In this document: positions 1 through 41,609 of the stretch, piece after piece
How the letters are laid out: each line of letters starts with the position of its first letter
How positions within the stretch are numbered: the stretch's first letter is position 1
From: Planctomycetota bacterium
Lineage (GTDB): Bacteria; Planctomycetota; Planctomycetia; Gemmatales; Gemmataceae
NCBI GenBank assembly: GCA_016191165.1
Contig: JACPPF010000066.1
Span: 1-41,609 of the forward strand
Direction of reading: 5' to 3'
Length of the DNA stretch: 41,609 bases
Notes under the pieces: model-generated
Seen by the model: the letters and a program-made list of their open reading frames with translations, nothing else
Told to the model about the DNA's origin: nothing
Databases searched by the model: none
Program-made: the position numbers and the translations under genes

Positions 1-409
1 CCAAATCCTCACCGCGCCGATTCCGCGCGCTCCCCCGCGTCCACGGCCCACCGCCACCGCCGTCTGTCACCGACGGCGATCCGAACCCGCCGGCGTCGGC
101 GCGCGGCCGCCGGGAAGGCTCAGCAACGCAACTGCCTCGCCGAGGGTGCCCAGTCGTGGTGCCGGTCACGGGGAAACAGCAAGGCGCCTGCCGTCGACGT
201 TGGGGATAGACCGCTATTCGCTTGCCTTTCTACCAAGCCGGCGTTAACGTGTGAGAATTGGCTTCCCATCCGAATACCTGGTCTGGGGAAACGATCGATC
301 CGCCAGTTGGCGTGATCACCACATGAGGCCGTTTTGCGGAATCACGGCCACTAAATCTCCCGGGCTTTCAATCAAGGCCTGAATTCCATTCGTCGTTGCG
401 AGAGAACCC
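1..409. other. intergenic, no supported gene
   Basis: This is the stretch before the first gene. One plus-strand frame stays open from the window edge to about position 315, but it encodes an arginine- and proline-rich string with no recognisable domain, which is expected by chance in GC-rich DNA. I see no convincing RNA gene, terminator or repeat. A promoter for the gene starting at 410 probably lies here, but I cannot pick one out. Confidence 0.5.
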
Positions 410-1426
410 ATGAATCCCAAGAATGCCCTGGTTCGAGCACCCCTGTTGTCGCTGTTGCTTTTCAGCATGAACAACCCGGCGCTGGCAGGCGACAAGCCAT
501 CATCCAACACGGCGTTGGCCAAGGTTGCCGCCGGCATGAAGCCCGGAACGTGGGCCGAATTGAAAACCAGCAATTACTCCGCTGCACTGCTTCGCGTCCA
601 GAACAGCAATATCCTCGGCTACACGGACACCGCGGTCTGGGACGCCAAGACGCAGCAGGTGCTTTTCATCGGCCAGGGGCATTATGCCGCGGTCAAGTTC
701 ATCATTTACTCTGGCGCGACCAATTCGTGGAAGCTCATGCCCACCCCGGTCTGGTGGAAAGGCGACGCCAAAACCGGGAAGGGCCCGATCGGCCACGCCT
801 ACCAGAACAACACCCTCGATCCGGCTCGCGGCATTCTCTTTCATCACCAGAGCGCCACGCGGCTCGTCCACCGCTACGACATTGCCAGGGATTCATGGAC
901 CACGCTCCCCGAGATCAAAGGCGCCGCCACCGGCCACGGCACCGCTCTGGCCTACTTCCCGGAGCGGAAAGGCCTCGTTCGCGTTTACGGCGGCGTGGTT
1001 CATTTCTTCGATGAGGAGAAAAACATCTGGTCGTCGCTCAAGGACCGGTTCCCGATGGGCCCTTACCACAACATCGCCAAGTACAACGCGGTGGACAAGT
1101 CCGTGATCTTCGGCGCGGGCAACGGCAGCAAGCTTTTGTACCGCATGGACGCTCAAGGCAACGTCACGAAACTCAAAGAAGCCCCGTTCGTCATCCGCAT
1201 CAGCAGCACCGTGACCGCGATTGACCCCGTCAGCGGCGACCTCCTCGTCGTCAGTTCCGAGAACAAGGGCAAGTTCCACGCTTTGGACCTGAGGAAGAAC
1301 GCCTGGCGGCAATTACCCGACGCGCCAATCTCGGAGGGCGCCAGCGCGTCGATCGACGCGCTCGGCGTCACCTTGTACTTTTCCAATCGACCGACCAAAG
1401 TCCACCTGTACAAACACACGAAATAG
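410..1426 (+). CDS. secreted Kelch-like beta-propeller protein
   Basis: A 338-residue protein. Residues 1-26 form a signal peptide: a hydrophobic stretch rich in Leu that ends in ALAG. The rest consists of repeated units with the Kelch/galactose-oxidase rhythm, for example 'WDAKTQQVLFIG', 'YDIARDSWTTLP', 'FFDEEKNIWSSL' and 'LDLRKNAWRQLP'. In each, a hydrophobic strand is followed by an aromatic residue and then 'W..L.', as in blades of a six- or seven-bladed propeller. I see no catalytic motif, so binding or a structural role in the periplasm or at the cell surface is the likeliest reading. The ribosome-binding site before the start is weak. The next gene, about 600 bases downstream on the same strand, encodes another secreted protein. 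Propeller fold is fairly secure; substrate is unknown. Confidence 0.75.
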   Translation: MNPKNALVRAPLLSLLLFSMNNPALAGDKPSSNTALAKVAAGMKPGTWAELKTSNYSAALLRVQNSNILGYTDTAVWDAKTQQVLFIGQGHYAAVKFIIYSGATNSWKLMPTPVWWKGDAKTGKGPIGHAYQNNTLDPARGILFHHQSATRLVHRYDIARDSWTTLPEIKGAATGHGTALAYFPERKGLVRVYGGVVHFFDEEKNIWSSLKDRFPMGPYHNIAKYNAVDKSVIFGAGNGSKLLYRMDAQGNVTKLKEAPFVIRISSTVTAIDPVSGDLLVVSSENKGKFHALDLRKNAWRQLPDAPISEGASASIDALGVTLYFSNRPTKVHLYKHTK

Positions 1427-2032
1427 CCATGGGACTCAGTCGCATCGGGTCCCGCGCGGGAAAGGGATTGGCGGCCCCGGTTCTGGGCATCATCGCCAAG
1501 ATTCTTCACGGCCGGCTACCACGGTGGCCCCCCGCTTACGCTAACGCCGGGACATCGTCTTTCGGGATCGCAATACGAATCCAACGTGCCACGCCTGGCG
1601 CACGTCGCAACCTGGGCGATGCCAGCAATCACAAGTAAGATATAGGTCGCAAAGCCGAAAAAGGTCGGGCGTTCAAACGATTCGACGCCAGTAAACGGAA
1701 ATTCAAATCCGAAAGCACATTCCAGCCGATTGCCTGACGGTCTGATGTGCGACTCGAAAGGGCTGGTCTGGCGCGAATTTCGCAGGATCCGCCGGGATCC
1801 GTACTCCGGTGGATCCGCACGTGGCGCGCGGCGGAGTCACGGCGGTTGCAAACGGGTCACGGCGATCAAATCACACCGTCCTCATATCCCGCCTGCGCCG
1901 GCAGCGCCTGGTGGTTGGTATGGTATTTGAGAAGTTCGTCGATTTCCGTTGACCTGGGAAAATCTCATCTTGAAACCGTGCTGAAATCAAGAAGCGTGCG
2001 ACCATCAATGGGAAATCAAGGCAGGTTACGCC
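1427..2032. other. intergenic region with short repeats
   Basis: About 600 bases without a supported gene. Around 1517-1550 is a GC-rich segment containing CCACGGTGG and a stretch reading GCTTACGCTAACGCC. It resembles the dispersed palindromic debris common between planctomycete genes, but only one copy lies in this window. At 1785, 1795 and 1811 the heptamer GGATCCG occurs three times in about 30 bases. A 69-codon frame starting just after the preceding stop has no recognisable features. The end of the region (AGGTTACGCC before 2033) supplies a plausible ribosome-binding site for the next gene. Confidence 0.5.
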
Positions 2033-4363
2033 ATGAAATTCATCTATCTCGGTATCGCGATTTCCCTGGCGTCACCGTCCGCCAGCGCCGCTCCGGTCAC
2101 GCTATTCAAGGCCGGGACGTGCCGCACCGCCATCCATGTCCCGCCACGGTACATGGACCCCAAGGGGCCCAGCCCAAAGGCTTCGCGCGACGAGATCGAG
2201 CGCGAGCCGGGCCGGGTTCGCGTGCGGGAATCGGTGAAGGACCTGGCCGCCTACCTTGGCAAGATCACCGGGACGACCGTCGCGATTTACCCTCGCCCGC
2301 CGAAAGTAGAGGATAAGTTGATTCCGATTTTGATCGGCTCTTATGGCGACAAGATGTTCGGTCCGTTCACCATGAAGAGCGGGTTCAAACAAGGCTATCG
2401 GTTCGTCGTTGCGAAAAACGCCGTGGGCATGCAGGGAGAGACCGATGAGGGAATCAGCTACGCCATCTACGAGTTGCTGGATGGGTTGGGTTGCCGCTGG
2501 TATGTTCCAGGCGACCTCGGCGAGGTGATACCCAGCATGAAAACGATAACGCTTGCCGAACGAGATATCAAGCAAGTCCCCGGCACGGTCTCGCGCGGGG
2601 TCTGGTTTGCCGATGACGCCTTCAAACGGCGAAACCGGCTGGGTGGATTTGCTTTCACCGCGGGTCATGCTCTGGAAGGGTACATCACCAAGGCGCAGCT
2701 AGAGAAAAACCCTGACTGGAACGCCGAGATTGGCGGGAAACGGGCGCTGCACAAATGCGATGTCGGCTATCGCCTTTGCTGGGGCAATCCCAACGTTTCG
2801 GCAGCCGTGGCGGCCAAGATCAGCGCCGACTTGAATCAAAGGCATGTCCCTTGCGTTTCCATCAGTCCGGGGGATGGCATCGACTTTTGCGAGTGCGCCA
2901 GGTGCAAAAAGCTCGACACCGGCGACTGGGACCCTTCGATGTCCCGCGAGTCGATCACCGATCGCTATGTTCATTTCGCCAACCAGATCGCTGCCAGCGT
3001 GGCCAAGAAACATCCCGACGTGAAGCTGGGCTTCCTCGCCTATGTGCAATTCACGCGACCGCCGCTGCGCGAGAAGCTGCATCCCGCGCTGATCCCGCAA
3101 CTGGCGCCGATCACCTATTGCCGGGCGCATGCCCTCGACGATCCGACGTGCGAATCCCGCGCACAAATTCGCGGACTACTTGAAGGCTGGGGCAAGGTCA
3201 GCAAGAACATCGCCATGTACGAATACTACTTCCATCTTGCGGAGGTGGCCGCGCCGTTCCCCGCGATCCGACGAAACGTGGTCGAACTGCCCGTGCAGTT
3301 TGCGAACAACGTGACGATGTGGACGCCGGAGACGTTGCCGAACTTCGAATCCTTCACACCGGGATTGCACCTCGGCATTCGCATGTCCTGGTACTCGAAG
3401 GCCAACCCGCGGGACGTTTTGACGGAGTTCTACACAACGTTCTACGGCGGCGCCGCCAAACCGATGGGAGACTACTGGCAGCACATCGACGATTGCTGGA
3501 CCAAGGTTCCAGAACACGCGGGCTGCGGCTTCAGCTACATGAGGCGTTTTACGCCGGAACGGATGGCCACGGCACGCAAAAAGATGGACGCCGCGTTATC
3601 AGCGTGCAAGACCCCAATGGAGACCCGGCGCGTGAAATTCGCGGACGACTCCCTGCGGCAGCACGAGCTCTTCATGAAGATTCGGCGGGATTACTTTGCG
3701 GGCCGGTTCGCCAATCTCGGAGCCGACAGCGACCGCTGGATCAAGACCCACCAGGCCCTGGCCGAGAAATACAAGGAAAACTTTTCCTTCACCAAGACCG
3801 GCTACGCTCCACAGACCATCAGCGTCTCGTACTTCAATGCCTTTTACAATAACTCCTACAAGGATGTGGCACGCATCGGCAAAGACTTCGCCATCGTGAC
3901 GCCGCCCCTGCTCACGTGGAGCTACGCGGTTGACAAGAAAAAACAGGGCCAGGCGCTGAACTGGCAAAAACCGGGTTTGGCTGACAAGGACTGGAAAAAG
4001 ACCGACGTGAGCACCCAGACCTGGGCCACCCTTGGCTTGGACAGGTACTTCGGTCCCGTCTGGTATCGCACCCAGGTCAAGTTGCCGGCCATCCCCACGG
4101 GAAAAAAAGTGTACCTCTGGATCGGCGCCACGGACGGCGCCTGCAAGGTGTTCGTCAACGGCGAGCACGTTCCCCATGTCGATGCGAAGGGCAAGAAGGC
4201 GCCGGAGGCCAACGGTTATTGCGATCCGTTCTCTTTCGACATCACCCGGAGCGCGCGGTCGAATGGCAACAATCAGATCACCATCGTCGGCACCCGCACC
4301 TTCCTCAACGAGTTGGGCATCGGCGGCCTCCTCGGGCCAGTCCTGGTTTATCGAGAAAAATAG
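2033..4363 (+). CDS. secreted DUF4838 (glycoside hydrolase-like) protein
   Basis: A 776-residue protein with a short signal peptide (residues 1-20, ending SASA). Residues about 60-180 resemble the alpha-glucuronidase-type N-terminal fold: 'LAAYLGKITGTTV', then 'IPILIGS' and 'DEGISYAIYELLDGLGCRW'. The central DUF4838 part contains 'SPGDGIDFCECARCKKLD', with Cys286, Cys288 and Cys291 forming a C-x-C-x2-C cluster typical of the family. The last 120 residues ('VYLWIGATDGACKVFVNGEHV', then 'GLLGPVLV') look like a jelly-roll carbohydrate-binding domain of the kind at the ends of GH2-type enzymes. DUF4838 proteins are placed near family 67/115-type glucuronidases, so polysaccharide breakdown is likely, but the substrate cannot be read from sequence. 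AGG-TTACGCC precedes the ATG. Confidence 0.8.
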   Translation: MKFIYLGIAISLASPSASAAPVTLFKAGTCRTAIHVPPRYMDPKGPSPKASRDEIEREPGRVRVRESVKDLAAYLGKITGTTVAIYPRPPKVEDKLIPILIGSYGDKMFGPFTMKSGFKQGYRFVVAKNAVGMQGETDEGISYAIYELLDGLGCRWYVPGDLGEVIPSMKTITLAERDIKQVPGTVSRGVWFADDAFKRRNRLGGFAFTAGHALEGYITKAQLEKNPDWNAEIGGKRALHKCDVGYRLCWGNPNVSAAVAAKISADLNQRHVPCVSISPGDGIDFCECARCKKLDTGDWDPSMSRESITDRYVHFANQIAASVAKKHPDVKLGFLAYVQFTRPPLREKLHPALIPQLAPITYCRAHALDDPTCESRAQIRGLLEGWGKVSKNIAMYEYYFHLAEVAAPFPAIRRNVVELPVQFANNVTMWTPETLPNFESFTPGLHLGIRMSWYSKANPRDVLTEFYTTFYGGAAKPMGDYWQHIDDCWTKVPEHAGCGFSYMRRFTPERMATARKKMDAALSACKTPMETRRVKFADDSLRQHELFMKIRRDYFAGRFANLGADSDRWIKTHQALAEKYKENFSFTKTGYAPQTISVSYFNAFYNNSYKDVARIGKDFAIVTPPLLTWSYAVDKKKQGQALNWQKPGLADKDWKKTDVSTQTWATLGLDRYFGPVWYRTQVKLPAIPTGKKVYLWIGATDGACKVFVNGEHVPHVDAKGKKAPEANGYCDPFSFDITRSARSNGNNQITIVGTRTFLNELGIGGLLGPVLVYREK

Positions 4364-4448
4364 CCGAGATTTCTTACCCATGCCGCGCACCCCCGGATTG
4401 CACTTTCGATATGCCATGGCAACCCGGCCAATCCTCTGGTATCGATCC

Positions 4449-6248
4449 ATGTCCAAGACCGTTCTCCCGTTGATCGTGATTCTGCTTGCGCCCCTTGGCG
4501 CCCACGGCCAGGCGCCCTCGCCGGAGGAAGGCCACCAGGCCCGAGAAGCCCGCAAGATCCTCGATCCGTTTCATTCCCAGAAAGCGGAACGGTCAGACCG
4601 CAAGCTGCACATCGTCTACTTTACGCCGAAGGATAAAAAACCTGCCGCGAACTGGCACGCTCGAACCCAGCGCATCATGGAGCATGTCCGCGATTTCTAT
4701 GCTGAGCAGATGGATCGCAATGGATTCGGACGGCGAACGATCCCGCTCGATTACGATGCCCAGAAGAAACTCGTCGTGCATCTGGTAATTGGAAGTAGGC
4801 CGACCGCCGCGTACAGCACCCGGAGCGGGAGCCCGATCCGCGACGAGGCCGTGCCTGTTTTGGCGGCGAAAGGGATCAAGGCGTCTCGGGAAACTCTTCT
4901 GATTTTTTGCCATCTCACGACGCACCTCGGCAACACCATCCGGCACAACAGCCCCTACTACGCGGGCGGAACCGCGCGAGGGGGCACGGCATGGGTCTGC
5001 GATTCCGCCCTGCTTGACCCCCTTGATCTGCCCAGGAAGGCGCCGCTCCTTCTGGACGGAGAATACGGCCGCATCTCACTCGGGCGTTATAACAGCATTT
5101 TCCTGGGCGGCACGGCGCACGAGTTGGGCCACGCGCTCGGCTTGCCGCACAACCGTGAGAATCCCGATGAGCGGGGTCGAGGCCAATCCCTGATGGGGTC
5201 CGGCAATCGGACCTACGGCGAGCAACTTCGCGGCGACGGCAAGGGGTCGTTTCTTCCTCTGGCCGATGCGCTTCGTTTGGCTTCGCATCCCTTTTTCAGC
5301 GGCAGCCAAAAATCTCTCCACGTGCCCGTCAAGGCGGCGTTTCGTGAACTGAAGTTCGCGGCCAAGGAAAAACGGTTCGTCGTGACCGGCATGATCGAGT
5401 CCTCCCTTCCGTGCTACGCCGTGGTTGCTTATCTCGACCCCGCGGGCGGCGGCGATTACGATGCGCATACCTGCACAGCGATTCCAGACAAGATGGGGCG
5501 CTTCACGCTTTTCTGTAATTCCCTGGTGGCCAACCGCGCCGCGGAGTTGCGCATCGTCGCGTGTCTCGTCAATGGCGCGATCCACCAGCAGGCGGCGCCG
5601 TATCGCGTCAAGAAGGACGGTACGCCGGACCTCGATGACATTCGCGTGCGCCTCGATCTGGAGCCCATGATCGCCGCATGGAAGGTCAGGGATCGAGCAC
5701 GCTTTGACAAGTTCCGGTTGCAAACGCTGAAGGGGTTGCCGGAAAAGGATGCCGTCGTCGAATGGGCAGGTCACCTGGCCGACACGTTTGGCGGCAACGC
5801 GATTCATCCGGCTCCCGACCGGGTCAACGCCACCATAGCAACCGTGTCGCTCTCCGATTGCGCCTACTCAAGCGCGAAGGTCGCGTGGATTGGTCCCGCG
5901 CGAAACCACGTGCCAGGTGAGGCCTTTTTTCTGACGGTCGCTGGCCAGCGTTTCGCCCGCGGACTTTATGCCCACGCGCCGTCGCGGTATGAGTGGACGC
6001 TAGGGCGCCGATGGAAACGATTGCAGGGCAAGGCGGGTTTGCAGGACGGCAATGCCGGCAGCGTCGTTTTCGCCGTCAAGGCCGATGGCAAGGTAATCTG
6101 GCGCTCGGACCTCGTAACCAAGCCCCAACTTGTTCCCTTTGATCTTGACGTTAATGGTGTCCAGACCCTTGAATTAGCTGTCGAAGACGGCGGTAACGGC
6201 AACACATCCGATTGGGGCGTTTGGCTCGATCCGAAATTGCTGCGTTGA
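4449..6248 (+). CDS. secreted zinc metalloprotease with C-terminal NPCBM domain
   Basis: A 599-residue protein. The ATG at 4449 is chosen because it opens a clean signal peptide ('MSKTVLPLIVILLAPLGAHG'); in-frame ATGs at 4380 and 4413 would bury it. Residues 224-234 read HELGHALGLPH, the HExxHxxGxxH zinc site of metzincin-type peptidases, followed by 'SLMGSGNRTYG', which contains a Met-turn-like SLMG. Residues about 467-598 form an NPCBM (novel putative carbohydrate-binding module) domain: a 'LSDCAYSSAKVAW' entry, a 'FARGLYAHAPSRYEW' core and a 'LELAVEDGGNGNTSDWGVW' end. The middle (about 290-400) is a beta-rich stretch with no family I can name. It follows the DUF4838 gene by 85 bases and may be co-transcribed. 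Likely role: an exported peptidase held on glycans. Confidence 0.85.
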   Translation: MSKTVLPLIVILLAPLGAHGQAPSPEEGHQAREARKILDPFHSQKAERSDRKLHIVYFTPKDKKPAANWHARTQRIMEHVRDFYAEQMDRNGFGRRTIPLDYDAQKKLVVHLVIGSRPTAAYSTRSGSPIRDEAVPVLAAKGIKASRETLLIFCHLTTHLGNTIRHNSPYYAGGTARGGTAWVCDSALLDPLDLPRKAPLLLDGEYGRISLGRYNSIFLGGTAHELGHALGLPHNRENPDERGRGQSLMGSGNRTYGEQLRGDGKGSFLPLADALRLASHPFFSGSQKSLHVPVKAAFRELKFAAKEKRFVVTGMIESSLPCYAVVAYLDPAGGGDYDAHTCTAIPDKMGRFTLFCNSLVANRAAELRIVACLVNGAIHQQAAPYRVKKDGTPDLDDIRVRLDLEPMIAAWKVRDRARFDKFRLQTLKGLPEKDAVVEWAGHLADTFGGNAIHPAPDRVNATIATVSLSDCAYSSAKVAWIGPARNHVPGEAFFLTVAGQRFARGLYAHAPSRYEWTLGRRWKRLQGKAGLQDGNAGSVVFAVKADGKVIWRSDLVTKPQLVPFDLDVNGVQTLELAVEDGGNGNTSDWGVWLDPKLLR

Positions 6249-6372
6249 GCGCTGGCGACGGTGCGCGGATCGCAATATCCACAGAATGCTGGCAGTGACT
6301 TTCGCAAGCACGTTGCGCAACGTTTCCAATGTAGGATCAAGGATCCGATTCCGGGCGAGTCCCCTGGAATGC

Positions 6373-7170
6373 TCATTTCTTCAACACGCGAATCTCGATC
6401 TTGCGAAACTCGCACGGATGGCTTTCCGCCTGGAGAGCAAGGTAGCCCTGTTCCAGCAGCAACTTGCCGTTTGCCGCCTTGATGAGCACTGCGCCGTCCT
6501 GGTCCTTCGGGTCAAGTTGCGGTTGTTCGTATTCCATGACCACCTCGCCATTGATGAGGTGTTTGACCTTGCCTGAGCCGCGCACTTGCAGCTCGGCTTT
6601 CACCCACTGGTCGCCGCGGTAGGTCTTGGATTTGGAGTTGACGCAGTGCTGCGTGATGAGTTTGTTGTTGATGACGACGTTGGTGCCGGGCGAGCACATG
6701 CTGCCGGTGGGGCGTTCGCCCTTCGCTGGGCCGCCGAGGAACTGAAACTCGATCGATACGGGAAAATCCTGATTCTTGCGCATGCTGTGCGGCGCCTGGC
6801 TGTGAAACATCAGGCCGCTGTTGCGAATAGCCCAACCCGGTGCGCCGCGGGCCTGCTCGCCGAGAAAGCGGTATTCGAGGCGCACGTCGTAATGCGAAAA
6901 CCTGTCCTTGTAGAACAGATGGCCAAACTTGCCGCCGAATTGCTTGTAACCGTCGTAGGAAACCTTGATGACGCCGTTCTCGACTCGAAACGTATTGAGA
7001 TAGTTGACGCCTGGCTCGTGGCCCGAGAATTTTGGGGTCCAGCCTTCGAGATTCTTGCCGTTAAACAGACTGACCCATTCGCCGGCAGTTTTTTTCTGCT
7101 GGGCCAACGCTGAGCTGGCGATTAGCGCGCATGCGGCGCTGAGGAACAAGGCGAGAAGGTAACGAGCCAT
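6373..7170 (-). CDS. secreted DUF1080 (3-keto-disaccharide hydrolase-like) protein
   Basis: A 265-residue protein. The ATG at 7170 is preceded by GGAGG with a 5-base gap, so I prefer it to the in-frame TTG four codons upstream. Residues 1-22 form a signal peptide ending in ALAQ. The remainder is one DUF1080 domain: the opening 'EWVSLFNGKNLEGW' is diagnostic, followed by 'FYKDRFSHYDVRLEYRF', 'NSGLMFHSQ' and 'IEFQFLGG', then 'QWVKAELQVRGSGKVKHLI' and 'GYLALQAESHPCEFRKIEI'. The fold is a concanavalin-type jelly roll. Some members hydrolyse 3-keto-disaccharides; most are uncharacterised and very numerous in planctomycetes. The gene converges on the metalloprotease gene across 124 bases in which I see no strong terminator. 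Confidence 0.88.
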   Translation of the reverse strand: MARYLLALFLSAACALIASSALAQQKKTAGEWVSLFNGKNLEGWTPKFSGHEPGVNYLNTFRVENGVIKVSYDGYKQFGGKFGHLFYKDRFSHYDVRLEYRFLGEQARGAPGWAIRNSGLMFHSQAPHSMRKNQDFPVSIEFQFLGGPAKGERPTGSMCSPGTNVVINNKLITQHCVNSKSKTYRGDQWVKAELQVRGSGKVKHLINGEVVMEYEQPQLDPKDQDGAVLIKAANGKLLLEQGYLALQAESHPCEFRKIEIRVLKK

Positions 7171-7292
7171 GAACGCCTCCAAGAACGAGTGACGGGCGCG
7201 TAGATATGCTATCGCAAATTGGCTGCGCGAAGTGCCCCGTTTTATTTCGACGTGGCATTTCGGTCGATCAGGTCACGTCAAACCGGAATGCA

Positions 7293-7313
7293 CCGCCGGG
7301 ACAAGCCCGGCGG
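7293..7313. repeat. perfect GC-rich hairpin
   Basis: CCGCCGGG and CCCGGCGG flank the 5-base loop ACAAG, giving an 8-bp perfect stem. It lies 48 bases beyond the stop of the small minus-strand zinc-ribbon gene. No T run follows on either strand, so it is not a canonical intrinsic terminator. It may still end or stabilise that transcript, or be a dispersed planctomycete palindrome. Confidence 0.55.
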
Positions 7314-7360
7314 CTCGCTGCGACCGTAACCTGAAACATGCCGACAATCCGGCAGTCAAT

Positions 7361-7534
7361 CTATCCGTCGGGCTCATGGGCGCCGTCGCAGCCGTCACAT
7401 ATCCGGAAAAAACATTGACAACACCGGCTCTCGGTGCGAATCTCGATCAAGGCGCCGCCGCAGATTGGGCAGCGCTGCTGAGTGAGGCACTGGGTGGCCC
7501 CGTCCTGGGTCAAGGTGAAATCGACGGTGTCCAT
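7361..7534 (-). CDS. small cysteine-rich zinc-ribbon protein
   Basis: A 57-residue reading frame on the minus strand, found by reading the stretch left empty between two larger genes. The product has 'CPICGG' at residues 22-27, 'CCQC' at 38-41 and 'CDGCDG' at 46-51. That makes eight cysteines in all (Cys16, 22, 25, 38, 39, 41, 46 and 49), spaced as in a double-knuckle zinc ribbon, plus one late His. There is no signal peptide or membrane segment, so it is probably cytoplasmic, perhaps binding nucleic acid or protein. A GAGGGG element lies about 12 bases before the ATG, rather far for a ribosome-binding site. The regular Cys pairs make chance unlikely. The function is unknown. Confidence 0.7.
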   Translation of the reverse strand: MDTVDFTLTQDGATQCLTQQRCPICGGALIEIRTESRCCQCFFRICDGCDGAHEPDG

Positions 7535-7674
7535 GTGGGTGTGGTCCCCTCGATGATGCGGCTGGGACGGCGCAATAGGTTACATTTGTTTACATGGACA
7601 GTTGTATCGTAATCGACGCGTGTTGTCAAGTCCTTTTCAAGAAAAGTACCACCATCAATATGGAGGTCTCTTCC

Positions 7675-9807
7675 ATGATCCGTTTCAAGTTCCCGATCTC
7701 CGTTATTTTCTTCCTGGCGCTCTGCCTGGGGTTCTCCTCGATGTCGGCAACGGTGGAGCCAGTGGCAGCGCAGGCGAAACCCGCGGCCATCTCGCCACTC
7801 CGCGCCCAAAATATGGCCATCTGCGAATTCCTGAATCAAACCGTCGACACCAAATGGATGCAGGAAAAGCAGAAACTAAAGAACGTCCTTTCCGTGCTCG
7901 GTGACAAACTAGGCGGCAAGGTCGTTTTCGTCGTTCACTCGCAACCCCTGATGTCGGTTCAGACAGGTGACATGATCCCCGATCCCAAGGACGAAGACGT
8001 GGGCTTGCAGCCGGACGATCCGCAGAAGATGCCTCTGGACACCGTTCTATCTCTGTTGTTGCCCCAGGTTGCAAGCGGCAAGGCCACGTATGTGGTGCGG
8101 CGCGGACAGATCGAGATCGTGCCGCGCGATGCCGTGGCTGGAGCGGCCATGCTCGATGAGCGGATCTCGATGAGGTTCCAAGAAAGACCGCTGCACGAGG
8201 TTCTCGATGACCTGGTCGATTACACGGGCGTCGCCATCATTCTCGACCCCCAAGTTGGCAAACGGAAATTGTCGCCCATCACGGCTACATTCCGCAATAC
8301 GCTTCTGGAGGATGCGCTGGTTGCGGTCACGGAGTCCGCCAAACTCAAATATGTGGCCCTGTCCAGCAGCGTTTTCGTTACCACGCCAAAGAAGGCAAGG
8401 CAGATTGAAATCGAGCAGCGGAAACGCGTGAAGCCGAACGCTCAGCCAAAAAAATTCCGCGCCGGCGCCCACGCCCAGGACATCACGCCGACGAAGTTCC
8501 CCATCTCGGTCAACGGCGGCATGGCGGACCGGCAGGCCACGAAAGTGAATGACCGCTTGCATGCGCGCTGTCTCGTGCTCGATGACGGTGCCACCCGGCT
8601 TGCCCTCGTCGTCTGCGATAGTTGCATGATTCCGCGCGAAGTGACCGATCCCGCCAAGCAGCTGGCATCCAAGGCGACCGGCATCCCGCCCGAACGAATC
8701 CTCATCTCCGCGACGCACACGCATACGGCTCCCACGGTTGCCGGGGTGTTTCAGAGCGAGCCCGACCTGGCCTACCGCGACTTCCTTGCGGCAAAAATTG
8801 CCGAGGGTATCACGAAGGCCAACAGCCGGCTTGCGCCGGCGCGGATCGGCTGGGGCGTCGGCGCCGACCCGACGCAAGTTTTCAATCGCCGCTGGAAGAC
8901 CAAGCCCGGCTCCCTCCTTCTGAAAGACCCGTTCGGCAAGGAGACCGACAAGGTCCGCATGAACCCCGGCTATCTGCATCCCGACCTGATCGAGCCGGCC
9001 GGGCCCGTCGATCCGGACATCTCGATTCTCTCTGTGCAATCGCCCCAGGGGAAGCCGATCTCGCTGCTGGCCAACTATTCGCTGCACTACGTCGGCGGCG
9101 TGCCCGCCCTGTCGGCCGACTACTTCGCCATGTTCGCCAATCGGATCGCCACACTCGTCGGCGCCGAGAACGCCGATCCACCCTTTGTCGGCATCATGTC
9201 CAACGGAACGAGCGGCGACATCAACAACGTCAACTTCGGCAAGGCCGGCCCGGGCAAACGGCAGCCGGGCGAGCAGGCCCGCGTCGTCGCGGAGAGCGTG
9301 GCGAAAGCGGCCTTTGACGCCTACAAAAAAATCAAGCACCGCGACTGGGTCGAACTGAAGATGGCCCAGAAAGAAATCCAGCTCGGCGTGCGCCTGCCTG
9401 ACGAGGCCGAATTGAAGCGCGCTCGTGCCATTCTCGCCGCGGCCGCCGAGAAGAAAGTCCTGACAAAGCAGCCCGAAATCTATGCGCGGGAGACGGTCCT
9501 GATGTCGAAGTACCCGAAAAAAGTTGGCGTGATCCTTCAGGCGATCCGCATCGGCGATCTCGGCATCGTTGCCAATCCGTGCGAGACGTTTGTCGAGATT
9601 GGATTGGATATCAAGAAGAAGAGCCCGCTGAAGCACACCTTCACGATCGAACTTGCCAACGGGTACAACGGCTACCTGCCGACGCCGGAGCAACATGCCG
9701 CGGGCGGTTACGAGACGTGGCGGGCCAGGTCGAGCTACCTGGAAGTGAATGCATCTCGCGCGATCCTGGCGACCTGGAAGCAACTGCTCAAAGAGGTCGC
9801 TCCATGA
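7675..9807 (+). CDS. fusion: two secretin-type short domains + neutral ceramidase-like domain
   Basis: A 710-residue protein. The ATG at 7675 has GGAGG 8 bases upstream and opens a signal peptide ('MIRFKFPISVIFFLALCLG', then a small-residue region to AQA). Residues about 60-155 and 160-245 look like two secretin/TonB short N-terminal (STN-type) domains. The second reads 'PLHEVLDDLVDYTGVAIILD', then 'LLEDALVAVTESAKLKYVAL'; the first has 'LKNVLSVLGDKLGGKVVFVV', then 'YVVRRGQIEIVP'. From about residue 261 ('FRAGAHAQDITP') it follows the neutral/alkaline ceramidase N-terminal family: 'ISATHTHTAPT' with candidate zinc ligands His348 and His350, and 'MSNGTSGDINNVNF'. Ceramidases split N-acyl sphingosines; many bacterial relatives act on unknown substrates. 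The protein is presumably periplasmic. Confidence 0.82.
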   Translation: MIRFKFPISVIFFLALCLGFSSMSATVEPVAAQAKPAAISPLRAQNMAICEFLNQTVDTKWMQEKQKLKNVLSVLGDKLGGKVVFVVHSQPLMSVQTGDMIPDPKDEDVGLQPDDPQKMPLDTVLSLLLPQVASGKATYVVRRGQIEIVPRDAVAGAAMLDERISMRFQERPLHEVLDDLVDYTGVAIILDPQVGKRKLSPITATFRNTLLEDALVAVTESAKLKYVALSSSVFVTTPKKARQIEIEQRKRVKPNAQPKKFRAGAHAQDITPTKFPISVNGGMADRQATKVNDRLHARCLVLDDGATRLALVVCDSCMIPREVTDPAKQLASKATGIPPERILISATHTHTAPTVAGVFQSEPDLAYRDFLAAKIAEGITKANSRLAPARIGWGVGADPTQVFNRRWKTKPGSLLLKDPFGKETDKVRMNPGYLHPDLIEPAGPVDPDISILSVQSPQGKPISLLANYSLHYVGGVPALSADYFAMFANRIATLVGAENADPPFVGIMSNGTSGDINNVNFGKAGPGKRQPGEQARVVAESVAKAAFDAYKKIKHRDWVELKMAQKEIQLGVRLPDEAELKRARAILAAAAEKKVLTKQPEIYARETVLMSKYPKKVGVILQAIRIGDLGIVANPCETFVEIGLDIKKKSPLKHTFTIELANGYNGYLPTPEQHAAGGYETWRARSSYLEVNASRAILATWKQLLKEVAP

Positions 9808-9818
9808 TGGATGGGTGA

Positions 9819-9860
9819 TCAAAAAAAGAAAAGGCCGCCGATCACCGGGACCGGCGGCCT
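9819..9860 (-). terminator. intrinsic terminator of the DUF1501 gene
   Basis: AGGCCGCCG (9832-9840) and CGGCGGCCT (9852-9860) form a perfect 9-bp stem with an 11-base loop. Read on the minus strand, the stem is followed at once by a T-rich tract (TTTTCTTTTTTT, opposite 9821-9832). This is a textbook rho-independent terminator, and it starts 18 bases beyond the stop of the minus-strand DUF1501 gene. It also separates that gene from the convergent ceramidase fusion. Confidence 0.88.
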
Positions 9861-9878
9861 GGAAAGGCTGCAAGAGCG

Positions 9879-11195
9879 CTAGGCCACGAGTTCGCGGATC
9901 GCACGGCCGCCCTCGATCATGTAGGTTGGTCGGCCGAGCGGGCTGGTGAACTGAAGGTCGCGCGGCAAACCCAGGGCGTGCAGCACGGTTGCTTTCAGAT
10001 CGATCGGCGCGATGGGCGCGGTGGCCGGGCGCTCCACCTTGGAGCTCGATTCACCGACCGTCTGGCCCATACGCAATCCGCCGCCGGCCAGGGCGAGGGT
10101 GCACAGGCTGCCCCAGTGATCGCGACCGGCATTGCGGTTGATTCGCGGCGTGCGGCCGAATTCGCCGGTGATTACGAGGAGGATCTTGCGATCGAGTCCG
10201 CGGTCCACGGTGTCGCGCACGAAGGCACTGACCGCCTGATCGAGTTCGCCGCAACGGCGCCGCAGGGCGTTGGCGATCTGCCCGTGCATGTCCCAGCCGC
10301 CGTAGTTGATGGTGACGAAGCCGCAGCCGGCTTCACAGAGACGCCGTGCCAGGAGCATCTGCACGCCCAAGCCGCGGCCATACTGTTCGCGAGTGCGGGC
10401 GTTTTCCCGGGTGGTGTCAAAGGCTTGCCGGGCGTTTCCCTGGACGAGTTCGTACGCCTGCCGGCCGTACTGATCGAGTCCATCCAGCATGCCCGTTGAA
10501 TCGATTTCGCGGTTGACGCTGTCGAAGGCCTGCGAGAGTGCGCGGCGGTCTTGCAGCTGCTCGACGGTGACGCGGGGTTCCATGTTGAGGCGTGCCTGCC
10601 CGCTGGTGGCGAACGGCTCGTAGGCCCGACCGAGCCAGGCGGCGCCGTCGCCGGTGATGTTGCCAAGGCGGACGTAGGTGGGGACGCCGGTGCGCGGATG
10701 GTTCGTGCCGCGGGACCGCGAAAGGATCGAACCGGAGGACGGATGAGCCTGGGCGCCCGCCCCTTCGTTGTTTCGGCTGGCGTAGCCGGTGTTGACCCAG
10801 TAGGTTCCGGCGCCGTGGCTGCCGGTGCCGTGCGCGAAGGAACGCACGAAGGCCATCTTGTCGGCCACCGTTCCGATGCGAGGCAACAGGCCGCCGATCT
10901 GCACGCCGGCGAGGTTGGTCTGCACGGCGCCCACGGTGCTGCGAAACTCCGCCGGAGCGGTCATTTTCGGATCGAAGGTCTCAACGTGGGTGGCGCCGCC
11001 GCCGAGCCAAAGCCAAACGACCGACGTATCCTGCGTCGCCCTGCCTTGCGCCTGGGCTTCCGCGCGGGCGCGCAACAGGTCCGGAAGTGAAATCATCGAC
11101 AGGCCGCCGAGCGCTCCCAGGGCGCCGACACTCAAGAAATTGCGGCGGTTCATGCCGTCGCAGGTCCGATGATCGTTGCCGAATAGGTTGAGCAT
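9879..11195 (-). CDS. DUF1501 protein with Tat signal
   Basis: A 438-residue protein. The start at 11195 is preceded by GGGGGG 5 bases upstream; an upstream in-frame start lacks this. Residues 15-35 hold a twin-arginine signal (MNRRNFLSVGALGALGGLSM), so folded export by Tat is likely. The DUF1501 domain fills the rest: 'SVVWLWLGGGATHVETFDPK', 'FVRSFAHGTGSHGAGTYW', 'GCGFVTINYGGWDMHGQI', 'ITGEFGRTPRIN' and 'GRDHWG', then a C-terminal 'LKATVLHALGLP'. The order of motifs is that of the alkaline-phosphatase/sulfatase-like fold, but the catalytic nucleophile is not obvious. DUF1501 proteins usually sit beside DUF1549/DUF1553 partners; here none is adjacent. The function is unknown. Confidence 0.9.
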   Translation of the reverse strand: MLNLFGNDHRTCDGMNRRNFLSVGALGALGGLSMISLPDLLRARAEAQAQGRATQDTSVVWLWLGGGATHVETFDPKMTAPAEFRSTVGAVQTNLAGVQIGGLLPRIGTVADKMAFVRSFAHGTGSHGAGTYWVNTGYASRNNEGAGAQAHPSSGSILSRSRGTNHPRTGVPTYVRLGNITGDGAAWLGRAYEPFATSGQARLNMEPRVTVEQLQDRRALSQAFDSVNREIDSTGMLDGLDQYGRQAYELVQGNARQAFDTTRENARTREQYGRGLGVQMLLARRLCEAGCGFVTINYGGWDMHGQIANALRRRCGELDQAVSAFVRDTVDRGLDRKILLVITGEFGRTPRINRNAGRDHWGSLCTLALAGGGLRMGQTVGESSSKVERPATAPIAPIDLKATVLHALGLPRDLQFTSPLGRPTYMIEGGRAIRELVA

Positions 11196-11267
11196 TACAT
11201 CCCCCCTTTGACAAAAAAAGGTCCCAAAAAACCGCACCGTGAACGCCACGTGTTTTTACGCATTTGG

Positions 11268-11296
11268 GTTGTATCACGGAAATGCAAGCATCGCAA
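11268..11296 (-). promoter_or_regulatory. candidate sigma-70-type promoter for the DUF1501 gene
   Basis: On the minus strand TTGCGA (11296-11291) is followed after 17 bases by TACAAC (11273-11268). The preceding bases TGA make an extended -10 (TG-n-TACAAC). This would put the transcript start about 65 bases before the ATG at 11195. It is a pattern match only; planctomycete promoter consensus is poorly known. Confidence 0.3.
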
Positions 11297-11358
11297 GCGC
11301 CAAGTTTCGCCAAATCGTGTCAACGCTCGCTTTTGAAACGTCCGGGCGTCGGTTACCC

Positions 11359-13887
11359 TCAAGGGATCTTGGCTGACAGGCCGCGGATCTCGATCGCCTT
11401 GACGGCCGGGCCGACCGGATTGGCCATGAGCTTGATTTCGAGTTCGCCGTCCTTCAGGTCCAAGGTTTTGCGGAACTGCCAGGGCTTAGCTGCGCCGCCG
11501 GCCTCGGTGAACACATCGACCTTCATGGCCACGGTCTTTTCGTTGATCTCGATGTCGAACAGACGTTTGCCCTTGCCGGCGAAATCGGCATTGGTCTCCG
11601 CAAAGAACAACACGACTTCGTAACGTCCCGGTTCGAGTTTGAAGAAGTAGCCGAGGCCGACATTGGCCCAGCGTTCGGACTGATGGACGTCTTTCGAGGG
11701 ATTATCGTCGGCGCTCCAGACGCGGGTGCCGCTGTATTTGAGCGACGGATGCCCGTCGCCGGTATCCGCCTCCCAGGGGACGCCGTCGTCGGTGGCAATG
11801 GCGGGGCCGCCGCAGTTGATCCGCTTCAGAAACCGGAGCGGCGATGCCGTGACGATATTTCCCGGTTCGCCCAAAAGGCCCATCGAGCTGCGCGGCCTGG
11901 CGAAGTAGCGATAGTCCGTGCCAAACTTTGTGTCCTTGTCGAGATAGCGGGCCCTTTTCATGTCAGTGACCGCGCCGATCTTTTTCATGGGGCCATCCTT
12001 GCCAACGCCGCGATAGATCTCCATCGCCTTGACAATCGGCTCGAGTTCGCCGTGCCAAAGGACGGTCACGGATTTGGTGCCTGGTATGGCCTGAAGCTTG
12101 ACGGTGTTGGCGGGAGGTTGGTGGTCGGGGACCTTGACTTGAAGGTATCGGGTTTCCCCCAGGCGTCCAACCACGTCAACAGCCTGTACGGCGTACCAAG
12201 TGGTTTGCTTGGACGGGGGCGAATTGTCCGCAAAGGTGTGCGTGTTGCCCGCGACTTTTGCGAGCCAGGTCTTTTCGCCCACGGTGAATTTGTCGGTCAG
12301 GCCGCGAAATACGCGGTACTCGGCTACTTTTCGGTCGTCGGTGGCGGGTTTCCATGCCAGCGTCACGCGAAAGCTTTTCACGACCGTCGCGGCCAGCTCC
12401 GGCACGATCGTGGGCGGCGTCAGGTCCGGGATGGCGAGGTACGGGGCCTGCTCGCCCTTGCTCGGCTCGCGCGCGGGTTTTCCACCAGTTTCCTGCATCT
12501 CGAGAAAATACTCGAACGCCGCCGTGGTGACGTTCGCAGGCAAGGAGACCTTGAAGCGGTTCTTCGCGACCGTTTCCAGGGGTAGAAAGGCGAACTTCGT
12601 TTCGCCCTTGCGGCGCCAGAACAGTTTGCCGGTCGTCTTGACGTCACGCTTTTCCGGGTAGTAACGGATGTTATTGATCTCGAAAGCCCGTCCACCATAG
12701 AACTCGGCAAGCGGGCTGACCTGGATCCGCATGTCGGTCAGTTTGCCTTGCAGTTGCTGTTCAATGGTCTTGGCTCGCTGGGTGATTGCTTGCCGCAGGC
12801 GGTTGACCTGATTGGGATAGTCGCGCCCGGCGCCCTGGTTGACCGATAACAGGGCAGGCTGGATGACGGCTTGCAATTCGGCCAGCCGCTTCGAGAGCTT
12901 TTCGACATGGAGGATTTCTTCGTGGATTTCGGCCAGGCGCAGATAATAGCGTTTGCGTCCCTCCGGGGTTTCCACGACGGATCGCGCCACGAATCCCTGG
13001 AAGCCGGGCAGGATCGTGCCGCCGGGGTTGCCGAACATTTGATCCATCCCGGAGGGGATGAAAACGAGCTGTCCCCGTTGCTTGTCGTGGTAGATGCGGT
13101 AGTTGTTGCGGTTCATCGGATAACCGTCCCAATCCCAGGTAACCGATTCCATGGCGAGGTAGCTGATGAACTTGTCCATGTCGAGAACCTTTTCGAGCTT
13201 TCGCATGCGCATCTGGGGGTTCGGTTCGCGGGCGGCGGCCATCAGCGCCTTGAGGTCGGAGCGGTCCTTGACGTCGTCTCGGCTCGATACAAGTTGCAGC
13301 GGCTGGTCCACCTCGCGTAGAAAACCGCCGTCGTAGAAGTTGCCGTCGGCGTTCTTGAAATGGTGGCGAAGGAAATATTTGTCGTAACCTTCCTTCAGGT
13401 AATACAGCCCGCGTTTGCGGCCATTGATGGTGACCAAGGCATGGCTTACCCGTGAGGCCGGGACGCCGGCGGCGCGGAACAGCTCGCCGCAGATCAGCTC
13501 GGAAACGTAGCCGGGGTCCTGCACCGAATTCGCGAGGTGGAACTTGTCCATGCCGAAAAAGAGGGCGTCGCCGTCGAATTTGTTCATATTGATGGTCAGC
13601 CCTGGTTTATCGTCGATGCCGCGATAGCTGCCGGCGGCGCCCTTGATGTGGATGCCGACGTTTGGGTAGACCTTGTCGGCAACCTTGAGGGTCGCCCTGG
13701 CATAAGTGCGGGGTGCCCGGCGCAGGGCGTCGAGGTTCGTCTTGTCCAGTTCGATGGTGATTTCCAGGACCCTGGGGGTTCTGAAAAGTCGGTCCCTTTC
13801 AGCCAAGGCCTTCTTGGTCTGCGCAGAAGCGGGCGAGGCAAAAACGCCCAGGGCACACGCCAGGAGAACGAGAAAACGGTTGAGCAT
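11359..13887 (-). CDS. secreted CotH-family protein with FN3-like and malectin domains
   Basis: An 842-residue protein with a signal peptide (1-22, ending ASAQ). Residues about 38-380 form a CotH kinase-like domain: 'LEITIELDKTNLDALRR' opens it, 'VGIHIKGAAGSYRG' and 'KPGLTINMNKFDG' form the nucleotide-site region, and 'NRNNYRIYHDKQRGQLVFIP', followed by GMDQMFG, gives the late Asp motif. Residues about 500-690 contain two fibronectin-III-like units ('TLAWKPATDDRKVAEYRVF' and 'VTVLWHGELEPIVKAMEIYR'). Residues about 693-838 are a malectin domain ('RINCGGPAIATDDGVPWEAD', 'GYFFKLEPGRYEVVLFFAET'), which binds sugars. AGGGG lies 6 bases before the ATG. CotH proteins phosphorylate spore-coat proteins in Bacillus; the planctomycete version is an exported multidomain protein of unknown target. 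Confidence 0.88.
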   Translation of the reverse strand: MLNRFLVLLACALGVFASPASAQTKKALAERDRLFRTPRVLEITIELDKTNLDALRRAPRTYARATLKVADKVYPNVGIHIKGAAGSYRGIDDKPGLTINMNKFDGDALFFGMDKFHLANSVQDPGYVSELICGELFRAAGVPASRVSHALVTINGRKRGLYYLKEGYDKYFLRHHFKNADGNFYDGGFLREVDQPLQLVSSRDDVKDRSDLKALMAAAREPNPQMRMRKLEKVLDMDKFISYLAMESVTWDWDGYPMNRNNYRIYHDKQRGQLVFIPSGMDQMFGNPGGTILPGFQGFVARSVVETPEGRKRYYLRLAEIHEEILHVEKLSKRLAELQAVIQPALLSVNQGAGRDYPNQVNRLRQAITQRAKTIEQQLQGKLTDMRIQVSPLAEFYGGRAFEINNIRYYPEKRDVKTTGKLFWRRKGETKFAFLPLETVAKNRFKVSLPANVTTAAFEYFLEMQETGGKPAREPSKGEQAPYLAIPDLTPPTIVPELAATVVKSFRVTLAWKPATDDRKVAEYRVFRGLTDKFTVGEKTWLAKVAGNTHTFADNSPPSKQTTWYAVQAVDVVGRLGETRYLQVKVPDHQPPANTVKLQAIPGTKSVTVLWHGELEPIVKAMEIYRGVGKDGPMKKIGAVTDMKRARYLDKDTKFGTDYRYFARPRSSMGLLGEPGNIVTASPLRFLKRINCGGPAIATDDGVPWEADTGDGHPSLKYSGTRVWSADDNPSKDVHQSERWANVGLGYFFKLEPGRYEVVLFFAETNADFAGKGKRLFDIEINEKTVAMKVDVFTEAGGAAKPWQFRKTLDLKDGELEIKLMANPVGPAVKAIEIRGLSAKIP

Positions 13888-14001
13888 CGGGGACCCCTGG
13901 AGGCAAGAAAAAGTAAAACGACCAAGGGAAAGGGCTTCGTTCGATTGCGGTTACCCTGGTTTTGCCTGGGCTAGATGGCCCAAGGCTCGCTGGTAAACGG
14001 G

Positions 14002-16023
14002 TTAATCCTTGCGAATCACGACATCGGCGCTGCCGAAGGTGCCGGCGGCGTTGCGGACCCTCAAGACCAGGACGTGCGTGCCGGGGCGCAAGGCGTCCGT
14101 TCGGAAGCGGAAGGTTTCCGACTTGCCGTCGAACAGGCCGTCGGTGGGGAAGACGTTGGTCCAGCGTTTGCCATCGACGGCGAAGGATGCCTCGGTGAGC
14201 CGGACATACGGGTCCGTGGCGCTGGCCTCGACGATTGCCTTCCCGTCCTCAAAGCCGACGAACTTGACCGTCACGTTGGGCGCGAGGTGCGTCACGGGGA
14301 CGACGGCGCTAATGCGTTCGACGCTGAAGGCGTCTTGTGCGGAGTTGTCCTTGCGGTCGGTGGCGACGATCTTGATCTGGTACAGGCCAGACGGGATCGC
14401 CGTTGTATCCCAGTCGTAGTCTTTCTTGTCGTAGTTTTCCTCGAGCAGGACCCAGTCCTTCCAGCCGGCCTTCTTGCAATAAATGTCGAAGGTCAGGTCG
14501 TCGTCGTTGGGGTCGGTGGCGGTCCAGCGAATTTTCAACTTCTTGGCGTTTTCCAGGTCCTTGGTTTCCAGGTCAGGCACCTCGAGGTTGGTCAACTCCG
14601 GGGCTTGATTGACCGTCTGATAGCGCAGGGCGAAATGGCGAAACTCGGGCGTTGCTTTCGGGTTCTCGCTTGTCAACGTCACCCGGAACTGCAAGTATCG
14701 CCCGAGCGGCGCGCGGGCCTTGGCCTGGGCGGGGCTTGATTCCTCGACGGACCAGGCGCTCCAGGTGTCATCGGGGTCGGCGACGTTGCCCGAGCGCACG
14801 GCGACGGTGACGGTCGTCCGGGTCGGCGCGTTGGCCTTCCAGCTCATGGCGCCCCACCTGCTTTGTATCTTCGTGTCGAGCACTTCAGAGATCACGTTCC
14901 CGGTAGCCGCGAAGTGGTTTTCGAGGATGAATAGCTTGCCCGGATCGCCCGTGCCAAGGATGAGGGCGCCGTCCTTGCGTTGAAGCAAGCAGTGGATTTG
15001 GCCCACGTTGAGGCGCGCGATCTCGGTTTTTTCCTTGGTTGATTCGTTGACTTCGAAGAGTTGCCCGTTCATGCCGGTGGCGACGATGAGTTTGCCATTG
15101 TTCTGGGCGATTCGCAGGATCATGGTCTTGTCGCGATAAAGTTCGCGAACGGCGCCATCGCCGGCGATTCGATAGAGGGAGTTTTCGCCCGGGGCGGGTG
15201 TGGAGGCGCCAGGCCCGCCGCTCTTGACGCCGCTGCCGGACCCGAACCCGGACCCTCGCCGCGCCACGGGGGCGCTGGTCCCCGCGTAGACGGCGTCCCC
15301 GACGACGTGGAGAGCACGCACTTCGGGCTGGTTGGCGTGATAGAGCACGAAGCCCTTGCCGGTGGGAGCAATGCGATAAATCAATCCGCCCTTGTCCGTT
15401 CCCGCGTAAACGGCTCCCTTCGCCCCGATCGCCAGGCAAAGAATGTGTTCTTGCTTGGTCGTGTAGAACACCTCGGTCTTGCCCGCGGCGGTCAGGCGAT
15501 AGATCTTGCCCTTGGGCCCGGTTCCCGCGTAGACGCTCTTGGTGGCCGGATCGTAGGCGAGGCTCCAGATGTACGCATCGAGCTTGTCAGCCACGAGGGT
15601 GGCCGTGCCATCCGGCGCGATGCGGACGAGCTTCCCGGTCGGCCCCGTGCCGGCGTAGATCGAGCCATCGGGACCGGCCGCGAGAGAGAAGATGTGCCCG
15701 TCCTTGCTCTTGTACACGACGCTCGCCTTGCCCTCGGGCGTGATCTTGAAGAGCTTGCCCTCATCGCCGCTGGCGGCATAGACGTTACCCTTGGCATCCT
15801 CGACGAGGTCCCACACGTTGGCCGCGTCAATCGCCGCGAGCGGCTTGACTTGCCGGGAAAGACGCAGCACGCCCTCGCTGGTGACGACGGCTTCCGTGAA
15901 CTTCGCCTTGTCGAAATTGCTCTGCTGATGCGGCGCCCACACCTTGACCTTGGCGGCCAAGGCGATGTCGGCGGGTGCGAGGAGGGCAAGCGACAAAAGC
16001 AAAAGGCAGCGTCGGTTTGGCAT
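14002..16023 (-). CDS. secreted WD/NHL-type beta-propeller protein
   Basis: A 673-residue protein. The start at 16023 is backed by AAGGA 7 bases upstream and opens a signal peptide ('MPNRRCLLLLSLALLAPADI', ending ALAA). Residues about 60-370 are short propeller repeats with a shared core 'VYAGTGPTGKLVRI': 'NVYAASGDEGKLFKI', 'SIYAGTGPTGKLVRI', 'SVYAGTGPKGKIYRL' and 'AVYAGTDKGGLIYRI'. A Gly/Ser-rich linker (around residues 255-275, GSGFGSGSGVKSGG) interrupts one blade. Residues 400-500 look like a jelly-roll domain ('DTWSAWSVEESS', 'GRYLQFRVTL') and the end has fibronectin-like strands ('LKIRWTATDPNDDDLTFDIY'). The architecture resembles exported sensor or scaffold proteins. It lies 114 bases upstream of nothing but its own-strand neighbour, the CotH gene, and may share its transcript. 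Confidence 0.82.
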   Translation of the reverse strand: MPNRRCLLLLSLALLAPADIALAAKVKVWAPHQQSNFDKAKFTEAVVTSEGVLRLSRQVKPLAAIDAANVWDLVEDAKGNVYAASGDEGKLFKITPEGKASVVYKSKDGHIFSLAAGPDGSIYAGTGPTGKLVRIAPDGTATLVADKLDAYIWSLAYDPATKSVYAGTGPKGKIYRLTAAGKTEVFYTTKQEHILCLAIGAKGAVYAGTDKGGLIYRIAPTGKGFVLYHANQPEVRALHVVGDAVYAGTSAPVARRGSGFGSGSGVKSGGPGASTPAPGENSLYRIAGDGAVRELYRDKTMILRIAQNNGKLIVATGMNGQLFEVNESTKEKTEIARLNVGQIHCLLQRKDGALILGTGDPGKLFILENHFAATGNVISEVLDTKIQSRWGAMSWKANAPTRTTVTVAVRSGNVADPDDTWSAWSVEESSPAQAKARAPLGRYLQFRVTLTSENPKATPEFRHFALRYQTVNQAPELTNLEVPDLETKDLENAKKLKIRWTATDPNDDDLTFDIYCKKAGWKDWVLLEENYDKKDYDWDTTAIPSGLYQIKIVATDRKDNSAQDAFSVERISAVVPVTHLAPNVTVKFVGFEDGKAIVEASATDPYVRLTEASFAVDGKRWTNVFPTDGLFDGKSETFRFRTDALRPGTHVLVLRVRNAAGTFGSADVVIRKD

Positions 16024-16158
16024 GCGCGATTCCTTGTGAATAAAGTCGCGGGGGCTGGATGGATTTATCATTGCGAAAGTGGGCCGCGAACGCAAGAGGG
16101 AAGAAAAGCTGACCGGGCTTGCGCCCAGGCGCCGTTGCGTGAGGTTCTTCGGGTCACC

Positions 16159-16716
16159 TCAGCTCGCCGGAAACAATTCCGCGACCTTGCAGGTGAAGCC
16201 GGGTAGGACGTCTTCGCCGGATAGCCCATCGGTTTTGTAGAGCTTGGTGACGCTGCCGTCCTTGCGATGGATGTGGACGATCTCGTTCTCCGGATCGATA
16301 ATCCAAACGAGCAACACGCCCGCGGCCAGGTATTCCTCAACCTTTTCGTTCAGATCGGCAACCTCGTCGTGCGACGACACCACTTCGACTGCCAGATCGG
16401 GCGCGATGGACAGAAAACCCTCGGCCAGGTGCTCCGGCGAGAAACGCTCACGGCGGACGACGGAGATATCGGGTTTGCGAACCCTGTTGGGATCATCGGG
16501 AAAGCATCGAATGCCATTGGTGGAGGACATCACGATGGCAAGATTGTGGGCCTCGCAAAAGGCATCGAGGCGCCGCGAGGTTCGAATCTCGACAATGCTG
16601 GACAATACGCTCACGGGTTTCTCCACGAGGTTGCCGTCAACAAGCTCGACACCTGTGGCGTCAGGCATGGCCAGGAGGTCCGCGGGGGTGTGTGCCTTGA
16701 TCTGTAGGGTGCTCAT
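16159..16716 (-). CDS. Uma2 family restriction-endonuclease-fold protein
   Basis: A 185-residue cytoplasmic protein of the Uma2/DUF820 family, which has the PD-(D/E)xK nuclease fold. Expected active-site positions are present: Glu24 in 'VELVDGNLV', Asp83 in 'KPDISVV', Glu111 in 'LAVEVVSSHDEV' and Lys125 in 'DLNEKVEEYLAAG'. The 'YLAAGVLLVWIIDPE' strand-helix is typical. The family is extraordinarily abundant in cyanobacteria and planctomycetes; its biological role is unsettled and it often behaves as a solitary gene. Here it is divergent from the DUF4058 gene across 134 bases. No good ribosome-binding site precedes the start. Confidence 0.92.
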   Translation of the reverse strand: MSTLQIKAHTPADLLAMPDATGVELVDGNLVEKPVSVLSSIVEIRTSRRLDAFCEAHNLAIVMSSTNGIRCFPDDPNRVRKPDISVVRRERFSPEHLAEGFLSIAPDLAVEVVSSHDEVADLNEKVEEYLAAGVLLVWIIDPENEIVHIHRKDGSVTKLYKTDGLSGEDVLPGFTCKVAELFPAS

Positions 16717-16850
16717 GGTCGGTGGTCCGTTGGATGGGCATGACTATCGGGGATTTTAGCAAGGCGTCGCAGAAATCGGAAGTCAAATCACCGCAATTCG
16801 CAGGCCATTTCGATAAAATGGCGGAAGGTACTCAGTCCGGAGGGAATCCC

Positions 16851-17474
16851 ATGCCATTGCGCGATCATTTTCGCCCGCCGCTGCCTAATGCACGTTCGTG
16901 GGACGAAGTCCACGGCCAATGGCCGGCGATGATGGTCCTTGCTTTGAATCGAAAATTGCCAGGCCGGTATATCGCCTCACCACAGGTTCACCTGGGATCC
17001 GTGGCGGAGATCACTGCCATCGACGAATACGAGGTCCGTGTTTACGACGAAAAGCACCATCGGCGTCTGGTGGCTGCCATCGAAATTGTCAGTCCTGCGA
17101 ACAAGGATCGACCCGAACATCGCCGGGCGTTCGCGGCCAGGTGTGCGGGCATGTTGCAGAAACAGGTTTCGGTGACCATCGTCGATCCGGTGACGAACCG
17201 GGCCGACAATCTGTACAGGGAACTGCTCGATCTGATCGGCGAGCGCGATCCGGCCCTGGGGAACAACCCGCCGGCCACTTATGCCGTGGCGTGCCGGACG
17301 ACAAAGCCTGATCCGAAGCCGGGAACGAACTGGCAGCTTGAGGCCTGGCTGCACCCACTCGTCGTCGGTCAACCGCTGCCGACGTTGCCCTTGTGGTTGG
17401 CCGACAACCTGGCGATTCCGCTCGAGCTCGAGGCGAGCTACGAGGAGACGTGCAGGGCGTTGCGGATTGGTTGA
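16851..17474 (+). CDS. DUF4058 family protein
   Basis: A 207-residue protein. The ATG at 16851 has GGAGGG 6 bases upstream, so the longer frame starting further upstream is not used. Family hallmarks of DUF4058 are clear: 'MPLRDHFRPPL' with 'WDEVHGQWP', 'YIASPQVHLGS', 'RLVAAIEIVSPANKDRPEHR' and 'WLHPLVVGQPLPTLPLWL'. There is no signal peptide. DUF4058 proteins are common in planctomycetes and cyanobacteria and have no established function; the Glu-x-Val-S-P-x-N-K segment resembles the core of PD-(D/E)xK nucleases, which is only a suggestion. The gene faces away from the Uma2 gene and lies 40 bases before a DUF1501 gene on the same strand. Confidence 0.9.
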   Translation: MPLRDHFRPPLPNARSWDEVHGQWPAMMVLALNRKLPGRYIASPQVHLGSVAEITAIDEYEVRVYDEKHHRRLVAAIEIVSPANKDRPEHRRAFAARCAGMLQKQVSVTIVDPVTNRADNLYRELLDLIGERDPALGNNPPATYAVACRTTKPDPKPGTNWQLEAWLHPLVVGQPLPTLPLWLADNLAIPLELEASYEETCRALRIG

Positions 17475-17514
17475 GCGAGTGACTCGCCAAATTGCGTCGA
17501 GAAAGGAATAGGTC

Positions 17515-18951
17515 ATGACACCCACCTGCGCCGGCTGTGTTGCTCCTCCCCTCTCGCGCCGCGCCATGCTGCGCGCCTCCGCGCTCGGCCTCGGATCGCT
17601 GGCGCTGGCGGCGTTGATGGCCGAGGATCGGACCCTCGCTCACGCTTCGGGCTCGGATACGCATCATCGGGCTCGCGCCAGGAACGTCATCTTCTGTTTC
17701 ATGGACGGCGGCGTCTCGCATGTCGATTCGTTTGATCCCAAGCCGGAACTCGATCGCCGCGACAATCAGCTCTTCACCGATTCGCGCAATCCCACCGCGA
17801 TGGGCAATCGCCGCTGGCTGAAAAGCCCCTGGCGGTTTCGCCAACGCGGGCAGTCGGGGATGCCGATCAGCGATCTGTTTCCGCACATCGCATCATGTGC
17901 CGACGATCTCGCGGTTATCCGTTCGATGAAAGCAGACTTGCCGATCCACTCGACGGGCGTGTTGTTTCTACACACCGGCTCCAACAACGCGGGTCGGCCT
18001 AGCCTCGGCTCGTGGGTCAACTATGGCCTGGGCAGCGAGAATCGCAATCTGCCGGGCTTCGTGGTCCTGAACTTTGGCGTCGTGCCGTGCGGCGGGATGG
18101 AGAATTACTCCAGTGGCTTTCTGCCCGCTAACCATCAGGCGACCCTGTTCCATGCGGAGGGGGCGCCGATCGACAACGTTCTCCCCTCTCCCCTTGTGGG
18201 AGAGGGGCCGGGGGTGAGGGGGCGGGTGCAGCAGGCGCAACTCAACCTGCTGCGAGCCCAAGACGCCGACTTCGCGCGTTCGACCGGCGGCGATCGGGCC
18301 ATCAGCTCGGCTATCCGCAACTACGAGTTGGCCTATCGCATGCAATCCCTCGTGCCCGATGTGCTGGACCTGGCGCGCGAAACGCCAGCGACTCATCGCC
18401 TCTATGGCATCGATTCCGCCATCGCCAGTAAGCGTCTTTACGGTATCCAGTGCCTGCGCGCTCGCCGGCTGGTCGAATCGGGCGTCCGCTTCGTCGAGAT
18501 CACCTGCCCGCCCGGCGCCTCCAACGGCACCTGGGATCAGCATGGCGACCTGAAGCGTGGCCACGAGAAAAACGCGCTGGACACCGATCAGGCGATCGCG
18601 GGCCTTATCAAGGATCTGAAACAGCGTGGCTTGCTCGACGAGACGCTGATAATCTGGGCAGGCGAGTTTGGCCGGACGCCGCACTCGGCGGGACGCGATG
18701 GCCGCGATCATCATCCGGAAGGCTTTTCCATCTGGCTGGCGGGCGGCGGCGTCAAGGGTGGCACGGTTTACGGCGCGACCGACGAATTCGGCATGCACGC
18801 CGTCTATGGAATTTGCACCATGCACGATCTTCATGCAACGATCCTCCATCTGCTGGGGCTGGACCACGAGCGTTTGACGTATCGGTTCGGCGGCCGCGAT
18901 TTTCGGCTGACGGATGTGCATGGGAATGTGGTTCACGAAGTGATAGCCTGA
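17515..18951 (+). CDS. DUF1501 protein with in-frame palindromic repeat
   Basis: A 478-residue protein. Its N-terminus has a twin-arginine-like signal ('LSRRAMLRASALGLGSLALA'). The DUF1501 motifs are complete: 'NVIFCFMDGGVSHVDSFDPK', 'IRSMKADLPIHSTGVLFLH', 'SGVRFVEITCPPG', 'WDQHGDLKRGH', 'IIWAGEFGRTPHSAG', 'GRDHHPEGFSIWLAGGGVKG', and 'LHATILHLLGLDHERLTYRF' near the end. It is longer than the other DUF1501 protein here. Part of the extra length is a 14-residue insertion (about 223-236, LPSPLVGEGPGVRG) encoded by a palindromic repeat at 18181-18220, lying in a probable surface loop. AGGAA precedes the ATG. No DUF1549 partner is adjacent. Confidence 0.92.
   Translation: MTPTCAGCVAPPLSRRAMLRASALGLGSLALAALMAEDRTLAHASGSDTHHRARARNVIFCFMDGGVSHVDSFDPKPELDRRDNQLFTDSRNPTAMGNRRWLKSPWRFRQRGQSGMPISDLFPHIASCADDLAVIRSMKADLPIHSTGVLFLHTGSNNAGRPSLGSWVNYGLGSENRNLPGFVVLNFGVVPCGGMENYSSGFLPANHQATLFHAEGAPIDNVLPSPLVGEGPGVRGRVQQAQLNLLRAQDADFARSTGGDRAISSAIRNYELAYRMQSLVPDVLDLARETPATHRLYGIDSAIASKRLYGIQCLRARRLVESGVRFVEITCPPGASNGTWDQHGDLKRGHEKNALDTDQAIAGLIKDLKQRGLLDETLIIWAGEFGRTPHSAGRDGRDHHPEGFSIWLAGGGVKGGTVYGATDEFGMHAVYGICTMHDLHATILHLLGLDHERLTYRFGGRDFRLTDVHGNVVHEVIA
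18181..18220. repeat. palindromic repeat inside the DUF1501 gene
   Basis: CCCCTCTCCC (18183-18192) and GGGAGAGGGG (18198-18207) form a perfect 10-bp stem with a 5-base loop, followed by CCGGGGGTGAGGG. The sequence matches the widely dispersed bacterial repeat that normally lies between genes. Here it is in frame without a stop and encodes a Pro/Gly-rich loop. Confidence 0.85.
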
Positions 18952-19010
18952 GCGGCCAGGATGCCCCCGTCTGCTGGAATACGGTATAACTACCGATGAA
19001 GGAGGTCATC

Positions 19011-19409
19011 ATGCCGACCCTGGATTGCCCCATACCGAAAGACGCGTGGCGCGTCGAGCACGTAGCGCGAAATGGAACGCCTGGGAATCCCCACATGGAC
19101 GCGTGGGGGGCGTGGGTCGCCAAGCTTTTGCGCATGCAGGAACTCGGCGACAACTGGGACGGGCTCGGAGCGCCGGCGCCGTCGCGCGCCTTGATTCAGT
19201 CCGCGATCGGCCTCGCGCATCTGTTGTGCGAAAAGGGAGTCGAGCCGCCGCAAATCGTGGCTGCCGGCACGGACGGTTCCATCGATTTCGGCTGGCAAGA
19301 CGACAGCGGGAACTATGCGGCCGTGGAAGTCATCCGGCCCTACTTTGCTGAGGTGATGGTAATTGAGCCGGGGAAACCTGCAAGGCATTGGACTCTTCCG
19401 ACCGAGTAA
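19011..19409 (+). CDS. small unknown protein with NWDGxGAP motif
   Basis: A 132-residue protein. The ATG at 19011 follows GGAGG with a 5-base gap, so it is preferred over the ATG 15 bases upstream, which itself overlaps that site. Near the middle is 'LGDNWDGLGAPAPSRALIQS', followed by an aliphatic helix and 'PPQIVAAGTDGSIDFGWQD' and 'NYAAVEVI'. I recall similar NWDG-containing small proteins in other planctomycetes and cyanobacteria, without a function. No signal peptide or membrane segment. The next gene begins 3 bases after the stop, so the two are almost certainly co-transcribed and probably work together. Confidence 0.75.
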   Translation: MPTLDCPIPKDAWRVEHVARNGTPGNPHMDAWGAWVAKLLRMQELGDNWDGLGAPAPSRALIQSAIGLAHLLCEKGVEPPQIVAAGTDGSIDFGWQDDSGNYAAVEVIRPYFAEVMVIEPGKPARHWTLPTE

Positions 19410-19412
19410 AGC

Positions 19413-19826
19413 ATGAATGAACAGGATCCCATCGAGGACGGCGAGTTCGTGTTCCGGCGCATTCACCGCAGCCTCTTCGCGGCGGGTGCCGCGATTCCTG
19501 TGTGGCATTCCGCGTTCAGGCCCAACGGAAACGATTCGACAGGCCTGTCCGTTTTTCGTGAAGGCTTCGCCACCCCGGCGAGCATCTTGGCCAATGTTGA
19601 TCCCGCAAAAGCAAATGATTATTACATCGCCCGATTGCCCGTGGCCGCCCTGCGGAAACTGGGTTTGACGGTTGAGCCGGATCCGGTCGCGGGTGGCCCG
19701 CTGGGACATGCTGTCATCCCGGAACTGGCTTGGCCTGCGTACCAGGCCGGAAAGCTGCAATTGAAGGCGACCCTCGTTGAGCTCGCGAAGCTTGCCAGCG
19801 CGGATATTGTTCACACGCCGCATTGA
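19413..19826 (+). CDS. small unknown protein, partner of the preceding gene
   Basis: A 137-residue protein starting 3 bases after the stop of the NWDG gene. Notable segments are 'EFVFRRIHRSLF', 'AFRPNGNDSTGLSVFREGF', 'ANDYYIARLPVAALRKLGL' and 'GHAVIPELAWPAYQ', then a helical C-terminus 'LVELAKLASADIVH'. Conserved-looking Arg, His, Ser/Thr and Tyr residues are spread through it. The pattern recalls small enzymes that act as toxins, but I cannot match it to a named toxin family. The two-gene layout (small upstream partner with a strong ribosome-binding site, tightly coupled downstream gene) is compatible with a toxin-antitoxin or modifier pair; that is inference only. Confidence 0.7.
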   Translation: MNEQDPIEDGEFVFRRIHRSLFAAGAAIPVWHSAFRPNGNDSTGLSVFREGFATPASILANVDPAKANDYYIARLPVAALRKLGLTVEPDPVAGGPLGHAVIPELAWPAYQAGKLQLKATLVELAKLASADIVHTPH

Positions 19827-19862
19827 CGAGATCGATTACGCTTACCCAAGAGACTCCCGCCG

Positions 19863-20177
19863 ATGAAACAACTCACCGTCGTCGTTCGCCCCATCACCGT
19901 GGAGGCCGTGCTCAAGGTCATCAGCGAGTCGGATGTCAACGCTTGTGTCGTCCATGAGGCGAAGGGCTTCAGCCGGCAGAAGGGGTACCTCGAACGCTAT
20001 CAGGGCAGCGAATACAGCATGGCGTTCTTGCCGAAGCTGGAGATCCGCGTCTGGGTCAGCGATCAACGGGTTCAGGAAGTCATCGACAAAATCGTCAAGG
20101 TCGCGCGCACGGGCCGCATTGGCGACGGCAAGATTTACGTCATCGACGTCGGCTGGCCGGGCGCGATTGAGTTTTGA
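19863..20177 (+). CDS. P-II family signal protein, short C-terminus
   Basis: A 104-residue P-II (GlnB/GlnK-like) protein. Conserved positions fall at family numbering: Arg38, Gln39 and Lys40 in 'GFSRQKGY', Tyr51 in 'YQGSEYSMAF' (the residue uridylylated in enterobacterial P-II), Lys58, and the signature 'TGRIGDGKIYV' with Gly87-Lys90. The T loop differs at position 47 (Gln instead of the usual Arg) and 54 (Ala for Asp). The end is unusual: instead of the common 'RIRTGE' run it stops at 'GWPGAIEF', so the arginines usually at 101 and 103, which contact ATP phosphates, are absent. P-II proteins sense ATP/ADP and 2-oxoglutarate; no glnA or amtB gene is nearby, so the partner is unknown. Confidence 0.88.
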   Translation: MKQLTVVVRPITVEAVLKVISESDVNACVVHEAKGFSRQKGYLERYQGSEYSMAFLPKLEIRVWVSDQRVQEVIDKIVKVARTGRIGDGKIYVIDVGWPGAIEF

Positions 20178-20180
20178 TGG

Positions 20181-20260
20181 AAGCCCCGGGGTGAGTGCAG
20201 CGAACCCCGGGGTTCAAGACCTCGCGATCCCCGGGGTTCACTGCGCTCACCCCGGGGCTT
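20181..20260. repeat. 32-bp inverted repeat with CCCCGGGG cores
   Basis: The left arm (20181-20212) and right arm (20229-20260) are inverted copies differing at only 2 of 32 positions, with a 16-base spacer. Each arm holds two CCCCGGGG-type cores. The repeat lies between two convergent genes, starting 3 bases after the P-II stop, and its right arm supplies the last codons and TGA stop of the lipid-kinase gene. It could work as a two-way transcription terminator without T run, or be a mobile palindrome. Confidence 0.85.
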
Positions 20261-21155
20261 CATCTGGAAATGGCACGACGCGTAACGCGCCTGGCAACAA
20301 CTCGATCTCCAGATCCTGAACACCATGCTCCGGCAGGCAGAACAACTCCCCATCCGCATGGGCGATGAGCGGCTTCTCCGAATGTAAACGCACGCGCCGG
20401 CAACGGCCCTGACGAACCTGGGCGTGGTTTGCGGGCGGCCCGAACATGGCAAGCCGCGGCAGGAACTTCACAACCTCCCAGCGCGACAAGGCGCCCACGT
20501 GCACGAAGTCGAGCCAACCATCATCAACCTCGGCATTCGGCGCCAGCACGAAGCCGCCCTCGCGCTTGCCTACGAGAGCCGTGAACATCAAGGTTGCCGT
20601 CGATTGTGCTGGCTCCTCGTCGATGTTGACGGTGATCGACGGAGTTTCGTAGTGCTCCGCGAGGGCTCGCAGCGTGGCCAGGCCATACAGGAAAACTCCC
20701 TGCAATCGGCGAATGCGTCGGGCCTCGCGTGTGACCTGACCGCTGAAGCCGACGCCCAGACAGCAGCCGAAATAGACAAGACTGCCGTCAGGCCGGCGCG
20801 CCAGGCCGACATCGACGCGGCGCACCGGCGGTGGGTTCTTTTCATGCAGGCCCAGGCTGTAGGCGTAGTCGTTGGCCGAGCCGATCGGCAGGATCGCGAA
20901 TTGCACGTCCGGTTTGCCCGCCCGCATCAGACCGTTGAGGACCTCGTGGGCTGTTCCATCCCCGCCGGCGGCGACGACAATGTGAAAGCCCTCGCCCGCC
21001 GCCTGCGATGCCAGTTCGGTCGCGTGACCAGGATGCAGCGTGGGGCGAAACTTGGCGCGGTCGCCCCAGGTTTTTCGAATCTGCCCCAGCCGGCGCCGCC
21101 CCCGATGCTTGCCCGCGGCGGGATTGAAGATCACGCAAATCTCAGGGACGGCCAT
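20247..21155 (-). CDS. diacylglycerol kinase-family lipid kinase
   Basis: A 302-residue protein of the DagK/YegS/BmrU lipid-kinase family, which phosphorylates diacylglycerol or related lipids using ATP at the inner face of the membrane. Family motifs are present: 'VIFNPAAGKHRG' near the N-terminus, GGDGT at residues 64-68 in 'VVAAGGDGTAHEVLNGL', 'ILPIGSANDYAYSLGL' for nucleotide binding, and 'VYFGCCLGVGFSG' and 'FTALVGKREGGFVLAPNAEV' in the C-terminal half. AGAGG lies 6 bases before the ATG. The last residues (EAPG) and the stop come from the 20181-20260 inverted repeat, so the ancestral C-terminus may have differed. The gene is divergent from truB. Confidence 0.9.
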   Translation of the reverse strand: MAVPEICVIFNPAAGKHRGRRRLGQIRKTWGDRAKFRPTLHPGHATELASQAAGEGFHIVVAAGGDGTAHEVLNGLMRAGKPDVQFAILPIGSANDYAYSLGLHEKNPPPVRRVDVGLARRPDGSLVYFGCCLGVGFSGQVTREARRIRRLQGVFLYGLATLRALAEHYETPSITVNIDEEPAQSTATLMFTALVGKREGGFVLAPNAEVDDGWLDFVHVGALSRWEVVKFLPRLAMFGPPANHAQVRQGRCRRVRLHSEKPLIAHADGELFCLPEHGVQDLEIELLPGALRVVPFPDEAPG

Positions 21156-21267
21156 CCGAACCTCTTGGGGGGTCAGGTGGGTCGAGTACCATGCTGGACG
21201 GGATCATTGTACTATACGATTAGCGTCCGCTCGCCCAAGCCGAGCGGCTAAACCAATTGGGCTCGCG

Positions 21268-22140
21268 ATGGGAACGAATTTCGACGGCCTTCTAGTCCTC
21301 GACAAACCCGCCGGCATCACTTCACGCGACGCCGTCGATCGCGCCCTGCGCTGGTTCCCGCGCAAGACGCGAATCGGTCACGCCGGCACGCTCGATCCGC
21401 TCGCCACCGGCGTGCTCGTGTTGTGCGTCGGGCAGGCGACGCGGCTGACCGAATATGTCCAGCGCATGTCCAAGCACTACCAGGCCGAGATTCAACTTGG
21501 CGCAACCTCCGACACCGATGACGCCGATGGCGCGATCACACCCTTTCCGGATGCGCGCGTGCCGAATCAAGACGACGTGGAGCGAGAACTCATTTCTTTC
21601 GTGGGCGCGATCGACCAGCTGCCGCCCAGCTTCTCCGCCGCCAAGATCACCGGCCGACGGGCGTATGACCTGGCGCGAAAAGGCCAGGACGTGATCCTCG
21701 CGCCGCGCACGGTGTCGATTCACGCCATCGACATACAACTTTTCACCTATCCACGCCTCGACGTTGTCGTGCGCTGCGGCAAGGGGACGTACATTCGTTC
21801 CATCGCGCGCGATCTGGGCCAACGGCTCGGGTGTGGCGGTTACATCACCGCCCTGCGGCGTCTGGCCATCGGCCCTTTCACCGCGAACGACGCTCTCCAC
21901 CTGGATGCGTCCTTCGAACAGGCGCGGGCACGGCTGTTGCCGATTGCCCAGGCAACTCGGGACCTGACCAGGATTACGTTGACGCCTGCTGAGATTCAAC
22001 GGCTGCGACACGGCCAGAGCATCGCTGTGCCGGCGCAAGTGGACGCAAGTGACGTGGCGGTTTTTGACGACGAGGATCGTTTGCGTGCCATCGGCACTGT
22101 GATCGACGGGCAACTCCGCCCCAGCAAGGTGCTGGTGTGA
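21268..22140 (+). CDS. truB: tRNA pseudouridine(55) synthase TruB
   Basis: A 290-residue cytoplasmic enzyme that converts U55 of tRNA to pseudouridine in the T arm. The ATG at 21268 gives the expected N-terminus 'MGTNFDGLLVLDKPAGITS'. The catalytic motif 'GHAGTLDPLATGVL' carries the nucleophile Asp43. Further conserved blocks are 'SKHYQAEIQLGATSDTDDAD', 'QLPPSFSAAKITGRRAYDLA' and 'RCGKGTYIRSIARDLGQRLG'. The C-terminal part (about 235-290) looks like the small PUA-like extension. Length is normal for bacterial TruB. In many bacteria truB sits with infB and rbfA; here it stands alone, divergent from a lipid kinase. Confidence 0.96.
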   Translation: MGTNFDGLLVLDKPAGITSRDAVDRALRWFPRKTRIGHAGTLDPLATGVLVLCVGQATRLTEYVQRMSKHYQAEIQLGATSDTDDADGAITPFPDARVPNQDDVERELISFVGAIDQLPPSFSAAKITGRRAYDLARKGQDVILAPRTVSIHAIDIQLFTYPRLDVVVRCGKGTYIRSIARDLGQRLGCGGYITALRRLAIGPFTANDALHLDASFEQARARLLPIAQATRDLTRITLTPAEIQRLRHGQSIAVPAQVDASDVAVFDDEDRLRAIGTVIDGQLRPSKVLV

Positions 22141-22219
22141 TTGGTAAAGCGCCAATAAGACCCGCTGCAAACATCGCCTGGCGGTTCTGCGCATTGGAAG
22201 CCTCGCGAACCCGTCGCGC

Positions 22220-22906
22220 TCAATCCACAGTCGCAACCAGATCGCAATAAGCGAACCGCCCCTCGCGCAGCACCCGCGCACCGTATTCAAACTGGATCGG
22301 CGTCCGAAACACCGGACCTGCGTGGACGAACGTGTGAAACTCGCCGTTCTCGCCGCACGGATCGACGCCCGCGGGCAAATCGCGCAGCAGAGCGTCATCG
22401 TAGGGTCGCCCGGCAAATTCCGCGGGCAGGGTCTGCGTGTCCACACAACATAAGACGGCGCGAAATCCAAGCGTGAGGAATTCGTGCGCCACGTCAAGCG
22501 GCGGCCGCTGCCAGAGCGGGAATACGCAGGCATTATTGCCGAACAGGCGTTCCTCGCGGTAGCGGCGCACGTCTTCCAGGAACAAGTCGCCGCAGATCGC
22601 GTGATGAATCCCTTCTGACTGGGCCTGGCGCCAGGCGTCGCGCATGACCGATTCGTAGATGGCGTTCGGGCACGGATAGGGAATCTCGACTATCCGAACG
22701 GGAATGCCGAGACTGGCCGCCTGGAGGTGGAGCAATTCGACGCGGACGCCATGGATGGAGATGCGTCCGAACTCGGCCGTGACGGTGGTGAGCAGGGCGG
22801 TCACGTCAAACGCGGCACGTGCGTGCCAAAGCGCCAACAGACAGTCCTTCCCGCCGCTCCAGGAAACGAGCGCCTTGGGTTTTGCGGGCGGGAGAGGGGT
22901 GTTCAT
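22220..22906 (-). CDS. Dph6/MJ0570-type PP-loop ATPase (diphthine-ammonia-ligase-like)
   Basis: A 228-residue protein. The ATG at 22906 overlaps the stop of the upstream TIGR03067 gene as ATGA, which decides the start and implies coupled translation; an upstream GTG is less likely. The N-terminus has the PP-loop ATPase signature SGGKD at 17-21 in 'VSWSGGKDCLLALW'. Later blocks match the Dph6 family: 'CGDLFLEDVRRYREERL' and 'GVDPCGENGEFHTFVHAGP'. In archaea and eukaryotes Dph6 amidates diphthine on elongation factor 2. Bacteria do not make diphthamide, so here another ATP-dependent amidation or adenylation reaction is likely, with unknown substrate. Confidence 0.85.
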   Translation of the reverse strand: MNTPLPPAKPKALVSWSGGKDCLLALWHARAAFDVTALLTTVTAEFGRISIHGVRVELLHLQAASLGIPVRIVEIPYPCPNAIYESVMRDAWRQAQSEGIHHAICGDLFLEDVRRYREERLFGNNACVFPLWQRPPLDVAHEFLTLGFRAVLCCVDTQTLPAEFAGRPYDDALLRDLPAGVDPCGENGEFHTFVHAGPVFRTPIQFEYGARVLREGRFAYCDLVATVD

Positions 22907-23352
22907 TTCTGGCGTTTCAATACCCACAGGGCGGTCTTGGAATTGGGACCGGAGCGAAATTCGGTCGGTCGGTCGCCGCCGCGCAAGCCGTAGCAGAGCG
23001 TGAGCTGATCTCCTTCGATCTTCATGATGCCGAGGAGGACTTTGCCTGCCGCCTTTTGCTTGTAAATGATGTCGAACCAGACAGGACTACGCGACGTGTC
23101 GAGCTTGAAGCCGTAAGCGAAGGCGGTCACCCGCGCCGCTCCGGGCGTACCCAGATGCAGGTCATCGCCCTTGAAGAGTGCGCCGGAGGTCGTGGCCTTG
23201 CTGGGCCGGCCTTCAAAGACGCGCTCGACCGTGACCCATTGGCCCTGCAGCAACTGGTGCAAGGGTGCGGTGGGTTGGGTGGACTTCGGAGTTGGATCGG
23301 GGCGGTCGGGTACCGCCAGCGTGAAAGCCGCGAACATCAATGCCAAACGCAT
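22903..23352 (-). CDS. TIGR03067-domain protein (copy 3 of tandem triplet)
   Basis: A 149-residue protein. The start at 23352 has GGGAGG 6 bases upstream. A short hydrophobic N-terminus ('MRLALMFAAFTLA') runs into VPDRPDP, shared with the next copy, so export or membrane association is plausible. The TIGR03067 domain follows: 'LLQGQWVTVERVFEGRPS', 'YGFKLDTSRSPVWFDIIY', 'GIMKIEGDQLTLCYGLRGGD' and 'RPTEFRSGPNSKTALWVLKR'. TIGR03067 is a planctomycete-centred lipocalin-like family without known function. Its stop overlaps the ATG of the Dph6-like gene. It is the last of three neighbouring copies on this strand. Confidence 0.88.
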   Translation of the reverse strand: MRLALMFAAFTLAVPDRPDPTPKSTQPTAPLHQLLQGQWVTVERVFEGRPSKATTSGALFKGDDLHLGTPGAARVTAFAYGFKLDTSRSPVWFDIIYKQKAAGKVLLGIMKIEGDQLTLCYGLRGGDRPTEFRSGPNSKTALWVLKRQK

Positions 23353-23363
23353 GGTTTGCCTCC

Positions 23364-23816
23364 CTATTTCCTGATTCGTTTGAATTGCATCAAGGCGTTC
23401 TGCGTCTTCGGCGCCGATGCGAATCCTGTTGGCCGCGAGCCTCGACCACCGAATGCAAAACAAATGGTCAGCTGGTCGCCTTCCACCTTGAGGATGCCTT
23501 CGACTTTATTCTGCGGTCCTTGAATTTGCAGGATGTCGATGGCGGTAGGGGATTTTGTCACGTCAAGTGTGTAGCTCGCGTCGTCGCTCTCGCGGCGTTT
23601 GCCGTTTTCACGCACCTGGATAACGCCGGGCATGAAGATGAGAACAGTATCGGGCGGTCCCTTGGCGAGGTTGGGATCGCCACCGACCAGGGTCGAGGTG
23701 AGTTGCCATTCACCAAGCAGCTGTTGCTGGATCGGCGCGGCTTTTTCCCTGGGCGACGGATCGGGGCGATCGGGAACCGCGACGCTCAGGACGGTCAGCA
23801 ACAGGACGGCGCGCAT
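23364..23816 (-). CDS. TIGR03067-domain protein (copy 2)
   Basis: A 150-residue protein. GGAG lies 7 bases before the ATG at 23816; the frame extends upstream but there is no signal or domain there. The N-terminus 'MRAVLLLTVLSVAVPDRPDP' matches the layout of its neighbours. Domain landmarks are 'LLGEWQLTSTLVGG', 'YTLDVTKSPTAIDILQIQ', 'GILKVEGDQLTICFAFGGRG' and 'SRPTGFASAPKTQNALMQFK'. It ends 11 bases before copy 3 begins, so the two share a transcript. Confidence 0.88.
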   Translation of the reverse strand: MRAVLLLTVLSVAVPDRPDPSPREKAAPIQQQLLGEWQLTSTLVGGDPNLAKGPPDTVLIFMPGVIQVRENGKRRESDDASYTLDVTKSPTAIDILQIQGPQNKVEGILKVEGDQLTICFAFGGRGSRPTGFASAPKTQNALMQFKRIRK

Positions 23817-23875
23817 CGTTAGTCTCCAGGATCCGGGCCCAACTCGCGTTACGGCGTTTCCAGAGGGCAACCTGA

Positions 23876-24310
23876 CTAATACTTCCTGACCCGGACCAGT
23901 CGCAATAACGTGATCGACGTATTCGGCGGCGACACGAAACCGACCGGCGGTTCCAGCGCGGGGCTGCCGTGCAGGCAAACGGTGAGCGAGTCGCCTTCGA
24001 GCTTCATGATGCCCGCGAATTTGCTGGCCGGGAACCGGATCACCGCGGGATTCCTGGTCGAATCGAGCGTATAGGGAAACTTCCCGCCCGGATCCTTTTT
24101 GCCATTTCGCAAATAGACATGCTGCATGGTCTCACTGGTAAAGACCCACATGAGGTTGTTGCGGTTATCGTCCCGACCGCCGGTAAAATGGCTCACAACC
24201 TGCCATTCTCCCAGAATGCGTTCTTGAAACACGCGGGTATCGTCGGGAAAGGGACTGGGCCGATCGGGAACCGCAAAAACCAGGACTGCGGCAACAAGGG
24301 AAAAGTGCAT
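23876..24310 (-). CDS. TIGR03067-domain protein (copy 1)
   Basis: A 144-residue protein with GGAG 7 bases before the ATG. The N-terminus is 'MHFSLVAAVLVFAVPDRPSP', again a short hydrophobic stretch followed by VPDRP. The domain reads 'ILGEWQVVSHFTGGRDDN', 'YTLDSTRNPAVIRFPASK', 'GIMKLEGDSLTVCLHGSPA' and 'PPVGFVSPPNTSITLLRL'. It is the most diverged of the three copies and the first of the minus-strand group, 59 bases before copy 2. It is divergent from the luxE-like gene. Confidence 0.88.
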   Translation of the reverse strand: MHFSLVAAVLVFAVPDRPSPFPDDTRVFQERILGEWQVVSHFTGGRDDNRNNLMWVFTSETMQHVYLRNGKKDPGGKFPYTLDSTRNPAVIRFPASKFAGIMKLEGDSLTVCLHGSPALEPPVGFVSPPNTSITLLRLVRVRKY

Positions 24311-24563
24311 GGTGAATCTCCACGGGTGTAAAGTGAAGCATACCCGCGGGTCGGTACGAACGCCAGCAAATTGCGCGAAAATCTTGGCACTTCTGGCTCC
24401 CCCATTGCCGATGCACCAGGAAGGGATCTGAGGAACCTACTTACAGCCGCGCAAATAGCGCAACTTTCGGCATGCGCTGTGAGCACGCAGCGCGAGCAAG
24501 GGCGACACTTGCTCGGGTTGCGCGACTCGGGGCCCGTGGATGTCAATTCCGTCGTGAAAAAGG

Positions 24564-24591
24564 TTGCAATGCGCGACAAGTCGCTTAGATT
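24564..24591 (+). promoter_or_regulatory. candidate promoter for the luxE-like gene
   Basis: TTGCAA (24564-24569) and TAGATT (24586-24591) are 16 bases apart, close to the sigma-70 spacing. The predicted transcript start would be at or next to the ATG at 24598, so the messenger would be leaderless; this fits the absence of a ribosome-binding site before that ATG. Pattern match only. Confidence 0.3.
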
Positions 24592-24597
24592 GAGTTG

Positions 24598-25704
24598 ATG
24601 CCTGACCCCATCGATACCTTGCTTACGGCCGATGTCTTCAGCGCCAGGATGCCGGGCGATTCGTTTACCCAATCCTGCGGCTATTGTCTAAATATCCTTG
24701 AGCAACGATTCCCTGTTTACCGCGAGTTCTTGCGTTCACGGGGCGTCGGGGATTTTCCGCCGCAACCATCGCTTGCCGACGTCCAAGGTTTGCCGGCGAT
24801 CTTCCTGCCGGAGCTGAAAACGTGCGAATTTGCGGTGCCCAAGGATGTGCCGATCGTGATGCGTTTGACCAGTTCCGGCACAACCGGGAAGCCAAGCGTC
24901 ACACCGCTGGATGAGCCGAGCATGAGACGGCGCGTGCAGGCGATGCTGGCGAGCTATCGGGCAGCGGGGATCGTCAGCGGGTCCGTCGAGGCGCTGGCGT
25001 TCCTGATCGATCCGAGTCAAACGCAGATGGCCGGTTCGGTGGTAATCGACGCGGCGTTGCGGGCCACTCCGGAGGTGCGCTCCGTTCGCTATCTCGTCCA
25101 GCAAAAAGCGTCCGGAGTTGACTTCGCGCTCAAGGAGGCGGTGGCGGCGATTCAGGAAGCCGGGACACGCGGACCGGTACTGCTCGTCGGCTACCCGGCC
25201 TTGATGGCCGCCGCGATGCACGGCCTTGCCTCGGCCGGCATCAAACGCTTGCCGTTGCCCGCGGGGAGCAAGATTCTGACCGGCGGCGGCTGGAAAAGCT
25301 TCCTTCCCGGCGTTTCGCTGGAACGCGACGACTTCCAGAAGCAGATGGCCGACTTCTTCGGACTTGCGCAGGACGCCATTCGCGACATGTTCGGCCTGAG
25401 CGAATGCCCCGCGGTATTCGTCCAGTGCAGCCACGGACACTATCACGTGCCGGCCTTCACGTGGGCGCAGGCCATCGATCCCGAGACGGGCGCGGCCGTA
25501 CCTGATGGTGAGCTCGGCCTGTTGCAACTGACAACGCCGCTCACGACCAGCTATCCGCTGCTCAAGATTCTGACGACCGACAAGGCGACCCTGATGCATG
25601 GTTGCCCGTGTGGCGTGCCAGCGCCGTACCTGGTGCCGCGCGGACGGGCCTCGGCGGCACGGTTCGAGACGTGTGCGATGAAGATGGGGCAGGCGGTGCG
25701 ATGA
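24598..25704 (+). CDS. LuxE-family acyl-protein synthetase
   Basis: A 368-residue protein of the acyl-protein synthetase (LuxE) family, part of the ANL adenylating superfamily. LuxE activates a fatty acid with ATP and hands the acyl group to the reductase LuxC. The phosphate-binding loop is 'VMRLTSSGTTGKPSVTPLD'. Later motifs are 'VLLVGYPALMAAAMHGLASA', 'ILTGGGWKSF', 'IRDMFGLSECPAVFVQCSHG' and 'GELGLLQLTTPLTTSYPLL'. The C-terminal 'HGCPCGVPAPYLVPRGRAS' looks like a cysteine motif. The ATG at 24598 is chosen over the TTG just before it. The luxC-like gene follows 43 bases later. The protein itself appears intact although its partner is broken. Confidence 0.88.
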   Translation: MPDPIDTLLTADVFSARMPGDSFTQSCGYCLNILEQRFPVYREFLRSRGVGDFPPQPSLADVQGLPAIFLPELKTCEFAVPKDVPIVMRLTSSGTTGKPSVTPLDEPSMRRRVQAMLASYRAAGIVSGSVEALAFLIDPSQTQMAGSVVIDAALRATPEVRSVRYLVQQKASGVDFALKEAVAAIQEAGTRGPVLLVGYPALMAAAMHGLASAGIKRLPLPAGSKILTGGGWKSFLPGVSLERDDFQKQMADFFGLAQDAIRDMFGLSECPAVFVQCSHGHYHVPAFTWAQAIDPETGAAVPDGELGLLQLTTPLTTSYPLLKILTTDKATLMHGCPCGVPAPYLVPRGRASAARFETCAMKMGQAVR

Positions 25705-25712
25705 ACGGTGCG

Positions 25713-25736
25713 GAGTGGCGAGTGACGAGTGACGAG
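25713..25736. repeat. heptamer tandem repeat
   Basis: The unit GAGTGRC is repeated three times plus a partial fourth (GAGTGGC, GAGTGAC, GAGTGAC, GAG) in the 43-base gap between the luxE- and luxC-like genes. It has the form of the short tandemly repeated heptamers found between genes in cyanobacteria and planctomycetes. Confidence 0.75.
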
Positions 25737-25747
25737 AAAAAACCGGC

Positions 25748-26647
25748 ATGAAAGAGATTATTCAATCCCCGGAGCAAATGCGTGCCTGTTTCGCGCGGCT
25801 GCGCACCGGCGCGGCCCGGCTGGCCGCTTTGCCGCTCGATGGGCTGCTGGGGCGATTGGCGCGCTTGAGCGAGCGCTGGCAGCCGGGGAGCGCAGCCTTT
25901 CAGCAGGCCAGTCAAATGCTTTCGGGCCTGTTCGGACCTTACACCGTTGAGGCGGCGCTAACCGGACTGGCGATGTCGTTGCACGCCCCCATCCTGCGCG
26001 CCGAATTGGCACACGAACTCGGGCGGGCGGACCTTCTTGACACCTGGCAAGCCGACGAGCACGGCATCGGCTGGGCCCGCGGCTATCCGCTCGGCGTCGT
26101 TGCCCAGGTGCTGGCCGGCAATGTGTTCCTCGGCGGCGTCATCGCCCTGGCACAGGCATTGCTCACGCGCAACGCGGTTTTGCTCAAGCTCAGCAGTGAG
26201 GACAGCGGCTTCACCGAGTTGTTCACGCAAACCTTGCTCGAGGCTGACCATGACGGCCTGCTGCGCGACGCCGTTGCCGTCTGCTCATGGTCCAGCGCGC
26301 AGGACGATGCCAACCAGGTTCTGCGCGACGAGGGGGATGCCATCGTCGTCTGGGGTGGGGAGGCAGCCATCAGCGCGTATCCCGCGGACCGTTGCCGGGG
26401 ACGGGTCATTCACTACGGGCCACGCCTCGGAATCGGCTTCGTTCTGGCCGGCGTCGATCTTGCAGAGACGGCCCGCAATTTGGCATGGGATGTGGCTTTA
26501 TGGGAACAGCGAGCGTGCAGCTCGCCTCGGTTGTTGTTCGTGGAGGATACTGCCGAACTGCCGCGCCGGGTTGCCGACGAGTTGAGCAAGTCCCTCAGGG
26601 CTGTGCGCGACCGGTTGCCAGCGCGGCCGTTGACGCTGGATGATTAG
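25748..26647 (+). CDS. LuxC-family acyl-CoA reductase, prematurely stopped
   Basis: A 299-residue frame covering roughly the first two thirds of a LuxC-type acyl-CoA reductase, which reduces an enzyme-bound acyl group to an aldehyde with NADPH. Visible motifs are 'GYPLGVVAQVLAGNVFLGGV', 'VVWGGEAAISAYP', 'RVIHYGPRLGIGFVLAGVDL' and 'LWEQRACSSPRLLFVE', where Cys257 is the expected acyl-carrying cysteine. The frame ends at TAG (26645-26647), but the same frame continues beyond it with clear LuxC sequence, so this is a nonsense-interrupted gene rather than a natural end. It follows the luxE-like gene by 43 bases, as in fatty-acid-reductase operons. Possible explanations are a real mutation or a sequencing error. 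Confidence 0.82.
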   Translation: MKEIIQSPEQMRACFARLRTGAARLAALPLDGLLGRLARLSERWQPGSAAFQQASQMLSGLFGPYTVEAALTGLAMSLHAPILRAELAHELGRADLLDTWQADEHGIGWARGYPLGVVAQVLAGNVFLGGVIALAQALLTRNAVLLKLSSEDSGFTELFTQTLLEADHDGLLRDAVAVCSWSSAQDDANQVLRDEGDAIVVWGGEAAISAYPADRCRGRVIHYGPRLGIGFVLAGVDLAETARNLAWDVALWEQRACSSPRLLFVEDTAELPRRVADELSKSLRAVRDRLPARPLTLDD

Positions 26648-27016
26648 GCGGAGGTGCTGGCGATCCGTGAACTGGGGTACTGGAGGGATCATGCGAGCCT
26701 ATTCGCTTCAGCCGGTTCGATGGATCACACGATTCTGCTGACTGACGACGCGCCGGCCGATGTGCCCCTCGGCTATCGCACGATCTGCGTGATTCCGATT
26801 CGCGCTCTGGATGCCCTTCGTGAACTCCTGGCGCCCTTCCGTGCGGGCCTTCAGACGGGCGTGTTGGCCGCGCCGGCGGACCGCTGGCCGATGGCAGTCG
26901 ATATGCTGGCGCGAGCGGGTTTGACGCAAATCGCCGCCGCGGGATCAGCCGCCGCGCGGTTCCTTGGATTGCCTCATGAGGGGGAAAACGCCCTGCGTCG
27001 CCTGGTGCGGTTGGCC
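26648..27016 (+). pseudogene. C-terminal part of the broken luxC-like gene
   Basis: This is the in-frame continuation of the luxC-like gene after the TAG. It reads 'AEVLAIRELGYWRDHASLF', 'VPLGYRTICVIPIRALDAL', 'LQTGVLAAPADRWPMAVDML' and 'LPHEGENALRRLVRLA', which follows the usual LuxC order up to a few residues short of the natural end. After about 27016 the homology stops and the frame runs on into DNA that is antisense to the DUF1549/DUF1553 gene. The last 70 bases overlap the 3' end of that gene. An independent start at 26654 is formally possible but lacks a ribosome-binding site. Confidence 0.75.
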
Positions 27017-29245
27017 GTTGGTGATCAGCTTGGCGAGATTCGGATAGCCCATGAGGTGCAGGTAGTTCGTATGATCGGCGCCGCGGCAACGGTCCATCGG
27101 CTCCTTTCGGCCGAAGAGGCGCACCATCGCTTCCTCGCGTTCCTTCCAGAAATCGTTCTCATTCACGTAGGCACTCAGCGATTGCAGGTCCACGACCTCG
27201 ATCGCACGGGTGCCGGCCGGGGCGTTCTCCAGTTTCAAGGCGCCGCCGGTGGCGTCGTTAATCATGTCGAGTTCGACGCGGCCGGAAACGCGCATCGGCT
27301 CTCGGCTCGCAAAAAGCGCAGGGTCGACGCGCGGTGAAGTGAATGGATCAAACGCTAGTTGATACGTGCGCGAGTTCAAGATAGTGCGTTCGAGCCGGCG
27401 CAAATCAAAGCCGCCGGCAATGAAATCCTTCGCCAGCAGGTCGAGCAACACAGGATGGCTGGGGGGATTGGCGTCGGAGAAGCTGTCGAACGGTTCGACC
27501 AGGCCGCGGCCGAAATAGTAGGCCCAGGTGCGGTTGACGATATTGCGGGCGAAGAACGGATTCTCGCGGGCCACGAGCCAGCGCACGAAATCGTGGCGTG
27601 GGTCGACGGATTTGGCGAGGTCCAGCCCGCTCGTGATCGGCGCCGGCCCTCGCGTCAGATTCGCGATTCGATCACCGAGGTGGATTTCCTTGAGCGCTAC
27701 CTGCCAAAGATCCAGTTGATGGCGATCACGAATTGCTTGAGCCGATTCCGGCGTGAGGCCCTTCACGCCGAGTTCGGCCTCCAGTTCTTTCTGGCGGCGA
27801 CTGCGCTCCGCTCTCGCCAACGCGGCGGTTTCAGGATGGTTGCCGTGGCGAACTTGTCGGAAAATGTCCGTGAACGCTTGATGATCCGCCGGCGTCCACG
27901 GCCCCAGAGGATGCTTGTGACAGCGGGCGCAGTCCACGCGAATGCCGAGAAAGGCGCTAGCGATGCGCTCCGCCGGATCGTGATAATTGTCGAATGAGCG
28001 CCAGAACAGATCGAGCGTGCGGCGTTTCGCATAGTCGCTGCCCAAACCGTGTCTCCCTCGCTTGACCAGGTTCTGAGCATCGCGAATCCAGGCGTCCGGC
28101 GATTTTCCCTCTCGCGTGTCCGCACCGATGATGCCCTCGACCACTTGATCGAACGGCACATTCTTGTCGAAGCGCTGCCGCAGCCAGTCGAACCAAAGCT
28201 GTCGCCAGCCGCGCAGCCGATAGTGGAAGGGCGCCTCGCCGTCGGTCGAATTACCGGTCCACATCAACCACTTGTTGGCCCAGATTGCCGAATGACGTGG
28301 ATGCGCCAGCAGCTCATCGATCTTGCGGGCACGCTTGTCCGGCGTCTTGCTGGCGCCGAAACTTCGTAGCTCCTCTGGCGTCGGCAGCGAGCCGATGACA
28401 TCGACGTAGACGCGGCGCAGGAATTCGGTGTCGCTGGTCAGATCGGCGGGCACGAGGTTCAGCTCGCGCAACAGGGCGAAGATGTGCAGATCGATGTAGT
28501 TCACCTCCGGAATCTTCGGATAATCCGCGCGCGGCGGATAAGCAACGGCGATCGGCACAGGTGTGACGTTGCCGCGATAGACCACGAGAACGGTGTCGAG
28601 GCCACGACCCACGCTCGTCACCTCGCCTTGCTTGTTGACGCGGATTACTTTTTCTCCAGGATGACGGAAGTCGCAGAAGGAGGTCATGTCGTGCCGGGAC
28701 CCATCCGCGAAACGGACGAAGACCTTCAGAGCACGTGATTCGTCTGGACCGGGGAAAACGATTCGCGCCGGCTCAACTTCGATGCGGACGATCTTGCCGC
28801 TCCCCGGTTGCCAGGGCGCGCCGGCCGCGATCCACTGGCGCAGGACTTCGTATTCCCACGAACCGAGATCGAGTCGCTTTCCGCCCGCGTGCCCAGTTCC
28901 TGCGAGTGGACGCTGCAACAGCAAGCTCTGCTCCGGTGCGGAAAAGTTAAGCAACCGACCACGCGAAGTGCGCGTCAGGACTTTGTGGTCGCGTTCGGGA
29001 GATTCGGCAATCAGACTGAGGACGAAGCTCCCCTTTCCGCGCGAGGAGCCATGACAGCCGCCGGCGTTGCAGCCCTGGCGATCCAGCAGCGCGTGAACGT
29101 GGCGTTCAAAGTCGATCGCGGCGAGAACCTGGCCGTTCGGCAGGCGGGCCGGTTGCGCCGGAAGCGGCGCCGTGAAAACGAGCACGCTGAGGCCGGCAAG
29201 GACAACAACCAGGTAACGGGACATCGCAGATGGCGATGTAGCCAT
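26945..29245 (-). CDS. DUF1549/DUF1553 protein, truncated C-terminus
   Basis: A 766-residue exported protein. The ATG at 29245 has GGAGG 8 bases upstream. A signal peptide occupies the first 30 residues. 'LLDRQGCNAGGCHG' is the degenerate haem-like motif found in this family. Then come a bacterial Ig-like stretch ('VFVRFADGSRHDMTSFCDF', 'VTSVGRGLDTVLVVYRG'), DUF1549 ('FLRRVYVDVIGSLPTPEELR', 'VDCARCHKHPLGPWTPADH' with CxxCH) and DUF1553 ('RWLVARENPFFARNIVNRTW', 'RRLERTILNSRTYQL'). The paralogue at 37691-40189 continues about 75 residues further; here homology ends near 'NLAKLITNG' and the last 22 residues are antisense of luxC. Minus-strand neighbours upstream are a propeller and an LRR gene. 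Confidence 0.88.
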   Translation of the reverse strand: MATSPSAMSRYLVVVLAGLSVLVFTAPLPAQPARLPNGQVLAAIDFERHVHALLDRQGCNAGGCHGSSRGKGSFVLSLIAESPERDHKVLTRTSRGRLLNFSAPEQSLLLQRPLAGTGHAGGKRLDLGSWEYEVLRQWIAAGAPWQPGSGKIVRIEVEPARIVFPGPDESRALKVFVRFADGSRHDMTSFCDFRHPGEKVIRVNKQGEVTSVGRGLDTVLVVYRGNVTPVPIAVAYPPRADYPKIPEVNYIDLHIFALLRELNLVPADLTSDTEFLRRVYVDVIGSLPTPEELRSFGASKTPDKRARKIDELLAHPRHSAIWANKWLMWTGNSTDGEAPFHYRLRGWRQLWFDWLRQRFDKNVPFDQVVEGIIGADTREGKSPDAWIRDAQNLVKRGRHGLGSDYAKRRTLDLFWRSFDNYHDPAERIASAFLGIRVDCARCHKHPLGPWTPADHQAFTDIFRQVRHGNHPETAALARAERSRRQKELEAELGVKGLTPESAQAIRDRHQLDLWQVALKEIHLGDRIANLTRGPAPITSGLDLAKSVDPRHDFVRWLVARENPFFARNIVNRTWAYYFGRGLVEPFDSFSDANPPSHPVLLDLLAKDFIAGGFDLRRLERTILNSRTYQLAFDPFTSPRVDPALFASREPMRVSGRVELDMINDATGGALKLENAPAGTRAIEVVDLQSLSAYVNENDFWKEREEAMVRLFGRKEPMDRCRGADHTNYLHLMGYPNLAKLITNGQPHQATQGVFPLMRQSKEPRGG

Positions 29246-29332
29246 TTTCGCGTCCTCCAACTGATTCCCAATCACTCGCAGGGTACCCCAATTAGGCCGG
29301 GATTTGTAATTCGATAAATTCGATATTCGTAA

Positions 29333-30958
29333 TCACGGTTGCAAACGCTTAAACACGATCAAACAGCTCGCAATCCACAACCCGACAGGGAGTCCCACAA
29401 CCCACCGCAGCGGCGGCCGGCCCGGCACATCCCAAATGGCAACGTGATCTTGGTGGAATGTCACAAGCGTGCTGCCATCATCGCTGAGCAAAGGCGCCTC
29501 GGTGTGTCTGGTGTATTCCAAATGCACCAGTTCCTGGGCGGTCTCCATGTCGAAAACGGTGACCAGATCCCAGTCCCGATGTTCCGCGGGCAGAGGGCGC
29601 AGGCGCACCCATGCCAGCGCTTCATCGATCCAGTTCGGCTTGCTCCTCGTATTGCCTATTTCCCGGTAAACGAGGCGCCGCTTGTCGGGAGTGACATCAT
29701 GATTGGTCGTAGCGCCGGCTGCAGCCTCCGGCGCACGCGCGTCAGCGCGAACTCGGCCTGTCGTGGGATCGAGGAACCGGATACGGTTTTCCGCGTAGAC
29801 CGCCAGCGCGTTGCCGCTCGGGCTGAAGGTTGGATGCGTGCTCATGGAGTCGCGATACCAGATTTGTTCCCAGGCGATACCCTTGCGATTCAAGTCAAAA
29901 AGCGCGAGCTTTACGCGCTCCTCCTGGTTCTTCCAGCGCTTGCCGGTCCAAACTCCTCCCGTCATGAACATCGTGGAGATGGCGAAATGCGACCCGTCGG
30001 GCGTCCAGGCGCCGCCATAGACCGTGCCCAAATCAGGCGACTCGGCAATTCGTTGGCCGTTTTGCACATTCCAGAACTCGACGATCCCCGGTTGCTCGCC
30101 GCCGCCATCCCACGTCGCGAGCCACTTGCTGTCAGCGGAAAAAGCGTTGCCACTGAATCGATGCCAACCCGTCTTGGCGGCGAGTTTGGCACGCGGCGTT
30201 TTTCTGGGCGGATCAAAATCCCAAAGGTTGAAGATATGGAAATACCTATCATCGGTTTCAAGGTAACTTGCTTGAGCTGTCAGAAGCGATTTGCCATCGG
30301 GACTGATGCTCACGAACATGTTGTCTGGATCCAGAACGACTTCCCGCCGGCGCGTGCGCGTATTCCAAAACCCAACGCTTGACGTCTTCTTGTCGCTGGC
30401 CGGGTAAGCGAGATAGGCCCCGCCCGCGGTGAATCCCCAGAAAGGATCCTGATTATCTTCTTCGCCGCTCAAGCGATCCAGCAACCGGCCGCTGGCGGTC
30501 TCAATCAACACGATGTCGCCGCCCCTGTCTTGAACGGCCAGGATTTCGCTGTCCAGCGAGAACAGGAAACGATTTGCCCCAAGCCATGGCGCCGGCAGAA
30601 CCACGGCCCAGGTACGTCCGGTTTGGAAATCGCCGAAGAACAGCTTCATCGGCTCAGATTCCCAAACCATGAGCTTGTTGTCAGCAGAGAATCGCGGCCA
30701 ACCTGTCGCGAAATGGACACCCTCAGGTAACGCGAAGAGTCCGTTGCCGCTGTGCGTATCCCAAAGCCACGGCGAGTCCGGAAGAGCGAGTCTCCCGCCG
30801 TCCGGGGACAGCCAACCCCACGGGTGTTTGCCGACGAAGGTGACGCGTGGCTCATGCGGGAACACGTTCCAGAGCAAAACTGTAATGGCCCCCATGACCA
30901 GCGCCAGCACCAACCACGCAAGGATCTTCCGCCTGCTTGTTAGTGATTTGTGTGGCAT
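29333..30958 (-). CDS. membrane-anchored WD40-like beta-propeller protein
   Basis: A 541-residue protein. The start at 30958 is supported by GGGGGA about 6 bases upstream. Residues about 12-33 ('ILAWLVLALVMGAITVLLW') form a membrane segment, and a second one lies at the C-terminus ('LRWVVGLPVGLWIASCLIVF'). Between them are propeller-like repeats such as 'GWLSPDGGRLALPDSPWLWD', 'FVSISPDGKSLLTAQ', 'NAFSADSKWLATWDGG', 'GGAWTPDGSHFAIST' and 'PTFSPSGNALAVYAENRIRF', each with the S-P-D-G turn of WD40-type blades. Topology with both ends in the membrane is unusual. It sits between the LRR gene (50 bases upstream) and the truncated DUF1549 gene (87 bases downstream), all on the minus strand. Confidence 0.82.
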   Translation of the reverse strand: MPHKSLTSRRKILAWLVLALVMGAITVLLWNVFPHEPRVTFVGKHPWGWLSPDGGRLALPDSPWLWDTHSGNGLFALPEGVHFATGWPRFSADNKLMVWESEPMKLFFGDFQTGRTWAVVLPAPWLGANRFLFSLDSEILAVQDRGGDIVLIETASGRLLDRLSGEEDNQDPFWGFTAGGAYLAYPASDKKTSSVGFWNTRTRRREVVLDPDNMFVSISPDGKSLLTAQASYLETDDRYFHIFNLWDFDPPRKTPRAKLAAKTGWHRFSGNAFSADSKWLATWDGGGEQPGIVEFWNVQNGQRIAESPDLGTVYGGAWTPDGSHFAISTMFMTGGVWTGKRWKNQEERVKLALFDLNRKGIAWEQIWYRDSMSTHPTFSPSGNALAVYAENRIRFLDPTTGRVRADARAPEAAAGATTNHDVTPDKRRLVYREIGNTRSKPNWIDEALAWVRLRPLPAEHRDWDLVTVFDMETAQELVHLEYTRHTEAPLLSDDGSTLVTFHQDHVAIWDVPGRPPLRWVVGLPVGLWIASCLIVFKRLQP

Positions 30959-31007
30959 CGTGTTCCCCCAGTCGAGAAAATAGAGACGATCGGCGTCGGC
31001 CGCACAT

Positions 31008-32219
31008 CTATCTATATCTTTTAGGTAGATGGTAATTGGCAAACGGTGGATTCGGGCGTGCGATGAGGCACTCCGGAAGCGAATCTTGGCCGAGGGCCGT
31101 CCATTGTTCAGGGCTGATACGGGCTTTTCCCGTTGTATAGAGCACCCGCAGAGCTTTCATGCTTGCCAGCGTCGGCAGCGAGGCTGCCGTGATTCGATCG
31201 CTGTCAAGCTCTAGCCATTGAAGCTTTGACAACCGAGCGAGGTGCGTTAGATCCTCGTCGGTGATGGCCACGGTTTGCAATACGAGTTTTTCCAGGTGCT
31301 TTCGTTGTGCCAGCGAGCGTATCGTCTCGCTTGACATGGGCCGATTCACCTGAAGTGAGCGCAGCTCAGCCAAGCCTTCGAGGGCAATCGGCTCTTTTGA
31401 CACCATCGTGAGGCGGAGGTGTTCGAGTTTCTGGCATTTGCCCAGCGCACGCACGCTTTCCTCATTCATCGGCACGAAAACGATTTCCAGAGCGCGCAGC
31501 TCGGTGAGATTTCCAAGCACTGTCAGCCCGCCAGGAGTTGTCGATTTCAAGTAGAGCAGACTCAACTCGCGCAGCTGCGAGAACTTGGCGATTTGCGCAA
31601 GGCCTGCATCGGTGAGTTTGCCGCTCTTCATCAGGCTCAGGTTTCTGAGTTGCTTGAGGTTGCCGAGATGCGCGACCCCTTTGTCCGTGACCGGCGACGT
31701 ATCCTGTGACAGGTGAAGTTCCTGAAGTTGCACCAGTTTGCCGCAATGCTCGAGGACGCGATCCGTTACCAGACCGTGTTCCCGAACGGAGAGGCTCGTC
31801 AAATACGACAACTTGGCAAGAGTCTCGAATGCGTCGGCGCGGATCGCGTTGCCGTTCAGGTTGAGCCTGCGTAGTTTCTTCAGGCCGACAAGGTGTCGAA
31901 GGCCATCGCCGGTGAACGCATTTCCTTCGAGATCAAGCTCCTCCAGCGCATCGAGTTTCCCGATCGATTCGAGAACGCGATCGGTAAAACCGAAACCGAT
32001 GGCGTGAAGGGTTCGCAGCTTTGGCACCTGGGAAAGCAGTTGCTGGAATGTTGCGTCCCCGAGTTGATGGGGGCCGAAGCGAAGAGGGCCCCGAAGGAAG
32101 AGTTGCTCCGGCGTATTGGGCAACCCCTTGAGATTGGCCGACTCCGGTATTGACACCTGGGCGTGCGTCGAGCTTGCCACGAAAGCGAGGGTGACGACAG
32201 CGAATAGGTAACCGCGCAT
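31008..32219 (-). CDS. secreted leucine-rich-repeat protein
   Basis: A 403-residue protein. The ATG at 32219 opens a signal peptide ('MRGYLFAVVTLAFVASSTHA'). From about residue 60 there are roughly a dozen leucine-rich repeats of the 23-26-residue type common in planctomycetes, e.g. 'LDALEELDLEGNAFTGDGLR', 'LKKLRRLNLNGNAI', 'LVQLQELHLSQDTSPVTDKG', 'LKQLRNLSLMKSGKLTDAGL' and 'LSKLQWLELDSDRIT'. These form a curved solenoid for protein-protein contact. There is no further domain. It is divergent from the sigma-WD40 gene across 210 bases and leads a minus-strand group with the membrane propeller and the DUF1549 gene. Confidence 0.88.
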   Translation of the reverse strand: MRGYLFAVVTLAFVASSTHAQVSIPESANLKGLPNTPEQLFLRGPLRFGPHQLGDATFQQLLSQVPKLRTLHAIGFGFTDRVLESIGKLDALEELDLEGNAFTGDGLRHLVGLKKLRRLNLNGNAIRADAFETLAKLSYLTSLSVREHGLVTDRVLEHCGKLVQLQELHLSQDTSPVTDKGVAHLGNLKQLRNLSLMKSGKLTDAGLAQIAKFSQLRELSLLYLKSTTPGGLTVLGNLTELRALEIVFVPMNEESVRALGKCQKLEHLRLTMVSKEPIALEGLAELRSLQVNRPMSSETIRSLAQRKHLEKLVLQTVAITDEDLTHLARLSKLQWLELDSDRITAASLPTLASMKALRVLYTTGKARISPEQWTALGQDSLPECLIARPNPPFANYHLPKRYR

Positions 32220-32429
32220 TGCAGGGATCCTCAGGTGGGGGACGGCGCGGGTTCGTTGATCGTATCGTTGGTCCGAAGCCAGACAATTAACAATAGTACC
32301 CTGAGGCACGCTCTATAGTCTGCGCCCTTCGGAAAAAGTTGCCACGATTTTCTTGCTATCCCACAGACTTTTCGGGCCCGGTCCGGGTACTATGGAGCTG
32401 ATTGATCCCCACCGGACGCGAGTTTCTCC

Positions 32430-34382
32430 ATGGGCGCGGGACGACTGGTCGCCATCCTGCGCCGGGTTCTGCTGGTTGCGGAACGGCAGGCGCAAGGGCA
32501 AGGCGATCGGCAACTTTCGGATCGCTTCGTCGCAAAGAAGGACGAAGCCGCCTTTGCCGCTCTGGTGAAACGGCACGGCCGGCTCGTCTTCGGCGTGTGC
32601 CGATCGGTGCTTAACAACGAGCACGACGCCGAGGATGCATTTCAAGCGACGTTCCTCGTCCCGGCCCGAATGGCCGGCTCGATTTGCAAGCGTGATTCTC
32701 TTCCGAGTTGGCTCTACGGAGTCGCCCTGCGCACGGCAATGAAGTCACGACGAGCCATGAACACACGCCGCCGACATGAGCGCGAGGCGCCTCCGCAGAC
32801 GCCGACGCCGCCCGTCACCGAAGCGGCCGAGCGGGAGTTGGAGGCGATCCTCTGCGAAGAGATCGGCCGGTTGCCGGAGAGATACCGCGCCCCGTTTGTG
32901 CTCTGCGTGTTGCAGGGCAAGAGCCGTGCGGACGCGGCGCAGGAGTTGGGCTGGAAAGAGGGGACCGTGTCGAGCCGCATCGCCAGGGCGCGCGCACTGC
33001 TTGAAGCGAGTCTGACGCGCCGCGGCGTCGCCGTGCCCGCACTCGTGGTGGCGGCCACCCTTGCGCCAACCGTCGCTTTCGCGGCCGTGCCGGTCGGATT
33101 ATTTATGCGCGTGGCCAGCGCCGCGGCGCCGTTCGCGGCCGGGAAGGCGTGCGAATCCGTCACGGTCGCGGCGATCGCTCTGGCGGAAAGCGTCATCCGG
33201 ACGATGTTCGTGGCAAAAGCGAAAACGATGGCGGGACTTGTCGTCCTTCTGATGCTGCTGGTGACCGGCGGGGGCTTGTTGGCCTACGCCGCTTTGGCGA
33301 CGGACGACCGCGCTGCTGCGATTGCCGGTCCGGTGCAGGCGGTGGAGAAGAACAAGGAGACTCCCGTCAGCATCCCCCTCCGTCCGGAGCGACATCCGAA
33401 TCCTCCTTCCAGGCCGACACTCCTCCGACAGATGAACACCTTCTCGATCGCCCGCAGCGATCAACTCAATGCGTTCGGGTCCCACGAAGTCGTTCCGGTG
33501 GCCTTCTCGCCCGATAGCAAGCGATTGGCCTTTGGCGAGTATCGCCGAGTCGAAAAAGTCGGCTTTGTGCACACGCTGCACCTTCAGGACATCGACACCG
33601 GCAAGGACCTGGGGACGCGCGAGGGGAGCTTCAGCGCGGCGGCATTCTCTCCGAATCAAGATGTCCTGGCTGTGGGCCACGGGCAGCATGTTCACCTCTT
33701 GAACGCCGACACGGGCAAACTGATCCGTACCTTGACGATTCAAAAAGAGAAGTTCCTTGTCGAACTCGAAAAGCTCTTTGCCGAACACGAACGGCCGCGT
33801 GACGAGTTGTTCGGGCGCCGCTTCCTAAGTTTCCGCTCGCTCGCTTTCTCCAATGACGGGAAATCGCTGGCCGTGATCAGCCAGGACAGCGGAAACTTCC
33901 AGCTCCGCCCAACCCAATCCGAGGAGATGCAACTGGCGCCGCAGTTCGATCTCTTCGAAGTCGCGACCGGCAAGGAACTGTGCCAGACGCGCGGCGCCGG
34001 TGGTTCGGTCTACCGCCTTGTCGGCTTCACCAGGGACGGGAAAATCCTGGCTTTCGAGAATCAGCGCCAGCAACAAATCGACCGCCTTGTTGACCTGCGC
34101 ACGGGCGCGCAGCTCTTCTCCGTCGGGCTGCACGATCGGCACGTTTTAGCCGCCGCCGTGTCTCCCGATGGAAAAAGGTGTGTCTGGGCCAGCTCTGCGT
34201 CCGGCGATGCGCGAATGAATATCTGGGACCTCGTGCACCAGAAGGAAATCAGCCCCCCAAAGAGCAAACTCGCAATGTCGGCCACTTCGTGTTTTCGCGC
34301 GACGGCTCCTTTTTCATCGCCATGTCCGCCGGCGGCATCAAGATGTGGGATACCGCTACCGGAGCGGAGTTGCGCCGCTTAA
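32430..34382 (+). CDS. ECF sigma factor fused to membrane helix and WD40 propeller (frameshifted)
   Basis: A 650-residue frame. Residues about 35-85 are sigma-70 region 2 ('DEAAFAALVKRHGRLVFGV', 'NEHDAEDAFQATFLV'), and about 148-200 region 4 ('LPERYRAPFVLCVLQGKSR', 'GWKEGTVSSRIARAR'), as in ECF sigma factors of planctomycetes. A membrane segment follows at about 267-289 ('MAGLVVLLMLLVTGGGLLAY'). Residues from about 330 are WD40-like: 'PVAFSPDSKRLAFG', 'AAAFSPNQDVLAVGHGQHVH', 'AAAVSPDGKRCVWA'. After residue 609 the frame goes wrong at a run of six C (34253-34258), giving 41 nonsense residues. The correct continuation lies in another frame to 34663. Restoring one base gives a 744-residue protein. 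Such proteins may sense a signal outside the membrane and release the sigma part; that is inference. Confidence 0.82.
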   Translation: MGAGRLVAILRRVLLVAERQAQGQGDRQLSDRFVAKKDEAAFAALVKRHGRLVFGVCRSVLNNEHDAEDAFQATFLVPARMAGSICKRDSLPSWLYGVALRTAMKSRRAMNTRRRHEREAPPQTPTPPVTEAAERELEAILCEEIGRLPERYRAPFVLCVLQGKSRADAAQELGWKEGTVSSRIARARALLEASLTRRGVAVPALVVAATLAPTVAFAAVPVGLFMRVASAAAPFAAGKACESVTVAAIALAESVIRTMFVAKAKTMAGLVVLLMLLVTGGGLLAYAALATDDRAAAIAGPVQAVEKNKETPVSIPLRPERHPNPPSRPTLLRQMNTFSIARSDQLNAFGSHEVVPVAFSPDSKRLAFGEYRRVEKVGFVHTLHLQDIDTGKDLGTREGSFSAAAFSPNQDVLAVGHGQHVHLLNADTGKLIRTLTIQKEKFLVELEKLFAEHERPRDELFGRRFLSFRSLAFSNDGKSLAVISQDSGNFQLRPTQSEEMQLAPQFDLFEVATGKELCQTRGAGGSVYRLVGFTRDGKILAFENQRQQQIDRLVDLRTGAQLFSVGLHDRHVLAAAVSPDGKRCVWASSASGDARMNIWDLVHQKEISPPKSKLAMSATSCFRATAPFSSPCPPAASRCGIPLPERSCAA

Positions 34383-34663
34383 TCGGTCCCGAACAGTACG
34401 TCGGATGCCTCGCATTGTCACAGGATGGCAAGTTGCTGGCGACCGGCGGCCCGGATGGGACCGTCTTCCTGTGGGACGTGCGCAGCGGGAAGTTTCGAGA
34501 ACAACTGCTGAAGGACAAGGGCTGGATTCGATCGGTGTGCTTCTCGCCCGACGGTAGAACCCTGGTCGCGGGTCGGCAGAATCCCAATCCGGATGGGCAA
34601 GGGAGCCCCGACCACGCGATTGTCTGGAGCATCGACCCGGAATGGCTTGAGGAAAAGCGATGA
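34253..34663 (+). pseudogene. displaced C-terminal WD40 part of the sigma-WD40 gene
   Basis: From the C run at 34253 onward the reading frame with WD40 homology is shifted by one base relative to the upstream part. It reads 'EQTRNVGHFVFSRDGSFFIA', 'GGIKMWDTATGAELRRLIG', 'ALSQDGKLLATGGPDGTVFL' and 'SVCFSPDGRTLVAG', ending 'DPEWLEEKR'. Its TGA at 34661-34663 overlaps the ATG of the next gene as ATGA, the typical coupling of adjacent operon genes. This shows that the longer frame was the working one. A single missing C is the simplest cause. Confidence 0.8.
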
Positions 34664-36078
34664 GATATTCTCGACGCCAATTCGCCACGTTTTCTTCGAC
34701 CGGCTTCCTTTTCTTTCTGGGGGCTGTTTCGGGTCTGGAGGATCGCGATGCTGCGATTGTCGACCCAATGCCGGAACCAATGATCACCAAAGAGGCCTCG
34801 ATCACTCTTCCCGTCCATCTTGAGCATCATTGGAAGGAGCCGGCCAAGCCGACGCTTCTCCGACAGATGAGCGCCTTCCCGATCACCCGCGCCGATCAAC
34901 TCAACGCGGTCGGGTCGCAAGATTCCGTCCCGGTGGTCTTCTCCCCCGACAGCAAGCGATTGGTCTGCCGAGAATTTCAATGGGACAAGAAAGGCGGCTC
35001 TGCGCGACGAATACTCCACGTGCAGGAAGCCCATTCAGGCAAGGACTTGTGGACCCGCGGGGGGGATTTCCAGGCGGCGGCGTTCTCTCCCACGCAAAAC
35101 ATCCTGGCCGTCGGCTATGCGCAGCACGTTCATCTCCTGAACGCCGACACGGGCGCTGTGATCCGCAACTTGACGATTCCAGAACCCGCTCTCGAACGCC
35201 GCGACCTACGGGTTCCCCACGCTGAAAATGTTCGGCCCGACCTCCACTCGCTGGCTTTTTCGGACGACGGCGCATCCTTGGCGGTGATCAGTCGAGACGT
35301 GGACGTTTTTTTCGGTAGGCGGGAGCCGGACGAGGCATACATGCCGCAGTTCGACCTTTTCCAAGTAGGTACCGGCAAACACTTACCACAAAGGCGCGGC
35401 GCCGGTGAATTGGTCCAGCGCCACACCGGTGGCCGTGTCTACCGTTTCGTCGGCTTCGCCAAGGATGGGAAAATCCTCGCCTTTGAGGTCGATCAGTACC
35501 AGCAGATTGTACACCTGGTGGACTTGAAAACGGGCAAGCGGCTATTTTTCAATGCCAACCAGGGTCTCGGTGTCCGTACCGCGGCCGTGTCGCCCGACGG
35601 CAGAATGTGCGTCTGGGGCGGCACCAAGATCGATGACTACCGCATGAGGCATTGGGACCTCGTGAAACAGAAGATGGTCAACGAGCACAAGGTCACGCGC
35701 GGCAGCGTCAACAAACTGGCGTTCTCCCGTGCCGGCGACTTCTTCATTTCCCTCAGCGGGGATGGCATCAAGATGTGGGACACGGCCACCGGCGCTGAGT
35801 TGCGGCACTTCAGCGGGCCGGAGCAACGTGTCGAGTGCATGGCCTTGTCGCCGGACGGAAAATTGCTCCTGACCGGCGGTCTGGATGGGACCGTCTTCTT
35901 GTGGGACGTGCCCACCGGCAAGTTCCGCGCGCAATTGCAGAAGGAAAAGGGCTTTATTCGATCGGTGTGTTTTTCTCCGGACGGTACGATTCTGGTCGCG
36001 GGCCGGGAAAATGCACACGATCGCGGACAAGCGGGTTCTGAAGCGACGGTTTGGCGTATTCCTTGCCCTGGCGATTAG
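34660..36078 (+). CDS. secreted WD40 propeller, tandem paralogue of the sigma-WD40 propeller
   Basis: A 472-residue protein whose ATG overlaps the stop of the restored upstream frame (ATGA). Its N-terminus 'MRYSRRQFATFSSTGFLFFL' is a Tat-like or Sec signal with a twin-arginine-like SRRQF. From about residue 60 it matches the propeller of the sigma fusion almost block for block: 'KPTLLRQMSAFPITRADQLN', 'QHVHLLNADTGAVIRNLTI', 'GDGIKMWDTATGAELRHFSG' and 'DGTVFLWDVPTGKF'. It lacks the sigma and membrane parts. It therefore looks like a duplicated copy that has acquired an export signal. The next gene overlaps its 3' end. Confidence 0.85.
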   Translation: MRYSRRQFATFSSTGFLFFLGAVSGLEDRDAAIVDPMPEPMITKEASITLPVHLEHHWKEPAKPTLLRQMSAFPITRADQLNAVGSQDSVPVVFSPDSKRLVCREFQWDKKGGSARRILHVQEAHSGKDLWTRGGDFQAAAFSPTQNILAVGYAQHVHLLNADTGAVIRNLTIPEPALERRDLRVPHAENVRPDLHSLAFSDDGASLAVISRDVDVFFGRREPDEAYMPQFDLFQVGTGKHLPQRRGAGELVQRHTGGRVYRFVGFAKDGKILAFEVDQYQQIVHLVDLKTGKRLFFNANQGLGVRTAAVSPDGRMCVWGGTKIDDYRMRHWDLVKQKMVNEHKVTRGSVNKLAFSRAGDFFISLSGDGIKMWDTATGAELRHFSGPEQRVECMALSPDGKLLLTGGLDGTVFLWDVPTGKFRAQLQKEKGFIRSVCFSPDGTILVAGRENAHDRGQAGSEATVWRIPCPGD

Positions 36079-37633
36079 TCCATCGAGAAAGGATACAAAG
36101 ATCACGGATGCGGGGCTTAAGATCGATGACGCCTTGCTTGGCCCTTGGGTCGTCGCGTCGATCACAACAGCAATTGACGAGTCTCATTGGTTGTCGCGCG
36201 TCGACTCGATCCGTGCCAGCAAACCGACAACGTTTCGGTCCGTCACGGTGCCGAGCTCGTTCCTCGTGGAGTGTACGGACGGCAGAACGCTGACCGTTGA
36301 ATTTCAGTTGGCGCCCTCGGCCAAGCCGAAAGGGATCGACCTGGTTCTAGACCTACAAGGCAAACCGCAGATCTACCGAGGAATCTATGAAATCGCCGGC
36401 GACACGCTCAAGCTGTGCGTCAGCCTGCCTGAGAAGGACCGGCCCACGGAGTTTTCCGCGAACGCCGGCACAAAGCGCGTCCTGCTGACCTTGCGACGAC
36501 CCCCCGGCCTGAAAGCGGATGAACCGAAAACTGAAAAAACCGGCGCCGGTGGCAATTCCACCAAATCTGGGCCCGCCGTCGCGCGCTGGGAGGAGATCAT
36601 CCGACTCGAGGGTCACAAGAGCCCGGTACGGTGGATGGGCTGCTCCCCGGATGCGACCCTTCTGGCCACCGGCGAGGCCGACGGCCGCGTTTACGTCTGG
36701 GATGTCGCCAAGGCCAAGAAGATCCGGTCGCTGGACTCCGAGCCGATCCGGTTCGTGGCGTTCACGCCGGACGGCAAGCAATTGGTGACGGCCGGCCCGG
36801 GCAGAGGACACGCCCTCCAGGTGCGGCTGCGGGATCCAGTCACCGGCAACCCGCAGGCTCAACTCGGCGCCGGCGGCGACTTCGTCGCCTTGGTGGCCCT
36901 CTCCCCCGACGGCAAGCTGATGGTGACCAGCAGTTCGGAGAAAAGCGTCCAGGCCTTTGCCCTCGACGGTACCTCGCTCAAACGAATCTGGTCCGCCAAC
37001 CTCGGCTTTCGGGTCACCGGCATCGCGATCTCGCCGGATGGTCAACGCATCGCGGTGGTTGGCGGCGGAGCCAGCGTCTTCGATCACTCCGGCCCGGCCG
37101 ATCACCCCATTCCCGACCGGATGCAGTTGCTCGATACCCTGGGCGAGCTTCGGTTACTGGACGCTGCCACTGGGAAGGCAGTTTTCTCAATCAAGAACCC
37201 GATCGGGCTCATGGCTTTCCGCAAGGGTGCTGCTGGGGCGATCGCGACCGTGGCGTTTTCGCCGGACGGCAAATTGCTGGCCAGCAGCAACGGCGCGGAC
37301 GGGACGCTGTGGCTGCACGACGCCCAGACGGGAAAGGACGTGCGCGAGTTGAAAGGCCACGCCGATTGCGTCACCTCGTTGGCATTCTCGCCGGACGGTA
37401 AGCTCCTGGCTTCATGCGGCGCGGACTACAAGGTCCGGATCTGGGACCCGGCGACAGGCCAGGAACGCGCGGCTTTGCCGCTTGCCTCGCCGGCGAACGT
37501 GCTTTTCTCTCCCGACAATCAATTCTTGGCGGCCTCCGGCGGCGGCGTCGTGCGCCTGTGGAGAGAGCGCCAAGCCAGGGATATGCCGCCGATGCCCGCG
37601 CAAATAGAACCAAAAAAGGACGCAGCCAAGTGA
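36011..37633 (+). CDS. TIGR03067-WD40 fusion protein
   Basis: A 540-residue protein. The ATG at 36011 overlaps the upstream gene by 68 bases; no better start with homology is available, so the start is uncertain. A weak hydrophobic segment ('RRFGVFLALAISPS', about 13-26) may be a signal. Residues about 38-165 match TIGR03067: 'ALLGPWVVASITTAID', 'GIYEIAGDTLKLCVSLPEKD' and 'RPTEFSANAGTKRVLLTLRR'. After a linker rich in Thr and Gly (166-190) comes a WD40 propeller: 'IRLEGHKSPVRWMGCSPDAT', 'FVAFTPDGKQLVTAG', 'ATVAFSPDGKLLASS', 'ELKGHADCVTSLAFSPDGKL' and 'VRIWDPATGQERAAL'. It ends the WD40 operon and lies 57 bases before the full-length DUF1549/1553 gene. Confidence 0.8.
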   Translation: MHTIADKRVLKRRFGVFLALAISPSRKDTKITDAGLKIDDALLGPWVVASITTAIDESHWLSRVDSIRASKPTTFRSVTVPSSFLVECTDGRTLTVEFQLAPSAKPKGIDLVLDLQGKPQIYRGIYEIAGDTLKLCVSLPEKDRPTEFSANAGTKRVLLTLRRPPGLKADEPKTEKTGAGGNSTKSGPAVARWEEIIRLEGHKSPVRWMGCSPDATLLATGEADGRVYVWDVAKAKKIRSLDSEPIRFVAFTPDGKQLVTAGPGRGHALQVRLRDPVTGNPQAQLGAGGDFVALVALSPDGKLMVTSSSEKSVQAFALDGTSLKRIWSANLGFRVTGIAISPDGQRIAVVGGGASVFDHSGPADHPIPDRMQLLDTLGELRLLDAATGKAVFSIKNPIGLMAFRKGAAGAIATVAFSPDGKLLASSNGADGTLWLHDAQTGKDVRELKGHADCVTSLAFSPDGKLLASCGADYKVRIWDPATGQERAALPLASPANVLFSPDNQFLAASGGGVVRLWRERQARDMPPMPAQIEPKKDAAK

Positions 37634-37690
37634 CCAGGTAAACGGCCCTGGACAACCGGCAGACCTGCGATGAAGCAACAAGGGGGGAAA

Positions 37691-40189
37691 ATGAGATCCA
37701 CAACTACGTTCATGGCCGTTGCGTGGCTGGCATTCCACGCCGGAAGCGGCGCGGCGGGACCAATCCGCTTGCCCGATGGCCGCAACCTGGAGCGCATCGA
37801 TTTCGAACGGCATGTCCATGCGCTGCTCGATCGGCAGGGGTGCAACGCCGGTAAATGCCACGGCAATCGCGACGGCAAGGGGGGATTCTCGCTCAGCTTG
37901 TTTGCAGCGTCGCCGGAGAGCGATTTTCTCGAAATCGCGCGCCGCACGAACGGCCGGCACGTCAACAGCGCCGATCCGGATCGCAGCCTGCTCTTGCTGA
38001 AGGCAACGGGAGATCTGCAGCACGGCGGAGACATCCGTGTCACGCCCGGCTCATGGGAATACGCGGTGCTGCGCGAGTGGATCGCTCAGGGCGCCCGCCG
38101 CGACGCGGGGCGCGGACAAATCAAGAGCGTCCAGGTCATTCCCCGCGACCATATCTTCCAGATCAACGATCAGGTGAATCTGAAAGTGATCGCTGAATTC
38201 GCCGATGGCGCCAAAGAGGACGTGACGCCTTTCTGCGACTTCCGCGTGCCCCCCAAGGAGGACAAGAAAGCGATCGACCCGGTGCGCGTTAGCCGGACCG
38301 GCACCGTCGTCGCCGTCAAGCCGGGCGATGTAAGCATCTCCGTCGTGTATCGCGGCCAGGTCCGCACCATGCGCGCTCGCGTCGCCGTGCCCGTTGCGAA
38401 GGACTTCGCCTATCCCAAGGTTCCCGAGGTGAATTTCATCGATCGCGAGATCTTCGGGCAACTCCGCCGCCTCAACATCGTGCCGTCGGACCTTTGCAGC
38501 GATGAGCTGTTTTTGCGCCGCGTCACCATCGATCTCATCGGCACGATTCCCACGCCCGCGGAGGTGCGCGCTTTCCTCTCCAGCAAGGATGCGGACAAAC
38601 GGACCAAAAAAATCGACGAGCTGCTCGCGCATCACCTGCACGCAGCCCTTCTGGCGACCCGTTTCTGCGAAATGACCGACCTGATCGGCGTCTCCTACGG
38701 CGCGAAATTGCCGCGCAACAAGGCGACGCAGATGGCGCACGGGTGGTTTCGTAAACGCCTACACGAGAATATGCCCTACGACCAGATCGTGGCCGGCGTC
38801 CTGACCGCGACGAGCCGGGAGGGGCGTGCGATGGATGATTGGCGGAAAGAAAAAGCAGCGCTCGAAAAATCGGATACTGGCTTCGACAGCGATTACGCCA
38901 AGCGCGCGACCCTCGACATTTACTGGCGCGACGGCGGCGTGGTGCGGCCGAAAGACCCGCTCTTCGGATTCCGGGCCGGAATGCGCAGGCCGACCGAAGC
39001 AGTGGACGCGATTTTCCTGGAAGAAATCGCCGAGCGCACGGCGTCCGCGTTCCTCGGCGTGAATCTGGAGTGCGCCCGTTGCCATGTTCATCCACTCGAA
39101 GGCTGGACTCCCGTGGATCATCGGGCGTTCACCAACGTCTTCGGCCAGGTGCGGCTGGAGAAAGTCGCGCACAAATTTGGCACGCTGGAGAAGTGGGAGC
39201 AGGCGGCGTTCGCACGTCAGGTATTCCTCGGCGAGGCGCCCCTGCAACTGAACCAACTCGATCATCATGACCGGACGTTCCTCGCCGCAGTGTCAAGTAA
39301 TGGGATCGCCGATGCCAGCGCCGGCGTCGTGCTGAGGCCGCGTTTGTTGGGCGGGCCCGAGGTGAATTTCCGGAACGACGCACGCCAGACGCTGGTGCGC
39401 TGGCTCATCGACCCGGAGAATCCCTTCTTCGCACGCCATTTCGTCAACATGATCTGGCAGCACTACTTCGGAATTGGCCTCGCCGATTCGACCGAGAGCT
39501 TCACCTCGGCTCATCGCTCGGGCAATCATCCGCTGCTCGACCAGCTCGCCAATGAGTTTATTCAGAGCAAATTCGACATTCGTCGCCTGGAACGGACGAT
39601 CCTCTTGTCGCGTAGCTACCAGCTCTCCAGCGTCCCGAATGAGACCAACAAGCACGACCGCACGAATTTCGCGCGCACGGTGCCGCGCCGCCATGGCGCG
39701 CGCGTGCTCACGGAAATCCTGCACGCACTCCTGGAAACCCGCGAAGATTACGGCCCCGGCGTTCCCGTCGGCATCCACGCCCAGGAAATCGCGCACGTGG
39801 CCAGCGCCTTTTACCGCGAGGGCTACGACAACGACTATCGCAAACGAATCCTTCACATGGTGCACCAGTTCGGCCGCGGCGACCTCGTCGCGCGCTGCGA
39901 CAGTGAGCCGGACCTTCGCTCCTACCGAATGCTCTATGGAAGCGATCACGTCCAGCCCGTCATCGAGAGGAGCAAACGCATCGAGCGACTCCGGAAGTCC
40001 GCGGAGCAGCAATTCGATGCGATCCTGGACGAGGTGTTCCTCGCCGCGCTGAGCCGATTGCCGACGCCGGAAATCCGCAAGGCTGCGACCGAGCACCTCA
40101 AGCGTGATTGGCCGAAGGATCGGCAGCGTGTGGTGGAGAATCTATTCTGGTGGCTGATGAACACGGGCGAATTCCAGGCTCGTCACTGA
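37691..40189 (+). CDS. DUF1549/DUF1553 protein, full length
   Basis: An 832-residue exported protein. AGGGGGG ends 4 bases before the ATG at 37691, so it is preferred over the ATG seven codons upstream. After a signal peptide comes 'LLDRQGCNAGKCHG', the Cys-x4-CysHis motif that may bind haem or be structural. The middle holds a bacterial-Ig-like stretch ('VIAEFADGAKEDVTPFCDF', then 'VAVKPGDVSISVVYRGQVRT'), DUF1549 ('LFLRRVTIDLIGTIPTPAEV', and 'LECARCHVHPLEGWTPVDH' with CxxCH) and DUF1553 ('RWLIDPENPFFARHFVNMIW', 'NETNKHDRTNFARTVPRRHG'). The end reads 'DEVFLAALSRLPTPEIRKAA' and 'VENLFWWLMNTGEFQARH', complete for the family. It is a paralogue of the minus-strand gene at 26945-29245. Confidence 0.92.
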   Translation: MRSTTTFMAVAWLAFHAGSGAAGPIRLPDGRNLERIDFERHVHALLDRQGCNAGKCHGNRDGKGGFSLSLFAASPESDFLEIARRTNGRHVNSADPDRSLLLLKATGDLQHGGDIRVTPGSWEYAVLREWIAQGARRDAGRGQIKSVQVIPRDHIFQINDQVNLKVIAEFADGAKEDVTPFCDFRVPPKEDKKAIDPVRVSRTGTVVAVKPGDVSISVVYRGQVRTMRARVAVPVAKDFAYPKVPEVNFIDREIFGQLRRLNIVPSDLCSDELFLRRVTIDLIGTIPTPAEVRAFLSSKDADKRTKKIDELLAHHLHAALLATRFCEMTDLIGVSYGAKLPRNKATQMAHGWFRKRLHENMPYDQIVAGVLTATSREGRAMDDWRKEKAALEKSDTGFDSDYAKRATLDIYWRDGGVVRPKDPLFGFRAGMRRPTEAVDAIFLEEIAERTASAFLGVNLECARCHVHPLEGWTPVDHRAFTNVFGQVRLEKVAHKFGTLEKWEQAAFARQVFLGEAPLQLNQLDHHDRTFLAAVSSNGIADASAGVVLRPRLLGGPEVNFRNDARQTLVRWLIDPENPFFARHFVNMIWQHYFGIGLADSTESFTSAHRSGNHPLLDQLANEFIQSKFDIRRLERTILLSRSYQLSSVPNETNKHDRTNFARTVPRRHGARVLTEILHALLETREDYGPGVPVGIHAQEIAHVASAFYREGYDNDYRKRILHMVHQFGRGDLVARCDSEPDLRSYRMLYGSDHVQPVIERSKRIERLRKSAEQQFDAILDEVFLAALSRLPTPEIRKAATEHLKRDWPKDRQRVVENLFWWLMNTGEFQARH

Positions 40190-40208
40190 TTCTTGAACGG
40201 GGGTAGCC

Positions 40209-41258
40209 ATGTCGCGAACGGTACTCGTTTCGATCCTGTTGCTCGTGAGCACCGGCGCGGCCCGCGCCCAGCCGATGCTTATGACCGTTGAAACCGTGGA
40301 CTGGATGGCAGCCGACAGCCAGGTGGTGGTTCGGGCGATCGTCCTCGATGTTGCTCAGGAGGTGGAGCCAGATGGGGACAGAAAGAAGTGGAACACCGTC
40401 GTTCTCAAGGTGCGCGAAACGCTCAAAGGCAAGCATCAGCCGTTTCACACCTATGTCGTTCCGGACTGGAACCACGAAGAGATCATGACCTGGCAGAAGA
40501 CCGAGCAGGAGTTGCTGGTTTTCCTGGCCGACACCAAGCTGCCGGACAAGTCTCCATGGACGGGGCACGAAAGGGCCGTCCACTTTATGTGGAACGCAAA
40601 GGCCAAGATCCACCCGCTGACCTTGCGCAACGACCGCGGCGTGGTCGAGCTGAAGGATCCGGTCAGCCACGCGAAACGCTCGTACTTTTCAGAAGTCTAC
40701 ACGGTGGAGATGCCGAAGGCGAAGGAGCCGCAGAAGCTCGTTCAGGCCGTGCGCGACGCCATCGCGGCTGCCGAGCCGGTCAAGGAGCTGCGCGCGCACC
40801 GCGTGGAATGGCCGGAGCGATTCTTCACGCGCATCGTTCCCGTGAACGCCAATCTCGAACGCCATGCCCGCCGCTGGATTACTTCCGACAACGACAAGCT
40901 GCGCGAGCAAGGCGCCATTGCGCTGAAGTACTTCAAATCCGAAGCGAACATCGCGGCGCTCTGGAAACTGCTGAGCGATGCCGCCACCTCGGCAGACGTA
41001 ACCTGGAAAGATGGCCGCGTGATCGAAAGGCACGACGTCTATTACGTCCGGCAGGCCGCGTTCGCCTCGCTCAAAGTGCTGGGGGTCGAGGTGCGCAAGC
41101 CGATCTTGAAGGAAGGTGAAGATCAGACGGCCATTGCCATTTCGTTTGCCAGATTCCAGGCCTGCTGCTTGAGCCGGGCACCGGAGCCGAACCAGATGGA
41201 ATCGAGCCGCCGACTTGCCCTGTCGGCGTCATTGGCTCCCCGTGAGGTGCGGACGTGA
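40209..41258 (+). CDS. secreted protein of unknown function, possibly fused at its end
   Basis: A 349-residue protein starting 19 bases after the DUF1549/1553 gene with GGGGG 5 bases before the ATG. Residues 1-21 form a signal peptide ending ARAQ. The N-terminal half has a beta-rich stretch: 'ADSQVVVRAIVLDVAQEVE', 'NTVVLKVRETLKGKHQ', 'QELLVFLADTKLPD'. The second half has alpha-helical repeats like HEAT units ('NDKLREQGAIALKYFKSEAN', 'YYVRQAAFASLKVLGVEV'). About the last 45 residues ('TAIAISFARFQACCLSRAPE' onward) are antisense to a DUF932 remnant and probably do not belong to the original protein. I do not recognise the family. Confidence 0.75.
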   Translation: MSRTVLVSILLLVSTGAARAQPMLMTVETVDWMAADSQVVVRAIVLDVAQEVEPDGDRKKWNTVVLKVRETLKGKHQPFHTYVVPDWNHEEIMTWQKTEQELLVFLADTKLPDKSPWTGHERAVHFMWNAKAKIHPLTLRNDRGVVELKDPVSHAKRSYFSEVYTVEMPKAKEPQKLVQAVRDAIAAAEPVKELRAHRVEWPERFFTRIVPVNANLERHARRWITSDNDKLREQGAIALKYFKSEANIAALWKLLSDAATSADVTWKDGRVIERHDVYYVRQAAFASLKVLGVEVRKPILKEGEDQTAIAISFARFQACCLSRAPEPNQMESSRRLALSASLAPREVRT

Positions 41259-41467
41259 TCGACGAACTCTGTCACGGCGTTGAAAGCGACCCAGGACGAA
41301 CGCTTGATGGACGGCTCATCGTGGCCAATGCCTTCCTCGAACAGCCGATAAAGTTCCTGCCGGACATTGACCGCACGTGTGTTGTCCTTGCCTTCTCCGG
41401 GATCGGGATAGATTTCCTTGAAGTAGGCTGACAACTGAGAGTCTATCCGGGAAGTAGCAGATGTCAT
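41123..41467 (-). pseudogene. C-terminal remnant of a DUF932 (phage/plasmid-like) protein
   Basis: A 114-residue frame matching the end of DUF932/TIGR03299-type phage- and plasmid-borne proteins: 'LSAYFKEIYPDP', 'SSWVAFNAVTEFVDHVRTSR', 'DADRASRRLDSIWFGSGARL' and 'KQQAWNLANEMA'. Full-length family members have some 200 further residues at the N-terminus, absent here. Upstream on the same strand is the end of a different gene, whose TGA (41522-41524) is in this same frame. The remnant overlaps the 3' end of the plus-strand gene at 40209-41258. It is most likely a decayed mobile-element cargo gene. Confidence 0.65.
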
Positions 41468-41521
41468 AAACGCCGATTTCCGCAGAGCGTAATTCGATGA
41501 CAATTTTACGCGGCGGCGGCT

Positions 41522-41609
41522 TCAGTGATAGGTAAAAACCAGTGGGCGGTTGCCAAGCCAGGGAATCGGTGGGCAGCCGCGGTCGAGGGCGGCCTCGCGC
41601 AGGATGGGG
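41522..41609 (-). CDS. C-terminal end of an unknown gene, cut by window edge
   Basis: Only the last 28 residues are inside the window; they read 'REAALDRGCPPIPWLGNRPL' followed by VFTYH and a stop at 41522. I do not recognise it. It is upstream of, and on the same strand as, the DUF932 remnant. The next stretch beyond the window would show what it is. Confidence 0.35.
   Translation of the reverse strand, partial: PILREAALDRGCPPIPWLGNRPLVFTYH

Follow-up and report, generated by a model that had tools for sequence, protein, structure and literature searches.

A stretch of planctomycete DNA from a member of the Gemmataceae (contig JACPPF010000066.1, positions 1 to 41,609, hereafter the window) carries a gene in which an ECF sigma factor, a membrane segment and a propeller follow one another, and directly behind it a second gene that repeats the propeller with an export-type N-terminus and no sigma factor; a third gene, in which another propeller is joined to a TIGR03067 domain, completes the set (genes 1 to 3, 32430-37633, all on the forward strand). 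The order of the domains, membership of a large sigma family as judged by features, the duplication and the selection acting on both copies are all directly shown. The overall reading, that this is an ECF57-like anchored sigma whose sensor has been duplicated in tandem and whose exported twin tunes the switch, is one that we hold with about even confidence.

The sigma factor of gene 1 (32430..33017, forward strand) consists of region 2 at residues ~25-117 and region 4 at residues ~141-196, which are matched by Pfam Sigma70_r2 (34.5 bits) and Sigma70_r4_2 (51.5 bits), both above cut-off, as well as by TIGR02937 of NCBIfam, also above cut-off, and a profile of this part of the protein matches solved ECF sigma factors. 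Regions 2 and 4 are present without a large region 3, the arrangement by which an ECF sigma is recognised. There is a cysteine in each region, Cys57 in sigma2 and Cys159 in sigma4, and equivalents of both are found in 56 of the 61 homologues that were fetched. The ECF57 group of the Planctomycetes has been described as having WD40-like C-terminal extensions and a cysteine pair across sigma2 and sigma4, with regulation via protein interaction proposed (PMC8999054), and it would seem that Cys57 and Cys159 are this pair. Furthermore, ECF sigmas with WD40 repeats are counted amongst the planctomycete innovations in a paper on the Tuwongella proteome (PMC8567305). Gene 1 resembles ECF57 in having sigma2 and sigma4 with a cysteine in each, a WD40-like C-terminal extension and a family expansion of planctomycete type: residues 1-297, which include the membrane segment, have matches at E<=1e-30 in 35 of 59 genomes (its own included), with up to 36 strong matches per genome and open frames of widely varying length behind them, and the source genome holds 45 matches to sigma region 2. 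By these features, rather than by the published profile, gene 1 fits as an unremarkable member of a very large family of planctomycete type, one that agrees with ECF57. It differs from that group in being trailed by an exported, sigma-less copy of its own sensor and in having an extension whose frame is broken in the assembly.

Behind sigma4 there is a cytoplasmic segment that the alignment of homologues reveals to be conserved in the family (residues 197-262, 33018..33215, forward strand), the mean top-residue frequency over 60 homologues being 0.48, as against 0.14 for the sensor, and this segment is a candidate for a built-in regulatory element. The membrane segment follows at residues 267-285 (33228..33284, forward strand; Kyte-Doolittle 2.33 over 19 residues); the best hydrophobic segment is at the same place across the 61 homologues, reaching a Kyte-Doolittle value of at least 1.6 in 58 of them. 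The external propeller then begins, and its frame-0 part can be followed over 33302..34252 (forward strand) by WD40/PD40 matches and by alignment to gene 2. The sequence of sigma factor, membrane helix and propeller that the initial annotation had given to gene 1 is borne out by the Pfam matches, the segment at residues 267-285 and the WD40/PD40 matches, and the topology it had suggested, with a cytoplasmic sigma, one membrane segment and an external propeller, is supported as a prediction.

AlphaFold, applied to the frame-0 protein, places the helices of sigma2 and sigma4 at high pLDDT, and the best PDB matches to this model are ECF sigmas bound to anti-sigma factors, with SigW-RsiW first and CnrH-CnrY also listed, which agrees weakly with a closed resting state of the sigma. 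No anti-sigma family was found in gene 1 among the Pfam matches or the listed NCBIfam matches. A further comparison among known systems is IutY of Pseudomonas putida (ECF243), where a sigma is fused to a membrane anti-sigma and is freed by Prc and RseP (PMC8999054). Gene 1 is like IutY in holding a sigma and a membrane-anchored external part in one chain with the helix between them, whereas its external part is a propeller, an anti-sigma domain is not matched and a TonB-dependent transducer is not recognised beside it.

Gene 2 (34660..36078, forward strand) has the N-terminus MRYSRRQFATFSSTGFLFFLGAVSG (MRYSRRQF...), in which inspection and hydropathy reveal an S/T-R-R-x-F motif and then a hydrophobic stretch, so that a Tat-like export signal is predicted by inspection; a propeller follows, and there is no sigma. 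The propellers of genes 1 and 2 have ~55% amino acid identity over 456 codons, and at the level of DNA gene 1 from 33302 to near its end is 66.5% identical over 1314 columns to 34737-36012. Judged on these alignments the likeness is not due to chance and gene 2 is a real tandem duplicate of nearly all of gene 1 that lies behind the membrane helix, in keeping with the original proposal that an export-type N-terminus has taken the place of the sigma and the helix. Upstream of the frame break described below the two copies have 51% amino acid identity and a dN/dS of 0.40, downstream of it 64-67% (67% over gene 2 residues 349-467) and 0.17, with an overall dN/dS of 0.32 and a dS of ~1.1. These values indicate that the duplication is old, that both copies have been kept under selection and that the frame break is far more recent than that event. 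A single-sequence fold model of gene 2 has a low mean pLDDT of 52.8 and matches WD40 propeller structures such as 5YZV.

As assembled, gene 1 is not one intact open frame and cannot yield a complete propeller. Frame 0 (32430-34382) stops at 34382, and the last propeller blades lie in the -1 frame (34259..34663, forward strand), where the remainder spans 34274-34663, stopping at 34663 in the ATGA that is common to gene 2. The change of frame falls at a run of six C (CCCCCC, 34253..34258, forward strand), where coding potential passes from one frame to the other and across which the alignment of gene 1 with gene 2 runs uninterrupted; in the AlphaFold model confidence is very low at residues 592-650, the site of the out-of-frame tail. 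The set of three propeller genes initially described is therefore present in all its members but without an intact gene 1, and the ATGA overlap of genes 1 and 2 (34660-34663) is found in the -1 frame but not in the sigma-bearing ORF, the first statement of it having tacitly merged two frames.

This break may have arisen in assembly or be a recent lesion of the gene. Were it real, gene 1 could be a fresh pseudogene, with the sigma-sensor pathway lost and only the exported propellers remaining, a possibility that we consider unlikely whilst giving it appreciable weight. Besides the frame change itself, it would be favoured by Pro78 in the region 2.2 helix, which is unique among the 61 aligned sequences (58 of which have Leu and two Met) and could lessen RNA polymerase binding by the sigma, by Met81 where most have Lys or Arg, and by the LuxC (acyl-CoA reductase) gene of the same window (25748-27337, forward strand), which has LuxC matches on both halves and an in-frame TAG near 26645, giving two lesions on one 41-kb contig. 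However, the sigma has 6 deviations at 59 conserved positions, near the mean of 5.0 across 61 proteins, and the part of gene 1 behind the break, with a dN/dS of 0.17, had until recently remained under constraint in the -1 frame; furthermore the source genome is a draft assembly of 183 contigs, in which sequence errors are possible. A plainly dead sigma finds no support overall, given deviations so near the family mean despite Pro78. The DNA-binding residues had been named at the outset as a check on the sigma, and both the DNA-binding and the RNA polymerase-binding parts are largely kept.

The run of C could also be read as the site of a programmed -1 frameshift at C CCC CCA (34253-34259), from which short and full-length anchored propellers would both be made, although we regard this as extremely unlikely. 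The heptamer is of slippery type and its register is the right one, AGAAGGA stands shortly before it and the -1 frame is conserved behind it, but the RNA structure downstream is nothing unusual (z = 0.22), on which ground a stimulating structure is rejected, and no orthologue was found against which conservation of the site could be checked. Searches for other signals at the locus revealed no sigma-70 promoters or terminators beyond chance. Across the upstream regions of 77 sigma genes gapped words did no better than in shuffles, giving no clearly shared promoter motif, and a few 8-mers shared by 7 of the 77 are suggestive only.

Gene 3 (36011..37633, forward strand) joins TIGR03067 to a WD40 propeller, as had been claimed for it, with 41.7 bits against a curated NCBIfam cut-off of 40.15 for a match that covers only positions 40-106 of the 107 in the model, and with the WD40 part recognised by Pfam. 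The mechanical ORF opens upstream at 35885; with the start placed at ATG 36011 the overlap of 68 bases with gene 2 that was first reported holds true. By hydropathy the N-terminal signal of gene 3 is weak. Its propeller has 24% identity to that of gene 1 and is related to the twins only generically.

The 36-base gap that separates gene 3 from the PSCyt2/PSD1 gene downstream raises the possibility that the three genes are neighbours without a joint function and that gene 3 may go with the gene behind it, which we judge improbable. Such a view is in keeping with the shortness of the gap and with a survey of the neighbourhoods of WD40 genes, in which sigma-70 and DUF1501 genes were often found to adjoin them in Planctomycetes (PMC5587647). 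It is hard, however, to call gene 2 unrelated when it copies the sensor of gene 1 itself, and whilst all six congeners have relatives of the downstream PSD1 gene, neither gene 3 nor the trio is present beside those that were examined.

Two PSCyt2/PSD1 (DUF1549/DUF1553) genes, ~40% identical and on opposite strands, flank the region (37670-40189 and 26945-29275). On the reverse strand at 29333-32309, divergent from the sigma gene, lie two further genes with a 35-base overlap, one for a membrane-anchored PD40 propeller and the other for an exported protein of leucine-rich repeats, and as this pair adjoins genes 1-3 there are five repeat proteins side by side. Towards the end of the contig 41148-41506 contains an 80% match to another contig over 290 bases and words of ~37 bases that recur in several other contigs, and a repeat therefore probably ends the assembly here.

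The trio had initially been taken for a conserved module, with gene order in relatives set beforehand as the means of refuting it, and this part of the proposal does not stand; the trio is without synteny in relatives. Queried with the twin-specific part of gene 2, the 396 other genomes of the class, six congeners among them, yielded no close relative of its propeller in a search that scored only some candidates per genome; two matches at ~1e-6 are generic. A scan of 84,980 GTDB species by peptide patterns, which miss distant relatives, found no twin propeller either, and in 58 relatives nothing matched gene 3 at E<=1e-30. Viral and phage sets likewise gave no relatives of the propeller, and its origin from a phage or virus is rejected.

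Of the ~98 other loci of this sigma family that were sampled, none carries a sigma-less copy of its own sensor downstream, and the idea that the family habitually duplicates its sensors is rejected. The WD40 type accounts for 17 of the 99 sigma genes sampled (16 apart from the window locus), and a same-strand propeller lies downstream at one of the 13 other such loci that have at least 900 bases behind the sigma gene. In genome G029 one locus (L120) is similar to that in the window, with an anchored sigma-propeller (920-2809) and then, 68 bases further on, a signal-peptide propeller (2877-4085); unlike gene 2, this exported propeller cannot be recognised as a copy of the sensor carried by its own sigma. 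At another locus (L119, 931-5582) the arrangement is a different one: two membrane-anchored sigma genes stand in tandem, and their extensions have one domain in common, with 65% identity.

It would seem very unlikely that sigma-propeller, propeller and TIGR03067-propeller make up a conserved three-part surface-signalling system. The genes are closely spaced, co-directional and overlapping, and the G029 locus has arrived independently at a comparable pairing, but the trio is not conserved in relatives and a downstream propeller is the exception at WD40-type loci with room for one. The duplicated sensor is real and, within the sample, unusual, and the locus is better seen as a local variant of a common kind of switch than as a proven new signalling system. 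As no homologous twin arrangement was found elsewhere in the genomes and loci searched, conservation lends no support to function.

Returning to an anchored sigma with a duplicated sensor, its most likely action can be envisaged as follows. The build of gene 1, from external propeller through helix and conserved cytoplasmic segment to sigma, would suit a switch of one component. The sigma of gene 1 would be kept inactive at the membrane until a ligand or protein of the envelope binds its external propeller; binding would then alter the helix and the conserved segment, or trigger proteolysis, and so release the sigma; a conformational change has been put forward for groups related to it, and proteolysis is the route in IutY (PMC8999054). 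The product of gene 2, with its similar surface, may tune the switch by competing for the ligand or by pairing with the anchored propeller, and a soluble decoy or partner is a plausible role for a duplicated sensor of this kind. The more specific claim, that an anchored sigma is regulated by an exported copy of its sensor lacking the sigma, whether as soluble decoy or as heteromeric partner, and that -1 frameshifting perhaps gives rise to two anchored forms, must be considered doubtful, with a low probability.

Planctomycete-type genomes are rich in anchored sigmas, and for the WD40-type extensions a mode of action has been proposed, although not demonstrated, in review (PMC8999054). A natural copy of the sensor that lacks the sigma marks out the part that has been handled in evolution as a sensor in its own right, and as this copy can be expressed alone it offers a route to the ligand. 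If the copy does tune the switch, it would represent a simple way in which a soluble regulator can evolve from a receptor.
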